IMG/VR virus record: IMGVR_UViG_3300029787_000070
Span: 2,179-53,145 of that record
Length of the DNA: 50,967 nt
DNA from: a virus
Strand: one strand, 5' to 3'
Shown: positions 1 to 50,967 of the stretch, piece by piece
How positions within the stretch are numbered: the stretch's first letter is position 1
How the letters are laid out: each line of letters opens with the position of its first letter
Made by a program: the position numbers and the translations under genes
The notes under the pieces: generated by a model
The model's database searches: none
Told to the model about the DNA's origin: nothing
What the model saw: only the letters and a program-made list of their open reading frames with translations

Positions 1-488
1 CCGATAGCGAAATATTCACCGCCTTTATTCGTATTCCAACGACCCGCAGCTTTGGAATCCGACTGCAAACTAACATTGGGGAATATTTTCTTAAAATCTT
101 TGCTTCCTACAAGGTTTCTAACCTTCCTACCAAAGCCTACAGCTAGTTCTGCGGTGTGTGCGGTCTGAATAATCTTCTTTTCTGGCTTACTTCCTAGAAA
201 CCATGCAGGTAATAGGTAAGATGCAAACTCGGATTTGGTATGTCTAGGTGGCATATTGATAATTAAACGCTTTAAATCGCCATTAGCTACCCTTTCAAAA
301 GCATCCGCCATAATTTTATGATGTGGACCCTCTATAAATGCACTCCACATCTCCTTAACAAAGGACATATACTCTTCTGCACACTTTTCTCGGGACTTAG
401 CTTCCTCTAATTCATCCAATAAGCCTAGTAATTCTCTCTTCTCATCTAAAGAAAGGTTTTGTACTTGACTTAATATTTGGTTACTCAT
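1..488 (-). CDS. terL: Terminase large subunit (TerL), N-terminal part, cut by window edge
   Basis: ATP-driven motor and nuclease that packages phage DNA into the prohead. Reading down from the ATG at 488 (after AGGAG) gives 162 residues with no stop before the window ends. A helical N-terminus is followed by INMPPRHTKSE, the Walker A-like loop of terminase ATPases, then QTAHTAELAVGFGRKVRN and SDSKAAGRWNTNKGGEYF, both typical of large terminases. The Walker B motif and nuclease domain lie beyond the edge. The gene runs leftward, like the late genes at the far right of the window. It is separated from the small terminase by 465 non-coding bases. Identification is secure from the motifs; the packaging type cannot be assigned from this fragment. 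Confidence 0.93.
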   Translation of the reverse strand, partial: MSNQILSQVQNLSLDEKRELLGLLDELEEAKSREKCAEEYMSFVKEMWSAFIEGPHHKIMADAFERVANGDLKRLIINMPPRHTKSEFASYLLPAWFLGSKPEKKIIQTAHTAELAVGFGRKVRNLVGSKDFKKIFPNVSLQSDSKAAGRWNTNKGGEYFAI

Positions 489-585
489 ACATCTCCTATA
501 CTAGATAGTAAGTAGACACTTCCTAAAGTTAAAAACTTACTAAGTTACTACCAGTTAGTGGCACTTAGCAAGTAAATACCTTACA

Positions 586-599
586 AGTAGGTACCTACT
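586..599. promoter_or_regulatory. Perfect 14-bp palindrome upstream of terL
   Basis: AGTAGGTACCTACT is fully self-complementary. It lies about 100 bases upstream of the terL start, near TAGTAAGTAG (506-515), which also occurs in palindromes ahead of the helicase operon. A protein-binding role is inferred. Confidence 0.4.
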
Positions 600-674
600 G
601 GATGTAAATCACGCTAGATTTTAACATAATTACACATCTTCACAGGAAAAACAACTATTTTTTAAAAATAATAT

Positions 675-853
675 GGGGGGTCTAGGGTCCCTTAGCCGTT
701 TCCTAGAGAAATTATATATGAAATCTACAAAAAACGCTATCAAAATGCAATACATAGGGGGGGTCTATGAAAGTAACTAATATCCTGTGCAAATCACTAT
801 GTATATATGATAGTCAGGTAGCCGACTGCGTGAAAGGGGGGAGGGTGGTCTAT
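675..853. repeat. Three G-tract/TCTA direct repeats, about 80 bp apart
   Basis: Runs of six or seven G begin at 675, 757 and 836. Each is followed by TCTA, directly in the first two and after AGGGTGG in the third. Spacing is 82 and 79 bases. Elsewhere the sequence is A+T-rich, so these runs stand out. They may be terminase recognition sites or G-quadruplex-forming elements. Confidence 0.5.
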
Positions 854-953
854 TAATAGCGGGAAACCGCAAACGAACTAGCCCTTATATATGTGTCGCA
901 CAGCACACACACAGCACACACAATGCTCTATTAGATAGTTGGTTGATGATTGA

Positions 954-1433
954 CTATTGTTTATTAAGTAATGCTTCTATTCGCTCTTCAATATCCGCTT
1001 CAACTTCATCGCTTGTTCTTGCTTCTTTGGTTTCAACGACATCACTAAACAGCGATACACTTTTGCCTAGTAATTCCAATGCTCTAACTCTAGTCGCATC
1101 GCTATCCGCTTCTTTGCTTTCACGATACAGTTGGTCTATGACATAGTTCCTTGTTCTGAGACTACTAGCTACTGCTGACTGCTCTTTGCGTTCCATTGCT
1201 CTTTGTATGCTTATTGCTATCTTAGGGTTTGCTACTAACTTAGATGCTTCCACTTCTACCCATTTAGGTATCTTACCCGCCTTGGTTAAAGTGACATCAT
1301 AAACTTTTGCATATGCTTCTTTATAACTACCCAACTTGCCCTTGATAATTTCATCCACGAACTGCCTTTGCTTTATGGTCAACTCTATTTCTTTTTTGAC
1401 TACTTTCAGATTTGGTTTTTCATCTTTGCTCAT
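954..1433 (-). CDS. Terminase small subunit (TerS), probable
   Basis: DNA-recognition subunit of the packaging motor; 159 residues. After a charged N-terminus, ELTIKQRQFVDEIIKGKLG followed by SYKEAYAKVYD has the look of the N-terminal helix-turn-helix of small terminases. KWVEVEASKLVANPKIAISIQ matches the usual second part, in which replicated segments are recognised. The C-terminal half is helical and acidic, suitable for ring formation. It lies upstream of terL on the same strand, as expected, though the gap between them is unusually long and contains repeats that could be its binding site. Family assignment rests on these motif patterns and context. Confidence 0.75.
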   Translation of the reverse strand: MSKDEKPNLKVVKKEIELTIKQRQFVDEIIKGKLGSYKEAYAKVYDVTLTKAGKIPKWVEVEASKLVANPKIAISIQRAMERKEQSAVASSLRTRNYVIDQLYRESKEADSDATRVRALELLGKSVSLFSDVVETKEARTSDEVEADIEERIEALLNKQ

Positions 1434-1840
1434 ATATAAATCTTATCGCAGATATGAAGAAAATATAATGCTCACAAAACGATAGCAAAAATGGTGGACT
1501 GGTAAATAATTAATATAATGTTTGAAATGATGTTCAAACTATGCATAATGTTCTTAACAAAGACCAAAACGATTATGTCTCTAAACTGTAGCCAACTACC
1601 CTAGCGGTTCTGAAAAGAGTAAAGTTGAATGAGGTTCTAGCAGTAAGGTTAGTATAGGTTCTCCAAGAAGTGCTAATCTGAATCCGCCTAAGAAAGTGGC
1701 TAGTGTGAGAGAGTGTAAAGCTAAGTGACAAAGTGAAGAAGCAAGACTCATAAAACCAAAAGGAAATTATCTTTTTGCTTTATAGATAAAGGAACTTATA
1801 AAGACTCACTTAAAGATATATAACTTTTGGGACTACTCCA

Positions 1841-1895
1841 ATAGTCTGTGAATTAACACACTGAAGAGCATCCAATTTTGGGTGCAAGAAACTAT
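1841..1895 (+). ncRNA. Hammerhead-like ribozyme A (leader of the 1915 gene)
   Basis: Type III arrangement: stem III AUAG/CUAU, cleavage triplet GUC ending at 1846, stem I UGUG/CACA, core CUGAAGA (1861-1867), stem II GCAUCC/GGGUGC, then GAAA (1888-1891). Two extra A residues between stem II and GAAA depart from the consensus, so activity is less certain than for copies C, E and F. An upstream CTCCAA (1836-1841) can pair with TTGGAG (1900-1905), which would cover the ribosome-binding site until cleavage. Confidence 0.6.
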
Positions 1896-1910
1896 AACCT
1901 TGGAGGGTTA
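1895..1910 (+). promoter_or_regulatory. RBS hairpin A
   Basis: TAACC and GGTTA pair perfectly around the loop TTGGAG, which contains the Shine-Dalgarno sequence. The ATG is at 1915. The same loop with different, compensating stems is found in all six leaders of this cassette. Confidence 0.75.
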
Positions 1911-1914
1911 AATT

Positions 1915-2268
1915 ATGAGCGATAATATTTATAAAACTATTTTATCTTTTAGTGATTTTGGTAATGCAATTTTAGGTATGGAATACAGCGATATTCCAAA
2001 ATATGTTTTTGATTTTGCTGAATCAAAAGAAGATAAAGGAAGAATACAAGAGTTAGTAAAACAGTTAATAGAAATTAAGCGTTGGGAGTCCCAACAAAAG
2101 GATAAAATTATTCAATTAAAATTGGCTAATGACAACGACATTGAACAAACTTCTGACAACTTAGATGCACACAATAAATTTTTAAAAGGGTGTGATGTTT
2201 TGATTAACGATTGTTGGAATGAAATTGCTAAACTTTTAAAAAATGAGGTTGGATTTCCAACAGCATAA
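1915..2268 (+). CDS. Hypothetical protein, first gene of the ribozyme-leader cassette
   Basis: 117 residues, soluble and mixed charge, predicted mainly helical. No signal peptide, membrane segment or recognised motif. The start is fixed by the TTGGAGGG ribosome-binding site nine bases upstream. The gene is followed directly by a hammerhead-like element and then the MoxR ATPase, so it probably belongs to the same functional unit. I do not recognise the family. Confidence 0.75.
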   Translation: MSDNIYKTILSFSDFGNAILGMEYSDIPKYVFDFAESKEDKGRIQELVKQLIEIKRWESQQKDKIIQLKLANDNDIEQTSDNLDAHNKFLKGCDVLINDCWNEIAKLLKNEVGFPTA

Positions 2269-2350
2269 ACCAACTGACGAGCCAATGAAATTTTGGCGAA
2301 ACATTAAACCAGTATTCAGTAATGAACTGACCCTATATGGGTGTCTTGGT
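2269..2350 (+). ncRNA. Hammerhead-like ribozyme B (leader of the MoxR gene), probably type I
   Basis: It begins right after the stop codon of the preceding gene. Stem I ACCAA (2269-2273) pairs with UUGGU (2346-2350). The core is CUGACGA (2274-2280), stem II GCCAA/UUGGC, GAAA (2298-2301), and the cleavage triplet GUC ends at 2345. Stem III closes only weakly (C-G, A-U, two G-U pairs) but carries an internal hairpin with a GUAA loop. The order of elements is permuted relative to the other copies. Confidence 0.5.
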
Positions 2351-2382
2351 GCTATCAATTTGATAGCGAATAACAAACTTAA

Positions 2383-2398
2383 AATTCTTGGAGGAATT
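2383..2398 (+). promoter_or_regulatory. RBS hairpin B
   Basis: AATTC and GAATT pair around the invariant loop TTGGAG, five bases before the ATG at 2403. It supports ATG 2403 over the in-frame TTG at 2388. Confidence 0.7.
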
Positions 2399-2402
2399 AA
2401 TT

Positions 2403-3467
2403 ATGTTTAAACCAAGTGAAGCAAAAACTTCATGCCTACATATTTTGAAAGGGAGTAATATTCCTTTCTTAATTGGTGGTACTGGAGTTGGAAAATCCGC
2501 AATAGTTAAAGAGATTGCGGAAGAACTAGCAAACGATAGAACTCTTACTGATTCAGTAAGTCCTAAAGATGATGAATTTGGATTCATATCTTTTAGACTT
2601 GGGTTAGTAGAATCTATTGATTTGGGAGGGTTGCCTTATATTGAAGAGGGAACTCAAAAGAAAGCATTTTTAGGCAACTTGCCTAGAAGTGGAAAGGGTC
2701 TATTTTTTCTTGATGAATTTGCACAAGCACATTCAAGCGTTCAAGCAACGATAGGACAATTACTCGACCCAAAAGGAAAAAACGAAGAGCGAAGAATTGG
2801 CGATTATGTTTTTCCTAGTGGGTGGAAAATTGTCTTAGCGGGTAATAGACATACTGATAGAAGCGGTGCGAATAAAATACTTAGGCATTGTCAAGATAGA
2901 ACTACTGCTATCCAGTTTACTCACGATGTGGACGACTGGTTAGCGTGGGCGGATAAGAACGACATTGACTTAAATGTTCAAGGTCTTATTAGATTCATGC
3001 CACAGCTACTATGGGACTTTGACCCTAAATGTAATGACCCACAGCCAAGTCCAAGAAGTTGGACGAGGTTAAGCGATACTTTGAAAACTAATCCGCCTAA
3101 ACGATTAATGCAAAAATTATTCGAGGGCGATGTTGGACAAGAATCAGCTATTGAATTGATGAACTTTATCTCACTTCAAAATGATGTTCCAAACATATCT
3201 GATATATGTAAGGGCAAAGATGTTGAAGTTATAGATGAAGCGGGTCTTTGCTATGCGACTACGATTGCATTAACAACTGCAATTAATGGAGCAAATGAAA
3301 GTAATGTTTATGACTACTTTGAAAATGCTTTGAATTATTTGAAGCAACTTTCGACTGTAGAATTTTCTATATTCTTTGTTAGAAAAATTACTGGACTTAG
3401 AAGCGAACTCAAAGAGTGCGATGTATATTCTAAGTTTAAGATTGATAACCAAGATTTAGAAATTTAA
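2403..3467 (+). CDS. MoxR-family AAA+ ATPase
   Basis: 354-residue ATPase that probably acts as a chaperone or remodeller together with the VWA protein encoded two genes downstream. Walker A is GGTGVGKS (residues 25-32). Walker B is LFFLDE (100-105), in the MoxR-type setting LFFLDEFAQAHSSVQATIGQ. Sensor 1 is in IVLAGNRHTD, followed by arginines in LRHCQDRTTAIQF. The C-terminal lid follows. Length and domain order match MoxR/CobS-like proteins. A TTG 15 bases upstream is in frame, but the RBS hairpin points to ATG 2403. MoxR-VWA pairs are common in bacteria and occur in phages, where their target is usually unknown. Confidence 0.9.
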   Translation: MFKPSEAKTSCLHILKGSNIPFLIGGTGVGKSAIVKEIAEELANDRTLTDSVSPKDDEFGFISFRLGLVESIDLGGLPYIEEGTQKKAFLGNLPRSGKGLFFLDEFAQAHSSVQATIGQLLDPKGKNEERRIGDYVFPSGWKIVLAGNRHTDRSGANKILRHCQDRTTAIQFTHDVDDWLAWADKNDIDLNVQGLIRFMPQLLWDFDPKCNDPQPSPRSWTRLSDTLKTNPPKRLMQKLFEGDVGQESAIELMNFISLQNDVPNISDICKGKDVEVIDEAGLCYATTIALTTAINGANESNVYDYFENALNYLKQLSTVEFSIFFVRKITGLRSELKECDVYSKFKIDNQDLEI

Positions 3468-3479
3468 ATTTACATTACT

Positions 3480-3521
3480 GGGAGGGAATATTTATTATTT
3501 ACTGGTAAATATTCCTTTCCC
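3480..3521 (+). promoter_or_regulatory. A+T-rich hairpin with CUGG-type loop, before ribozyme C
   Basis: GGGAGGGAATATTTA pairs with TAAATATTCCTTTCCC around a loop containing ACTGGTAAATA. It lies between the stop of the MoxR gene and the ribozyme. It may act as a 3'-end-protecting or terminator-like hairpin for the upstream message. Comparable hairpins lie before ribozymes D and E. Confidence 0.6.
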
Positions 3522-3525
3522 GCTC

Positions 3526-3582
3526 ATTCTGATATTGGAATGTGTATTCCAACTGACGATTCAAAAATGATGAAATCAGAAT
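3526..3582 (+). ncRNA. Hammerhead ribozyme C, type III (leader of the DUF3150-like gene)
   Basis: Stem III ATTCTGA/TCAGAAT (7 bp); cleavage triplet AUA ending at 3534; stem I TTGGAAT/ATTCCAA with loop GTGT; core CTGACGA (3553-3559); short stem II TCA/TGA with an AAAA loop and a flanking U-U mismatch; GAAA at 3572-3575. All conserved core bases of the hammerhead fold are present. Cleavage would fall 75 bases upstream of the ATG. Confidence 0.85.
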
Positions 3583-3593
3583 TTATTAATTTT

Positions 3594-3609
3594 AATTCTT
3601 GGAGGAATT
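3594..3609 (+). promoter_or_regulatory. RBS hairpin C
   Basis: AATTC/GAATT stem with the TTGGAG loop, abutting the ATG at 3610. It shows the Shine-Dalgarno bases in the loop, as in the other five leaders. Confidence 0.7.
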
Positions 3610-4572
3610 ATGAAAAATGATAATGTAAATACTTTATCTGAAAATGCTACTTTAGTTCGTTTCACAACGAAACATCCAAGCGGTATTAAATCAGATAAGG
3701 ATTTAAGAAAAGGTCTTGCAATAGACAAAGAAGCCAACAATGATTCACTTCATGTTGCTAAGTATATTTTTGGTAAGGAAACGAATAAGTATTTTCGTAG
3801 AATTATCAATCAGTTTAGGTATAACTATTTTTATCCTATGACTGTCCCTTGGGATGATAACACTAGCGACTATGAAGGTAAGGTTCTTAGTGGGTGGCGA
3901 CTATGCCCAAACAGAGAACTTGATAGACTCATGGATAAGGCTAACGAGTCCAAGTCTGACTTCCAAAAGGAAGTAGATTCATTTCTTGATAATTATGAAA
4001 ATTTGATTGAAGCGAATAAGCACAAACTTGGACAAGCATTTAAGTTGTCTGATTATCCTGATAAGGATGTAATAGCTACTAAGTTTAGATTCGATTTTGA
4101 ACTTGGTACTGTTCCACAATTTAATACTAAGGATGTTCGTTTAAATGTATCTGAAAAACTTCGCAAGAAGATTGAACAAGACGCATTAAAAAGAGCAACT
4201 AAAAATGTTGAAGCAATAACACGAACTACTGTCGATACTCTTTTGGAATCAGTAGAACATTTGGCTGACAAGCTAAAATCTTATGACCCAAAAACAAAAG
4301 GTGGCGGATTCTTTAAGAACTCATCTTTTGATAAGTTAAGACAATTTTTAGATACGCTTCCAAGTATCAATTCTGACATTCTAGGGAATGACCCAACGAT
4401 AGCGGAAGCACATCAAAATTTGGTTAGTGTCTTTGCAAAAATAAATGATGTCGATTCACTTCGTGATGATGATGATTATACTGATAAGAAGCGAAAGCAA
4501 CTTGCGGATGATTTAAAAGATTCAGTTGATGAATTGAAAGGCGGATTCTTAGACGATATGTATAAGAAGTAA
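3610..4572 (+). CDS. DUF3150-like protein of the MoxR/VWA cassette
   Basis: 320 residues, no membrane segments. The N-terminal ATLVRFTTKHPSG, the central WRLCPNRELDRLMDKANE, then DYPDKDVIATKFRFDFELG resemble DUF3150 proteins, which in phages often sit between MoxR ATPase and VWA genes. The C-terminal part is helical and charged, with likely coiled coil around residues 180-225. I assign the family from pattern and gene order only. It probably forms a complex with its two neighbours. Function is unknown. Confidence 0.6.
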   Translation: MKNDNVNTLSENATLVRFTTKHPSGIKSDKDLRKGLAIDKEANNDSLHVAKYIFGKETNKYFRRIINQFRYNYFYPMTVPWDDNTSDYEGKVLSGWRLCPNRELDRLMDKANESKSDFQKEVDSFLDNYENLIEANKHKLGQAFKLSDYPDKDVIATKFRFDFELGTVPQFNTKDVRLNVSEKLRKKIEQDALKRATKNVEAITRTTVDTLLESVEHLADKLKSYDPKTKGGGFFKNSSFDKLRQFLDTLPSINSDILGNDPTIAEAHQNLVSVFAKINDVDSLRDDDDYTDKKRKQLADDLKDSVDELKGGFLDDMYKK

Positions 4573-4583
4573 GCCAATGAGTT

Positions 4584-4623
4584 GCGGTGTAAAACTATTT
4601 ACTAGTAAATATTTTTATATCGC
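4584..4623 (+). promoter_or_regulatory. A+T-rich hairpin with CUAG loop, before ribozyme D
   Basis: GCGGTGTAAAACTATTTA pairs with TAAATATTTTTATATCGC around CTAG, with one mismatch and a few G-U pairs. It ends exactly where stem III of ribozyme D begins. It contains the ACTAGTAAATA form of the repeated motif. Confidence 0.6.
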
Positions 4624-4679
4624 TTCTGTCTTGGGATGTGTATCCCAACTGATGATGACCCAAAAGGGTCGAAACAGAA
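4624..4679 (+). ncRNA. Hammerhead ribozyme D, type III (leader of the VWA gene)
   Basis: Stem III TTCTG/CAGAA; cleavage triplet GUC ending at 4630; stem I TTGGGAT/ATCCCAA with loop GTGT; core CTGATGA (4649-4655); stem II GACCC/GGGTC with loop AAAA; GAAA at 4671-4674. One U (4656) is unpaired between the core and stem II. Compared with copy C, the changes in stems I and III preserve pairing, which is direct support for the fold. Confidence 0.87.
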
Positions 4680-4691
4680 ACTCATAAATCA

Positions 4692-4707
4692 AATTCTTGG
4701 AGGAATT
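4692..4707 (+). promoter_or_regulatory. RBS hairpin D
   Basis: AATTC/GAATT stem with the TTGGAG loop, just before ATG 4712. It decides this start over the in-frame TTG at 4697. Confidence 0.7.
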
Positions 4708-4711
4708 AATT

Positions 4712-6094
4712 ATGAAAAATAGTGAAGAGCGAATGATTAAAGCGAGAGCGAAACTTATGAAAGGTAATGTTGGTATGGCAACTATGTTATTAAAACTTAC
4801 CTTGATTGAGGATAATCAGCGATGTCAAACAATGGCTACTGACGGAGTAAATATCTATTGGAATGATGAATTTGTTAAATCAATAACTGATGATGAAATT
4901 CAAGCGGTATTAGTTCACGAAGCAAGTCATGTTATATGGGAACATCCGCTAAGAAAAGGGAAGCGAAATCACGAACTTTGGAACATAGCTACTGACTATG
5001 TAATTAACTCTTGGATAGCATATGACTTACATATGGATTTACCAAAAGACGGATTATTAGACATGAGGTATAAGGGACAAAGTGCGGAACAAGTTTATAG
5101 AACTTTATCTAACGATGAAGATTTACTAAACGAAGCTATCGAAGATTTAAAATCTAAATCTGATAATGGCGATTCTGATGATTCTGATTCTCAAAGTGGT
5201 ACTGGCGATTCTGATTCTGATTCAGATACAAATTCTGATTCTGATTCTGATTCTAGTTCTGACTCTGATTCTGATTCCAACGATACTGCCAATGGAAATG
5301 GTAAAGGCAAATCTCTTGAAGAGAAACTTGCTGACTTACCAAAATCTAGTGGCGAAGTTTGGATTCCAACTAATGAAAATGGACAAGAATTATCGCCTAC
5401 TGAAATGGCTGAACTACAAGAAGAACTTCAAAGAACTATCACAATGGCTGACAAGTTAGATAGTATTGGAAGTGGTTCTGTTGGTTCTCTTCGTGGTGCG
5501 GTGCAAAAACTCAATGAGACTTATGTTGACTGGGTTGATGTATTGCGAGACTTATTGCAGTCTGCTATATCAACGAATCCTACTTGGACTAGATTAAATA
5601 GGCGACATTCTTGGCGAGGTATTAATTTGCCTAGCAAAGACAAAGAGCCTAGCGGTGGCGAGATTGTCGTTGCAGTTGATACAAGTATGTCTATGACCCA
5701 AGAAGAACTTAATATCTTTGCTACTGAAACTCAATCCCTTGCGGATGAGTGCGGTATAGATAAGATTAGAGTTTGCTATTGTGATACGACTGTTATCAAA
5801 AATAGTAATGGCGAGTGGTGGGATGAATACGAACTTGATTGCGATGATTTAGAGTTCCAACTTCGTGGCGGTGGCGGAACTGATTTTGAACCGCCTTTCA
5901 ATTTGTTTAATGAATATACAGATGATACAGACGATGTATTAGCCTTTATTTATTTTACAGACGGATACGGAAGTTGTAGTGCGGAAGTTGAACCTAATGT
6001 TCCAGTAATATGGGCATTAACTGGTGGCGAAAACTATTGTACTGATGAACTGCCTTTTGGCGAGAAAGTTAGTATCGATATGTCTAGTCTTTAA
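4712..6094 (+). CDS. Metallopeptidase-like/VWA-domain protein (DUF2201 type)
   Basis: 460 residues in three parts. Residues 1-150 are a putative metallopeptidase domain with HEASH (69-73), a match to HExxH. Residues 150-190 are an acidic Ser-Asp repeat linker. The C-terminal VWA-like domain has VAVDTSMSMT with D323, S325 and S327 as the metal-ion-dependent adhesion site. This layout matches DUF2201 proteins, partners of MoxR ATPases, as in CobS/CobT-like chelatase pairs. It probably works with the ATPase at 2403 on a shared target. Whether the peptidase site is active cannot be told from sequence. Confidence 0.85.
   Translation: MKNSEERMIKARAKLMKGNVGMATMLLKLTLIEDNQRCQTMATDGVNIYWNDEFVKSITDDEIQAVLVHEASHVIWEHPLRKGKRNHELWNIATDYVINSWIAYDLHMDLPKDGLLDMRYKGQSAEQVYRTLSNDEDLLNEAIEDLKSKSDNGDSDDSDSQSGTGDSDSDSDTNSDSDSDSSSDSDSDSNDTANGNGKGKSLEEKLADLPKSSGEVWIPTNENGQELSPTEMAELQEELQRTITMADKLDSIGSGSVGSLRGAVQKLNETYVDWVDVLRDLLQSAISTNPTWTRLNRRHSWRGINLPSKDKEPSGGEIVVAVDTSMSMTQEELNIFATETQSLADECGIDKIRVCYCDTTVIKNSNGEWWDEYELDCDDLEFQLRGGGGTDFEPPFNLFNEYTDDTDDVLAFIYFTDGYGSCSAEVEPNVPVIWALTGGENYCTDELPFGEKVSIDMSSL
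5169..5280 (+). repeat. Ser-Asp-encoding simple repeat in the VWA gene
   Basis: Repeated GATTCT units encode a run of about 40 residues that are mostly Ser and Asp, between the peptidase-like and VWA domains. Such a run is prone to length change between relatives. Confidence 0.85.
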
Positions 6095-6104
6095 TCACAA
6101 CAAC

Positions 6105-6151
6105 ATGGTGGAGGGAAAAAGTATTTACTAGTAAATATTTTTTCTCGCCAT
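6105..6151 (+). promoter_or_regulatory. A+T-rich hairpin with CUAG loop, before ribozyme E
   Basis: ATGGTGGAGGGAAAAAGTA pairs with the region ending at CCAT 6151 around TTTACTAGTAAA. The stem bases differ from the hairpins before C and D but pairing is kept. Confidence 0.6.
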
Positions 6152-6157
6152 CAATTT

Positions 6158-6214
6158 TTTCTGATATCAAGATGTGTATCTTGGCTGATGATTCTGAAAA
6201 GATGAAATTAGAAA
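6158..6214 (+). ncRNA. Hammerhead ribozyme E, type III (leader of the 6247 gene)
   Basis: Stem III TTTCTGA/TTAGAAA; cleavage triplet AUA ending at 6166; stem I TCAAGAT/ATCTTGG with loop GTGT; core CTGATGA (6185-6191); stem II TCT/AGA with loop GAAA and flanking U-U mismatch; GAAA at 6204-6207. Stem I shares almost no bases with copy F yet still pairs. Confidence 0.87.
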
Positions 6215-6223
6215 CTTAAAAAC

Positions 6224-6239
6224 TGTCCTTGGAGGGACA
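6224..6239 (+). promoter_or_regulatory. RBS hairpin E
   Basis: TGTCC/GGACA stem with the invariant TTGGAG loop. This stem differs from copies A-D at several positions with compensation on both sides. Confidence 0.78.
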
Positions 6240-6246
6240 TATAATT

Positions 6247-7074
6247 ATGCAAAATAATAATTATAAAAACGAGTGTTCTCCAGTTAGTACCCATGTTTCA
6301 GATGAAACTAAAACATGGTTAGATAATGTGAAGAATAAATATAGTATTGATATTTCAACACAACTTTTTTATGTGTTTTCAAAGATGATTAAATCTGAAA
6401 AGCAATTAGAAAAGATTGTAGTTGCCAGTTTACTAGATGAACATGAAAGTAGAGGTAATGCTTTACGAGAAATGGCTAATGAATTGGGTATTGAAACAAA
6501 TGTTATTGATGAACTTACATCAAGAATGGTGCCAGTTGTAAATGCAAATGTCGTTGATGTATTTTCTGCAAAGAAAACATCAAAAGTTGGTAAAACAACT
6601 AACATCATTAATAAATGTTTAGATGAAAATTCTGATATTAATACTGCAATGAAGTCTAAACTTGAAGAAGCTGTAAGTAAATCAAGTGTGTCTGATGAAA
6701 TTATTGATTGGACATCATTTGGGTCTTATAGATATTCAGATTTAGATGTTCTTGGTATGGCAATAAGAGGGTACAAAATTCTACAAGAAGATAATCTTCG
6801 TGGTGGATTTATGAATGGATTGTATGCTTCTTTGCATAATCAAGCCTTGGGTCTTTGGTCTGATGAAGAAAAACAACTAACCATAAGACAAATTGTTAGA
6901 TTACAGCCTAAAGTGTGTGCTAGAACTGGCGAACAAAAAACTTTAGCAATACAGTCCATGGTTAGAAGATTGTTTAAAGCTATAGTTCACTTTGGAACTG
7001 CAGAAGAAAAGATGAAGTTATTTGGAACTTCTGAAATCTATCCTAAGCCAAGGAAAAGAAAAGCCAAGAAATAA
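6247..7074 (+). CDS. Hypothetical protein of the ribozyme-leader cassette
   Basis: 275 residues, soluble, with a basic C-terminus rich in Lys and Arg. The N-terminal part (residues 10-75) is helical and could include a small DNA- or protein-binding fold. The central part has VSDEIIDWTSFGSYRYSDLD. No catalytic motif or membrane segment is visible. The start ATG follows a GGAGGG site held in hairpin E. It is placed after the VWA gene with its own ribozyme leader, so it is likely part of the same system. I do not recognise the family. Confidence 0.75.
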   Translation: MQNNNYKNECSPVSTHVSDETKTWLDNVKNKYSIDISTQLFYVFSKMIKSEKQLEKIVVASLLDEHESRGNALREMANELGIETNVIDELTSRMVPVVNANVVDVFSAKKTSKVGKTTNIINKCLDENSDINTAMKSKLEEAVSKSSVSDEIIDWTSFGSYRYSDLDVLGMAIRGYKILQEDNLRGGFMNGLYASLHNQALGLWSDEEKQLTIRQIVRLQPKVCARTGEQKTLAIQSMVRRLFKAIVHFGTAEEKMKLFGTSEIYPKPRKRKAKK

Positions 7075-7124
7075 TAGACTGGTAAATATTTTTATCTGAC
7101 ACAACACAGATGGAAATTGTCTAA

Positions 7125-7185
7125 TGCAATTTGAGAGTGGGTTTTTTAGGGTATCTTAGACCCTTAACCTACTCTCAACTTTGCA
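7125..7185 (+). promoter_or_regulatory. Long near-perfect hairpin before ribozyme F
   Basis: TGCAA pairs with TTGCA, TTGAGAGT with ACTCTCAA, GGTT with AACC and AGGGT with ACCCT. This is about 22 bp in one arm with a seven-base loop. It lies between the 6247 gene and ribozyme F. There is no U-run at its base, so it is more likely a processing or stability element than a terminator. Confidence 0.6.
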
Positions 7186-7217
7186 ATAGGCGAGTTCTCA
7201 CGAAGTCAATTTTGTTA

Positions 7218-7276
7218 AAACTGTATAGAAAATGTGTATTTTCTACTGATGATTGCTAAAAGGCATGAAACAGTTT
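7218..7276 (+). ncRNA. Hammerhead ribozyme F, type III (leader of the 7310 gene)
   Basis: Stem III AAACTG/CAGTTT; cleavage triplet GUA ending at 7225; stem I TAGAAAAT/ATTTTCTA with loop GTGT; core CTGATGA (7246-7252); stem II TGCT/GGCA with loop AAAA; GAAA at 7267-7270. All core positions agree with the hammerhead consensus, and the stems are unlike those of the other copies. Confidence 0.88.
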
Positions 7277-7288
7277 ATTAAACTTAAC

Positions 7289-7304
7289 TGCCCTTGGAGG
7301 GGTA
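7289..7304 (+). promoter_or_regulatory. RBS hairpin F
   Basis: TGCCC/GGGTA stem (one G-U pair) with the TTGGAG loop. It lies just before ATG 7310 and decides that start over an upstream in-frame codon at 7253, which lies inside the ribozyme. Confidence 0.75.
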
Positions 7305-7309
7305 ATATT

Positions 7310-7606
7310 ATGAAAAATAAAAAAGAATATGTTTATAAGATACAAGAATCTTATAAAGGTGTTAGGCATTATCAAGTAACATCAAATGTAAAGCTGACTG
7401 ATGATGAAGTTAAAAGTGTGTATGATGATTTCAATACTAAAGCGAGATACTCTCACAATAATTTAACTCAAAACATTAAATGGTCTGATAAAAGATTTAC
7501 TGATGATGAACTTCTTAACAAGATTGAAGTATATTCTGACTGCTTAGGCGAGGAAAATGAAAAACTAAATCTTGATAAAATAAATGGAGAATTTGAAAAT
7601 GACTAA
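7310..7606 (+). CDS. Hypothetical protein
   Basis: 98 residues, acidic, mixed helix and strand. Contains VKLTDDEVKSVYDDF and KRFTDDELLNKIEVY, two similar TDDE-starting helices suggesting a small internal duplication. No known motif. Start chosen from the RBS hairpin. It overlaps the next gene by eight bases, so the two are probably translated in tandem. Confidence 0.7.
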   Translation: MKNKKEYVYKIQESYKGVRHYQVTSNVKLTDDEVKSVYDDFNTKARYSHNNLTQNIKWSDKRFTDDELLNKIEVYSDCLGEENEKLNLDKINGEFEND

Positions 7607-7862
7607 TAGAGAACTACTAGAATTTACTTTGAAAGTAAATATTGGAACTTGCAACGAAATCTATACAAAGATTAATAGGGAACTAGAAGAAAAATCAGAT
7701 ATTGATTTGGCTCTAGTTAAATATTTTAATACTTTGGTTTCAATTAATCATAAAGTGCAAGATGTTTTATATAAGGAAAGGGAGAACTTAAACATCCCTA
7801 ACCCAAAACATTTTGGATTTACAGCTAATGATGAGATTGTAGAAGTTGAGGTGCAAGAATGA
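7599..7862 (+). CDS. Hypothetical protein
   Basis: 87 residues, mostly helical, no membrane segment. The ATG at 7599 is preferred because GGAG lies eight bases upstream; an in-frame ATG at 7584 has no such site. It overlaps the previous and next genes by a few bases. I do not recognise it. Confidence 0.65.
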   Translation: MTNRELLEFTLKVNIGTCNEIYTKINRELEEKSDIDLALVKYFNTLVSINHKVQDVLYKERENLNIPNPKHFGFTANDEIVEVEVQE

Positions 7863-8050
7863 ATATTGACCTAGATAGAATTAAAAATATCGCAGAAGAT
7901 ATTCAAAATGATTTCAAGAATGAAGCTGAACATATAAAAGAAGTTTGGGGAGATTATCACGATAAGACCAAACTGTATAAGCGAATACATGAAGAAGTCA
8001 TAGTTGCTTTTAACATGATGATTAATCATTTAGAAGAAACTGAAGAATAA
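7859..8050 (+). CDS. Hypothetical small helical protein
   Basis: 63 residues, highly charged, predicted helical. It starts in an ATGA overlap with the stop of the previous gene, a sign of translational coupling. It is the last gene before a strong terminator at 8057 and closes the MoxR/VWA transcription unit. Function unknown. Confidence 0.65.
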   Translation: MNIDLDRIKNIAEDIQNDFKNEAEHIKEVWGDYHDKTKLYKRIHEEVIVAFNMMINHLEETEE

Positions 8051-8056
8051 AATTAA

Positions 8057-8099
8057 GGCGGGATGCTACTGTAAAAGGTAGTGTCCCGCCTTTTTTTTT
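8057..8099 (+). terminator. Rho-independent terminator of the MoxR/VWA cassette
   Basis: GGCGGGATGCTAC pairs with GGTAGTGTCCCGCC, seven-base loop, then nine T residues. It begins six bases after the stop of the last gene. Confidence 0.93.
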
Positions 8100-8244
8100 G
8101 GTCTAAAAAAAGTGGATATACGCAGGATAACTGGGATGGTAATAAAAAATATTTACTGGTATATTGTTTTTTCTGGTGTTGTTTGGGGTGGGGTAATGTT
8201 AGATGAGATGACAAAAAATAAAATATATTTACTGGTTTTTAAGC

Positions 8245-8265
8245 TGTGGATAAGTCTGTGGAAAA
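8245..8265 (-). other. Two DnaA-box sequences
   Basis: TGTGGATAA (8245-8253) is the complement of the consensus box TTATCCACA. TGTGGAAAA (8257-8265) is a common variant. The two lie 12 bases apart in the same orientation, next to A+T-rich DNA. Binding by host DnaA is inferred. Confidence 0.6.
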
Positions 8266-8409
8266 AGTGTTAAAAAGTTGTTAATAACTCTTGCAATTTG
8301 CTATCAAATACATTATATTATTGAAACTAATATTTGATTGCGTGATTTTTTAATTTTATTTCCAATACAATTTCATATATTAACCTCCAAGCTTATGTTT
8401 ATAAGTTTA

Positions 8410-8442
8410 AAGGGATAGTCGTAAGATTGTCCCTTTTTTTTT
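8410..8442 (+). terminator. Rho-independent terminator
   Basis: AGGGATAG pairs with TTGTCCCT around a short loop, then nine T residues. No gene on the plus strand ends just before it, so it may end a non-coding transcript from the origin region or insulate the next unit. Confidence 0.75.
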
Positions 8443-8669
8443 GGTAGTCGGTTGATAGTCTATGATAGGCGACACACCACCAAGTCTCCATCAGAAAAAT
8501 CCCAGACTGGTAAATATTTTTTATCCTGAACCGACAGAGATGGCAGAAACCTGTAGTGTTTAATAATACAGCAGTAGGGGTGATGAGGCGTTGTAAAACA
8601 ATAGACTGGTAAATATTTTATTTTTGTCAGGAAATACCACAGGTGTCGGAAACACAGCAGTAGGATAAA

Positions 8670-8685
8670 TGTTCCATGTGGAACA
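8670..8685. promoter_or_regulatory. parS-like palindrome
   Basis: TGTTCCATGTGGAACA differs at one central base from TGTTCCACGTGGAACA, a form of the bacterial ParB-binding site parS. It lies 24 bases from a promoter -10 box, so it could equally be an operator. Confidence 0.5.
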
Positions 8686-8693
8686 ATAGATAT

Positions 8694-8722
8694 TTCACTT
8701 TGATAGCATTTTGCAGTATAAT
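8694..8722 (+). promoter_or_regulatory. Sigma70-type promoter of the 8731 gene
   Basis: TTCACT (-35, four of six), 17-base spacer, TATAAT (-10, perfect). The expected start point falls at or one or two bases before ATG 8731, so the message would be leaderless. Confidence 0.6.
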
Positions 8723-8730
8723 AATTGCTT

Positions 8731-9045
8731 ATGTATGCGGTAATAAGACACACATATCACTTAGATATACCAGAGCCAAGTAATGCTTATTCAACTAAGT
8801 CTAGTGCTAAATGGAAACATTTTGTATGGATATTTGAAACTGAACTAGATGCTCTTGCCTTTGCCATATCTCTTTTAGATGACCCTTTAATTATGTCTAA
8901 CGAATGGTTAATTGAAAGTGCCATAAAGCAATTAGAAGAAGATAGGTATTATCAAGTTGGTAGAGAAAGTGTTGCTATTGCAGAAGTGCAAGATAGTCCG
9001 CAAATTATTTTTAAGGATGATAACTATGAAAAGTCTATTCATTAG
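8731..9045 (+). CDS. Hypothetical protein upstream of the RHH regulator
   Basis: 104 residues. It begins MYAVIRHTYHLDIPEP, then FVWIFETELDALAFAISLLDD, then helical and acidic. No recognised domain. ATG 8731 is preferred to the TTG at 8725; either lies almost on the predicted transcription start. Its 3' end overlaps the regulator gene by 20 bases. It may be an early takeover protein, but this is speculation. Confidence 0.6.
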   Translation: MYAVIRHTYHLDIPEPSNAYSTKSSAKWKHFVWIFETELDALAFAISLLDDPLIMSNEWLIESAIKQLEEDRYYQVGRESVAIAEVQDSPQIIFKDDNYEKSIH

Positions 9046-9289
9046 ATGTTCGGAAGAAACCTACGAATTGGCACATTCTTTGGCTAAGAAAGAAAGTCGC
9101 TCACTTAACAAGCAAATTATTCATATGATACATAGTGAAGCTGATAAGCAGAACATATCTATTGAAGAAGATACTGCTGAACAAGAGGGCAAAGCTATCT
9201 TTAGTGGAGCGATTACAAGTGATAATTATGAAGCTAAACTTGGCTTACAAGGGATTGTTGAAACAAAGAAACAGGATTTTTCTGACTAA
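9026..9289 (+). CDS. Arc/ribbon-helix-helix transcriptional regulator
   Basis: 87-residue probable DNA-binding protein. The first 40 residues read as a ribbon-helix-helix: a short strand (SLFIRCS), helix 1 (EETYELAHSLAKKE), turn (SRSLN) and helix 2 (KQIIHMIHSEA), as in Arc and MetJ-like repressors that bind palindromes as dimers. The acidic C-terminal half is probably flexible. The ATG at 9026 is chosen because AAGGA precedes it and the upstream extension does not fit the fold. It ends convergently with the 9234 gene, overlapping by 56 bases. The palindromes at 586, 8670 or 11508-11576 are possible targets. Confidence 0.72.
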   Translation: MKSLFIRCSEETYELAHSLAKKESRSLNKQIIHMIHSEADKQNISIEEDTAEQEGKAIFSGAITSDNYEAKLGLQGIVETKKQDFSD

Positions 9290-9782
9290 TATACCAAAAA
9301 GTTAGTAGTGCATTAGAACATTCTTGCATTACTAACTCCTTTGTTTCGCATATTTCTTTAGGATTATCTATCATAATCTTCCAAAAAACCTTTTCTCTTT
9401 CATATCCACAGTCATTCACAAGTTTTTTCTGTATTCTTGAAAGCATTACAGCTCTTGGCGGAGCTTGATTAAAACTATGACTGGTAAATATTTCTTTTCC
9501 CAGCCCGAAGGATTTTCCCAAAGCTCCACTTTTTGCTATCAATTCAAGGTATTTATTACAGACATTGTGCTGTTCTGCTGTTAGTTTTTGTTCTAGGAAA
9601 GATTTATCTATGATGTGTTGGTCAAACACGATTGCCCTACCAACTTTGCTTTTACCTATTTTGGTTATTGCAACTTGGTTTCTGAAATGTAGATAGGGAC
9701 TTCCTATATCATTAACTTGTAATGTTTCAGAACTCCCAGTCAAAGTTATCTTCAACTTCTTCAATTTCTGCATATCTCCCAT
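9234..9782 (-). CDS. Hypothetical protein downstream of the primase-helicase
   Basis: 182 residues. The N-terminal part (about 1-80) is strand-rich and the C-terminal part helical. No known motif, signal peptide or membrane segment. It overlaps the 3' end of the helicase gene by 56 bases, so it is probably translated with it and may be a replication accessory protein. A copy of the ACTGGTAAATA motif lies inside it (9480-9490). Confidence 0.65.
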   Translation of the reverse strand: MGDMQKLKKLKITLTGSSETLQVNDIGSPYLHFRNQVAITKIGKSKVGRAIVFDQHIIDKSFLEQKLTAEQHNVCNKYLELIAKSGALGKSFGLGKEIFTSHSFNQAPPRAVMLSRIQKKLVNDCGYEREKVFWKIMIDNPKEICETKELVMQECSNALLTFWYISQKNPVSLFQQSLVSQV

Positions 9783-11496
9783 TGACTGGATTAAAGGTCA
9801 TATTAACACTTCCTAACTTACCTTGCCAACCCCATCTAGCTTTCCAGTTATGTATTTCAACTCCCTCTTCTCCTCTATAGACTGTTAATCCTGTATCAGC
9901 CTTACTAAACCAAGCATATGATTTAGCTACATCAACTCCTGTACATACATTCTTTTTGCCATCCCTAATAAATGGTTTAGTTGGATGTGCAACAAAAAAT
10001 ACTAATACATCATGTTGCTTTGCGAACAGTTGCACTTTTGTTAGCATTTCGCTAACCATATCAGTTTCTAATCCTGTATGGTCTGTATGTATAAAGTTGA
10101 ATGGGTCTATGACTAAAATCCTAACACCATATCTCATAACTGCACTTGCTCCCTTTTCTAGGATAGCTTCTATTGTTGGCAACCCACCATCTTGATAATC
10201 TTGAAATAGTATATGTTCTCTTATCCAAGTTTCTGCAAAGTCTTTTTCTTCTTGGGTCATTCTTGCATTAAAACCCTCAAAGAATGGCTTTCCGCATATG
10301 AGTTGAGATAACTGAACTGCATGAAGTTGAACTGGTTTTTCAAACGAACAGAAACAAGTTTTCCACCCATTGTTCCTACCTACATTAACTACAAGTTGGT
10401 CTATAAAGGCTGACTTGCCATCTCCCGCATGACCAGTACAAACAACTAAATTTCCTGTAGATAGGGTAAAAATTTCATCTACACTTGAATAGCCTGTTGA
10501 TACACCACTTGGCATACCTTTTTCATACAAGCTTTGAAATTCATCTGCATAATGGTCTAGGTTATTTAATCCATGTAATGGGATTGGCTCTGCGTTTATA
10601 ATTACATCCCTTAACTTTTCTGCTCCATGTTTAATTAATACATCATTAGCATCCTTGCAATCAAGGTTATTTACTCTATAACACCTAGCTTTGTTTAATC
10701 TTCTAGCTAATTCATCTGCCAGTATGTTTCCGTTTTCATCTGCATCTGTGCAAAGAATAACCCTTTCAACACCATCAAACTTATCTCTATCATTCCATAC
10801 ATACTTAAATCTCCCATCTTCACTTGGGTCTATCTTGTTATCAGTAATCTTGTTTGGAGCACCATTGGGAACTGAATAACAATCTACATTCATTACACCC
10901 TCAAAGGCTGTTTTGATAGCTAGTGTGTCCATTTCTCCCTCAGTTATGATGATTGTGCTTTCTAATGTTGGCAATTTGCTATCATAAACCTGTTGTCCCC
11001 AAAGCTTTTGTGCGTTCCCATCCCACCAAAAACTCTTTGTCCCATTTGCACTCCTATACTTAACTGCTTCCACCTCTCCATCGCTAACAAAGGTAAAACC
11101 AATGACTGGTTTATTATTTTTTTCCGTCTGGACGACTCCTGCCGTTTCTGAGGCTGTAATACTTATACCTCTATCCTGCAACCAATCACTAGCTTTGTCA
11201 TTGGGTATATTTTTTGGTGTTTCTACTGGTTTTTTTACTTCTTGTTTTACTACTTTCATTTTAAATTCCTCTCTCCTTGATACTAAGCCATTAATACCGC
11301 AATGATGACAATGATATATAACCTTATCAGCTTCAATATTTACTGACAAAGGTTTATCGTGTTTGTTTTTACTCCTCTCATTTTGGCATGAGGGACATGA
11401 TATTTTATGTTGACCAAGCTTCATACCGCTTGTTCTTGATTGATTATTTATATGACTTAAAAAGTCCCTTTTATCTATTTCGCTCTTGACATACAT
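9727..11496 (-). CDS. DNA primase-helicase (T7 gp4/Twinkle type)
   Basis: 589-residue replicative primase and hexameric DnaB-like helicase. An N-terminal zinc ribbon has C34-x2-C37 and C63-x2-C66. A TOPRIM domain follows, with ITEGEMDTLAIK near residue 185 and CTDADENGN near 250. The RecA-like helicase domain has Walker A GHAGDGKS (355-362) and Walker B RILVIDPF near 460. Full-length and intact, with all expected motifs. The gene lies on the minus strand, opposite the flanking early genes, behind a cluster of palindromes that overlap its leader. The start at 11496 has CCTCC (GGAGG on its own strand) just upstream. Confidence 0.95.
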   Translation of the reverse strand: MYVKSEIDKRDFLSHINNQSRTSGMKLGQHKISCPSCQNERSKNKHDKPLSVNIEADKVIYHCHHCGINGLVSRREEFKMKVVKQEVKKPVETPKNIPNDKASDWLQDRGISITASETAGVVQTEKNNKPVIGFTFVSDGEVEAVKYRSANGTKSFWWDGNAQKLWGQQVYDSKLPTLESTIIITEGEMDTLAIKTAFEGVMNVDCYSVPNGAPNKITDNKIDPSEDGRFKYVWNDRDKFDGVERVILCTDADENGNILADELARRLNKARCYRVNNLDCKDANDVLIKHGAEKLRDVIINAEPIPLHGLNNLDHYADEFQSLYEKGMPSGVSTGYSSVDEIFTLSTGNLVVCTGHAGDGKSAFIDQLVVNVGRNNGWKTCFCSFEKPVQLHAVQLSQLICGKPFFEGFNARMTQEEKDFAETWIREHILFQDYQDGGLPTIEAILEKGASAVMRYGVRILVIDPFNFIHTDHTGLETDMVSEMLTKVQLFAKQHDVLVFFVAHPTKPFIRDGKKNVCTGVDVAKSYAWFSKADTGLTVYRGEEGVEIHNWKARWGWQGKLGSVNMTFNPVNGRYAEIEEVEDNFDWEF

Positions 11497-11507
11497 AAAA
11501 CCTCCTA

Positions 11508-11576
11508 TAGTATGTATATACTTACTATGTAGTATGTACTACCTAATATTAAAATATAGTAAGTATCTACTTACTA
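11508..11576. promoter_or_regulatory. Three palindromes ahead of the primase-helicase
   Basis: The first, TAGTATGTA-TA-TACTTACTA (11508-11527), has one mismatch. The second, GTAGTATGTACTAC (11529-11542), is perfect. The third, TAGTAAGTA-TC-TACTTACTA (11557-11576), has perfect arms. They lie between the helicase RBS and the stop codon of the 11567 gene. They look like tandem operators for one dimeric regulator. Confidence 0.6.
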
Positions 11577-11860
11577 TATATACCAAAATACTTATCAACA
11601 ATATCACAGACATCTTCTGCTAATCTTTTCTTAGATAATACTGGATAGGTATTTAATTCCTTAATTGCTTCTACAATGCCATCTGATTTGATGTCATTAC
11701 GATTACATAAATTGGAAAAATCATCAGACATAAAGTATAATAAAGCTTCGTTAGATAACTTTGGGTGCTTACTAGCAACATCTCTAACAGCTTGTTTAAC
11801 CACAAGACCATCTAAAGTTTTTTGGTCTGTATCTGAATCAATGTGGTCTGTCTGAAGCAT
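11567..11860 (-). CDS. Hypothetical protein, first gene of the helicase operon
   Basis: 97 residues, acidic, helical, no known motif. VVKQAVRDVASKHPKLSNEALLYF suggests a small helical domain. The ATG at 11860 falls on the predicted start point of the promoter at 11867-11895, so its message would be leaderless. The stop codon lies inside the third palindrome ahead of the helicase. Likely an early leftward gene; function unknown. Confidence 0.65.
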   Translation of the reverse strand: MLQTDHIDSDTDQKTLDGLVVKQAVRDVASKHPKLSNEALLYFMSDDFSNLCNRNDIKSDGIVEAIKELNTYPVLSKKRLAEDVCDIVDKYFGIYSK

Positions 11861-11866
11861 TAAAAT

Positions 11867-11895
11867 ATATTACATTAAACTCTTGACATTATCAA
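11867..11895 (-). promoter_or_regulatory. Leftward promoter for the helicase operon
   Basis: On the minus strand TTGATA, 17-base spacer, TAATAT. It overlaps the rightward promoter at 11883-11910, so only one RNA polymerase should be able to bind at a time. Confidence 0.55.
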
Positions 11896-11910
11896 CACAT
11901 CATCTACACT
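11883..11910 (+). promoter_or_regulatory. Rightward promoter for the recombination/nuclease genes
   Basis: TTGACA (perfect -35), 16-base spacer, TACACT (four of six). It would give a leader of about 330 bases before the first gene at 12244. Confidence 0.5.
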
Positions 11911-12243
11911 TATATAAGACATCAAAGGATTGAACTAACTAAGAGTTTAAATTTGGTGTCAAAGTCTGAATTTGTTCTTATGGCGATAATGGTAAATCGT
12001 TTACGAGATGAAGTTTAGCCGACTATAAACTGCTATAACTAAATTACCAGTCTGATTTTCCCTCACTTGCGAGGTGGTTTGTACAGACTAAAACAACAAA
12101 GCCATAATTTGCTATAAGGTTAGCGGGTAAGAGGAAAGCTATTAAATCTATTCCTGTTTTACCTAGCAAAGAGATAAATGCGTATGAGTCTTTTTGCTAA
12201 AGGTAATATGAACAAAGCCTTATTTTTTTTTGGAGGAAAGCGT
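11911..12243 (+). other. Structured leader region, no gene
   Basis: Three hairpins are evident: GTAAA/TTTAC (11992-12004), AGTTTA/TAAACT (12012-12031), and AGTCTG/CAGACT enclosing CCTC/GAGG (12049-12089). An inverted partial copy of the ACTGGTAAAT motif (12044-12051) overlaps the last one. It may be a regulatory leader RNA of unknown type. An upstream in-frame codon at 12178 has no ribosome-binding site. Confidence 0.45.
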
Positions 12244-12402
12244 ATGACAACACTAGATGAAAAAGAGATTCTGCTACTGCAAATCTTGTTAGACAAAATC
12301 ACACCACAACAAATGGCTCACATTAGAAGTATGCTTAATGTAGATATCAATTATGTTAAGGCATTAAAAACAAAACTTAATTTTTTACCAAAAGGAGGAT
12401 AA
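12244..12402 (+). CDS. Hypothetical small protein
   Basis: 52 residues, helical, ending in a basic stretch. The ATG at 12244 follows TTGGAGGAAAGCGT; a longer reading from 12178 would place this strong site inside the gene. First gene of the rightward recombination cluster and directly adjoining the next one. No family recognised. Confidence 0.6.
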   Translation: MTTLDEKEILLLQILLDKITPQQMAHIRSMLNVDINYVKALKTKLNFLPKGG

Positions 12403-12645
12403 ATGGAATTTGAAATTAAAGATGGCATCCCTATACCAAGAGGAGTAGGAAAGCCTAGGAAGTATGACTTACCCTTGGAGGACATGAACAAGGGACAAAC
12501 TGTAAAAGTTCCTCTAGCGAAGTCTAAGATAGCTTCTGAGGTAAAGATAATTAGAAATGCTTGTTTAAGGTTTACACACAAACATCCTAACTATAAATTT
12601 ACTGTAAGACAATTAGAAGATGGAGTAGGCATATGGAGGCTATAA
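12403..12645 (+). CDS. Hypothetical phage protein
   Basis: 80 residues. It contains IPIPRGVGKPRKYDLPLEDMNKGQ, then a basic central part and TVRQLEDGVGIWRL at the end. Short proteins of this layout, with a Pro-rich start and a final GVGIWRL-like strand, recur in early regions of marine phages, but I know no function. AAAGGAGGATAA before the ATG is a strong ribosome-binding site. Confidence 0.7.
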   Translation: MEFEIKDGIPIPRGVGKPRKYDLPLEDMNKGQTVKVPLAKSKIASEVKIIRNACLRFTHKHPNYKFTVRQLEDGVGIWRL

Positions 12646-12818
12646 AAGACATGGATATTATTCAAGAGCAACTTGTTAAAGCCAAGAAGATACTTGATGA
12701 AAGCAAAGCTATGGTACAAAAAATGCAGGACATAGTTTTTTGTATGGAAGTAGAAGCTAATGAATTAAAAAAAGAATTAGAGTTTCGTCAAAATAGACTG
12801 GAAAGTGAAATACACTAA
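12633..12818 (+). CDS. Hypothetical coiled-coil protein
   Basis: 61 residues, almost wholly helical with regularly spaced Leu, Ile and Met, consistent with a short coiled coil. It overlaps both neighbours. Function unknown. Confidence 0.6.
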   Translation: MEAIKDMDIIQEQLVKAKKILDESKAMVQKMQDIVFCMEVEANELKKELEFRQNRLESEIH

Positions 12819-13692
12819 TAAACATAACATCCCGCAAGAAATAATTAATGCGGTACACAATGATAACTACAGTAGAGGTAAGGCTACCATATCTGCTACT
12901 GGTTTGTTGCAACCTCCAAGAATAAGACTATTGGCACAAGAGCATTACGACAAGCTTACGATAGATGTATCAGATGAAATATGGAAACTACTAGGACAAT
13001 CAGTTCATACCATATTAGAAAGAGCCAATGAGGATAACGAGGACACCATTACAGAACAAAGAATGTTTGCAACAGTTAAAGACTGGACTGTTAGTGGTCA
13101 GACAGACAGCATAGATGTTAAAAGTAAAATACTAAAAGATTATAAAGTGACTTCTGTTTGGTCTATTGTATCTGCTTTGAAAGAAGGTAAAGCAGAATGG
13201 GAACAGCAACTTAATATCTATGCGTATCTCTACACCAAAAACACAGGAAAAACTATAGACCAGTTAAATATTATTGCGATAGCGAGGGACTGGAACAAAA
13301 ATCAGTATCTCCGTAGTGGTGGAGATTATCCGCCATCGCCAATTACAGTTTTAAATATAGATTTATGGAGTGATGAAGAGCAAGAAGCTTTCATCAATCA
13401 AAGAGTTTCAATTCATCAAGAAGCAGAAGTGGATTATCTTATCAATGATAAGCTTCCGTTATGCACAGATGCAGAAAGGTGGAGAAGAAAAGATACTTAT
13501 AGAGTGGAAAAGAAAGGTAGAAAAACTGCTGTTAGAGTGCTTGATACCCAAGAAGAAGCTAATGAGTATATAGGTGGTCATAAAGATAGTAAGTTGCTGA
13601 AAGTCGTAGAAGCCAAAGGCGAGTGCGTTAGATGTGCTAACTATTGTGATGTGGCTGAATTTTGTAATCAATATAATGAGGAAAGCAAATGA
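12805..13692 (+). CDS. RecB/Cas4-like PD-(D/E)XK exonuclease
   Basis: 295-residue nuclease of the recombination module. The RecB-family motifs appear in order: H68 in GQSVHTILE, E84 near TEQRMF, D101 in SGQTDSID, D112-x-K114 in ILKDYKVTS, and the QxxxY helix in EQQLNIYAYL. The C-terminal GECVRCANYCDVAEFC gives four closely spaced cysteines, compatible with an iron-sulfur cluster as in Cas4 and AddB-like nucleases. In phages such enzymes make single strands for a partner annealing protein, which is encoded two genes downstream. No CRISPR array is nearby, so a Cas4 role is not supported. Confidence 0.85.
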   Translation: MKYTNKHNIPQEIINAVHNDNYSRGKATISATGLLQPPRIRLLAQEHYDKLTIDVSDEIWKLLGQSVHTILERANEDNEDTITEQRMFATVKDWTVSGQTDSIDVKSKILKDYKVTSVWSIVSALKEGKAEWEQQLNIYAYLYTKNTGKTIDQLNIIAIARDWNKNQYLRSGGDYPPSPITVLNIDLWSDEEQEAFINQRVSIHQEAEVDYLINDKLPLCTDAERWRRKDTYRVEKKGRKTAVRVLDTQEEANEYIGGHKDSKLLKVVEAKGECVRCANYCDVAEFCNQYNEESK

Positions 13693-14042
13693 ATATTGAA
13701 GTAAAAGAAGCTATAGAGATTGTTGAAAATGCTTTGAGTTTTTATGCAGAAGAGGGCATATCTTCTGATAAAAAAGCACAAAAGATATTAGACAAAGCTT
13801 GGAATATAGTAAAAGAAAAAAGAAACTATGGATATGGTTATGATGATACCAACTCTATAGCTATTGTTTGGGAAATAGATGATATTGGAAACCTAAGACC
13901 CGATTTGACTGATGATGAATGTATGGAAGTATTGCATTATACAGACAGAAAACATGACGCTTTTTTAGGTGTTTCTTGGGACACTTTAGAGTGGAACGCT
14001 GATTATCTGTTTCCAGTAAAGGAGGAAGCAAGTAATGGCTGA
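13689..14042 (+). CDS. Hypothetical protein
   Basis: 117 residues, acidic, soluble. The helical N-terminal half (EAIEIVENALSFYAEE) is followed by DECMEVLHYTDRKHDAF. It overlaps the nuclease gene by four bases (ATGA) and the next gene by eight. No known motif. Confidence 0.65.
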   Translation: MNIEVKEAIEIVENALSFYAEEGISSDKKAQKILDKAWNIVKEKRNYGYGYDDTNSIAIVWEIDDIGNLRPDLTDDECMEVLHYTDRKHDAFLGVSWDTLEWNADYLFPVKEEASNG

Positions 14043-14376
14043 ACTACAAACAAAACCAATTAAAAAGAAGATGATACTGCATATAGATTTAATCTATTGG
14101 CAAACTGAGGAAATGTCTAGGGAAGATATTATTAATTTAGGTATTGGCACAAAAAAAGGTATTGAATGGGAAATATTTCGGTGTATAGGCGATTATCTAC
14201 CTATTTCTTACATACATAACTGGGAAGAGGTAAAACCTGTTTTAGATGAACAAACAGAAGAAGGTATGCCTTTAGGAGATTATGCTGAACAAGAGTTTGA
14301 GTTAATGTGGCAACACCACAATAACCCTAAATACGAATGGGAATATGAATTTTATTATGGAGAAAGCGATGAGTAA
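14035..14376 (+). CDS. Hypothetical protein
   Basis: 113 residues, acidic, rich in Trp and Tyr near the C-terminus (WQHHNNPKYEWEYEFYYGE). No known motif or membrane segment. The ATG lies in an overlap with the previous gene after AAAGGAGGAAGCAAGT, a strong ribosome-binding site. It overlaps the annealing-protein gene by eight bases. Confidence 0.62.
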   Translation: MAELQTKPIKKKMILHIDLIYWQTEEMSREDIINLGIGTKKGIEWEIFRCIGDYLPISYIHNWEEVKPVLDEQTEEGMPLGDYAEQEFELMWQHHNNPKYEWEYEFYYGESDE

Positions 14377-15070
14377 AGAACTAACTTATAAAGAAGTATG
14401 GGACAAGCTATCTAAGATAGATTGTTCAGAAAAGATAGAAAAGAAAGGAAAATTAACTTATCTATCTTGGGCGTGGGCGTGGGGTATTCTACAAGAACAC
14501 TATCCACAAGCACAATACTTATTCTATCAAGGCGAGGATGATGTGCCTTATGTCAGATATCCCGATGGAACTGGAGAGGTTAGGTGTAGAATATCTATAG
14601 ATAACTTAACTAGAGAAATGACACTATGTGTTATGGACTTTAAAAACAATGCTGTTAAGAATCCTAATTCTTCACAAGTAAACAATTCTAAAATGCGTTG
14701 CTTAACTAAATGTTTGGCGATGTTTGGTTTAGGACATTATATCTATGCGGGAGAGGATTTGCCCGAAGATGTTGAAGATGATATAGACAACTTAGATGAT
14801 GAAACAGAATCTAAGAAAGAGCCAACACCAGTAGAAACTCCAACAGAAGATGTTGAAGTAGATAAAGGTTATGGAACAGAAGAATGGGCGGAGTTATTTG
14901 TCAAAAGCTTTTTAGAGTTGGCAAAACTTAGCAAAACTAAAGATGCTATGACATCTTATTATAAAAATAATACTAAAGATTTAGCTACATTGAGGGATAA
15001 CTTTCCTAAGATGAAAGCTGATTTGGATAGTGAACTTAAAACAATCGTAAGCAATCTAAAGGAGGATTAA
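14369..15070 (+). CDS. Single-strand annealing protein (DUF1071/Sak type)
   Basis: 233-residue recombination protein that would anneal complementary single strands. The N-terminal domain (1-130) shows the DUF1071 pattern: LTYLSWAWAWGILQEHYP, then the strand-rich ISIDNLTREMTLCVMDF, then NNSKMRCLTKCLAMFGLG. The C-terminal part is acidic and probably flexible. ATG 14369 follows GGAGAAAGCG; the longer reading from 14345 has no ribosome-binding site. With the RecB-like nuclease upstream and the SSB-like protein just downstream it forms a phage recombination set comparable to lambda Red. Confidence 0.85.
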   Translation: MSKELTYKEVWDKLSKIDCSEKIEKKGKLTYLSWAWAWGILQEHYPQAQYLFYQGEDDVPYVRYPDGTGEVRCRISIDNLTREMTLCVMDFKNNAVKNPNSSQVNNSKMRCLTKCLAMFGLGHYIYAGEDLPEDVEDDIDNLDDETESKKEPTPVETPTEDVEVDKGYGTEEWAELFVKSFLELAKLSKTKDAMTSYYKNNTKDLATLRDNFPKMKADLDSELKTIVSNLKED

Positions 15071-15071
15071 T

Positions 15072-15383
15072 ATGTACGATAATAAAAACCAAAGTGATGG
15101 AGCAATCTACACTAATGACTATAAACAGAATGATAAACAGCCCGATTGGACTGGTAAGGTAGAGATTAGTAGAGATATGCTCAAAGAATTAGTCAGTATT
15201 GTCAAAGAGGGCGGGACTGGAGAACTAAGAGTGGCTTTATGGAATAGAACTTCTAAGAATGGCAAAGAATACAAGTATGCTAGGTTAGACATTCCGCAGA
15301 AGAAAGAAGAGCCTAAAGAAGAGCCAGTAAAGGATTCAAGCGATGATATTGAAACCTTTACAGATGATGAAATTCCATTTTAG
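15072..15383 (+). CDS. Single-stranded DNA-binding-like protein
   Basis: 103 residues. The N-terminal part has WTGKVEISRDMLKELVSIV and ELRVALWNRTSKNGKEYKYA, with the KNGKEYxYA pattern seen in small OB-fold-like DNA-binding proteins of phages. The tail is acidic and ends DDEIPF, closely like the C-terminal partner-binding tail of bacterial SSB. It follows the annealing protein by one base. The acidic tail and position are clear; the fold is inferred. Confidence 0.68.
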   Translation: MYDNKNQSDGAIYTNDYKQNDKQPDWTGKVEISRDMLKELVSIVKEGGTGELRVALWNRTSKNGKEYKYARLDIPQKKEEPKEEPVKDSSDDIETFTDDEIPF

Positions 15384-15394
15384 AGGAGGGATTA

Positions 15395-15568
15395 ATGGGT
15401 AAATCAAAAGCATTTAAGAAAGCATTGAAAGATGCTTTGAAGAAAGAGGGAGTGAAAAATGAGTGGATGGAATCACATCTACTAATTGATTCACTAGATT
15501 TAGATAAACCAAATAAAAGGGAGAAAAAGAATGGCAAATCCAAATGGAAAAACCCAAATCATTTCTGA
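15395..15568 (+). CDS. Hypothetical small basic protein
   Basis: 57 residues, lysine-rich, beginning MGKSKAFKKALKDALKKEG, an amphipathic basic helix. GAGGAGGGATTA before the ATG is a very good ribosome-binding site. It overlaps the next gene by 38 bases in another frame. May bind nucleic acid by charge; family unknown. Confidence 0.6.
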   Translation: MGKSKAFKKALKDALKKEGVKNEWMESHLLIDSLDLDKPNKREKKNGKSKWKNPNHF

Positions 15569-15794
15569 TGATAAATATACCTACGGAAAAGATTTAGTGG
15601 TGCAAATTGAAGAAAACATAGACGAGTATATATTTTTTGATTTCATGTCTGCGTACAGAACTTTGATTGAACAAATCAAAAATGTCAAAGATGGTATGGG
15701 AACTTCATCCCATGAACAACTTATGGACTATCTGTTTTTGAAGATAGAGGAAGCTAGAGATGAACACTTTAAAAACAAGATGGGGATTGAATAA
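15531..15794 (+). CDS. Hypothetical protein
   Basis: 87 residues, helical with aromatic residues in the middle (YIFFDFMSAYRTLIEQ). Start after GGGAGAAAAAGA. No known motif. It overlaps the small basic protein upstream; its stop overlaps the next small reading frame by one base. Confidence 0.62.
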   Translation: MANPNGKTQIISDDKYTYGKDLVVQIEENIDEYIFFDFMSAYRTLIEQIKNVKDGMGTSSHEQLMDYLFLKIEEARDEHFKNKMGIE

Positions 15795-15880
15795 TGGACA
15801 GAACAAATATACCAGTACACTTACGACATCTATCTGAATGGCGTTTAAGATGTTTGTTTTACTTATTTAGAGCAAGATAA
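15794..15880 (+). CDS. Possible 28-residue peptide
   Basis: Short reading frame filling the gap between two genes, with TAATG overlaps at both ends, a pattern seen at real gene joints in this cluster. The peptide is basic and ends in an aromatic stretch (LRCLFYLFRAR). It may only serve to couple translation. Confidence 0.35.
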   Translation: MDRTNIPVHLRHLSEWRLRCLFYLFRAR

Positions 15881-16218
15881 TGGATGAACAGATAGAGAAT
15901 TGGCAAGTACAAATAAGAAATGTCGCTCCCATGATGCAGAAAGCTGAATACGAATTGTTAAAGTCAGAAGCAGATGTTAAAAGAGTAATAGCTTTATGGA
16001 AAGCTGTTGCTCTTTCTGAGGGCATTAAAACTGCTACTGGACAAGATAACTATGCAGAAAACAAAGATGAAGTATATCAATCTAGGTTAGCTGTTGCGGT
16101 TGCTAAAGGTCAACTAAGTGCAGTCAAGGTTGAGTTAAGAGCCTTAGAAGTAGGGTTTGAGGAATGGAGAACTAAAATGGTTAATGCTAGAGAAGAAAGA
16201 AAGAGATATGGAGCATGA
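15880..16218 (+). CDS. Hypothetical coiled-coil protein
   Basis: 112 residues, almost entirely helical, with heptad-like spacing suggesting a coiled coil. No motif identifies it. It starts in a TAATG overlap and ends in an ATGA overlap with the next small gene. Confidence 0.65.
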   Translation: MDEQIENWQVQIRNVAPMMQKAEYELLKSEADVKRVIALWKAVALSEGIKTATGQDNYAENKDEVYQSRLAVAVAKGQLSAVKVELRALEVGFEEWRTKMVNAREERKRYGA

Positions 16219-16331
16219 CAAAAGGTAGCAGACAAAGACCCTTTGACAAAGATAAGTTTAACGATAACTTTGAGAAGATATTTGGAAACAAGAGAAAGAA
16301 AAAGAAAATAAAAAATGGGCATAAATGTTAG
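16215..16331 (+). CDS. Hypothetical 38-residue basic protein
   Basis: Begins MTKGSRQRPFDKDKFNDNFE and ends in a lysine-rich tail. Short proteins with a similar GSxQRPxDKxKFxxNF start are frequent in early regions of phages near nuclease genes, though I know no function. It overlaps the genes on both sides. Confidence 0.6.
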   Translation: MTKGSRQRPFDKDKFNDNFEKIFGNKRKKKKIKNGHKC

Positions 16332-16770
16332 TCATATAAGTTCAACAGGAACATTAACACTAGGAACAACATCTCTTGGTAATACTATTTCAGTAGGTTC
16401 AACAGGAATGTTGACAGACCATTATCTTTCAGACAAGGAAATAAAAGATAAATTCTCTACAACAGCATCACATAGAAGAAAATTCAAAGTCAACGAAATA
16501 TTTAGACATGGAGTATATATTTTATTTATGGGAAATGTTGTTGTTTATGTAGGAGAAAGTATAAATCCTTATGCTAGGGTATGTGCTCACATTAAATCTG
16601 AAAAAAAATTTGATGGGTTTAAAGTTATATATTGCAAAGAAAGTAGAAGAAGATACTGGGAAAAAAAATTAATAGAGGGTTATTTACCAAAATATAATAA
16701 AACTCATAAGATAAGACCCATAAGAAGAGTAGTAAACATAAATACAGGTATTGGTTTTGCTGAAAGGTAG
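16315..16770 (+). CDS. GIY-YIG-like endonuclease
   Basis: 151 residues. The nuclease domain starts with GVY (66-68), followed by YVG (78-80), R88, the metal-binding E116 in RYWEKKLIEGYLPKYN, and N128. This order is that of GIY-YIG enzymes. The first 45 residues are odd: a Ser/Thr/Gly-rich run with SSTGTLTLGTTSLGNT, unlike normal nuclease leaders and more like virion repeat proteins. It might act in recombination or be a free-standing homing-type nuclease. It overlaps the HNH gene by 20 bases. Confidence 0.78.
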   Translation: MGINVSHISSTGTLTLGTTSLGNTISVGSTGMLTDHYLSDKEIKDKFSTTASHRRKFKVNEIFRHGVYILFMGNVVVYVGESINPYARVCAHIKSEKKFDGFKVIYCKESRRRYWEKKLIEGYLPKYNKTHKIRPIRRVVNINTGIGFAER

Positions 16771-17059
16771 AAAACCAACAAAGAAAGAAGCTGAACACAT
16801 GGACAAGGTAAGTCAGCTAGGTTGCATTGTTTGTAGAAATACCAATGGAAGTATAACTCCTGCTGAAATACATCACATAGAGGGTAAGACAAAGGCTAAT
16901 TCACATTTTAAAGTATTACCTCTTTGTTTTGAGCATCATCGTATAGGCAATAGATTTAGACCTATAAGCAGACATCCATATAAGAAAAGATTTGAGGAAG
17001 CTTACGGCACAGAAGAAGAGTTATTAGAGCAAGTTAATAAGTTGTTAGATGAAGATTGA
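16751..17059 (+). CDS. HNH-type nuclease (Ref/DUF968-like)
   Basis: 102 residues. C25-x2-C28 and C59-x2-HH form a zinc site around the ββα core, with H41-H42 in AEIHHIEG as the catalytic part. The order C-x2-C, HH, C-x2-HH with KANSHFKVLPLC matches the phage Ref family of RecA-dependent nucleases and DUF968 proteins. The start is uncertain: TTG at 16751 or 16757, both after ACAGGT; an ATG at 16799 would trim the N-terminus but leave the zinc ligands. It lies between GIY-YIG and RusA genes, so a DNA-repair or junction-processing role is likely. Confidence 0.8.
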   Translation: MVLLKGRKPTKKEAEHMDKVSQLGCIVCRNTNGSITPAEIHHIEGKTKANSHFKVLPLCFEHHRIGNRFRPISRHPYKKRFEEAYGTEEELLEQVNKLLDED

Positions 17060-17432
17060 TTTACCGCTAGAGGTTTACTACACAAAGAATAAGAAGTTTA
17101 TCCTTAACTTAAACAACTATCGTAATGCTCATTACAGAATACTATCCAATGCCAAGAAGATTTATGCAGACAATTTAGTTGATAGGATTAGTCATCCTAA
17201 ATACGAAGAGCCTGTTGTATTGATTTATACCTATTATGCAAAAAGTAAAAGAAGATTAGATGTAAGTAATCCTTGTTCTATTATTGACAAGTTTACTTGC
17301 GATGCTTTGGTAAAAGCAGAAGTGTTAGAAGATGATAGTAGTAAACAAATTAAACAAGTTATTTATAAATATGGTGGGATTGATAAAGAAAATCCTAGAT
17401 GTGAATTGGTGATAAAAAAAATAGACCAGTAA
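17049..17432 (+). CDS. rusA: RusA-like Holliday junction resolvase
   Basis: 127 residues, about the length of RusA. The catalytic acidic cluster lies in RRLDVSNPCSIIDKFTCDAL (D71, D80, D85) and in VLEDDSSKQI (D95, D96), matching the family pattern of a conserved Asp near the start of the long helix and a pair further on. It probably resolves branched DNA before packaging. It overlaps the HNH gene by 11 bases and is followed by a strong hairpin. Confidence 0.83.
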   Translation: MKIDLPLEVYYTKNKKFILNLNNYRNAHYRILSNAKKIYADNLVDRISHPKYEEPVVLIYTYYAKSKRRLDVSNPCSIIDKFTCDALVKAEVLEDDSSKQIKQVIYKYGGIDKENPRCELVIKKIDQ

Positions 17433-17486
17433 ATAATATTTTTGACGCTGCTGGGCTGCAGCTCAAAAAAATATTTACCAGTCAAT
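17421..17486. promoter_or_regulatory. Large inverted-repeat hairpin with two copies of the ACTGGTAAATA motif
   Basis: GTAAATAATATTTTTGA pairs with TCAAAAAAATATTTAC, and inside it GCTGC pairs with GCAGC around TGGGCT. The two outer arms are head-to-head copies of the repeated motif. It spans the RusA stop codon and the gap before the 17508 gene. It could act as a terminator on either strand or as a regulator site. Confidence 0.65.
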
Positions 17487-17507
17487 GGTTTTCTGGGAGG
17501 AAAGCAA

Positions 17508-17888
17508 ATGCTAAAAGATATACTACAAGAAAAGTTAGATAAACGAAAAAGAAAGTGGTGGGAGTGGCACAAAAAGAATCCACAAGTTTGGGATAAGTTT
17601 GAGCAATACACATTGGAGGCTATCAATAGTGGTAGGAAAAAGTATTCGCATTGGGCGATAATTAATCGTATTCGTTGGCACAATGAGATAGAAACTAAGG
17701 GTGGGGACTTTAAGATAAGTAATGATTACATCTGTTTCTATGCCCGTTTATTTCATGCTAGACATCCACAACATAAAGACTTCTTTACCTTGAAACCATT
17801 GAAAGAAGAAAAGGATATGGCTATGTTAGAGGTTAAGACTGAAAATAGGAATGTTAGCTTTCTTCCTCAATTCGGGAACCATAGCTAG
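17508..17888 (+). CDS. Conserved phage hypothetical protein
   Basis: 126 residues, basic and rich in Trp, His and Phe. The pattern INRIRWHNEIETKGGDFKIS followed by FYARLFHARHP is typical of a widespread phage protein family of unknown function found near replication genes. GGGAGGAAAGCAA before the ATG at 17508 sets the start; the frame can be extended upstream to 17442, but only through the hairpin. Its end overlaps the end of the giant polyvalent gene on the other strand by 63 bases. Confidence 0.72.
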   Translation: MLKDILQEKLDKRKRKWWEWHKKNPQVWDKFEQYTLEAINSGRKKYSHWAIINRIRWHNEIETKGGDFKISNDYICFYARLFHARHPQHKDFFTLKPLKEEKDMAMLEVKTENRNVSFLPQFGNHS

Positions 17889-20800
17889 TCGCATATCTCT
17901 TTCTAGTTCTAAATCTCTTATCATATCTGACTTAACTGTTATAGATAGATTTTCATCTTGATAGATTCTATCTCTACGCTTTCTCCAGTTATCTAAGTAT
18001 CTTTCTATTGACCTTACTTGTCCTTTGATATTCAACACACCTTGCATATTGCTTCTATAAGCTGATAGTTCATCAAATCTTCTTTGTTTTTGTAGAGAGT
18101 TGATAGTTGCTACTGCCCTGTCAACCTCTCCTCTTAACTCATAAAACTGTTGCTGATAACCACCCGACTTATCTAAATCAAGTAATAGTCTATTAAAGAC
18201 TGGCATTTTACTTAGTTGATAGTTGGAAGGTATTAGAGGACTTCCTGTAGCTCCTCTAGTGATAGTATCTACAGCACTTAATACATATCCACCAAGTGTT
18301 CCTGTATAACCTCTCATAACGTGCTCTATCTTTGCAGGAGATATATTAAGAGCTTCACCCATTACTCTTGCAAACTCATTGGTAGTTGGTCTTGATTGTA
18401 ATCCAGGTTCTTTCTTTTGTTGATAGTAGGGTACTATTTCTGTATCAGTAAAAGTATTTCTGTTATTTATTACTTCTGATATAGGTTTTAATAATTGTAT
18501 TCCACCACCAGGTTGAAAGAATGGTATGTTAAAAGAAGTTTGAGCCTGTCTGCCAATAGATGTCATAGCTTCATCAACAGACTTTCTTGTAAAAGCATCA
18601 TCTCCCATAGTCATATCAAATACTCTTTCTGGTATAGCTTTAAATAACATACCTACTTCAAATGGAATAGGTATCTTAACTGCATTGCCATTGCCTATAG
18701 GCATGACCCAGTTATCATCTCTTACTTCTCGTTTAAGATTTTTGTATTCATCTGTATCACTTACCATCATGTAGTAAAGTGCCGTTAGACTTACAAGTAA
18801 TCCTGCATTAAAGAATGTTCTTCTAAATATTCTTGATTGTACTTCTTTTAGTGATTCTCCAACCTGTTGTTTTTCTACAGCAGAATATTTACCAAATAAT
18901 CCTCTATGTAATACATCAAGACCTTGTATTCTTGCATTTAAGAATGGTATTGCAGCAGTAATAATTCTAAATAATGAATCAGAACCACGCCTTCCAAAGT
19001 TAATTATTTCTTGTGCTTGATAAGCCGCTTCTGATTGTGCAACTGCTTCTGATTTACCTTGCTCTTTTAACATTTTATAAACACCATCATAAACTGCTTT
19101 ACGAGTTGCACCATCTGATTTAGTAGTAAGTGCTCCTAAACCATCCCATAATTTAAAGAAAGCACCTGTAGGAGACATACCATTATTTGGTGTAAGTCCT
19201 TGTTGTCGCATAGTTCTAGTAATAAATTGCTTTACACTACCCTCATCAACAGAATAGTCATAGCCACCAAGAACACCAAACTGTTCTAGTTCTTCCATAC
19301 TACCAAACATATTTTTAACTGAATCAATGATAGGCGTATATGGTGCACCACTTGTTACAGCAGAAGATAAAGTATCTCTTAAAATATTTATAACAACAAA
19401 GCCTGGGTCTCTTGTAACTGTATCTCTAAGCAGCCCTGCTGGTACTGCTAAAAATTTTCCTATAGCACCTGGAGCTACTCCTCCAACATTTTGTAAACTA
19501 TAGACCAGTCTAGGGTCATCTACCTGATAGTGTTGCTTGTTACCATTTTCAAAGAAGAATAAGCTATCAGTTGTACCTGCGTCTTTTGCAGATATTTTTT
19601 GAGCTAATCCCATTGTTTCTAAGTTTGTAACTATTTTATTCATTGCATCATTTTTTAATGCTGCTGTAAGAATAGATAATGAGTTTCTTGATATAGCTTC
19701 TATTGGGTCTGCATCAATAATTTCTTCTGAACCTTTTATTTGTATATCTAATGGATTTCCTGGTAGTGAACCACCTGCAATTTTAGGTCCTTTAATGCCG
19801 CTATCATCAACCATTTGTCTATAGAAAGGATAATAAACAGAATGTTCTCTCCATAATGCAGATTGTTCTGCACTTAAAATACCTTTACTTTCTGCAAGTT
19901 TAATTAAAGCATTATTCCAATTTTGATAATTATTATAAACTTCTACCACTTCAGGATGTTGTTGTTCTATTTGCTGTATAAGAATATAGTCTTTAGGTTT
20001 AACTGGTGTATCTATTTCTCTACCACTTTCATCAAGACTTTTTGCTCTTTTTAACATAGCATAACTTTTAAAAACAGCTTCTAAATTTAACTTAAGATTA
20101 GAAAATAATGGTGCAAGTATTTGTATAAGACCACCTGTTTTACCTGTAAGATTACCATTAGCATCAACAAGAGGTAAAGGTATTGTTTTTACTAAAGATT
20201 TAACTCCATCTACTAAATCAGTTGGTATTCCTCTTGTAAGCATACCTTGAAATACACCTCTTGATTTATCAGACATTCTTACTGATTGTTCTGCACCTGC
20301 ACTTGCAAACATATTAGCAAGTGTTACTTGTTCTGCTGTTGCTATAGCTTCTTCTTCTGTATAAGGTTTTTTAGTTTTAGGATTTTTTCTTAATTTACCT
20401 GTTCTCTCATCTATTCCTAAATAAAATTCTTTAGTTTTACCAGCTAATAATGTTTTAGTAAGGGTATCGTATTGGTCAATATATCTTTGTCTAAACTCTT
20501 TAAAGAAATTTTTAATAGATGTAATAGGGTCTTTAACAACTTCAATAAATCTAGCACCCATAGATTGGTCAGGCAATACTTCTCCACCTGTTCTAGTAAT
20601 AAACTCTTTTAAGTTATCTTGTAGTCCATCAAGAGTAGGTCTTGAAAAATTAGGTATATCATCAGGTGCCTTAGCAGATAAGTCTTTATTAAAGTCTATA
20701 GCAATCTTTAAGGCTGTATCTGAGGCATTTAAATTGTAATAAGGTATTGAACCTCTAGGTGTTTGTTTAACTGTTTCTTCGGCTTCTGCTAAAGCTTCTC

Positions 20801-23800
20801 TTAACTGTATATTTGTTTGTGTATTAGTACCAGTATCATCTCTTTGACCTCTACTAAATAAAGGTATATCTGCTTGTATATCAGGAGCAGTAGCAACTTG
20901 TACTGCATAATTTAACTTATCTTTAGTTTGAGCACTATCTCTATGTAAAGGTGCAATTTCTCCTAGTTTATTTATAGGAACAACAAAATTTGCAAATTGA
21001 TTAGTATATGCTTCACTTTCTTCATCTATATTTTCATTTTTTAATGAAGTAACACCTTGTTCTTGTAAAGTTTGACCACTAGGATTAGGTATATTTTGTT
21101 CTACATTACTTTCAGGAAAATGTATAAATACAGGAACAGTTCTACCACCACCTTTTTTTATTAATGCAACTCTATGTCTGCCTTCATGTCTAATTATTTC
21201 TCCATTGCCTGTAATTTGTAAACTTGGTAATGAAGCAGTTAATGCAGTATCTGCTATTTCTGGGTCAAACATAGCACTAGACATTCTTCTATTTTTAGGG
21301 TCTAAAGCCGCATTTATATCTCCTTCAGAAATACCATATACTGTTGGACCTTCTTCCATTATGTCGTTTATATGTTCTTGGTCAAATGTTGTAAGTTTTA
21401 AAAAATCATCAACATTCATTCTTGTAACATGAGTTAAAGGTATTTCTACTCCATTATAAAAACCAACTCTATTACTACTAAAGTCTCTAATTTGTTGACG
21501 ATTAAAGTCCATATATGGAGGTTGTGTTTCTGTAGCTGCTCTACTAAATGTAGGTAAATCTGTATCTTGTTCAGGTGCAAGTCTTACACCTACTTCTTGT
21601 GGATTAAATATGACCATACCAGTCATATCATCTTTACTATAGACACCATCATATCCAGCTTTTTTTACTTTATTTGTTAATGCAAATGTATCTGTTTTAG
21701 TTCTTGGAGATTCCCAAGATTCTAAATCTAATTGTTTTTTAAACTCTATAAACTGTGTACTATCAGCATCAAGTAATTTTATATTATTAGGAACAAAATA
21801 TTTATTTACTATACCAGCTTCTCCTACTTGCTTAGCATAAGCTTGTGCTGTAGCTACTCTATCAGTTAAATAAAGTCCTTCACCTAATGCAAAGAAATCT
21901 TCTCCAGTAGCTACACCTGTATTTGGATTTTCTCCTCTATAAAAAATATTATTATTTTTTTCAAAACTTTGTTTCATCCATTCTGGATTTTCATTTAAAG
22001 TATTTTCACTACGCATTTCTTTTACTATTTTGTCTTGTAAAAATGCTGCTATATTATATATACGTTTTCGTACTGTAATTGATTCTCCTTTAGCAGGAGC
22101 AGTTTTAAAAGTTATTTTATTGCCATCTATATCAAATTTATTAGTTCCTCTTTTAATTCTTTTATCAAAGAAATTTCCATCTGAGTCTACAAAATTTTGT
22201 GGTAAATCACTTGGACTTGGATAATAATATAAAGAATCTTCTTCATCTTTAATGCTTTCGTATTTACCAGTTTTAGGATTCCATTTACTTAAATCATTTG
22301 TAACAACAAGGTCTCCTACTGGAGATTCATTTAAAATAAATGTTTTTGTTTTACCATCACCTACAAAATCTCCTATTTCAAAACCTAAATTTTGATATTC
22401 TGCATATCCATATTCATCTAAACTATTACCATATCTAGCATCATATGGTAAATAATCATATTGTTCTGTTGCAAAGTCCCATTCACCTACTAACATACCA
22501 TCAAAAGTTCTCTTATCAAGAACATCATCATTAATACCTGAAAAAGCTCCTGGTGGTATAAGTTCTGGGTCATTGTATTGCACATCTGAGTATGATACAT
22601 TTTGGTCTGAACCATATATAACTTTGTTATAATAATTTAACCAATTTTTTTCATATTTTTTATAAGCTTCAGCAACTTCGCTATACCATCTGTTCTGATA
22701 TTCTCTACTTTGTATAATATCGTCATCTGTAACAGTTCTACTAAATAAAGGTGGTTGTATGCCATCATCTAATTCTTTTAATCTTTGTTTTGTTTTATTT
22801 ATAATAGCTGATGTATTTGTTATAGCTCTATTTAATTTTGTTACTTCCCAATCTTTTAATATAGTAGCATCTACTGTTCTTTCTCTTTCTTTTTCAAACA
22901 ATAATTGATTGTGATAATTTAAACTTTCTTCTAGTATTTCTCTAGGTGCAGTATTTATTTGTTGTTGTGTTTTTGGATATTTGTTTGTTGTTCTACTAAA
23001 TAAAGAAACTTCTTCAGCTATACCTCCTGGACGATTATCACCTGCAAGAGGTACACCTTCAGCTTGTAAATCTAAAGCTACTCCAGCATTTTTAAGAAAT
23101 GCAGATAACTCTGTATCAAGTTTAGCTGGTATTCCTAATATATTTCTAATAGCTTCTACAAATTCATTCCATATACTTTTAGTAGCACCTGGTTTTGTTG
23201 GTATAGATTCTAATAGTTCTTGAAAGTTTCTATTTGTTAAACCAAATGTTAAAAATTCTGCAGAATCTGGTCTTGATTTTCCGCTTTGTATTCCATTTAT
23301 TCTATAATCTATTAAATTTTCTTTAAAATATTTTAACCTACTTCTTACATCACTTTCAGTTCTTAACTTGCCATTATTAAAATATACATCTCTTAACTCT
23401 ACTCTTAAAGAAGTATTTAATGTAGTAGGTAAACTTGACATAAATTCATCAAAAGTTAAATTACCTTCATCAATATTTGTAGCACCCTCATCAAATTTAG
23501 ACATAATATCTTTAACATAAGTCTCAACTCTTGTTCTTTGATTAGCTAAATCTTTATATGCTTTTTGTATTTTTTTATTTTTAGATTTTGGACCACCACT
23601 TACATCTTCCATATGTGGAACAGTAGCTTGATGTATGCCTTCATGTAATAATGTTTCAAAATTAACACCATTGCTGCCCATTAATGTTCTAGCAACAGGA
23701 TTAGTAGGTCCAATTTTGCCTTCTGCAAATTCTACAAAATCTTTACCAAATACATCATTTATACGCATTTTAAAATATTTTGGTTTAGGTAATATTGTAT

Positions 23801-26800
23801 AACTTACTCTGCCTCTAAAACCTCTTGTTTTATTTTTATCTGCAGTTATTTCTAAAGGAAAGTCATAACCTAATTTTTCTAATGCAACTAAAGATTGATG
23901 AACTTTTGTAGCTATAATTTTATAGTCTTTATTAGGTGCATTATTTTTTAACCATTTCATCATTTTTACAGAATCACCTTTGGTACGACTTCTTGGATTA
24001 AATACACCTGCTTTTTTAAGACCATCTAAAATAAAAGTTCTTTCATCAGATTTTTCTTTTGCAGACATTTGTCTTGCATTATAAATTTTATTTGGCACAG
24101 GACTTGTAGTAGGTGCAACAGGAGGAGTTGTAGGACCTGCTGGAGGCGTAGTAGTTGTAGGTGTAGGTTTTGGTATGGTTAAAGGTCTAATACCTGTAGG
24201 CTTTAGAGTTTGTTTTATTTCATCACCAGGAATTATTGTTGGTCTAACTGCAGGTTCATCTAATTGTGAAAAGTCTGTAGCAAAGTTAAATGATTGTAAT
24301 CCCTTATCTCCAATCCTAGTAGTTCTTACTATATCTCTTTCTCTTCTGCCAATCCTGCCTGATTCAATATCATTAAATATTTCTGTAGCACTCTTATATC
24401 CTGAGCTACGCATAGCTTGACCCATAGATTTAAAGAACTCAATAATCTTATTGTAGATACCTTCTACTTTAGGAGGAGTATTAACCAGTAAATCTTTTTG
24501 TCTAAATAGTTCTGCTATAGCTTCTTCTACAATATATTCTTCTTTAAACGCATCTGTTAAATTTCTATTTTCAAACTCACGCTTAGTTCTATTAATAGCT
24601 TCTTGATAAAAAGTTTGATTTTGTTTAGGAAATTTAGTTTGCTTAACCATTTTAGTTAAATAACTATATTCTGCTTTAGTAATTAAATCTTTTGCACGAA
24701 GAGCATGAATCATCTCATGGTCTAATACTTTGTTAAGTCTTTCTTGTATCTCTACATCGGTAGCACTACCATCAGGATTTACTGCATTAAGAGATAAGAA
24801 AATAGTATCTGTATTTCTATCATATTCTCCTTCTACAGCTCCTTGTGTTTCTGTTGCTCTAACTTGACTAGGGTCATACTTTATTTCACCTTCTATTTGT
24901 CTTAATGTGCTAGTAGAGATTATGTCATCACTTATAACAATGCCAGTCTCTTTAAGACCTCTAGCATCCATTGTTTTTCTTATTTCTTGTGCAAACTTAT
25001 TAGTCTTACCTTGCTCTAAAGTCTCAGCATAATTAATAGTTTTAGGTATTACTTCTGCAGGTGGTAGTAATCTTTCTTGTTTTGTTGTTTCTTGTTGTAC
25101 TAATTCTGCAATAGTTTCTGGAGGCAACTTACCTTCTGCAGTAAGTCTTGCACCAAACTCTTCTGGTGTTTCATTAAAACCTTCTGCTCTTCTAGCTATA
25201 TCAAACTCAAAGTTATCTCTTATCTTATAGTTATTAATGCCATCTATTTTTTCTGCTCTATTGCTATAAATTAAATCATCAAGAAATTGTTCATTCCGAC
25301 CCATTTGTTTTAAGGATGCTTTATTAAAAGTCATATTATTGCTTTTCATTTCAGCAACAAAATCTGCCATATCTTGTGCAGAATAATCTCTTGGTCTAAA
25401 GTCTGGGAAAGTTGTTCTTGAATTGAACTTAGGAAGTGAATGAAGTTTAGCTAAAAATAATTCTTTTTGACCTTGTTTCATTTTTTTAAACTCAGGCGTA
25501 CCTGTGTATTTTTCTGCTGCATATTGAACAGCAGGTGATTGAAAAGATAAATCTATATTTTTAGATGCAGCTATTTCTAATATATACATAGCTGATGTAT
25601 TTGGTTTATCTTTATCTGCAACAATAGAAGGCTCACCATTTTTTTCAGAAGCTTTAAATACTCCTTGTGCATATGCAGATGTAAATTCATTAAACTGTTT
25701 AGGTGTTAATAATTCTTTAGCTTGTTTCATAGATAATCTAGGATAGCTACGAGAAGTTTTGCCTGGATTTTGTGCAACAAAACTATTTACTAAACCTCTA
25801 AGAATTACCTCTTGTTTAGAATCTTTAGGCACACTATTTATTAATTGTTGAATAGTTACATTACTAGCTTTAGTATCTTCTAAACTTTGTCCTATTTCAT
25901 AAGCAGTAGAACTATTAATTAGTCCTAAGTTATATGTATCGTTATCTAGTTTTGATTTTAATTTTTTATTATTAAAGTCTTTTGTTATCTTATCTCTTAC
26001 TTTAATAGCTTCTATTTCTGTATCTTTTATATCAACCTGTGCAGGAGCTTCAGGATTAGTAATATCAACAACGGCAAATTGTTCTTGTGGAGTCATTACT
26101 ACTTCTACTGAAGGCTCTGTTGTTAGTTCTTCAGGTGCTATAAGTTGTGGAACTATAGTAGGTGGTATATCTTGTATTTCTTCAAGAGTGCCTTGCTCCA
26201 TTGCAAGTTCAGCTTTTTTTGCATTTATTAACTGAGCTTTATTTTCATCAGCTCTTAAATTATCTTCTTCTAGTTGTTTTCTTCTAGCAGAACTTTTACC
26301 TGCCATACTAGTAACAACTAAATCAGCAGCAGCACCAATAATACCGCCAATAGTAAACTCTTCAAACATACTATCTGCTATAGGTAAGTCCTCACTATAA
26401 AGACCTCTAGCTGTTAAATCTTGTAATATACTTGCAGCTACCTCTTGTCCACCCTCAGCAGCTCCTGATTGTAATGCAGATACTAATCTTTCTTTAGTAT
26501 TTAAATCTGTTTTACTAGATACTTTACCTAAAATTCTAGCAACAGGTAATACTTCAGTTATACCTATAAGACCACCAAATAATTCAGCAGTAGTTTCAGT
26601 TAAACCACTTACATCTTCGCCCATTTCTCTAGCTATCTGTAGTCTATCGCCTTGTGCTGCTATACCTGTGGGTATTGCTAAAGCTGTTGGTGCTGTAAAT
26701 GTTGGTGATAGTATGCCCTTAGCTGCTCCTGGTGCTTTAGCTAGTGCTCTACCTACTAGACCTGCACCTAAGAATGGTCCGAATGAACCTATGCCTTCTC

Positions 26801-27137
26801 CTAGTTTTGTAGAAAACTTATCAGCATATCGTGGGTCTCCTGCTAATATAGAATCTTCTCTTAATCTATCTTGTAATCCTTCAAGACCTTTATATAAGTT
26901 ACTGTCGTTGCCAATATCAAATAAACCAACAATACCTGTAGGCACATCTAAAGCTAATCCAGCAGCACCTCTTGGTATTGCTTTTACAAACTCGCCTACT
27001 TGTCCTAATGCTGATGTTTGATTTATATCAATGCCGTATTTATCTTTAACAACTTCAGCTAATTGTAGTCTTGTTTCGGGGTCTAAATTATCAGGAATTT
27101 TTATTTTTTTTCCTTCGCCAATATCATATTCAGCCAT
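17826..27137 (-). CDS. Giant polyvalent internal virion protein, 3103 residues
   Basis: Probably carried in the head and ejected into the host. Rough order: N-terminal DIGEGKKIKIPD module; two Gly/Ala-rich hydrophobic stretches (about 50-170) that could span a membrane; a HExxH site in DHEMIHALR (near 806); a Pro/Thr linker near 1000; a second HExxH in LLHEGIHQ (near 1164); an ADP-ribosyltransferase-like domain (about 1730-1835, with YRGENPN, GLYLTD, GYDGVYS); a ParB/Srx-like HEGRHRVAL (near 1987); then an LPD38-type helical domain (about 2440-2900). Domain order fits the 'polyvalent proteins' known from phages and conjugative elements. Five xFSR motifs lie at domain borders (see findings). 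Last gene of the late block. Confidence 0.88.
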   Translation of the reverse strand: MAEYDIGEGKKIKIPDNLDPETRLQLAEVVKDKYGIDINQTSALGQVGEFVKAIPRGAAGLALDVPTGIVGLFDIGNDSNLYKGLEGLQDRLREDSILAGDPRYADKFSTKLGEGIGSFGPFLGAGLVGRALAKAPGAAKGILSPTFTAPTALAIPTGIAAQGDRLQIAREMGEDVSGLTETTAELFGGLIGITEVLPVARILGKVSSKTDLNTKERLVSALQSGAAEGGQEVAASILQDLTARGLYSEDLPIADSMFEEFTIGGIIGAAADLVVTSMAGKSSARRKQLEEDNLRADENKAQLINAKKAELAMEQGTLEEIQDIPPTIVPQLIAPEELTTEPSVEVVMTPQEQFAVVDITNPEAPAQVDIKDTEIEAIKVRDKITKDFNNKKLKSKLDNDTYNLGLINSSTAYEIGQSLEDTKASNVTIQQLINSVPKDSKQEVILRGLVNSFVAQNPGKTSRSYPRLSMKQAKELLTPKQFNEFTSAYAQGVFKASEKNGEPSIVADKDKPNTSAMYILEIAASKNIDLSFQSPAVQYAAEKYTGTPEFKKMKQGQKELFLAKLHSLPKFNSRTTFPDFRPRDYSAQDMADFVAEMKSNNMTFNKASLKQMGRNEQFLDDLIYSNRAEKIDGINNYKIRDNFEFDIARRAEGFNETPEEFGARLTAEGKLPPETIAELVQQETTKQERLLPPAEVIPKTINYAETLEQGKTNKFAQEIRKTMDARGLKETGIVISDDIISTSTLRQIEGEIKYDPSQVRATETQGAVEGEYDRNTDTIFLSLNAVNPDGSATDVEIQERLNKVLDHEMIHALRAKDLITKAEYSYLTKMVKQTKFPKQNQTFYQEAINRTKREFENRNLTDAFKEEYIVEEAIAELFRQKDLLVNTPPKVEGIYNKIIEFFKSMGQAMRSSGYKSATEIFNDIESGRIGRRERDIVRTTRIGDKGLQSFNFATDFSQLDEPAVRPTIIPGDEIKQTLKPTGIRPLTIPKPTPTTTTPPAGPTTPPVAPTTSPVPNKIYNARQMSAKEKSDERTFILDGLKKAGVFNPRSRTKGDSVKMMKWLKNNAPNKDYKIIATKVHQSLVALEKLGYDFPLEITADKNKTRGFRGRVSYTILPKPKYFKMRINDVFGKDFVEFAEGKIGPTNPVARTLMGSNGVNFETLLHEGIHQATVPHMEDVSGGPKSKNKKIQKAYKDLANQRTRVETYVKDIMSKFDEGATNIDEGNLTFDEFMSSLPTTLNTSLRVELRDVYFNNGKLRTESDVRSRLKYFKENLIDYRINGIQSGKSRPDSAEFLTFGLTNRNFQELLESIPTKPGATKSIWNEFVEAIRNILGIPAKLDTELSAFLKNAGVALDLQAEGVPLAGDNRPGGIAEEVSLFSRTTNKYPKTQQQINTAPREILEESLNYHNQLLFEKERERTVDATILKDWEVTKLNRAITNTSAIINKTKQRLKELDDGIQPPLFSRTVTDDDIIQSREYQNRWYSEVAEAYKKYEKNWLNYYNKVIYGSDQNVSYSDVQYNDPELIPPGAFSGINDDVLDKRTFDGMLVGEWDFATEQYDYLPYDARYGNSLDEYGYAEYQNLGFEIGDFVGDGKTKTFILNESPVGDLVVTNDLSKWNPKTGKYESIKDEEDSLYYYPSPSDLPQNFVDSDGNFFDKRIKRGTNKFDIDGNKITFKTAPAKGESITVRKRIYNIAAFLQDKIVKEMRSENTLNENPEWMKQSFEKNNNIFYRGENPNTGVATGEDFFALGEGLYLTDRVATAQAYAKQVGEAGIVNKYFVPNNIKLLDADSTQFIEFKKQLDLESWESPRTKTDTFALTNKVKKAGYDGVYSKDDMTGMVIFNPQEVGVRLAPEQDTDLPTFSRAATETQPPYMDFNRQQIRDFSSNRVGFYNGVEIPLTHVTRMNVDDFLKLTTFDQEHINDIMEEGPTVYGISEGDINAALDPKNRRMSSAMFDPEIADTALTASLPSLQITGNGEIIRHEGRHRVALIKKGGGRTVPVFIHFPESNVEQNIPNPSGQTLQEQGVTSLKNENIDEESEAYTNQFANFVVPINKLGEIAPLHRDSAQTKDKLNYAVQVATAPDIQADIPLFSRGQRDDTGTNTQTNIQLREALAEAEETVKQTPRGSIPYYNLNASDTALKIAIDFNKDLSAKAPDDIPNFSRPTLDGLQDNLKEFITRTGGEVLPDQSMGARFIEVVKDPITSIKNFFKEFRQRYIDQYDTLTKTLLAGKTKEFYLGIDERTGKLRKNPKTKKPYTEEEAIATAEQVTLANMFASAGAEQSVRMSDKSRGVFQGMLTRGIPTDLVDGVKSLVKTIPLPLVDANGNLTGKTGGLIQILAPLFSNLKLNLEAVFKSYAMLKRAKSLDESGREIDTPVKPKDYILIQQIEQQHPEVVEVYNNYQNWNNALIKLAESKGILSAEQSALWREHSVYYPFYRQMVDDSGIKGPKIAGGSLPGNPLDIQIKGSEEIIDADPIEAISRNSLSILTAALKNDAMNKIVTNLETMGLAQKISAKDAGTTDSLFFFENGNKQHYQVDDPRLVYSLQNVGGVAPGAIGKFLAVPAGLLRDTVTRDPGFVVINILRDTLSSAVTSGAPYTPIIDSVKNMFGSMEELEQFGVLGGYDYSVDEGSVKQFITRTMRQQGLTPNNGMSPTGAFFKLWDGLGALTTKSDGATRKAVYDGVYKMLKEQGKSEAVAQSEAAYQAQEIINFGRRGSDSLFRIITAAIPFLNARIQGLDVLHRGLFGKYSAVEKQQVGESLKEVQSRIFRRTFFNAGLLVSLTALYYMMVSDTDEYKNLKREVRDDNWVMPIGNGNAVKIPIPFEVGMLFKAIPERVFDMTMGDDAFTRKSVDEAMTSIGRQAQTSFNIPFFQPGGGIQLLKPISEVINNRNTFTDTEIVPYYQQKKEPGLQSRPTTNEFARVMGEALNISPAKIEHVMRGYTGTLGGYVLSAVDTITRGATGSPLIPSNYQLSKMPVFNRLLLDLDKSGGYQQQFYELRGEVDRAVATINSLQKQRRFDELSAYRSNMQGVLNIKGQVRSIERYLDNWRKRRDRIYQDENLSITVKSDMIRDLELERDMRLAMVPELRKKANIPIFSLNL

Positions 27138-27143
27138 AATTTA

Positions 27144-28727
27144 TTATCCTACTTCTTGGACTAAACCTAATAATTCATCTCTTTTATCTTTTTCAGCAAC
27201 TGTTATTCCTTGTAATTGTTGTATTCTTTTAAGTAATGCAGCTTCTCTTACTTTTGCTTCGTCTGGTGTTAAAACTCCAGAATCAACTAAATCATTTAAA
27301 GATTGATACTGTTTAATAGCAATATCTAATGGCATATTAGCTACATCTGCTTCATATTTAGCAGTTTGTGCTTCTAATAATCTACCTTGTAAGCCTTGTA
27401 ATTCTGAAGCTTGTTCTGCTGATTTAATTCCAAAGTAAGCATCAGATATACCACTACTTAATTCTCCTAAATTTCTAGCAGAACCTATAGCACCACCAAG
27501 ACCTATTAACATATCTGCTCCGCGAGAAGATTTTACAAAGTCTTTAAATCTTTGACCTAATCCCTTATCTTTATCTGCATTTGCATCACCAGTAATTACA
27601 TCTTTAAATACTTGTTCTTGTGAGCCTTCAGTTTGTGTTTGTACTGTTGCTGGATTTATTTCTTCTTCATCTAATAATGCTTCAATACCTAATTTAGTTG
27701 AACCTACAATAGGTAATGCTGCTACACCAGTTCTTCCAAAACTAAATGCTCTTTCAGGTATATCTTTACCTGTAGCAGTATCAATTATTTTAGATGTTTT
27801 TGTTTTTGGGTTTATTACTTTTCTTTGCCCTACTTTTAAACCACCTTGTAAAGCTGGATTAGGAACTGTATAAGTTTTTTGCACACCACTTTTAATTGCA
27901 GGTGCAACTTTTTTAGCTGCTGCTACAACTTTAGGCAATAGTGCAATACCTCCTTTTACTGCAGAACCAAGAACAACACCTACACCTGGAATAAAAAATG
28001 TTGCATTAGCAGCTAATGATAAAGCATCTGTTGGATTTTCTTTTGCCCAATTTATTGCTTTACTTAAAAATCCTGATTCATTATTTACATCTTGATTTTG
28101 TATTGGATTAGTAAATGTTGCAGATAAACTATCTGTACCTGCTCCTATACTACCACCTGCTTGATAGCCTGTTAATCCACCATTAGCCATAGATTCATCA
28201 GATACAGATAATTTTTCTATATCTTCATTATCATCTTTTTTTCTTGAATCTAAATATGATTTAATTAAAGGTGCTATACCCATATTTTTATCAACCATAT
28301 TTAAAATACCAGCAGAATTTCCTGAATATAAAGCATATGCTGGTGATAACATTTTTAATATATCGTCAGATGTACTACCACCTTCTTCATAACTTATTTT
28401 ACCACCACTAGCAGCAGCCATTAAAGGAGAAGGCGGAGCCATGTTACCCATATCACCCGATTGGAAAGCATTTGGTGTATCAGATGATTGAGCCATAGCT
28501 CCTAAACCAGATGGACTTCCTGCAAATTCTGCTACTACCTCTTCAGAAACAGTTGTTTCTGGTTTAGGCTGTTGTGCAGCATACATTTTTTCCATTTGTG
28601 TTCTTCGTTGTATTTCAGATAATACTAAATAAGAGGGATAAGTAGAGTTAGGGTCTTGCGACATTTGTATTAACTGTTCTTTTGGAACAAACTCTAATTC
28701 ATTTGATAATTCTACTAAATTTGCCAT
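27144..28727 (-). CDS. Internal virion/ejection protein candidate, 527 residues
   Basis: N-terminal helices (LVELSNELEFVPKEQLIQMS), a Gly-rich part with ASGGKISYEEGG and ANGGLTGYQAGG, then a hydrophobic stretch near residue 245 (FFIPGVGVVLGSAVKGGIALL) that may insert in a membrane, and a helical C-terminus. Position directly upstream of the polyvalent gene, with a six-base gap, suggests it is co-packaged and ejected. The GYQxGG-type motif is shared with the 806-residue neighbour. No enzyme domain seen. Confidence 0.65.
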   Translation of the reverse strand: MANLVELSNELEFVPKEQLIQMSQDPNSTYPSYLVLSEIQRRTQMEKMYAAQQPKPETTVSEEVVAEFAGSPSGLGAMAQSSDTPNAFQSGDMGNMAPPSPLMAAASGGKISYEEGGSTSDDILKMLSPAYALYSGNSAGILNMVDKNMGIAPLIKSYLDSRKKDDNEDIEKLSVSDESMANGGLTGYQAGGSIGAGTDSLSATFTNPIQNQDVNNESGFLSKAINWAKENPTDALSLAANATFFIPGVGVVLGSAVKGGIALLPKVVAAAKKVAPAIKSGVQKTYTVPNPALQGGLKVGQRKVINPKTKTSKIIDTATGKDIPERAFSFGRTGVAALPIVGSTKLGIEALLDEEEINPATVQTQTEGSQEQVFKDVITGDANADKDKGLGQRFKDFVKSSRGADMLIGLGGAIGSARNLGELSSGISDAYFGIKSAEQASELQGLQGRLLEAQTAKYEADVANMPLDIAIKQYQSLNDLVDSGVLTPDEAKVREAALLKRIQQLQGITVAEKDKRDELLGLVQEVG

Positions 28728-30157
28728 TAACTCATTCCTTTATATAAACCCAGTCCTTGTAATCCCATGCCTAAAGCTGATTGGAATAATCCTGGTTGTT
28801 GTTGATAAGTGCTTATTTGTTGTTGTGGTTGAACAGGCACACCTCTTAATAATCCACCTAAGAAACCTAGCTGTTGTTGACCAAAACCTTGTTGTCTTAA
28901 AAAGTCTTGATAACCCATATCCATAGATGCTTGTTGCATTGCTCTTTGTTGTGAACCTATACCTGTTAATGCAGCTATTCTTTGTCTTACATCATCTTGT
29001 ATATCTCCACCAACATTTCTAAGAGCATCTACAGATGCCAAACCATATCGTTGAGACATATCATAAGCTGATTGACCAAGTTTTTCTTGTGCTTGTCTAG
29101 CAGCTTCTCTAGCTTGATAAGCAGCAATATCTTGTTTTCCTTGTTCTTGGAAAGATTTTTCTGTTTGAGCATATGCACTTTGCATATATTTTTCTTGTGC
29201 TTGTCGTGCTGCTTCATTTTGTTGTGCTGCTGTTAATCCTAACTTAGCTGCTGCTTGTCTTGCAGCTTCACCTGCTTGATATCTTTGTGTATCTAATTGT
29301 GTTTGTTTTTGGAAAGAACCTTCTTCTAATCCATACGCACTTTGTCCAAATCTTTCTTGTGCCTGTCTTGCTTGTTCTTCTGCAGTAAATTGTTGTAGAC
29401 CAAATCTTGAAGCATCTAATTGTGCTGCTCTTTCTGCTGCAAGTTGTGCTTGTGCTGATTGAAAAGCACCTAAACTACCTTTTGCTTGAATATCATCAAG
29501 TTGTTGACCTAAATTACGCTCTCTTTCTGCTTGTAGAATAGCTTCACGATAACCACCAAGACCACCAGACATAGCTGCAGCATCAGCAGTCTTATCACCC
29601 ATCATTTCAGAAGTTCTAATAGCTTCTCTTTTTTGTATATCAGTTACAGCTTGTTGATATGGATTCATAAATCTACCTATATTAGATTCATATCCTAAAA
29701 CATTATAATCAGGTCCAGCACTTCTTGCTTGATATCTAGGTGAATAACCTTGTGCTTGATAACCTGGACCCATAGCTGCTGCCTGATAATCAGAACCTAC
29801 TAAACCAGCTTGATAGCCAGAGCCATATTCTTGTGCATCATATGTATTGCCTAAGTAATCAGCTTGATAACCAGAACCATATGGTCCACCTAACATAGCA
29901 GCTCTTTGTGAAGCTAATTGATATTCTGGTGGAGTTCCTGCTTGTGCATAACCTCTAGTCATACCTTGACTAGCTAATTCATCAGGAGAAAAATACGCTA
30001 TTCTTTCTCCACTATATGGAGTATATGGTTGATTAGATTCTGCTTCTCCTCTTTTTAGGAGTCGTTCAAAATATGGTTGTACATATTCTGGTAAATCTGT
30101 TTGAGTTACTCTTGTTTCAGTTGGTGCTGATGATGAACCACCGCTTCTTCCACCCAT
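28727..30157 (-). CDS. Internal virion protein with repeated YQA and long helical repeats, 476 residues
   Basis: After a short Ser/Gly start and a conserved-looking LPEYVQPYFERLLKRGE, residues 90-160 hold short repeats ending in YQA (GSGYQADYLG, GSDYQAAAMG, GPGYQAQGYS). Residues 235-370 are a long Ala/Gln/Glu-rich helical region with repeats such as ARQAQERFGQSAYG, ARQAQEKYMQSAYA and ARQAQEKLGQSAYD. The C-terminus is Gln-rich. Such proteins are typical of the ejected core of podoviruses. It overlaps the next gene by one base. Confidence 0.65.
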   Translation of the reverse strand: MGGRSGGSSSAPTETRVTQTDLPEYVQPYFERLLKRGEAESNQPYTPYSGERIAYFSPDELASQGMTRGYAQAGTPPEYQLASQRAAMLGGPYGSGYQADYLGNTYDAQEYGSGYQAGLVGSDYQAAAMGPGYQAQGYSPRYQARSAGPDYNVLGYESNIGRFMNPYQQAVTDIQKREAIRTSEMMGDKTADAAAMSGGLGGYREAILQAERERNLGQQLDDIQAKGSLGAFQSAQAQLAAERAAQLDASRFGLQQFTAEEQARQAQERFGQSAYGLEEGSFQKQTQLDTQRYQAGEAARQAAAKLGLTAAQQNEAARQAQEKYMQSAYAQTEKSFQEQGKQDIAAYQAREAARQAQEKLGQSAYDMSQRYGLASVDALRNVGGDIQDDVRQRIAALTGIGSQQRAMQQASMDMGYQDFLRQQGFGQQQLGFLGGLLRGVPVQPQQQISTYQQQPGLFQSALGMGLQGLGLYKGMS

Positions 30158-30636
30158 TATTCATTCTCCTTAAATTCATATTCAAAAAAAATTGCTGTTT
30201 TTTCCCATCCTTGTCTATCTTTAATCCAATTCCAAAAACCTGCTCTACCAATACCTTCTATGCCTACACATTCATTACTTTTAGCCCATTTGTTTATAAC
30301 TTCAAGACCTCTATCAATCCATTCATCCATTTTTTTACCGCCAATATGGTCTATATTTAACATTCTTTTACCAGTTGGATATTCAACTATCTTTGTTATA
30401 GAACATCCAAATATATCTAATGTTTCTTTATCAAATATAATCCATAAAGAAGCTTGTTTATTTAAACAGTCATAAAATATATCTTTAGGTAAAGCTCTAC
30501 CATTAGAACGATTACAAGATTTTTGTAAATGTTTTTCACATTGTTCCCAAACTAAAGTTAATCTATCATCTGGCACAAGTGATATTTCAAAATCATGTTC
30601 TGTTTCTAGTTCTATTTTTTCTGCTACTTGATTCAT
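30157..30636 (-). CDS. GNAT-fold-like protein in the virion block
   Basis: 159 residues. The pattern ASLWIIFDKETLDIFGCSIT, then RMLNIDHIGGKKMDEWIDRG, then GIEGIGRAGFWNWIKDRQGW, and a final strand, looks like a GNAT fold without a clear acetyl-CoA motif. Small proteins of this type sit among tail and core genes of T7-like and marine podoviruses. A structural rather than enzymatic role is more likely given the location between ejection proteins. Confidence 0.55.
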   Translation of the reverse strand: MNQVAEKIELETEHDFEISLVPDDRLTLVWEQCEKHLQKSCNRSNGRALPKDIFYDCLNKQASLWIIFDKETLDIFGCSITKIVEYPTGKRMLNIDHIGGKKMDEWIDRGLEVINKWAKSNECVGIEGIGRAGFWNWIKDRQGWEKTAIFFEYEFKENE

Positions 30637-33053
30637 GCTGGTAATACCTTATTTGGATTTAGTGGTGGAGCCTGTGTTTTGCCACCAGTCTTAGCCATTC
30701 TAACTCTATCTAACATACCATCTAGTTGTTTAGAACCTGCATCAGAACTACCATCGCCTAACATAGATACAACATCTGCTGGAATAATATATTCATCTTG
30801 TGATACAGCAGCTATAGGTTTACTGCCTATATTCATAGGTAAATCATCTGCCATGCCACTATTACCAACACCTTCTATTAATCCTTCTGTTTGCACATCT
30901 GGATTACCTGCAGCTTGTTTTAATATCATATCTCTTAACATCATAAGTTGTTCTTGACCATACTTAATAATAAACTCATTTATAATTTCATTATTATCTG
31001 TTTCACCAAGAATAAACTGTATAACTTCTTGTGTTATTGGGTCTTGCATCATATCTGTTGGTCCACCTTCTTGATAACCCATTGCTTCTACAACTTTTTT
31101 ACCTTTTTCTGTTTTAGCTAAAGCTTTTAATCCTTCATTAGGTAATTCTTTATCAGTATCTTTACCTTCTGCAAACATAGCTGTTGGTTTAACAAATCTA
31201 AACATATCATTTTTAGAACCACCTGGTCCACCAATAGACATAGGTTTTTGCATAGGTGTATTAGCTGGTGCTGCTGGAGTTGGAAGAGTTGGAGGAGGTG
31301 TTGTAATTGGTGCTGGGTTTGCTTGTAATGGTAGTCCAGGTAATCTAACCATATCATCTGTAGGTGCTACTCTATCTATAGACATTTCATCACTACCTTT
31401 AGGAATTTCTATTGGTCTCAACAGACGCTTATTTCTTTCCTCTATTGGTGTGCCTGTTAATCCTACACCTATCTGAGTAAACAGAGGATTTTCAAAACTT
31501 CCTAATGGTCGTTCTTGACGCATAGCATCTCTATCTTCTAAACCTTTAATCATTGGAGAAGTTATTGGAGTATTTATTTTACTAAAATCAGGTATTTTTA
31601 CATCTGCTCCACCTTCAATAGGTATTGTTATTGTAGGAGGTGGTGTAGTTATAGGTACTGGATTTTCACGATTCATACCTCCTCTTACAGGTCCTTTAGT
31701 AACAAATTCATCTTGTGAACTTGTAGGTATTATATTTCTAGTTGTACCTTTACGACCTATATTATCATCAGGTGGTGGAATATCTGGTGGTGGTAAATCA
31801 TCTTTAGGTGGTGGTGGAGGTGGTGGTGGTGTATAAATTGGAGGTGGTGCAAAGTATGGTTGTATAGGTTGTTGTGTAAATCTTGCATAAGGATTAATCA
31901 TGCCACCCATTTGTGGATTACCATAAAAACTTCTATAACTTGGTGCTTGCATAAAAGGATTGCCATATCCACCAAATCTTGGAGGAGGCATATATCTACC
32001 TTCGTTAATAAATTGACGAGGAGATAATGGTTGTACTGGTGGTTGAAATCCATAAGTTTGTGGATTACTACTATCTTTTATATTTCCAGCATATCTTGTT
32101 AAATATCTTTTTGGGTCATCACCTCGAAAGTATCTGTATTCAGGAGAAAAACCTGCCATAAATCCAGGATTAATTTGTCTAGTTTGTCTAGTAGTAGTTG
32201 GATTTATATTTTGTACTGGATTAAAATTCATGTTCATCATTGGGTCAAAGGTTGGATAAAAAGACATACCACCTCTTTGATAACCTGTTTTACCACCACT
32301 AGCTACTGGTATTTGTTCAGGGTACATTTCATACATTCTTTTTTTACGCTCTTCTTCTTCTAATGCAAGTTCAGCCATTTGTCTTTCAAACTCTTCTTGT
32401 GATTGTATTACAGCTCCAGTACCTGCTGCAGTTCCTGCTAACATACCAGTAGGAGTCATTGCTGCACTTCCTAATGCTTTTACACCTTCATCTAATCCAG
32501 GACTAAATATTTTTTGTAAAGATGCTCCTGGTCCACCTACACTTTGTCTTACTGCTTGTTCTGCAGCTTGTTGACCAGCTAAAGTTGTAGGTGGTGTTTG
32601 TGCAAAACTTGTAGGTGGTATTACAGGTCCAACAAGACTTGGGTCAACAGGTGTACCTATACCTGCTGTAACTTGTGCATCAGCTATAGCTGTATCTAAA
32701 CCTGGATTTGCTACACCCTCTAAAGCTTTTGTACCCATACCTGCTGTAAGACCTGATATTAATGCTTTACTGCCAGAACCACCTGTTTGTACATATGTAG
32801 CTAAACCTGCTCCTATACCTGCCATAGCTGCTGCTGATAATCCTGTTCCAGCTAAAATTGTTGGTGCTATTAAACTACCTAACATAGGTGCTAAGAAAGG
32901 TAGAAAAGCTTCTGGTTGTCCTGTATCTGGATTTATTGTTATAGGCATAGCAGATGCTAATCCTTTAACTTCTGCAGGATTTACATGAAGTAACATAGAA
33001 TCGCCAAAACGACCTTGTGCTGCTACATTTTTGGTTTGTTGTTTTATATCCAT
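30633..33053 (-). CDS. Large proline-rich virion protein, 806 residues
   Basis: The N-terminal part has hydrophobic Gly/Ala-rich stretches (LAPMLGSLIAPTILAGTG; residues 50-105) that may be membrane-active. The middle (250-420) is rich in Pro, Tyr, Asn and Phe with a pure proline run. The C-terminal part is helical and contains GYQEGG and ASGGKTGYQRGG motifs also found in the 527-residue neighbour. It has no enzyme motif. Location suggests a tail-internal or ejected protein. Overlaps the GNAT-like gene by four bases. Confidence 0.62.
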   Translation of the reverse strand: MDIKQQTKNVAAQGRFGDSMLLHVNPAEVKGLASAMPITINPDTGQPEAFLPFLAPMLGSLIAPTILAGTGLSAAAMAGIGAGLATYVQTGGSGSKALISGLTAGMGTKALEGVANPGLDTAIADAQVTAGIGTPVDPSLVGPVIPPTSFAQTPPTTLAGQQAAEQAVRQSVGGPGASLQKIFSPGLDEGVKALGSAAMTPTGMLAGTAAGTGAVIQSQEEFERQMAELALEEEERKKRMYEMYPEQIPVASGGKTGYQRGGMSFYPTFDPMMNMNFNPVQNINPTTTRQTRQINPGFMAGFSPEYRYFRGDDPKRYLTRYAGNIKDSSNPQTYGFQPPVQPLSPRQFINEGRYMPPPRFGGYGNPFMQAPSYRSFYGNPQMGGMINPYARFTQQPIQPYFAPPPIYTPPPPPPPPKDDLPPPDIPPPDDNIGRKGTTRNIIPTSSQDEFVTKGPVRGGMNRENPVPITTPPPTITIPIEGGADVKIPDFSKINTPITSPMIKGLEDRDAMRQERPLGSFENPLFTQIGVGLTGTPIEERNKRLLRPIEIPKGSDEMSIDRVAPTDDMVRLPGLPLQANPAPITTPPPTLPTPAAPANTPMQKPMSIGGPGGSKNDMFRFVKPTAMFAEGKDTDKELPNEGLKALAKTEKGKKVVEAMGYQEGGPTDMMQDPITQEVIQFILGETDNNEIINEFIIKYGQEQLMMLRDMILKQAAGNPDVQTEGLIEGVGNSGMADDLPMNIGSKPIAAVSQDEYIIPADVVSMLGDGSSDAGSKQLDGMLDRVRMAKTGGKTQAPPLNPNKVLPA

Positions 33054-33055
33054 AT

Positions 33056-33397
33056 TTATCTATCTTCCTCTTTGGTTTCGCAACCAAACATATTGAAACT
33101 CATATCTACTGCACTTGTATAAACTTTTACGACATCTGTCTGATTTAATGTTATACCTAAAACTATTGATAATGAATCATTTGCTGCTACTGATTTATCA
33201 TAATAAAGATATTGTTTATCATCTGCACCTGCACCAGCTACATGAACACTTAATCTAAATGTTATTGCAGACCCTGTTCTGTTTGCTGCAACTATAGAAC
33301 TAACTGTTGTTTGTGTCATATTAGGCACAGTATAAAGTGTAGTTGTTGTTGTTGCTGCAGGGTCAACTTGACCTAATACTTTTAAATTATCAGCCAT
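33056..33397 (-). CDS. Small virion protein candidate
   Basis: 113 residues, strand-rich, Thr/Val-rich and without charged clusters, as is usual for phage decoration or tail-knob proteins. It contains TTTTTLYTVPNMTQTTVSSI and SAITFRLSVHVAG. Two bases separate it from the 806-residue gene. Assignment is by composition and context only. Confidence 0.55.
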   Translation of the reverse strand: MADNLKVLGQVDPAATTTTTLYTVPNMTQTTVSSIVAANRTGSAITFRLSVHVAGAGADDKQYLYYDKSVAANDSLSIVLGITLNQTDVVKVYTSAVDMSFNMFGCETKEEDR

Positions 33398-33593
33398 GCT
33401 TCATTCCCATTAATAAAAATTGATGTCTTTTTAAACCTTTACTAACTACAACACTTTGTAATCTTTGTAATTTATCTACTTCTATAGCTAAATCTTGTAT
33501 TGCTTGTTCTAGTATTCTTCTTGTAACTGCCTCATCTGCGGAACTATATTCTTGTTGTGCTAAAGGTAATGCTATTGATTTAGGATTTGCCAT
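33390..33593 (-). CDS. Hypothetical small helical protein of the virion block
   Basis: 67 residues. A helix with regular Leu/Ile spacing (RRILEQAIQDLAIEVDKLQRL) suggests a coiled coil. It overlaps its neighbours by eight and one bases on the minus strand. Possibly a minor tail or assembly protein. Confidence 0.55.
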   Translation of the reverse strand: MANPKSIALPLAQQEYSSADEAVTRRILEQAIQDLAIEVDKLQRLQSVVVSKGLKRHQFLLMGMKHG

Positions 33594-35449
33594 TATCTTT
33601 TACCATCTGGTCTTATATCTAATCTTAAATCACCAAGTCTCCAACCATAATCATTTGATGAATTAGATACTCTAATAGCACATTGTCTGCTTCTAGCTCT
33701 TGTATTAGTAAATGTAGAAGCTGGTGTAACTGATACAGTAGATAAAGTAGATAAATCTTCTAATGGATAATTTCTACCTTTTATTGTTATAGTTACATCA
33801 TCAGATGTAGATTGTTGGTCTCTAAATTGTATATCAGGTATTATTTTATTTACTGCTATAAACTTTTCGCCATCAGGGTCTAAGTCAAAATCACTTGATT
33901 CTATATATGCTGTAAAGTTACTACCATCATCTCCATGTCCTATTTCATGTGCATAAAGATAATTAGTATTTACTGTACTGCTATTTTTACTAGCAGCTAT
34001 AGGATTATTTAGTATTAATGCTTCATCCCAAGCAGTTCTTACAAAATTATCTGATGTTGTACCAATAGACCATACTTGTTCTAAATAGTTATACATAACA
34101 TATTTATCTATTTCTGTATTTGTACCTGAAGGATAAAACCACATAATTTCATTAGCACTATCATTGACTGCACCAAATACTTTATGTGCCTGTCCTTGAT
34201 TTAAATCACTTAAAACATAATCTAATACAGTACAAGGTAGTCTTTGTGCAGAACCTGAATAAATATAAAATCCACCATTATCCATAAAATAAACACTATT
34301 ATTAGCATTTACTGCTGCATTAGGTCCAATTAAAGATGGTCCATGAGCTACTTCATTAAATGAAAATACAAATGGTGCACCTACAAATCTCATAGAAATT
34401 ATACCTGCGTCTGTCCAAATAAGTATTTCTTGTCTTGTTCTTAATGCACCTATAATGGTTGAACCCATAGATAGTTGAACTCCACCTGCTTGATTTATTG
34501 CAGTTGGTGTCCAATCTGTAATACTTTCTGTATCTGAAAATCTTACTAATAAAGGGTCAATAGCAGAAGAACCTATTGGATTACAACCAAAAGCTATTGC
34601 GTGTTTATCAACATCAGAAATCATTGTTTGTAATACTGCTGTTGGTACATCACTAGCACCAGCTAAAGTAGAAATATTAACTGCTCTTGTTGTTAAACCA
34701 GAAGATTCATCCCAATAAAAAATACTACCAGCTCTTGGATTTAATACTGTATCATCACCAAAATTATCTATTGACCATAATCTTAATTGATTAGTAAAAG
34801 ATAAATCAGTAGCAGCACCCCAACTTCCAGCACCCCATGTACCTGAACCCCAGCCAGTAGATTTAACATAAACATCTAATCCAGAATTTAATTGATATGT
34901 ACCAACTGTAGAACTACCACCATTACCACTTTCATCACTTGAATTAGCAGTTGCAGTAGCTGTAAAAGTAAATGTGTTAGCAGTTGGAACACTATCTATT
35001 TGATACTCTTGATTTAAAACTGCAGCAGTAATATTACCACCTAAACTAGCAGCATTACTAAATGTAACAAAATCTCCTTCTACTGCACCATGAGAAGTAT
35101 CTGTAGCTGTAATAGTTGTACTTCCATCTGTTGCTGCAAATGTTACATCTCCTGCAGATGTTGTACTTCTAATAGGTGTTACATCGTAATAAACATTGCC
35201 TTGTAATACATAAAATTTTTGATGAGTGCCTAAAGTTATATAATCAGTACCATCAGATACTTTATATGGATAAATTTTTCTACAAGTACCTATAAAACTA
35301 TCTGTGCTTTGTTTTTGCCAACCACCTATTCTTTCAGGTCTACCTTTACGAAATCTAACTTTATCTGCATCAAACCAGCCACCTTCATTACTATAATTAG
35401 TACCTTCTTTATTTATACCTGGTTTAAATACATACTTTGCTAATGGCAT
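33593..35449 (-). CDS. Candidate tail nozzle/tubular protein
   Basis: 618 residues, strand-rich throughout, as in propeller-shaped podovirus tail nozzles. The N-terminus reads FKPGINKEGTNYSNEGGW, then DKVRFRKGRPERIGGWQK, which is typical of marine phage tail-nozzle-like proteins. An inserted Thr/Ser-rich domain (about 95-185) resembles an Ig-like module. The position, downstream of the connectors and fibre and next to the lysis genes, fits. P22 gp10-like is the closest model by layout; not proven. Confidence 0.62.
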   Translation of the reverse strand: MPLAKYVFKPGINKEGTNYSNEGGWFDADKVRFRKGRPERIGGWQKQSTDSFIGTCRKIYPYKVSDGTDYITLGTHQKFYVLQGNVYYDVTPIRSTTSAGDVTFAATDGSTTITATDTSHGAVEGDFVTFSNAASLGGNITAAVLNQEYQIDSVPTANTFTFTATATANSSDESGNGGSSTVGTYQLNSGLDVYVKSTGWGSGTWGAGSWGAATDLSFTNQLRLWSIDNFGDDTVLNPRAGSIFYWDESSGLTTRAVNISTLAGASDVPTAVLQTMISDVDKHAIAFGCNPIGSSAIDPLLVRFSDTESITDWTPTAINQAGGVQLSMGSTIIGALRTRQEILIWTDAGIISMRFVGAPFVFSFNEVAHGPSLIGPNAAVNANNSVYFMDNGGFYIYSGSAQRLPCTVLDYVLSDLNQGQAHKVFGAVNDSANEIMWFYPSGTNTEIDKYVMYNYLEQVWSIGTTSDNFVRTAWDEALILNNPIAASKNSSTVNTNYLYAHEIGHGDDGSNFTAYIESSDFDLDPDGEKFIAVNKIIPDIQFRDQQSTSDDVTITIKGRNYPLEDLSTLSTVSVTPASTFTNTRARSRQCAIRVSNSSNDYGWRLGDLRLDIRPDGKR

Positions 35450-35451
35450 AG

Positions 35452-35901
35452 TTAAACCTCATGCCATTCTTTGCCTTCAAATAGTAAGGCTTCTGCTTCT
35501 CTTCTTCTTATTAGACCTTGTAAAACCTTTCCACCAGCTTTATTCCATCTTTTTATTTGTGCTGGTACATCATTCCAATCTGGATGTGAACTATTTAACA
35601 CTTTTAACAAAGTTGAACTTTTTAAATTAGCTGGTCCAAGATTAAATACCCATGAAACCATAGCATCAAATTCGTTTTGTTTTAAATTAGTTTCAACCAA
35701 GTCATTTATATAACCTTCGTATTCTTCCATTTCGTGTAATAACAATTCATCAGCTTCTTCTTGGGTAATAGTATCACCCTCTTTAACACTTTTAGTTGAA
35801 CCATAACCTATTGTCCAAACTTCTGCTGCACATTTGTAAGCTTCAAGTTCACAACCTTCAAATTTTTTAATTAATGATAAACCCTCTTGTGATATATTCA
35901 T
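35452..35901 (-). CDS. Lysozyme (GH24 endolysin)
   Basis: 149-residue muramidase that cleaves peptidoglycan at the end of infection. KKFEGCELEAYKCAAEVWT contains the GH24 triad in the form E15-x8-C24-x5-T30, a known variant of E-x8-D-x5-T. Later come FDAMVSWVFNLG and GLIRRREAEALLF, the usual C-terminal motifs. The ATG at 35901 has AAGGAGAATA just upstream; a longer reading from 35958 would only add out-of-family residues that overlap the holin gene. No signal peptide, so it needs the adjacent holin. Confidence 0.93.
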   Translation of the reverse strand: MNISQEGLSLIKKFEGCELEAYKCAAEVWTIGYGSTKSVKEGDTITQEEADELLLHEMEEYEGYINDLVETNLKQNEFDAMVSWVFNLGPANLKSSTLLKVLNSSHPDWNDVPAQIKRWNKAGGKVLQGLIRRREAEALLFEGKEWHEV

Positions 35902-35902
35902 A

Positions 35903-36382
35903 TTATTCTCCTTTGTCGCTGGTATGAGATGCTCCGAAATAAAACGAAATAATTGCACTTGCTAACCCTCCTAAATAACCTAACACTAAATTTATAAGTG
36001 CTTCAGAATTTTGTTCTGGTGGTTGTAAAGTAACTAAAAATATATAACCTAAAAAACCACCTATGGTAAATAAACCTATAATACGGGCAGTCCAGTCTTT
36101 GCTAAACATACCTCTAGCATTTTGTTTATCTGCTACTTCTAACTTAAATACATCTACATCAAGTTCTTTCATTTGTACTTCAAACTCTTGTTCAGCTTTT
36201 TTAAGTTCTAGCATTTGCTCTGGTGTAGCATTTTGTATAGCTTGTTGTATAGATTTTTGGTCATTAGATACGCCTAACACTTCAGCTATTTTACCCATAG
36301 CCATTCCACCTAAAGGTCCACTAATTGCTGTGCCTAATGTTGGTGCAACAGCACCTACTATATTTTTTAATATTGCTTTCAT
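35903..36382 (-). CDS. Three-helix holin-like protein
   Basis: 159 residues: a Gly/Ala-rich hydrophobic start (AVAPTLGTAISGPLGGMAMG), a charged middle with coiled coil (LELKKAEQEFEVQMKELDVD), then two membrane segments (IIGLFTIGGFLGYIFLVTL and LINLVLGYLGGLASAIISFY). This layout matches the 3TM holin family seen next to phage lysozymes and in gene transfer agents. The stop is one base before the lysozyme start. Confidence 0.8.
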   Translation of the reverse strand: MKAILKNIVGAVAPTLGTAISGPLGGMAMGKIAEVLGVSNDQKSIQQAIQNATPEQMLELKKAEQEFEVQMKELDVDVFKLEVADKQNARGMFSKDWTARIIGLFTIGGFLGYIFLVTLQPPEQNSEALINLVLGYLGGLASAIISFYFGASHTSDKGE

Positions 36383-36395
36383 AAAATTCCTTTAA

Positions 36396-38150
36396 TTAAT
36401 CTATTGTATATATTTGTATTGGTTTTTCTTTACCTTTTACATATATACTTTTTAATTCTTTTAATATTATTTCAGAACTAAAATTTTCTACATGAATTGT
36501 ATTATATCCAATAACAATATCTTCTCCAACTTCCTTTGTAGAGCTTTCAAGCCTAGCAGCAAGGTTTACTGCATCACCTATAGCGGTATAATCAAACCTA
36601 GTTTCGCTTCCCATATTGCCTATAACAGCATATCCAGTATTAACACCTATTCCTATTTCAACACCTAAATTAGCTTTTTTAATATTTTCTTGTATTTCTT
36701 TAGCACATAACACAGATAAAGTTTCATGGTCTGGAAGGTCAATCGGTGCGTTAAAAATAGCCATCATGGCATCACCAATATATTTATCTACCATACCGCC
36801 ATACTTTTTAACTGCATCTGCTTGTATAGTAAGTGCTTTATTCATTATTTCTGTTACTTGTTCTGGTTCTAACTTTTCAGACATTGCAGTAAAACCTCTT
36901 ACATCTGTAAATAAAAATGTACAGTATCTTCTTTCACCACCTAATACTAAAGAATCTGGGTTATCTTGTAATTTTTTAACTTGTCTTGGGTCAAGATAAT
37001 GTTCAAATTGTTTTTTAATTTGTTGTCTTAATTTGTATTGTTCTCTAAATCTTAAATAAAAACCTATTGATGCTGTTATAAACTGTGAAATTAATGTCCA
37101 ACTTACATCTATTAGTATTCCACGCTGGATTAGATAATGTCCAAAAAATATTGTTAAAAAGAATAATATACTGGTAAATGTTATTCCTAGCGTCATTCCA
37201 AAAATATTTACACATAACCAGACAAAAGTTACTGTTATCACTAGAATTAATAATTCAACTGCTAAATGCCAATCAGGAATATAAGGACTGTCTTGTATTA
37301 AAATTGATTCTGCTAATGCTGCTTGTATTTTATGTGGTTCTAATAATCCAACTGGTGTAGCTATTTGAGGAAATACGCCATTTGCAGTAACACCTACAAA
37401 AACAAACTTTCCATTTACATTCATCTCTTGTAAATTAGTTTGTTCTGTATCTATCCAACTAATCCATTTACGACCAAGACTATCTGTTTTAACAGGTGGT
37501 ATTCCTCGTATTGATATTTCTTCTATACCATTATCATTAGTTTTTATAATATATGTTTTTACACCAAACAAAGCTTTGTATATTTGTGTACCAAAACTAG
37601 GAATCCAATTATTATCAGGTGTTTTTACTAAAAGAGGTATTTTTCTTACAAGTTGGTCAACTTCGGTGGGAGCAATAGCTAAACCAGATAGCGTATTATT
37701 TGCTAGTAGAGGATGGTTTTGTTTCACTCCCAAAGATACTATACCACCATTATCCTCACCTTTCACTACAGTTCCTGTTGGTTTAGGATAATTACCTTTA
37801 CCATCTTCAAACATAGCTATTACACTTGGTGCATATCCTAAAGACCTTCCAAAATCTTCATCACCACCCATTCTATCTGCTTGTGGAAAAGATATAACCC
37901 AACCAACTCCTAAAGCACCTTTACCAATAATTTCCATTTGTATATCAGCTAATCTTTTTCTAGGTAATGGATAACCACCTTCTCGTTCTACATCTTCTTC
38001 TGTTATGTTAAGTATTACAAAATTACCTGATGGTTCTGGTGTTTGTATAAATGAGTCAAATACTTTTAGTTTTAATATTTCTGTAGGTGTTGACTGATAT
38101 ATTAATGGCAATAAAAGTATTATAAGTATAGGTAATAATAATTTTTTCAT
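36396..38150 (-). CDS. CHASE2-domain class III adenylate cyclase
   Basis: 584 residues. A first membrane segment (about 3-20), an extracytoplasmic CHASE2-like sensor (about 25-290, with ITEEDVEREGGYPLPRKRLA), three membrane segments (about 293-370), then a cytoplasmic cyclase domain. Catalytic features are intact: first metal Asp in LFTDVRGFTAM, Lys and second metal Asp in VDKYIGDAMMAIF, purine-selecting Asp-x-Thr in FDYTAIGDAVNLAARLE, with the N and R of the transition state. It should make cAMP in response to a periplasmic signal. It overlaps the FecR gene by four bases, a pairing also common in bacteria. An adenylate cyclase in a lytic late operon is unusual. Confidence 0.9.
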   Translation of the reverse strand: MKKLLLPILIILLLPLIYQSTPTEILKLKVFDSFIQTPEPSGNFVILNITEEDVEREGGYPLPRKRLADIQMEIIGKGALGVGWVISFPQADRMGGDEDFGRSLGYAPSVIAMFEDGKGNYPKPTGTVVKGEDNGGIVSLGVKQNHPLLANNTLSGLAIAPTEVDQLVRKIPLLVKTPDNNWIPSFGTQIYKALFGVKTYIIKTNDNGIEEISIRGIPPVKTDSLGRKWISWIDTEQTNLQEMNVNGKFVFVGVTANGVFPQIATPVGLLEPHKIQAALAESILIQDSPYIPDWHLAVELLILVITVTFVWLCVNIFGMTLGITFTSILFFLTIFFGHYLIQRGILIDVSWTLISQFITASIGFYLRFREQYKLRQQIKKQFEHYLDPRQVKKLQDNPDSLVLGGERRYCTFLFTDVRGFTAMSEKLEPEQVTEIMNKALTIQADAVKKYGGMVDKYIGDAMMAIFNAPIDLPDHETLSVLCAKEIQENIKKANLGVEIGIGVNTGYAVIGNMGSETRFDYTAIGDAVNLAARLESSTKEVGEDIVIGYNTIHVENFSSEIILKELKSIYVKGKEKPIQIYTID

Positions 38151-39262
38151 CCGCTACTTTGGTTAATTGTTATAACAGAGTCTCCTCCGCCATTTATTTT
38201 TACTATATTAGATACTCCATCTTGTATCAAAATTACTGTATAGCCATTTCCTGAGTTTAAATCTACTTGTACTGATTCGCTTATTTTTCTACGCAAACTT
38301 ATAACTTGTCCTGTTACTATTGTAGTTATCTGTGTGTCTGTATCTTGACCAATTAAAGTACCAGAAATATTTACACCTGTAGCTAAAGCTAATTGGTCCT
38401 CTTCTTTTTCTATTGCTAAAGCATCTAAAACATTTAATAAATCTTCAAGAAAATTAACATCTAAATAGTTAATATCTAATTCTGTAAACTCTAAACTATT
38501 ATCTTCTAAAAAATCTTCTGCTAAATAATCTATATCTAAATCATTAAAATCTAATAAATTAACTGTTTTAGTTGTTGCTGTTTCTTCTTGTGCAATATCT
38601 TCTTCTTTAGGTGGCGTAACAATTAACATATTATCTATAATATCTAATGTTAAATCTAATATTACAGGTTTAGTAGGTGAGCTCTCAAATACATCTACAG
38701 TAGTGGCTTGGTAAGGTTTATTTAATAAAACTGTACCCATAGCTGTAACTACCTCTATTTCGCCACTAGAAAGCCCTAGAGCGTCTGGTAGCAATATTAT
38801 AAGGCTACGCCCTAGTTCATCAACTGTAGCCGTAAAATCAGTCCCTCTAATCGCTATATTTGCAGTAGGTGTTTTTAAAGATATGTTTTGCTTATCTATG
38901 CGGTTTAGATTACCAGTAATAAACCTTGCTGTACCAAGCCCAAAGGTAAGAGCCATCTTTGCTTTGCTTGGGTCAGGGTCATAGATATATTCATCTATTA
39001 AAAGCTGTGAGTGTTCAGTTAGCTTTACAGTTGAATCATCTAAAAAAGTAATAGCCATACGACCATTTTTAGTTATAGCTTCATCATTGCTTTGTATAGC
39101 AAACTTTAAATTAGCCTCGTAAGGTTTATCTCTTACAATTTGTGCTGAACCATTTAGTTCAGATATATCTCCAATATCAGCAGCTTGTGCTTGTACCTTG
39201 GTCGTTTTGAATAACGCACACAGTACCACTATTGCCAATAGATAGAATTTTAAGCCAGTCAT
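38147..39262 (-). CDS. FecR-domain periplasmic protein
   Basis: 371 residues with a signal peptide (1-27, ending VQAQA). The FecR domain (about 35-195) shows GDISELNGSAQIVRD, GRMAITFLDDSTVKLTEHSQ and NISLKTPTANIAIRGTDFTA, the last being the family signature. An acidic middle (DLDIDYLAEDFLEDNSLEFTE) has repeated DxxYL units. The tail has IQDGVSNIVKINGGGDSV, close to a curlin repeat. It probably senses or binds in the periplasm and signals with the CHASE2 cyclase. The gene start lies inside the end of the curlin gene (86-base overlap). Confidence 0.85.
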   Translation of the reverse strand: MTGLKFYLLAIVVLCALFKTTKVQAQAADIGDISELNGSAQIVRDKPYEANLKFAIQSNDEAITKNGRMAITFLDDSTVKLTEHSQLLIDEYIYDPDPSKAKMALTFGLGTARFITGNLNRIDKQNISLKTPTANIAIRGTDFTATVDELGRSLIILLPDALGLSSGEIEVVTAMGTVLLNKPYQATTVDVFESSPTKPVILDLTLDIIDNMLIVTPPKEEDIAQEETATTKTVNLLDFNDLDIDYLAEDFLEDNSLEFTELDINYLDVNFLEDLLNVLDALAIEKEEDQLALATGVNISGTLIGQDTDTQITTIVTGQVISLRRKISESVQVDLNSGNGYTVILIQDGVSNIVKINGGGDSVITINQSSG

Positions 39263-39893
39263 TATCTTGGGTACTTGCTTGTGTAATATTAAATGTTCTA
39301 CTATTACCTGCTTGGTCTAAATAAAAATAACCACCAGCATAACCAGAACCTGTAAAGTTTACTGTGTTACTATCACCATCAACATCAACATAAGAAGTAC
39401 CGCCATCATAATTAATATCAAAGTCAAATGTATTACTATCACCTTGTATAATCCAATCTAAATCAAGAGTTGCTGCTAAAGCACTTGTGCCATGGTCTAA
39501 AGTAAATGTATTGGTACTACCTGTAACAGCAACATTATAATTTGAACTATCAATACCATAAGTATTAGTAGGGTCGCCTTGAATAGTAAAAGTATTGCTA
39601 TCACCATCAAATTCAAAAAAACCTGTTACAGAATCTCCTAATATATCACCAAGAAATTTGTTTGTATCACCTATTTGATTTATATCTAGCGTCATAGTAG
39701 TACCATCTAAATCTAAAGCAGTAAGAGTTCCTGCTACAGAATTTAAACCACCAATAATATTTCCAGAACCAATTTGTTCTAAATCTATATTAGCTGTTGC
39801 ACCTGACTGGTCAACATAAATTTCGTTATCAGCCGCGTATATTGTCAATGCAGTCAGCATCACAATCAGGCTTATTAATTTTAATTGTTTCAT
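39177..39893 (-). CDS. Curlin-like repeat protein (CsgA/CsgB type)
   Basis: 238 residues with a signal peptide (about 1-20). The mature part has curlin-type repeats: DQSGATANIDLEQIGSGN, DINQIGDTNKFLGD, DGDSNTFTIQGD, TGSTNTFTLDHG, QGDSNTFDFDI, DGDSNTVNFTG and DQAGNSRTFNITQ. These are the xQxGxxNxxxxxQ and related units that stack as amyloid strands. The end holds two cysteines, one as the last residue. Gene order (CsgF, CsgG, then this) makes it the likely substrate of the encoded pore. Gln is replaced by Asp in several repeats, so fibre formation is not certain. Confidence 0.8.
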   Translation of the reverse strand: MKQLKLISLIVMLTALTIYAADNEIYVDQSGATANIDLEQIGSGNIIGGLNSVAGTLTALDLDGTTMTLDINQIGDTNKFLGDILGDSVTGFFEFDGDSNTFTIQGDPTNTYGIDSSNYNVAVTGSTNTFTLDHGTSALAATLDLDWIIQGDSNTFDFDINYDGGTSYVDVDGDSNTVNFTGSGYAGGYFYLDQAGNSRTFNITQASTQDNDWLKILSIGNSGTVCVIQNDQGTSTSC

Positions 39894-40698
39894 TTTTTTT
39901 CTCCCAGAAACCTTTGTTATAACCTATTTTAACGATTTGGAAAACAGCTTCTTCTATAGCTTTTTGTAAAGCTAAAGTTGTAGGTTCGTTTTCTGCATCT
40001 CCTGTTTCTATTTCTACAAGTTCTGTACCTGCTTCAATAAATCTAAAAACATCTTGTGATTGTCCATAACTATAAATTTGTTTATTTACTAGGACATCAA
40101 TTAATACCTCTCCTGTAGCTATAGAAACCATACGCAAGGCAACTGTTATATTGTCTATACGATATTGTTTACTACTACCAATCCCTAAATATCTAGCACC
40201 TATACCACCGCTTTTAATATTTGTGTCATATCCAATTACGGCACCTTCCATAAGAACACCTGCAAATAATAAAGGCATAATAGGTTTAAGTCCATCTGTT
40301 GCTTCATTTTGTTCTCTAGCAGAACGAATTAGTTGTCTTTCTTTTGTAAGATTATCTAATCCAACTCTTTCAGCTACTCTAAAAAATTTACCATCTGCAG
40401 TATGTTTAAGAGTTCTAATTAATAAATGACTTGGTGCTTGTGTTATAGCAGATGAAAACAAAGCAAATTCACTATTACTTTTTCTTTGACCTGTTTGGTC
40501 TGTAAAACTATTAGGATATACTGCGACAACAATAGGTATTTTAGGTTGTGCTACATTTAATAATTCTTCAGATTGTATTTGTAAAATACTAGGTAAAGTT
40601 TTACCTTGTTGTAAATTAGTATCTACAGGAGCTAAACTACAACTAGAAAGAAAAATCGCCAATAGGTAGTTGTATTTCTGTAACATTTCCGTTTTCAT
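39829..40698 (-). CDS. csgG: CsgG-like curli secretion pore lipoprotein
   Basis: 289 residues. Signal peptide with lipobox LSSC (C20), so the mature protein should be lipid-anchored. Family signatures are clear: IPIVVAVYPNSFTDQTGQRK, then ERVGLDNLTKERQLIRSARE, then VLMEGAVIGYDTNIKSGGIGARYLGIG, followed by VALRMVSIATGEVLIDVLVNK. These match CsgG along its length; the protein forms a nine-subunit outer-membrane channel in bacteria. The start is ATG 40698, or 40686 four codons later. It overlaps csgF by 56 bases and the curlin gene by 65. Confidence 0.95.
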   Translation of the reverse strand: MKTEMLQKYNYLLAIFLSSCSLAPVDTNLQQGKTLPSILQIQSEELLNVAQPKIPIVVAVYPNSFTDQTGQRKSNSEFALFSSAITQAPSHLLIRTLKHTADGKFFRVAERVGLDNLTKERQLIRSAREQNEATDGLKPIMPLLFAGVLMEGAVIGYDTNIKSGGIGARYLGIGSSKQYRIDNITVALRMVSIATGEVLIDVLVNKQIYSYGQSQDVFRFIEAGTELVEIETGDAENEPTTLALQKAIEEAVFQIVKIGYNKGFWEKKNETIKINKPDCDADCIDNIRG

Positions 40699-41143
40699 CC
40701 GTTATTATAAGAGTAATAATGCCATCTTTAATACTATATTGGATAGTATTACCCTCTAATGTTAAAGTACCCTCTGTGCTTGGTGTTTCTCCAAATAAAT
40801 TTTCTACTAACTGTCTTGATAGCTGTGCATAAATCCTTGACTCTAAATTACGAATAAATCTAGCTAATGTAGTATTTTCTTTATCTCTTTCTAACTGTTC
40901 TTGTATAGCTTTAATTTCTTCTTTGATAGACATTTTACGATTAAATTCTTGGTTTTCTATCGTTAAATAATGTGAACTTGTACCAATACCGCTAAATGAT
41001 GGATTTTTAAATTTATGAGTTATTGTATCTGCTTTTAAATTTACAGCAATAATTCCAAAAAATAATATAAAACCTATAAAAACTATAGTTATTGTAAGTC
41101 TATATTTTTCTAATTCTTTTTTATCAATCTTTTCTTTGGTCAT
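40643..41143 (-). CDS. csgF: CsgF-like curli assembly factor
   Basis: 166 residues. An N-terminal hydrophobic segment (about 15-35) acts as signal or anchor. The mature start THKFKNPSFSGIG is the conserved CsgF element (YxFxNPxFGG) that inserts into the CsgG channel. The C-terminal YSIKDGIITLIITDENGNVT also matches. It is longer than bacterial CsgF because the N-terminal cytoplasmic part is extended. ATG 41143 follows AGAG; an upstream TTG at 41176 is less likely. The first gene of the curli set; CsgE is not seen. Confidence 0.88.
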   Translation of the reverse strand: MTKEKIDKKELEKYRLTITIVFIGFILFFGIIAVNLKADTITHKFKNPSFSGIGTSSHYLTIENQEFNRKMSIKEEIKAIQEQLERDKENTTLARFIRNLESRIYAQLSRQLVENLFGETPSTEGTLTLEGNTIQYSIKDGIITLIITDENGNVTEIQLPIGDFSF

Positions 41144-41474
41144 CTCTATCTGCCTTAGCAATTTTATTGCTATCAATAAGTTGTGGTACTCCTAATATAG
41201 TTTTAATAAGTGTATCTTGTCTTATAATTTCGTTATCCAATGACCTTATTCTATCTATTAATGCTACTAAAATACCATGTTGTGAATCAAGTTTTGTGCC
41301 TAATCTTTCTTCAATGGCTTGTATTTGACCAGCTACTTTTTCATCAACTACATCTAGTTTTTGTTCCATGCCATCCACAATACGCATGATAAGCTTATAA
41401 ATAAACCAACCAAGACCAAGTGCGGCTGCAATAGGAAATCCAACTTCTTGAATTAAAGTAACGGCTGATTCCAT
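41124..41474 (-). CDS. Small membrane protein with coiled coil (possible holin)
   Basis: 116 residues. One membrane segment near the start (FPIAAALGLGWFIYKLIM), then a coiled coil (DVVDEKVAGQIQAIEERLG) and a basic end. It overlaps csgF by 20 bases and adjoins the nuclease gene upstream. It could be a second holin or a scaffold for the curli pore. The layout resembles phage holin-like proteins with one helix, but no family is certain. Confidence 0.6.
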   Translation of the reverse strand: MESAVTLIQEVGFPIAAALGLGWFIYKLIMRIVDGMEQKLDVVDEKVAGQIQAIEERLGTKLDSQHGILVALIDRIRSLDNEIIRQDTLIKTILGVPQLIDSNKIAKADRDDQRKD

Positions 41475-41854
41475 TAATAATCACCCCAAACTTTAACTTT
41501 TTTTCCTCCATGATATTCAACAGCATGACCTTCATTAATAAGCATTTGACAAATGTCTTTGCCATCTTCTGTATAAGGTATACCTAATATACGACCATAT
41601 TTACCTTTACCTAAAGATTTAACTTTTATACTGCCACAACAAAGTTCTTTAAGTCTTTCTTTAGCAGCAAGTCCTAATTTTTTTTCTGCTAAATCTCTAG
41701 TTCTACTTTCAGGAGTATCTATACCTGCAAGTCTAACACGCTGTTTATGTAGTTTTACATCAAAGCCTAAATCAAGACAACAATCAAATGTGTCTCCATC
41801 TACTATTCTTTCTAGTGTAGCGTTATATACAAACGCATCTGGTGCATTAGCCAT
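41474..41854 (-). CDS. Thermonuclease (SNase)-like protein
   Basis: 126 residues, the length of a single SNase domain. Motifs are RIVDGDTFDCCLDLGFDV, then KQRVRLAGIDTPESR, and GKYGRILGIPY, which hold the Asp, Arg and Glu positions of staphylococcal nuclease. No signal peptide. It may degrade host DNA or act during entry or lysis. It adjoins its neighbours by one-base overlaps. Confidence 0.88.
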   Translation of the reverse strand: MANAPDAFVYNATLERIVDGDTFDCCLDLGFDVKLHKQRVRLAGIDTPESRTRDLAEKKLGLAAKERLKELCCGSIKVKSLGKGKYGRILGIPYTEDGKDICQMLINEGHAVEYHGGKKVKVWGDY

Positions 41855-42096
41855 TATCTTTTTTTTCCTTTATGTAAGCCATGTCTTGCGTGTTGTTTAC
41901 CTTTTCTTGTAGCTGCTCTTTTTTTTCTATTAGCTGCTGCAAGTTTTTTTCTACCTTTTGGTGTAGATTTTAATCTATTTATTTGTGCTTTTGGTGCATA
42001 TACCTCACCTGTTTCAGATGATTTTTTACCGCTAGGAGTAGTCCACTTTTGACTTGACCATGTTTTTAAACTTTTTTGAGATTTTTTTAATGGCAT
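41854..42096 (-). CDS. Small highly basic phage protein
   Basis: 80 residues, about a third Lys or Arg, with KSLKTWSSQKWTTPSGKKSS and a basic tail. Similar short proteins with a WRTPSGKKS-type signature (DUF5872-like) recur in marine phages. A nucleic-acid-binding role is inferred from charge only. Confidence 0.68.
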   Translation of the reverse strand: MPLKKSQKSLKTWSSQKWTTPSGKKSSETGEVYAPKAQINRLKSTPKGRKKLAAANRKKRAATRKGKQHARHGLHKGKKR

Positions 42097-42776
42097 TATT
42101 CTTCCTTATCATTATATAAATTATCAAATACTTGATTTACATCTAAAGTGTAATCTAAATCAGATTTACTATAATGAATATGTTGAGAAGGTCTAAAGTC
42201 TGGAGCACCTTCTCCTAATTCAAATTGTGCAGGTCTTGTAACTCTTACTCTATTATTAGGTAAAGCAACTATATTTCCTGTCCATTTTCCTGCATCTAAT
42301 AATTCAAGAACATGATTTTGTTTATGTTGAGCTGGGTCATCTGCTGTATCAGATTTTGTGTAATCTACAGTAAAGTAATACTTTGCAGGATAAAATTTAC
42401 CATCAATTTTTGCCATCCAAGGACATGGAGTACAATTTTCTAATACATATATACTGTGTGTACGAGATGCACAATCCCAAGGTTGTGCTGCCCAAACTTC
42501 CATAGGTTCAGCCCATTCTTCAAAAGGTGTATCACCTACAAGAGCTGTAATAGGCATACGAGCCCACATAGCTCCACCATGTACATTTGGTTTATCTGTG
42601 TCGTAAGTTTCTGCACCTGTAAAAATTACTTGGAAAGACAAACATCTTTTTGGAATTGTTGTAACTCCAATAACCATAGCGTGTAAAAATTCACCATGAT
42701 ATTTTTCGTGATTGTGTGTATATTCTTTTCTAACCCAACACTTAAAATAAGGTATGCTGCTTTGCAAATAAGCCAT
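42096..42776 (-). CDS. Conserved phage hypothetical protein
   Basis: 226 residues with many Trp, His and Cys. Notable parts are WVRKEYTHNHEKYHGEFLHAM, then PFEEWAEPMEVWAAQPWDC and the end of the protein, where HIHYSKSDLDY is found. No known enzyme motif. Clustered His and Cys could bind metal. Proteins like this are found among the late genes of marine cyanophages and their relatives, but no function is known to me. Confidence 0.65.
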   Translation of the reverse strand: MAYLQSSIPYFKCWVRKEYTHNHEKYHGEFLHAMVIGVTTIPKRCLSFQVIFTGAETYDTDKPNVHGGAMWARMPITALVGDTPFEEWAEPMEVWAAQPWDCASRTHSIYVLENCTPCPWMAKIDGKFYPAKYYFTVDYTKSDTADDPAQHKQNHVLELLDAGKWTGNIVALPNNRVRVTRPAQFELGEGAPDFRPSQHIHYSKSDLDYTLDVNQVFDNLYNDKEE

Positions 42777-42959
42777 TTACTTATATCCACCACCTGCTTT
42801 TTTATAAGCTTTTGCTAACATTTGTGCTTTCCTTGCTGACCATTGTCCAGGTCTACCACCTTTACCACCAGCTTTAATTCTGTTGAATATACGCTTACGC
42901 ATAGTAGGTTTTGTATAATTACCAGCTTTATTAACTGTTGATTTTTTAGCTCTACTCAA
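42777..42959 (-). CDS. Small basic phage protein (DUF6321-like)
   Basis: 60 residues when started at the TTG at 42959, reading MSRAKKSTVNKAGNYTKPTM and so on. The core RKRIFNRIKAGGKGGRPGQ followed by WSARKAQMLAKAYKKAGGGYK is characteristic of a small, well conserved phage family of unknown function. The TTG overlaps the stop of the previous gene (TTGA), which supports this start over the long upstream extension that has no family match. Confidence 0.72.
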   Translation of the reverse strand: MSRAKKSTVNKAGNYTKPTMRKRIFNRIKAGGKGGRPGQWSARKAQMLAKAYKKAGGGYK

Positions 42960-43141
42960 GATAAAAATCCTGCTGTTATTACAGTAGCTACTATAAATGG
43001 ATAGACTGCCCATATCATCATTTCAATTTTATCAAAACGCTGTGAGCCATCTTCTAATCTTTTGTCAATGCTTTTGTATAATGCTTTACATTCTCTTTCG
43101 TGAGATTCTATAGCATTTAAAGCATCTTTAATTGTTGCCAT
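42956..43141 (-). CDS. Small membrane protein (XhlA-like)
   Basis: 61 residues: a helical N-terminal part (about 1-40) and one C-terminal membrane segment (MIWAVYPFIVATVITAGFL). The layout resembles haemolysin XhlA-type proteins that accompany phage lysis genes. It overlaps the next gene by four bases and the previous one by one. Confidence 0.6.
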   Translation of the reverse strand: MATIKDALNAIESHERECKALYKSIDKRLEDGSQRFDKIEMMIWAVYPFIVATVITAGFLS

Positions 43142-43314
43142 TACTTTTTTGGTGCTTTATCTTTAGCTTTTAAAACATTTAATGCACACCAATCTATAAT
43201 TTTATAAATTTTACCAAACCATACATCATCTTTAGGAGTAGGTGTAATTGCTGCTATAACAGAAGCTATAGAAATAATAGCTGTAATCCACATTAATATA
43301 TTAAGTATTGTCAT
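43141..43314 (-). CDS. Small membrane protein, 57 residues
   Basis: Begins MTILNILMWITAIISIASVI, a hydrophobic segment, followed by TPTPKDDVWFGKIYKIIDW and a basic tail. It is one of three consecutive small genes, two of them with membrane segments. The start overlaps the previous gene, and the stop TAA shares its last base with the ATG of the next. Could belong to the lysis apparatus (spanin or holin), not determined. Confidence 0.62.
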   Translation of the reverse strand: MTILNILMWITAIISIASVIAAITPTPKDDVWFGKIYKIIDWCALNVLKAKDKAPKK

Positions 43315-43522
43315 TTTTATTTTCCTTTTTTTTAGTTTTATTTTCTTTTAAAACTTCTGTTGCTACATCAGAAGTAGTTTCTGCAAGTATATTAGTAAAT
43401 ACTGATAAACTTGCTTTTACTTGGTCAAGTTGAAAATTTAAAGCTGCTGCTTTTTTATTTAAATCATCAATTTGAGCCTTGCAATATTCTTGCTCATTAG
43501 TTAATTTTTTTTTTTCTTCCAT
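43301..43522 (-). CDS. Small coiled-coil protein
   Basis: 73 residues, lysine-rich at both ends, with heptad-like Leu spacing in the middle (QIDDLNKKAAALNFQLDQVK). No membrane segment. First gene after the candidate promoter at 43550-43578. Function unknown. Confidence 0.6.
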   Translation of the reverse strand: MEEKKKLTNEQEYCKAQIDDLNKKAAALNFQLDQVKASLSVFTNILAETTSDVATEVLKENKTKKKENKNDNT

Positions 43523-43549
43523 AATATTCCTATAGTTAATTAATATTTA

Positions 43550-43578
43550 ATTATAAGCATTATGCAATCAAATTGAAA
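43550..43578 (-). promoter_or_regulatory. Possible internal late promoter
   Basis: On the minus strand TTTCAA, 17-base spacer, TATAAT. It lies in one of the few gaps of the late block, after the oxygenase gene, and could give extra transcription of the lysis and curli genes. The -35 box is weak. Confidence 0.4.
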
Positions 43579-43579
43579 G

Positions 43580-44281
43580 CTAACTTATTAAAGTATCTTT
43601 TTTTTGCACATCCCAACAGTTTAAGTTGGATGCGATGGTTCGTCTTTCTCCTTCACCTTTGAAGGGATAGACCATGTGTTGCAACCAAGAAGGGAAAAGT
43701 AATAACTTTCCTACTTCTGGAGTCATAACAAATGATTGAGCTGGTTTTAATCTTTCACCATCTATAACTGATACTTGTCCGTATTGAAATGTTATACAGC
43801 CATCTGAATGTCCACTTTCGTTGTATAGCGAATAAGTTGGTGATTGAGCATTAACATTACCTATTTGCGGTGGTACTTTAGTCCAAGCTGTAGTTGATAT
43901 GCCCATTAATGTTTTAGTGCCGTGGTCATGTATTGGATTGTAATCACCATCGTAACTATGTACTGACCAAGTTTCATCTATTTGAACTTGTTTATCACCT
44001 TTAATACTATTACCCGAAGCAGCAAAATGATTAATATATTCAGCACCAAGGCTGCAGATAAAATTATTATACTTAACCATTCTTTTATCATTGTGGTCTA
44101 ACAGTAATTGTTCTCCTTTATCTATTTGTCCTACTAAAGTTTTTGCTAACGATTCTTTGTTTTTATCTTCCCTATACTCGTCCATATAATCATTAACGCT
44201 ATCAATCATATCTTGTGGCATTTGTGCTTCTAACACATATACCGAAGGCATATTATGCATTAAAAACTTTCCTTCAGTCAT
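43580..44281 (-). CDS. 2-oxoglutarate/Fe(II) oxygenase-like protein
   Basis: 233 residues. Iron ligands fit NPIHDHGTKTLMGISTT near residue 118 and WLQHMVYPFKGEGERRTIAS near 205, with the Arg downstream of the second His as the oxoglutarate contact. The strand LLFPSWLQHMVYPF is typical of the putative prolyl hydroxylase family (2OG-FeII_Oxy_5). It is placed among tail and small lysis genes. It may modify a virion or host protein. Substrate unknown. Confidence 0.78.
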   Translation of the reverse strand: MTEGKFLMHNMPSVYVLEAQMPQDMIDSVNDYMDEYREDKNKESLAKTLVGQIDKGEQLLLDHNDKRMVKYNNFICSLGAEYINHFAASGNSIKGDKQVQIDETWSVHSYDGDYNPIHDHGTKTLMGISTTAWTKVPPQIGNVNAQSPTYSLYNESGHSDGCITFQYGQVSVIDGERLKPAQSFVMTPEVGKLLLFPSWLQHMVYPFKGEGERRTIASNLNCWDVQKKDTLIS

Positions 44282-44283
44282 AT

Positions 44284-44616
44284 TTAACTAGGTACGCTAA
44301 ATGCTTGGTCTGGTGTACTTAATGTAGGTGGGTTAGTTATAACGCTATCTACTTGACTAGCGAATACTACATCCCATTCTGATACAGGGCATATAGCTAC
44401 TAAGTTAGCATTAGTCCAACTACCTTTAGCTTTTAAAGTAAAGTTAGCATTTCCGTCATCATCAAGTTGTTTAACTGTAGTGCTAAAAGTATGAGTATAA
44501 TAAGTACTATCGCCCTCATTATCGTTTTCATATTTCATTTCTATACTCCACTTATCTACTTTACTAGATGCATTTTCATAAGGTGTACATTTAGTTATTG
44601 CTTTTGTTACTGCCAT
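44284..44616 (-). CDS. Hypothetical virion-block protein
   Basis: 110 residues, strand-rich, soluble. TKCTPYENASSKVDKWSIEM and HTFSTTVKQLDDDGNANFTL occur. No motif known. Gaps of one or two bases to the fibre and oxygenase genes indicate one transcript. Possibly a fibre-associated protein or chaperone. Confidence 0.58.
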   Translation of the reverse strand: MAVTKAITKCTPYENASSKVDKWSIEMKYENDNEGDSTYYTHTFSTTVKQLDDDGNANFTLKAKGSWTNANLVAICPVSEWDVVFASQVDSVITNPPTLSTPDQAFSVPS

Positions 44617-44617
44617 A

Positions 44618-47527
44618 TTATTCTCCTTCGTTTAATTTAGCTTTTAATTCTTCTACTTGTGCAGAAAGTTCTTTTACTGCATTAATAAGAGGATATATAA
44701 ACATACTTTGTGAAAGTCTTTGTGAGCCATCTTCTTCTTCTAACCAACCTCCAAAGTTTTTATGTCCTACTTTATCTAATGCCTTTTCTACATCTTGTGC
44801 AATCATTCCATACAGATTTGTTTCTGTGTCCATGTGGTTTTCTGTTTCAGAATAATCTTTAAAATATTTTGGAAATTCAGTATTAGGTTTCCAATTAAAT
44901 GTTACAGGTTTTAATTCATTAATAAAACTTAAACCTAAATCTGTATTTTCTATATTAGTCTTTTTATTAATATCTGAACTTCTTGACCAGGTAGCATCTG
45001 AAGTAAATGTGTTAGAAACAACATTACTTGCTTTACCAAAACTAAAAGTATTACCAGATGCTGCAATGTTGTGACCTAAAGCAATACTGTTTGCATTAGT
45101 TCCACCACTTACATCAGCTATTGAACCTACACAGATATTATAATCTCCTTGGGCAATAGTAGTACCTGCATCTTGACCGATACATACATTTTGACTTCCA
45201 GTAGTTACATTATCTCCTGCATCTTTACCAAAACAAGAGTTACCACCACCTGTAGTACAACGAGTTAAAGCATCATACCCCATAGCTGTATTGGTACTAC
45301 CTGTTGTTATTTGGTTTGCTGCATAATTACCAACTATTGTATTATCGGCACCTGTGGTTATTGCATCTCCTGCAAATACACCTATTCCTACATTATCATC
45401 GCCTGTTGTAACTGCATCAAGAGCTCCATAGCCAACTGCTACTCCTCTAGCTGCTGTAGTGCTAGAAACTAGAGCTGAGCTTCCGACAGCAGTATTATAT
45501 CCACCAGTTGTTGCTCCACCTAAAGCACCTCTACCTACTGCGGTATTATGTACAGCTGTTGTATTAGCATCTAAACAAGCTACTCCAACACCCGTGTTAC
45601 TTGAACCTGTGGTATTTAATTTTAAGCAGTTAGAGCCAATGGCTACATTGTTATCAGCTGTGGTATTAGCACTTAAAGTATTATAACCTACGGCTGTATT
45701 ACTACCTCCTGTGGTATTAGCATCTAGGGACGCATATCCAACTGCTACATTATATCCACCTTCGGTATTTACTGCTAAAGCTGTATGTCCTAATGCTGTA
45801 TTATTATCGCCAGTTGTATTAGCTGACAATGCCTCTACACCTACTGCTGTACCTCTTGTGCCTGTTGTATTAGCATCTAAAGCATAAGCACCGACAGCTA
45901 CATTTTGGTCGCCTGTAGTATTTCTTAATAAACAATCGTAACCAATTGCTGTATTACTACTTGCTGTTGTACTATCGTATAAGGCAGCAGCACCTATAGC
46001 TACGTTTCTTGTTCCTGTGGTATTTGTTCTTAAAGCTGATGCACCAATAGCTACATTACTATTTGCTGTTGTATTAGATAGTAAGGCTGCCTCACCCATA
46101 GCAACATTATCTGCTCCTGTTGTATTAGCACTTAAACAACTAGAACCTACGGCTGTGTTTCCATCTGCTGTTGTATTAGCATCTAGTGCAGCTGCTCCTA
46201 TTGCTGTGTTATCTGCACCTGTTGTGTTTGCTGTTAAAGCACTATCACCAATCGCTGTATTGTTGTTTGCTGTAGTATTTGCATCCAACGCTACACGACC
46301 TACAGCCGTGTTTGAAGAACCTGTTGTATTTACTAATAGTGCTTTATGACCAACTGCAATATTGTTAGCACCTGTAGTGTTTGCTTTTAAAGTTTCATTA
46401 CCTATTGCAGTGTTATTTTGACCTGTAGTGGTTGCTGTTAAAGCAAAAGCTCCAACTGCTGTATTTTTATCTGCTGATGTTAAAGCTGCAAAAACGCTAT
46501 CTCCTAACCCTGTATTTTGAATAGCAGCATCTAAAGTTCCTGTACCTGCGTTTTGACTAATTAAAATACTGTCAGTAAAATTTGTAGCATCAGCTAAAAT
46601 ACTTATGCCATTAAGGGTACCACTTAAATCAAGATTACCATTCATATCGATAGTGGTTGCATTTAGTTCTAGTTCGGTATCAGATACTAAATCTAAAACT
46701 CCGTCTGCTGATTGGTGTATATATGTACCAGAATCACCAAACTGTAATTGTCTAGTGCTATTTAATAAAATGCCTGTATCTGCAACATGAGTAAGAGTAG
46801 TATCTTGGTCATCACCTAAATTAATAACGGCTGCATCTGCTAAAAATAAATCACTAAATTCTAAAGAACTTGTACCTAATGCAGCACCATCAGAAGCATC
46901 TGGTACAAAAGCTGTAGTTGCAGTAATTGTTGTACCTTCTATTGTAGATGTTGAGGTTAATGCAGCACTTGCAGCTATAGTTGAGCCAAAAGTAACACCA
47001 CCGCCATCTGCAATGGTAATGGCATCATCTCCATCAGTATATTCTATCAGAGGAGTTTGTATGGAAGAACTGCTTTCAATAATGCCACTTGTTTGTAAAT
47101 TTAAAGAAGCAAAAGCATCAACCATTGCTCCACCAGAACCTGCACCATCAGAATAAATAACTTTAGTTTTACCTGAAGGTATAGTAACTGTAGCTCCACT
47201 ACCTTGTTTAATTATTATAGATTGAGAACCACTTGTTCCATTTTCTATAATCCATAGTTTTGATACTGTATTTGGTCCAATAGTAATAGTACAAGTAGAA
47301 TCTAATGTACCTGTATATTTTAAGAACATAGACCTACCTGGGTCTGTTGCTCCATCTGCTATAGTTGTTGTATGAGTATCAGCATTAGTTGTAATGGCTT
47401 CTGTGCCATAACTAAAAGCTTCTGCTATTAATTCAAGATTAGTATTTGTAGTTGTACCCCATGTTCCACTAGCATCGCCAGTAGCCATTTCGTTTAATCT
47501 TAAATCATTTACATATGAACTTGCCAT
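44618..47527 (-). CDS. Tail fibre/adhesin with 17-residue repeats and S74 chaperone domain
   Basis: 969 residues. The N-terminal part (1-140: SSYVNDLRLNEMATGDASGTWG) is a common marine phage fibre start and probably attaches to the tail. Residues 350-825 hold about 28 head-to-tail repeats of 17 residues (TTGxxNTAxGxxALxAN), as in trimeric autotransporter head domains. From about 845 there is a peptidase S74/endosialidase chaperone domain: SSDINKKTNIENTDLGLSFI, GMIAQDVEKAL, then a coiled-coil end. That domain trims itself off after helping the trimer fold. Likely host receptor binding. Confidence 0.88.
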   Translation of the reverse strand: MASSYVNDLRLNEMATGDASGTWGTTTNTNLELIAEAFSYGTEAITTNADTHTTTIADGATDPGRSMFLKYTGTLDSTCTITIGPNTVSKLWIIENGTSGSQSIIIKQGSGATVTIPSGKTKVIYSDGAGSGGAMVDAFASLNLQTSGIIESSSSIQTPLIEYTDGDDAITIADGGGVTFGSTIAASAALTSTSTIEGTTITATTAFVPDASDGAALGTSSLEFSDLFLADAAVINLGDDQDTTLTHVADTGILLNSTRQLQFGDSGTYIHQSADGVLDLVSDTELELNATTIDMNGNLDLSGTLNGISILADATNFTDSILISQNAGTGTLDAAIQNTGLGDSVFAALTSADKNTAVGAFALTATTTGQNNTAIGNETLKANTTGANNIAVGHKALLVNTTGSSNTAVGRVALDANTTANNNTAIGDSALTANTTGADNTAIGAAALDANTTADGNTAVGSSCLSANTTGADNVAMGEAALLSNTTANSNVAIGASALRTNTTGTRNVAIGAAALYDSTTASSNTAIGYDCLLRNTTGDQNVAVGAYALDANTTGTRGTAVGVEALSANTTGDNNTALGHTALAVNTEGGYNVAVGYASLDANTTGGSNTAVGYNTLSANTTADNNVAIGSNCLKLNTTGSSNTGVGVACLDANTTAVHNTAVGRGALGGATTGGYNTAVGSSALVSSTTAARGVAVGYGALDAVTTGDDNVGIGVFAGDAITTGADNTIVGNYAANQITTGSTNTAMGYDALTRCTTGGGNSCFGKDAGDNVTTGSQNVCIGQDAGTTIAQGDYNICVGSIADVSGGTNANSIALGHNIAASGNTFSFGKASNVVSNTFTSDATWSRSSDINKKTNIENTDLGLSFINELKPVTFNWKPNTEFPKYFKDYSETENHMDTETNLYGMIAQDVEKALDKVGHKNFGGWLEEEDGSQRLSQSMFIYPLINAVKELSAQVEELKAKLNEGE
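45053..46480 (-). repeat. About 28 repeats of 51 bp in the tail fibre gene
   Basis: Every repeat is 51 bases (17 codons) with no insertion or deletion that I can see between the first at 46480 and the last near 45053. Third positions and some residues vary, so the array is old or selected for protein rather than DNA sequence. Confidence 0.85.
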
Positions 47528-47559
47528 TTTTTTTCCTCGTAAAAATTATACTTTATTTT

Positions 47560-48219
47560 TTATGCGACTTCACTCCAATTTGGAGATTGAGTTGTTGAAA
47601 CTGTTGTATAGTTTGGTGTTTGTGAATCATCAATAATAGTCCAAATATTTACACCTTGTATTTGACCAGTTCCAGATAGTCCTATTACTTCAATAAGTGC
47701 TTTAGCTATAACTGTTTCACTACCTAAAGCTGTTGTTCCTGCTAAACCAGTAACTGAAAGTATATTATTTGTTACTAAAGATATACTTCCTAATGAACTT
47801 GTAGCAGAAATACCAGTAATAGCAACATTAGCTGCTGCAGATACTGATTCATCACCAAGAGTTCCTGCTGAAGCAGTACCAGATACACCTGTAACTGCTG
47901 CACCTGCTGTTATAGCATTACCTAGTGCTGATGTTCCTGTATTGCCTGAAGCAGAAATATTTGCTGAAGCTAATACAGTTTCACTACCTAATGCAGATGT
48001 TCCTGCATTGCCTGTAGCAGATATATTAGCCGTACCAGTAACAGTTTCGCTACCTAATGCAGATGTAGCACTAACTCCAGTTACACTAACTAAAGCTTTT
48101 GCTATTACTGTTTCACTACCAAGTGCAGAAGTACCAGCTACACCTGTTACACTTACTGTAGTTACTGCTGGTTGACCCCAAGGACCATTACCCCATGTAG
48201 AACGACCCCATCCAGCCAT
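47560..48219 (-). CDS. Repeat-rich virion protein
   Basis: 219 residues. It starts MAGWGRSTWGNGPWGQPA, a Trp/Gly leader common to marine phage structural proteins, and then has about seven repeats of the form VTGVAGTSALGSETVIAKA, 22-25 residues each. The C-terminus (DDSQTPNYTTVSTTQSPNW) is different and may bind a partner. Probably fibrous or a decoration protein. Confidence 0.65.
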   Translation of the reverse strand: MAGWGRSTWGNGPWGQPAVTTVSVTGVAGTSALGSETVIAKALVSVTGVSATSALGSETVTGTANISATGNAGTSALGSETVLASANISASGNTGTSALGNAITAGAAVTGVSGTASAGTLGDESVSAAANVAITGISATSSLGSISLVTNNILSVTGLAGTTALGSETVIAKALIEVIGLSGTGQIQGVNIWTIIDDSQTPNYTTVSTTQSPNWSEVA

Positions 48220-48223
48220 TTAT

Positions 48224-48655
48224 TTAAGCTATTCTTATAATAGCATTTGAAGCATCTGCTGTAGGAAACTGAATAGTAAAATCACCTGCTGTTGAAGTTT
48301 TATCTCCACCAAAAGCTAATATAGCAACCGCAGGGTCGCCTGAAGCACTATCATTAAATATCATTGCTCCATTAGCAGTAACAGTAGCATTACTAAATGT
48401 TAAATCAGCAAAGTCTGTTAATGCAGTTGTGCCAGAAGTAGTTGGCGTAACATTAGTTAATGCAGCACCTTTAGCAGTATAGTTAGTACCGCTAACTTCA
48501 TTAGAAGTTGTATATGCAGTTGTAGCTGCACCTAAAGATGCAGAACTTGTATATAACGCTAAATTAAATGTGTTACCACTTGTTGTAGTAAAATTGTGTG
48601 TAGCTGTCATTAATTCTTTTTTAAATGAAGTACACATTGCTTGTGTTATTGCCAT
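48224..48655 (-). CDS. Virion protein candidate
   Basis: 143 residues, Thr/Ala/Ser-rich and strand-rich, low charge. It begins MAITQAMCTSFKKELMTATH, with LALYTSSASLGAATTAYTTS and GDPAVAILAFGGDKTSTAGD further on. This is a pattern of small tail or decoration proteins in marine phages. Overlaps the next gene upstream by one base. Confidence 0.62.
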   Translation of the reverse strand: MAITQAMCTSFKKELMTATHNFTTTSGNTFNLALYTSSASLGAATTAYTTSNEVSGTNYTAKGAALTNVTPTTSGTTALTDFADLTFSNATVTANGAMIFNDSASGDPAVAILAFGGDKTSTAGDFTIQFPTADASNAIIRIA

Positions 48656-48945
48656 TAAAGTCTCCTTATAATATCAGCCATATCTTTATGACCTTGTTTT
48701 TGTAATAATCCTGCTACAGTAGCTCTATCACTAACTATAGCTTGTTTTAAATATAGAAGTACAACTTGTGTCATACTATCTTTAAATGCTTGTGCTTGTG
48801 CTTTAACCATAGGGTCAGCATTATCACTAATAGAAATTAACTTATCTATTATTCTTTCAGTCCAATATTCAGGACTTAAACCTTTATTATTAGTAGTTTT
48901 AACTTCTATATCGCCTATAGTGGTTTGTACATCTACTGTAAACAT
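48655..48945 (-). CDS. Hypothetical virion-block protein
   Basis: 96 residues, helical C-terminal two thirds (AQAQAFKDSMTQVVLLYLKQ). No motif. It lies between the adaptor and the small virion gene. May be an assembly factor. Confidence 0.58.
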   Translation of the reverse strand: MFTVDVQTTIGDIEVKTTNNKGLSPEYWTERIIDKLISISDNADPMVKAQAQAFKDSMTQVVLLYLKQAIVSDRATVAGLLQKQGHKDMADIIRRL

Positions 48946-49586
48946 TATGTTACCTGTTGTCTTACAGGACCAGTCCTATAATTATCTTTAGTATTTTTAC
49001 CTTCAGCAAATACTTTTAATCTTTGTATTGCTTCTTGAAATCTTTTTTCGTAATTTACCATAATATCTGGCTCACCTTTCATAAAAGTATATGCTTCTAC
49101 TAATGAACCATACAATAAACAATCTGGTGCATTTGTACCTAAATAACTTGTTCCATCACTACTTGTTGTAATAGATGTAGGTGTATATTCATAATGTAAT
49201 TCTGCTGTTAAATTTGAACTAGGAGTTGGTGCTACAATAAAAGTATCTTCATCAAATCTAGCATAATATTTAGGTATTCCTGTTGTAGAACTACTAGGAT
49301 ATGCTTCTCTAATAAAAGCTACATCTTTAAATAATAAATATTCATAGCCACTATTATCTACAGCTAATGAATGTGCTGATAAAAAGTCTGTAGGTGTTGA
49401 CAAATATTGATTGCCAGATGTTAAAGTACCTGTAACATTTTTTCTAAATACTGGAAGAGATACTAATTTTTGTATTCTATCTTCAGTATTAACAATAAAT
49501 TCATCTAAGTTATTTACAAAAGTAGTTTCTGTATTATTAGTGTAATCTTGTATTGCTGTTTTTAATGTTGTAAATGTTAATGCCAT
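48945..49586 (-). CDS. Head-tail adaptor protein (podovirus type)
   Basis: 213 residues. TFTTLKTAIQDYTNNTETTF, then NTEDRIQKLVSLPVFRKNVT, FLSAHSLAVDNSGYEYLLF and a helical C-terminus (LYGSLVEAYTFMKGEPDIMV) correspond to phage adaptor proteins of the SU10/marine podovirus kind, which join the portal to the tail. The position, just before the tail genes, fits this role. Confidence 0.7.
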   Translation of the reverse strand: MALTFTTLKTAIQDYTNNTETTFVNNLDEFIVNTEDRIQKLVSLPVFRKNVTGTLTSGNQYLSTPTDFLSAHSLAVDNSGYEYLLFKDVAFIREAYPSSSTTGIPKYYARFDEDTFIVAPTPSSNLTAELHYEYTPTSITTSSDGTSYLGTNAPDCLLYGSLVEAYTFMKGEPDIMVNYEKRFQEAIQRLKVFAEGKNTKDNYRTGPVRQQVT

Positions 49587-49900
49587 TATTCTGTACTCAC
49601 TTTAACTATTCCTATTTCAGTATTTAATACTAAACCTGTTCCTGAAACTGGATTAAATCCATAATATTCAGTAGATGATTTTTCACCTCTATCAGGTCTT
49701 GGATTATAAAGTGATTGATTGTCTGATGTATCTACCTCACCAATTTTTAATTGAGGATGGTCTATATCTAAACAATCATCACAAACTCTTAATCCATTAC
49801 GAATACCATCTTCTATTTCGTATTTTAAATCGTTTAACTTATAAGTAAAACCGCATCTATCACAGTCTCCTAAAGCTTTTTTACCTAGGGCATAACTCAT
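49586..49900 (-). CDS. Small zinc-ribbon-like protein
   Basis: 104 residues. CDRCGFTYKLNDLKYE followed by RVCDDCLDID gives C-x2-C twice, likely one bound zinc. The rest is strand-rich and low-complexity. Short proteins with this layout sit between connector genes in many podoviruses; role unknown. Confidence 0.65.
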   Translation of the reverse strand: MSYALGKKALGDCDRCGFTYKLNDLKYEIEDGIRNGLRVCDDCLDIDHPQLKIGEVDTSDNQSLYNPRPDRGEKSSTEYYGFNPVSGTGLVLNTEIGIVKVSTE

Positions 49901-50592
49901 CTGTACACATTCATATCAGGTATAAATTTTACTGGAGCTCTTTCTCTATCTGCATCGCTTACATCATTCCAAAGTTCATCGTATCTTTGTTTTATCATTG
50001 GAACTCTATTTACTGCTTCTGGTATTTTACAAGCTAAATTATATGCAAGTGCATATGTAAGACAAGGCAAGTATCTATTAGGAACATCTGCATTATTACT
50101 TGCAACATTACCTGCATCTTCTATTCTTTTAATATAGTCATAGACTAATGTATATGTTTCTGAAGAATCAGGAGTTGCCCACAATACTATATTATTAGAG
50201 CTAGTTCCTTTATCTACAAAAAACTGTGTAGGTTTTGATTGTAATAATTTAACAGCTTGATGATTGTATTCTGTTCTTGATATTCTATTTAGTCTTTGGT
50301 CAAACTGATTAGAAGTATCTCCTGCATCAGTTCTAATAAAAGCATCTACAACTTCAAGAGCACTAGATTCTATTGCGTAACTACTTGTACCAGCAGTAAG
50401 TGTTTGAGTGGCTTGTTCTATTTTCCAAAGGTTTAATCCTTTATTTTGCCATTCTAAGAATATAAGATTTAAAGCTCTTTTAGCTCCTTTATAGTCATAA
50501 CCAGAACGCAACTCACTACCGCACAAATCATATGCTTCTTCCATGATGTCGGCTAAATCTAATGTAAATGTTGTTGTTCCGCTTGTAGCCAT
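49897..50592 (-). CDS. Head-tail connector/tail accessory protein (P22 gp4-like layout)
   Basis: 231 residues. TLDLADIMEEAYDLCGSELR, then GAKRALNLIFLEWQNKGLNL and a strand-rich middle, with a helical LPCLTYALAYNLACKIPEAV near the end. This layout is typical of connector proteins that close the portal below the head. It is encoded next to the adaptor and zinc-ribbon genes. The name is by analogy with P22 gp4; exact family membership needs a profile search. Confidence 0.68.
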   Translation of the reverse strand: MATSGTTTFTLDLADIMEEAYDLCGSELRSGYDYKGAKRALNLIFLEWQNKGLNLWKIEQATQTLTAGTSSYAIESSALEVVDAFIRTDAGDTSNQFDQRLNRISRTEYNHQAVKLLQSKPTQFFVDKGTSSNNIVLWATPDSSETYTLVYDYIKRIEDAGNVASNNADVPNRYLPCLTYALAYNLACKIPEAVNRVPMIKQRYDELWNDVSDADRERAPVKFIPDMNVYR

Positions 50593-50594
50593 AA

Positions 50595-50870
50595 CTATCG
50601 CCTATATTTACTTTTTTTAGTTTTTGGTTTAGGGTATAAATCTGGATTAGCCTTTATTAAAGCTTTTCCATAAGCTTGTTCATCAAGAACTCCATTTACC
50701 ATATAATCTTTATAATCAACATCTACAAATTTTTTCTTTTTTATTGCATCTTCTTTAGAATTTGATTTTATAGGAGATGAAAATATATCTTTTTTTATTT
50801 TAGATGGAGAATTATTACCCATATTTGTATCTTTAGTATCTCCACCACCATCAAATCTATTTCTTTTCAT
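50595..50870 (-). CDS. Hypothetical basic virion-block protein
   Basis: 91 residues, Lys-rich, with DYKDYMVNGVLDEQAYGKAL and a basic tail. GAGGAATAAATT before the ATG at 50870 acts as RBS. It precedes the connector gene. Possibly a scaffold or head-completion protein. Not recognised. Confidence 0.55.
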   Translation of the reverse strand: MKRNRFDGGGDTKDTNMGNNSPSKIKKDIFSSPIKSNSKEDAIKKKKFVDVDYKDYMVNGVLDEQAYGKALIKANPDLYPKPKTKKSKYRR

Positions 50871-50873
50871 AAT

Positions 50874-50967
50874 TTATTCCTCATCAACATTTCCACCTTC
50901 TACGAGCCTGTCTAATTCTTGAATTAGGGTCGTTTCTAGTTTTAGCTGAACTTCTTTTAAGTTGTCC
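50874..50967 (-). CDS. 3' end of a gene cut by the window edge
   Basis: The minus strand reads 30 residues with no start in the window and ends GGNVDEE at a TAA at 50874-50876. The peptide LKEVQLKLETTLIQELDRLV is helical and acidic. Its gene continues beyond the window, where portal and capsid genes are expected. Too short to name. Confidence 0.5.
   Translation of the reverse strand, partial: DNLKEVQLKLETTLIQELDRLVEGGNVDEE

Follow-up and report, generated by a model that had tools for sequence, protein, structure and literature searches.

Clusters of hammerhead ribozymes in phage genomes have been described before. According to the available text of Perreault et al. (2011, PMC3088659), multiple hammerheads flank genes in certain prophages, and the authors proposed that long phage transcripts are processed into mRNAs by these ribozymes. 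Three tandem hammerhead arrangements were found there to cleave in vitro, one of them in E. coli, and U10.1-U11.1 was identified as a natural mispair and the most active one, while the function of the phage clusters was left open. The initial annotation of the DNA considered here had stated that a serial array splitting one transcript was, to its knowledge, not described; since the accessible part of that paper already contains prophage hammerhead clusters, the processing hypothesis itself and tandem cleavage, this claim of novelty has to be given up.

The locus under study lies in a stretch of 50,967 nt (the window) taken from a virus record. It shares with the published clusters the presence of several same-strand hammerheads around successive phage genes, as well as the U10.1-U11.1 variants. 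As far as the available text of that report goes, the largest arrangement named there is a triple and the flanked genes are not constant, whereas the window carries six elements, one per spaced gene unit, at junctions that are kept in marine phages, and in addition has Shine-Dalgarno (SD) hairpins and a first leader of a special kind. That leader also resembles the engineered SD-hiding ribozyme switches, in which, by the accessible account (PMC5052635), an anti-SD sequence likewise sits beside a self-cleaving ribozyme that precedes the SD. The arrangement reported here differs in being natural and in having the anti-SD in a hairpin of its own; folding does not establish that the SD is sequestered in cis. 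As far as our searches go, what is new within the literature is the scale, the junction-by-junction conservation, the covarying SD hairpin, and a first leader with an anti-SD hairpin that ends at the cleavage site.

Hammerhead elements in an eight-gene operon

Both strands of the window were scanned for CUGANGA...GAAA with three stems and an NUH triplet. The scan returned six hammerheads, all on the plus strand, and none on the other strand; they are exactly the six sites listed in the initial annotation, cleavage positions included. Forty Markov shuffles of the window produced one match in total (a mean of 0.025, against six in the real sequence), and the serial array described in the initial annotation is thereby confirmed.

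The operon consists of eight ORFs, all on the plus strand. Hammerhead A (1841–1895), a type III element of the first-gene leader class with an AA insert before GAAA and predicted cleavage after 1846 (GUC), precedes an ORF of 117 aa (1915–2268) without a Pfam or PHROGs match. Hammerhead B (2269–2350; type I, with a long branched stem III; predicted cleavage after 2345, GUC) precedes a MoxR-type AAA ATPase (2403–3467; AAA_5, phrog_1297), and C (3526–3582; type III, U.U at 10.1-11.1; predicted cleavage after 3534, AUA) precedes a protein with a DUF3150 domain match (3610–4572). The type III element D (4624–4679), with a bulged U before stem II and predicted cleavage after 4630 (GUC), is followed by a protein with DUF2201_N metallopeptidase-like and VWA-like domain matches (4712–6094), and E (6158–6214; type III, U.U at 10.1-11.1; predicted cleavage after 6166, AUA) by an ORF of 275 aa (6247–7074), again without a Pfam or PHROGs match. 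Hammerhead F (7218–7276; type III, U.U at 10.1-11.1; predicted cleavage after 7225, GUA) serves three overlapping ORFs (7310–7606, 7584–7862 and 7859–8050), with no ribozymes between them, upstream of an intrinsic terminator-like hairpin of 16 pairs and a T run at the operon end (8055–8092). The domain matches, together with the junction counts given below, bear out the proposal that hammerheads precede those coding units of the MoxR (AAA_5)/DUF3150/DUF2201-VWA operon that are set apart by a spacer.

All six sites carry CUGANGA and GAAA, and their triplets are GUC, GUA or AUA, an NUH being required by the scan. Because the core served as the search criterion, its presence in the type III and A-type alignments described below is no extra evidence. 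The U16.1-A15.1 pair, which was not required for the aligned rows, is found in 38/38 type III and 36/36 A-type rows. The G10.1-C11.1 pair that closes stem II is present in A and B, is U.U in C, E and F, and in D takes the form of a bulged U and then G-C; position 10.1-11.1 is non-standard in 30/38 type III rows and G-C in all 36 A-type rows. The "full core agreement" ascribed to C through F was therefore right about the bulged U of D but overlooked the U.U of the other three. Since such variants are counted as hammerheads in the available text of PMC3088659, the mismatch does not exclude membership. Hammerhead A has two additional nucleotides, AA, between stem II and GAAA as well as a short stem III; it represents a leader class of its own, which is conserved and in which stem III is weak (pairs 18-73 formed in 24 of the 36 rows). 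Cleavage could be slow in A, given its weak stem III and insert, and in C, E and F, given their mismatch. Judged from the sequence, we regard all six as real hammerheads in sequence and predicted structure.

At the gathering cut-off, Rfam returned no match in the window, in 10 operon loci or in 8 loci with other arrays, and a permissive scan of 1500–8800 gave 12 matches, none of them a hammerhead. A search of the whole record with RF00008 yielded one weak match near B (16.1 bits, E 0.04), to be read beside the sub-cut-off matches that the same search gave in 8 of 14 control genomes. When searched alone, D matched RF00008 (Hammerhead_3) over the full model length at 36.4 bits (E 6.5e-7; cut-off 48.5). 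The type I elements of loci L005 and L131 resemble RF03152 (RAGATH-1-hammerhead) and RF00163 (Hammerhead_1) below cut-off, the match in L131 being significant, and the best permissive match in L042 (9050–9200) was drum (E 0.04), with RF00163 a close second (E 0.049). Compared with these three families, the elements differ in their loops, the U.U pair and the A-type insert, and they do not reach the gathering score. Rfam hits, which had been expected at every site, thus came down to D alone and the weak match near B, none at gathering score; in the loci scanned here, the gathering cut-offs miss such arrays. Our own covariance model, R1, was trained on other leaders, with D and F outside the training set. 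It detected D at E 4.1e-13 and F at E 8.5e-11, the best match elsewhere being at E 0.89; R1 missed B and gave A only E 2.5.

Conservation and covariation in related phages

Relatives were found by protein similarity, and many of the loci are close relatives and not independent. Among junctions with a gap of at least 90 nt, 106 of 125 passed the strict test and 119 had the core inside the gap, whereas none of the 36 junctions with a gap below 90 nt or an overlap passed. The strict elements lie almost exclusively on the gene strand (163 versus 1 in 52 close loci covering 472 kb; 103 versus 0 in 36 distant loci covering 302 kb). At the DUF3150 junction of distant relatives the strict test was passed in only 17/35, although the gap was at least 90 nt in 30/35. 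The topology can switch at one and the same junction: 31 type III and 6 type I elements were found at the VWA junction, and 40 type III and 1 type I at the DUF3150 junction. The retention of hammerheads at the same junctions in related phages suggests that a long phage message is cut into shorter ones by the phage itself.

For the analysis of covariation, rows were picked by core and position, not by stems. The type III alignment, which replaced 30 rows picked by eye, holds 38 equal-length rows (61 nt) out of 68 distinct leader elements and leaves out the remaining 30, which include elements of the D type, the F type and type I. In these 38 rows, 93.1% of 684 cells pair, and the covariation score is 0.695, as compared with 0.240 in shuffles (0/500 reach the real value) and at most 0.138 in slid alignments. 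The A-type leaders (36 rows) are 97.6% paired, with a score of 0.447 versus 0.154 shuffled and at most 0.110 slid. By these scores the stems covary strongly, as had been proposed; distinct pair types are no more numerous than in shuffles (28 versus 29.7 for type III, 15 versus 15.1 for A-type). Pairing at fixed offsets over all 68 leader elements (73–78% paired per stem, slid 28–51%) was set aside, since types and cores from coding sequence are mixed there. While the stems vary, loop I (UGUGUA in most type III rows) and the A-rich loop II stay alike, which would fit a tertiary contact between the two loops.

Arrays also occur in phages without a match to the operon proteins: L131 carries seven type I elements, one before each of seven ORFs, and L110 carries five of type III. 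Isolates gave a different result. The MoxR/VWA regions of six isolates contained no hammerhead at the strict setting and four weak matches at the relaxed one, the first 48–50 kb of four further isolates contained none, and R1 found no match in nine whole isolated-phage records, in a search run without a positive control; thus, no cultured carrier emerged from these searches. The exact A-type pattern was absent from the bacterial and archaeal genome contigs searched.

Probable processing of the operon transcript

From the sequence evidence, we consider it likely that the six elements are hammerheads that cut one eight-gene transcript co-transcriptionally at each spaced, non-overlapping gene boundary. 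Six cuts would yield six messages. The upstream piece would presumably carry a 2',3'-cyclic phosphate end, often near a hairpin, and the downstream message would have a 5'-OH at its start. Close to that end it would have a stem-loop, which is stem I in type III and in many cases an extra hairpin in type I; next would come a hairpin with the SD sequence in its loop. The purpose would probably be a lifetime and a translation start of its own for each message, an effect on stability and translation that we assume. With ribozymes at conserved spaced junctions, none at gene overlaps and dozens of natural variants, transcript processing is directly testable.

One could envision instead that each leader has its own promoter, that the ACTRGTAAATATTTTT palindrome is a promoter or operator, and that the ribozymes only trim 5' ends. 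The window contains 15 copies of the palindrome, where 0.71 would be expected, and 10 of the 15 lie between genes from 3501 to 8620; of 84 distinct sequences that precede type III elements, 54 carry an ACYRGT core. On the plus strand, long hairpins with such a core lie upstream of C (3484–3521, ACUGGU), D (4584–4623, ACUAGU) and E (6111–6146, ACUAGU), but A, B and F have no palindrome hairpin directly upstream. Sigma-70 promoter matches number 26, as against 31.2 in shuffles, which is indistinguishable from noise; they lend the promoter reading no support, and, because promoters cannot be separated from noise in this way, internal promoters retain some likelihood. In relatives, the palindrome is placed inside stem III of type I ribozymes or just 3' of the cleavage site, as hairpins, and a transcribed element therefore fits better than a promoter. 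We consider the promoter reading improbable.

Slightly less probable still is a reading of the elements as natural aptazymes, ribozymes under the control of a ligand or a state, with the branched stem III of B as the sensor domain. Several relatives have, in place of stem III of B, a conserved branched insert (TTAAACCAGTA...CTGACCC), whose arms change together as judged by eye; other relatives, however, have a plain stem III hairpin at this place, and the short loops of C through F leave little room for a sensor. That the folds have lost cleavage and persist as RNA structures that bind proteins or have a stabilising role, as the non-standard 10.1-11.1 (30/38 type III rows) and the A-type insert might indicate, is very unlikely in view of U16.1-A15.1 in 38/38 and 36/36 rows, a core conserved while the stems covary (CUGANGA/GAAA being a search criterion), and a type I/III switch at one junction that keeps only the core and a cut there.

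Shine-Dalgarno hairpins and the first-gene leader

Downstream of each ribozyme, the SD sequence is presented in the loop of a hairpin, and the SD hairpins of the leaders covary. They are located at 1896–1909 (AACC-UUGGAG-GGUU, for the gene at 1915), 2383–2398 (AAUUC-UUGGAG-GAAUU), 3594–3609 after C, 4692–4707 after D, 6224–6239 (UGUCC-UUGGAG-GGACA) and 7289–7304 (UGCCC-UUGGAG-GGGUA), all on the plus strand. We rejected the idea that this hairpin is exclusive to hammerhead leaders: other genes also exceed their own permutations (30/144; permuted mean 9.2, maximum 18), and it is thus enriched at hammerhead leaders, not exclusive to them. Some of the non-hammerhead genes with an SD hairpin perhaps have leaders missed by the strict scan.

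The first leader contains a further hairpin, H0 (GACUA-CUCCAA-UAGUC, 1831–1846, plus strand), which has an anti-SD loop and whose last base is the cleavage nucleotide of A. CTCC is present in 36/36 distinct A-type leaders and an H0-type hairpin of at least 5 bp in 33/36. We tentatively propose, as a possibility that we rate well below transcript processing, that this leader is a putative natural cleavage-controlled translation switch, including H0-SD loop pairing and a trans-acting 5' piece. Before cutting, CUCCAA in the H0 loop would form a kissing or pairing contact with UUGGAG in the loop of the SD hairpin; since H0 would also take up the 5' strand of stem III of the ribozyme, the RNA would be either blocked or ribozyme-competent, and cutting would free the SD. 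The 5' piece set free in this way, whose 3' end is that of the anti-SD hairpin, may work in trans on the similar SD loops that the other messages carry, which, if true, would tie the whole array together. Together, the hairpins with SD and anti-SD loops suggest that translation is coordinated at a further level, a description of which was not found in the open-access literature searched. Predicted SD exposure in A-type leaders rises from 0.45 to 0.69 on cutting, with an increase in 31/36. With a shuffled 5' piece the value is 0.53–0.55, and the real piece gives a lower value in just 19 or 20 of the 36 leaders, so that folding does not demonstrate sequestration of the SD in cis.

The message released at B would carry near its 5' end the hairpin GCUAUC-AAUUU-GAUAGC (2351–2367, plus strand), which lies just 3' of the cleavage site and is altered in both arms in some relatives. 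An added 5' hairpin after the cleavage site has a stem of at least 5 bp in 46/52 type I elements (mean stem 7.0). We did not retain it as a type I hallmark; a stem of this length also forms in 66% of shuffles (mean 5.2), and in some elements the hairpin is the SD hairpin itself.

Six predicted hammerheads and the genes they precede

We searched both strands of the window, which covers 51 kb of the 53-kb virus record, for CUGANGA and GAAA accompanied by three stems and an NUH triplet. The scan returned six elements, every one on the + strand, and these are exactly the six sites of the initial annotation; 40 first-order shuffles of the window gave one hit in total. Predicted cleavage falls after 1846 (A), 2345 (B), 3534 (C), 4630 (D), 6166 (E) and 7225 (F). 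B is of type I and the others are of type III, among which A has an AA insert ahead of GAAA, D has a bulged U 5′ of stem II, and C, E and F each carry U.U in place of G10.1-C11.1. According to PMC3088659, the U10.1-U11.1 mismatch occurs naturally and is more active than other mispairs. In B (2301-2344), a branched insert, TTAAACCAGTA...CTGACCC...GGG, takes the place of stem III. The insert is conserved in the relatives L007, L010, L013, L015, L042, L047 and L039 (core 7301), and it is possibly a sensor or a structural module.

The putative operon encodes, in order, a 117-aa ORF, a MoxR-type ATPase, DUF3150, a DUF2201 metallopeptidase-like/VWA protein, a 275-aa ORF and three overlapping small ORFs, and it ends at a terminator-like hairpin (8055-8092). 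One ribozyme precedes each spaced gene unit and none lies between overlapping genes, so that six ribozymes serve eight ORFs. The initial annotation regarded such an array as an undescribed kind. That view cannot be maintained, because PMC3088659 already reports hammerhead clusters in prophages, the hypothesis that they process transcripts, and tandem arrangements that cleave in vitro, one of them also in E. coli.

Covariation and conservation at gene junctions

For the analysis of covariation, we collected leader cores of DUF3150, VWA, the 275-aa ORF and the following genes without demanding stems (124 rows, 68 distinct), and aligned 38 of equal length. In this type III alignment 93.1% of cells were paired (100% in stem I), both sides had changed in 179 cells, and the covariation score was 0.695, where shuffles scored 0.240 and shifted columns no more than 0.138; the number of distinct pair types was not above that of shuffles (28 vs 29.7). 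The A-type leaders, a separate class found at the first gene, gave 97.6% pairing over 36 distinct sequences, with a score of 0.447 vs 0.154 and at most 0.110 in the shifted control.

A model built from the type III alignment recovered D at 4.1e-13 and F at 8.5e-11, neither of which is in the alignment, as well as C and E, both of which are contained in it. The best further match had an E-value of 0.89, A reached just 2.5, and B was absent from the match list. No match attained an Rfam gathering score, be it in the window, in the 10 related loci or in the 8 that carry other arrays, yet D searched alone gave 36.4 bits (E 6.5e-7) across the full RF00008 model.

Relatives were assembled as a close set of 52 loci on 51 contigs, chosen by MoxR similarity (one of 50% identity), and a distant set of 35 loci at 70% identity and below, plus L152, drawn from the best 80 of 258 matches to a query alignment whose rows include loci first met via ribozyme patterns. 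A strict hammerhead, one passing the full motif and stem scan, lies upstream of MoxR in 35/49 close junctions, DUF3150 in 40/44, VWA in 36/39, the 275-aa ORF in 12/12, the next ORF in 7/7 and the 117-aa ORF in 1/2. The 14 MoxR junctions without a strict call comprise 12 with an A-type leader, one (L032) that by eye resembles type I and failed the stem II rule, and one (L049) with no core. The distant set gave 32/36 for MoxR, 17/35 for DUF3150, 0/29 for VWA and 0/1 for the 275-aa ORF; the VWA result is explained by the DUF3150-VWA junctions there, 28 of 29 overlapping and the remaining one a short gap.

When the window and both sets were combined, gaps of at least 90 nt held a strict hammerhead in 106/125 cases and a core motif in 119/125, and shorter gaps and overlaps held a strict hammerhead in 0/36. 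Strict elements lay on the gene strand rather than the opposite one (163 vs 1, close set; 103 vs 0, distant set), although many loci are near-identical and neither these nor the junction counts therefore represent independent events. VWA junctions carry 31 type III and 6 type I elements, and DUF3150 junctions 40 and 1, which indicates that the feature kept is the predicted cut position and not one inherited fold.

Hairpins of the leaders

A-type elements occur in 55/88 loci (window, close and distant sets, L152 excluded), and in all 51 loci that also hold at least one strict element they are the 5′-most ribozyme within the locus extent. Just 5′ of their cleavage site stands CTCC, the Shine-Dalgarno (SD) complement, in 36/36 distinct sequences (CTCCA in 34/36), compared with 4/68 (CTCCA 0/68) in other type III leaders; elsewhere CTCCA occurs 0.015 times per 25 nt. 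The CTCC region folds as a hairpin of at least 5 bp in 33/36 leaders, and in fixed columns 73.9% of cells were paired (score 0.207 vs 0.099, shifted at most 0.099). In the window this hairpin (1831-1846) ends on the cleavage nucleotide of ribozyme A. Its 3′ arm is the 5′ strand of stem III, and hairpin and ribozyme are thus mutually exclusive. The hairpin may act as a switch, or as a trans-acting piece; predicted folding of A-type leaders by itself did not establish that it sequesters the SD.

The SD of hammerhead leaders sits inside a small hairpin with loop UUGGAG and a covarying stem, present in 6/6 window leaders. The 271 elements, 13 of which had no SD motif within reach, supplied 84 distinct contexts, and 49 of these had arms of at least 5 bp; 500 permutations gave a mean of 9.4 and a maximum of 19. 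A separate count gave 43/77 for hammerhead leaders vs 30/144 for other SD-bearing genes, and the latter count, too, was above what permuting those genes gave (mean 9.2, maximum 18).

Another hairpin, in many cases with an ACYRGT palindrome, often lies 5′ of type III ribozymes (perfect stems of at least 8 bp in 38/84 vs 14% of shuffles). In the close set, the type I ribozymes that precede MoxR have a hairpin directly 3′ of them (for example GCUAUC/GAUAGC or GUUAGC/GCUAAC); the 52 distinct type I elements as a whole showed a modest excess of such hairpins vs shuffles. These hairpins could cap the two new ends once the RNA is cut.

Two palindromes were also recorded. ACTGGTAAAT forms a 12-bp hairpin immediately 3′ of the type I cleavage site, just upstream of MoxR, in L202, L207, L215, L218 and L220. 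The repeat ACTRGTAAATATTTTT occurs at 15 places in the window vs 0.71 expected (for example 8145-8160, 8506-8521 and 8605-8620), including 3′ of the operon's terminator, where no ribozyme is located.

Arrays elsewhere and the carrier phages

Ribozyme pattern searches of viral contigs matched 72, 50 and 53 stretches. The first two yielded 104 new loci, 9 of which, probably chance matches, have no strict element. The exact A-type pattern was found in no bacterial or archaeal genome contig, and the type III model found nothing in nine isolate records. Hammerhead arrays exist outside the MoxR/DUF3150/VWA operon: L131 has seven type I elements (cores at 6758, 7391, 7836, 8394, 8923, 10924 and 12022), each ahead of one of seven ORFs, and L110 has five of type III, with no match to the operon proteins in either locus. 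L082 carries five hammerheads, every one at E 8e-10 or better, and its proteins match only MoxR and VWA, weakly (24 and 28%).

Searching an open-access library, which leaves most subscription journals outside, yielded no description of comparably long arrays in marine phages, and none of the SD hairpin or the anti-SD leader was found there. We infer that the carrier phages are marine from relatives among marine phage isolates rather than from sample data. On the − strand, the window also encodes a CHASE2 and adenylate/guanylate cyclase protein (36396-38150; Pfam E 3e-23 and 5e-19), with relatives in 9 phage records, including Pelagibacter phage HTVC008M and Methylophilales phages Melnitz (31-35% identity), and a 3103-aa ORF (17826-27137) whose C-terminal part matches phage families of unknown function.
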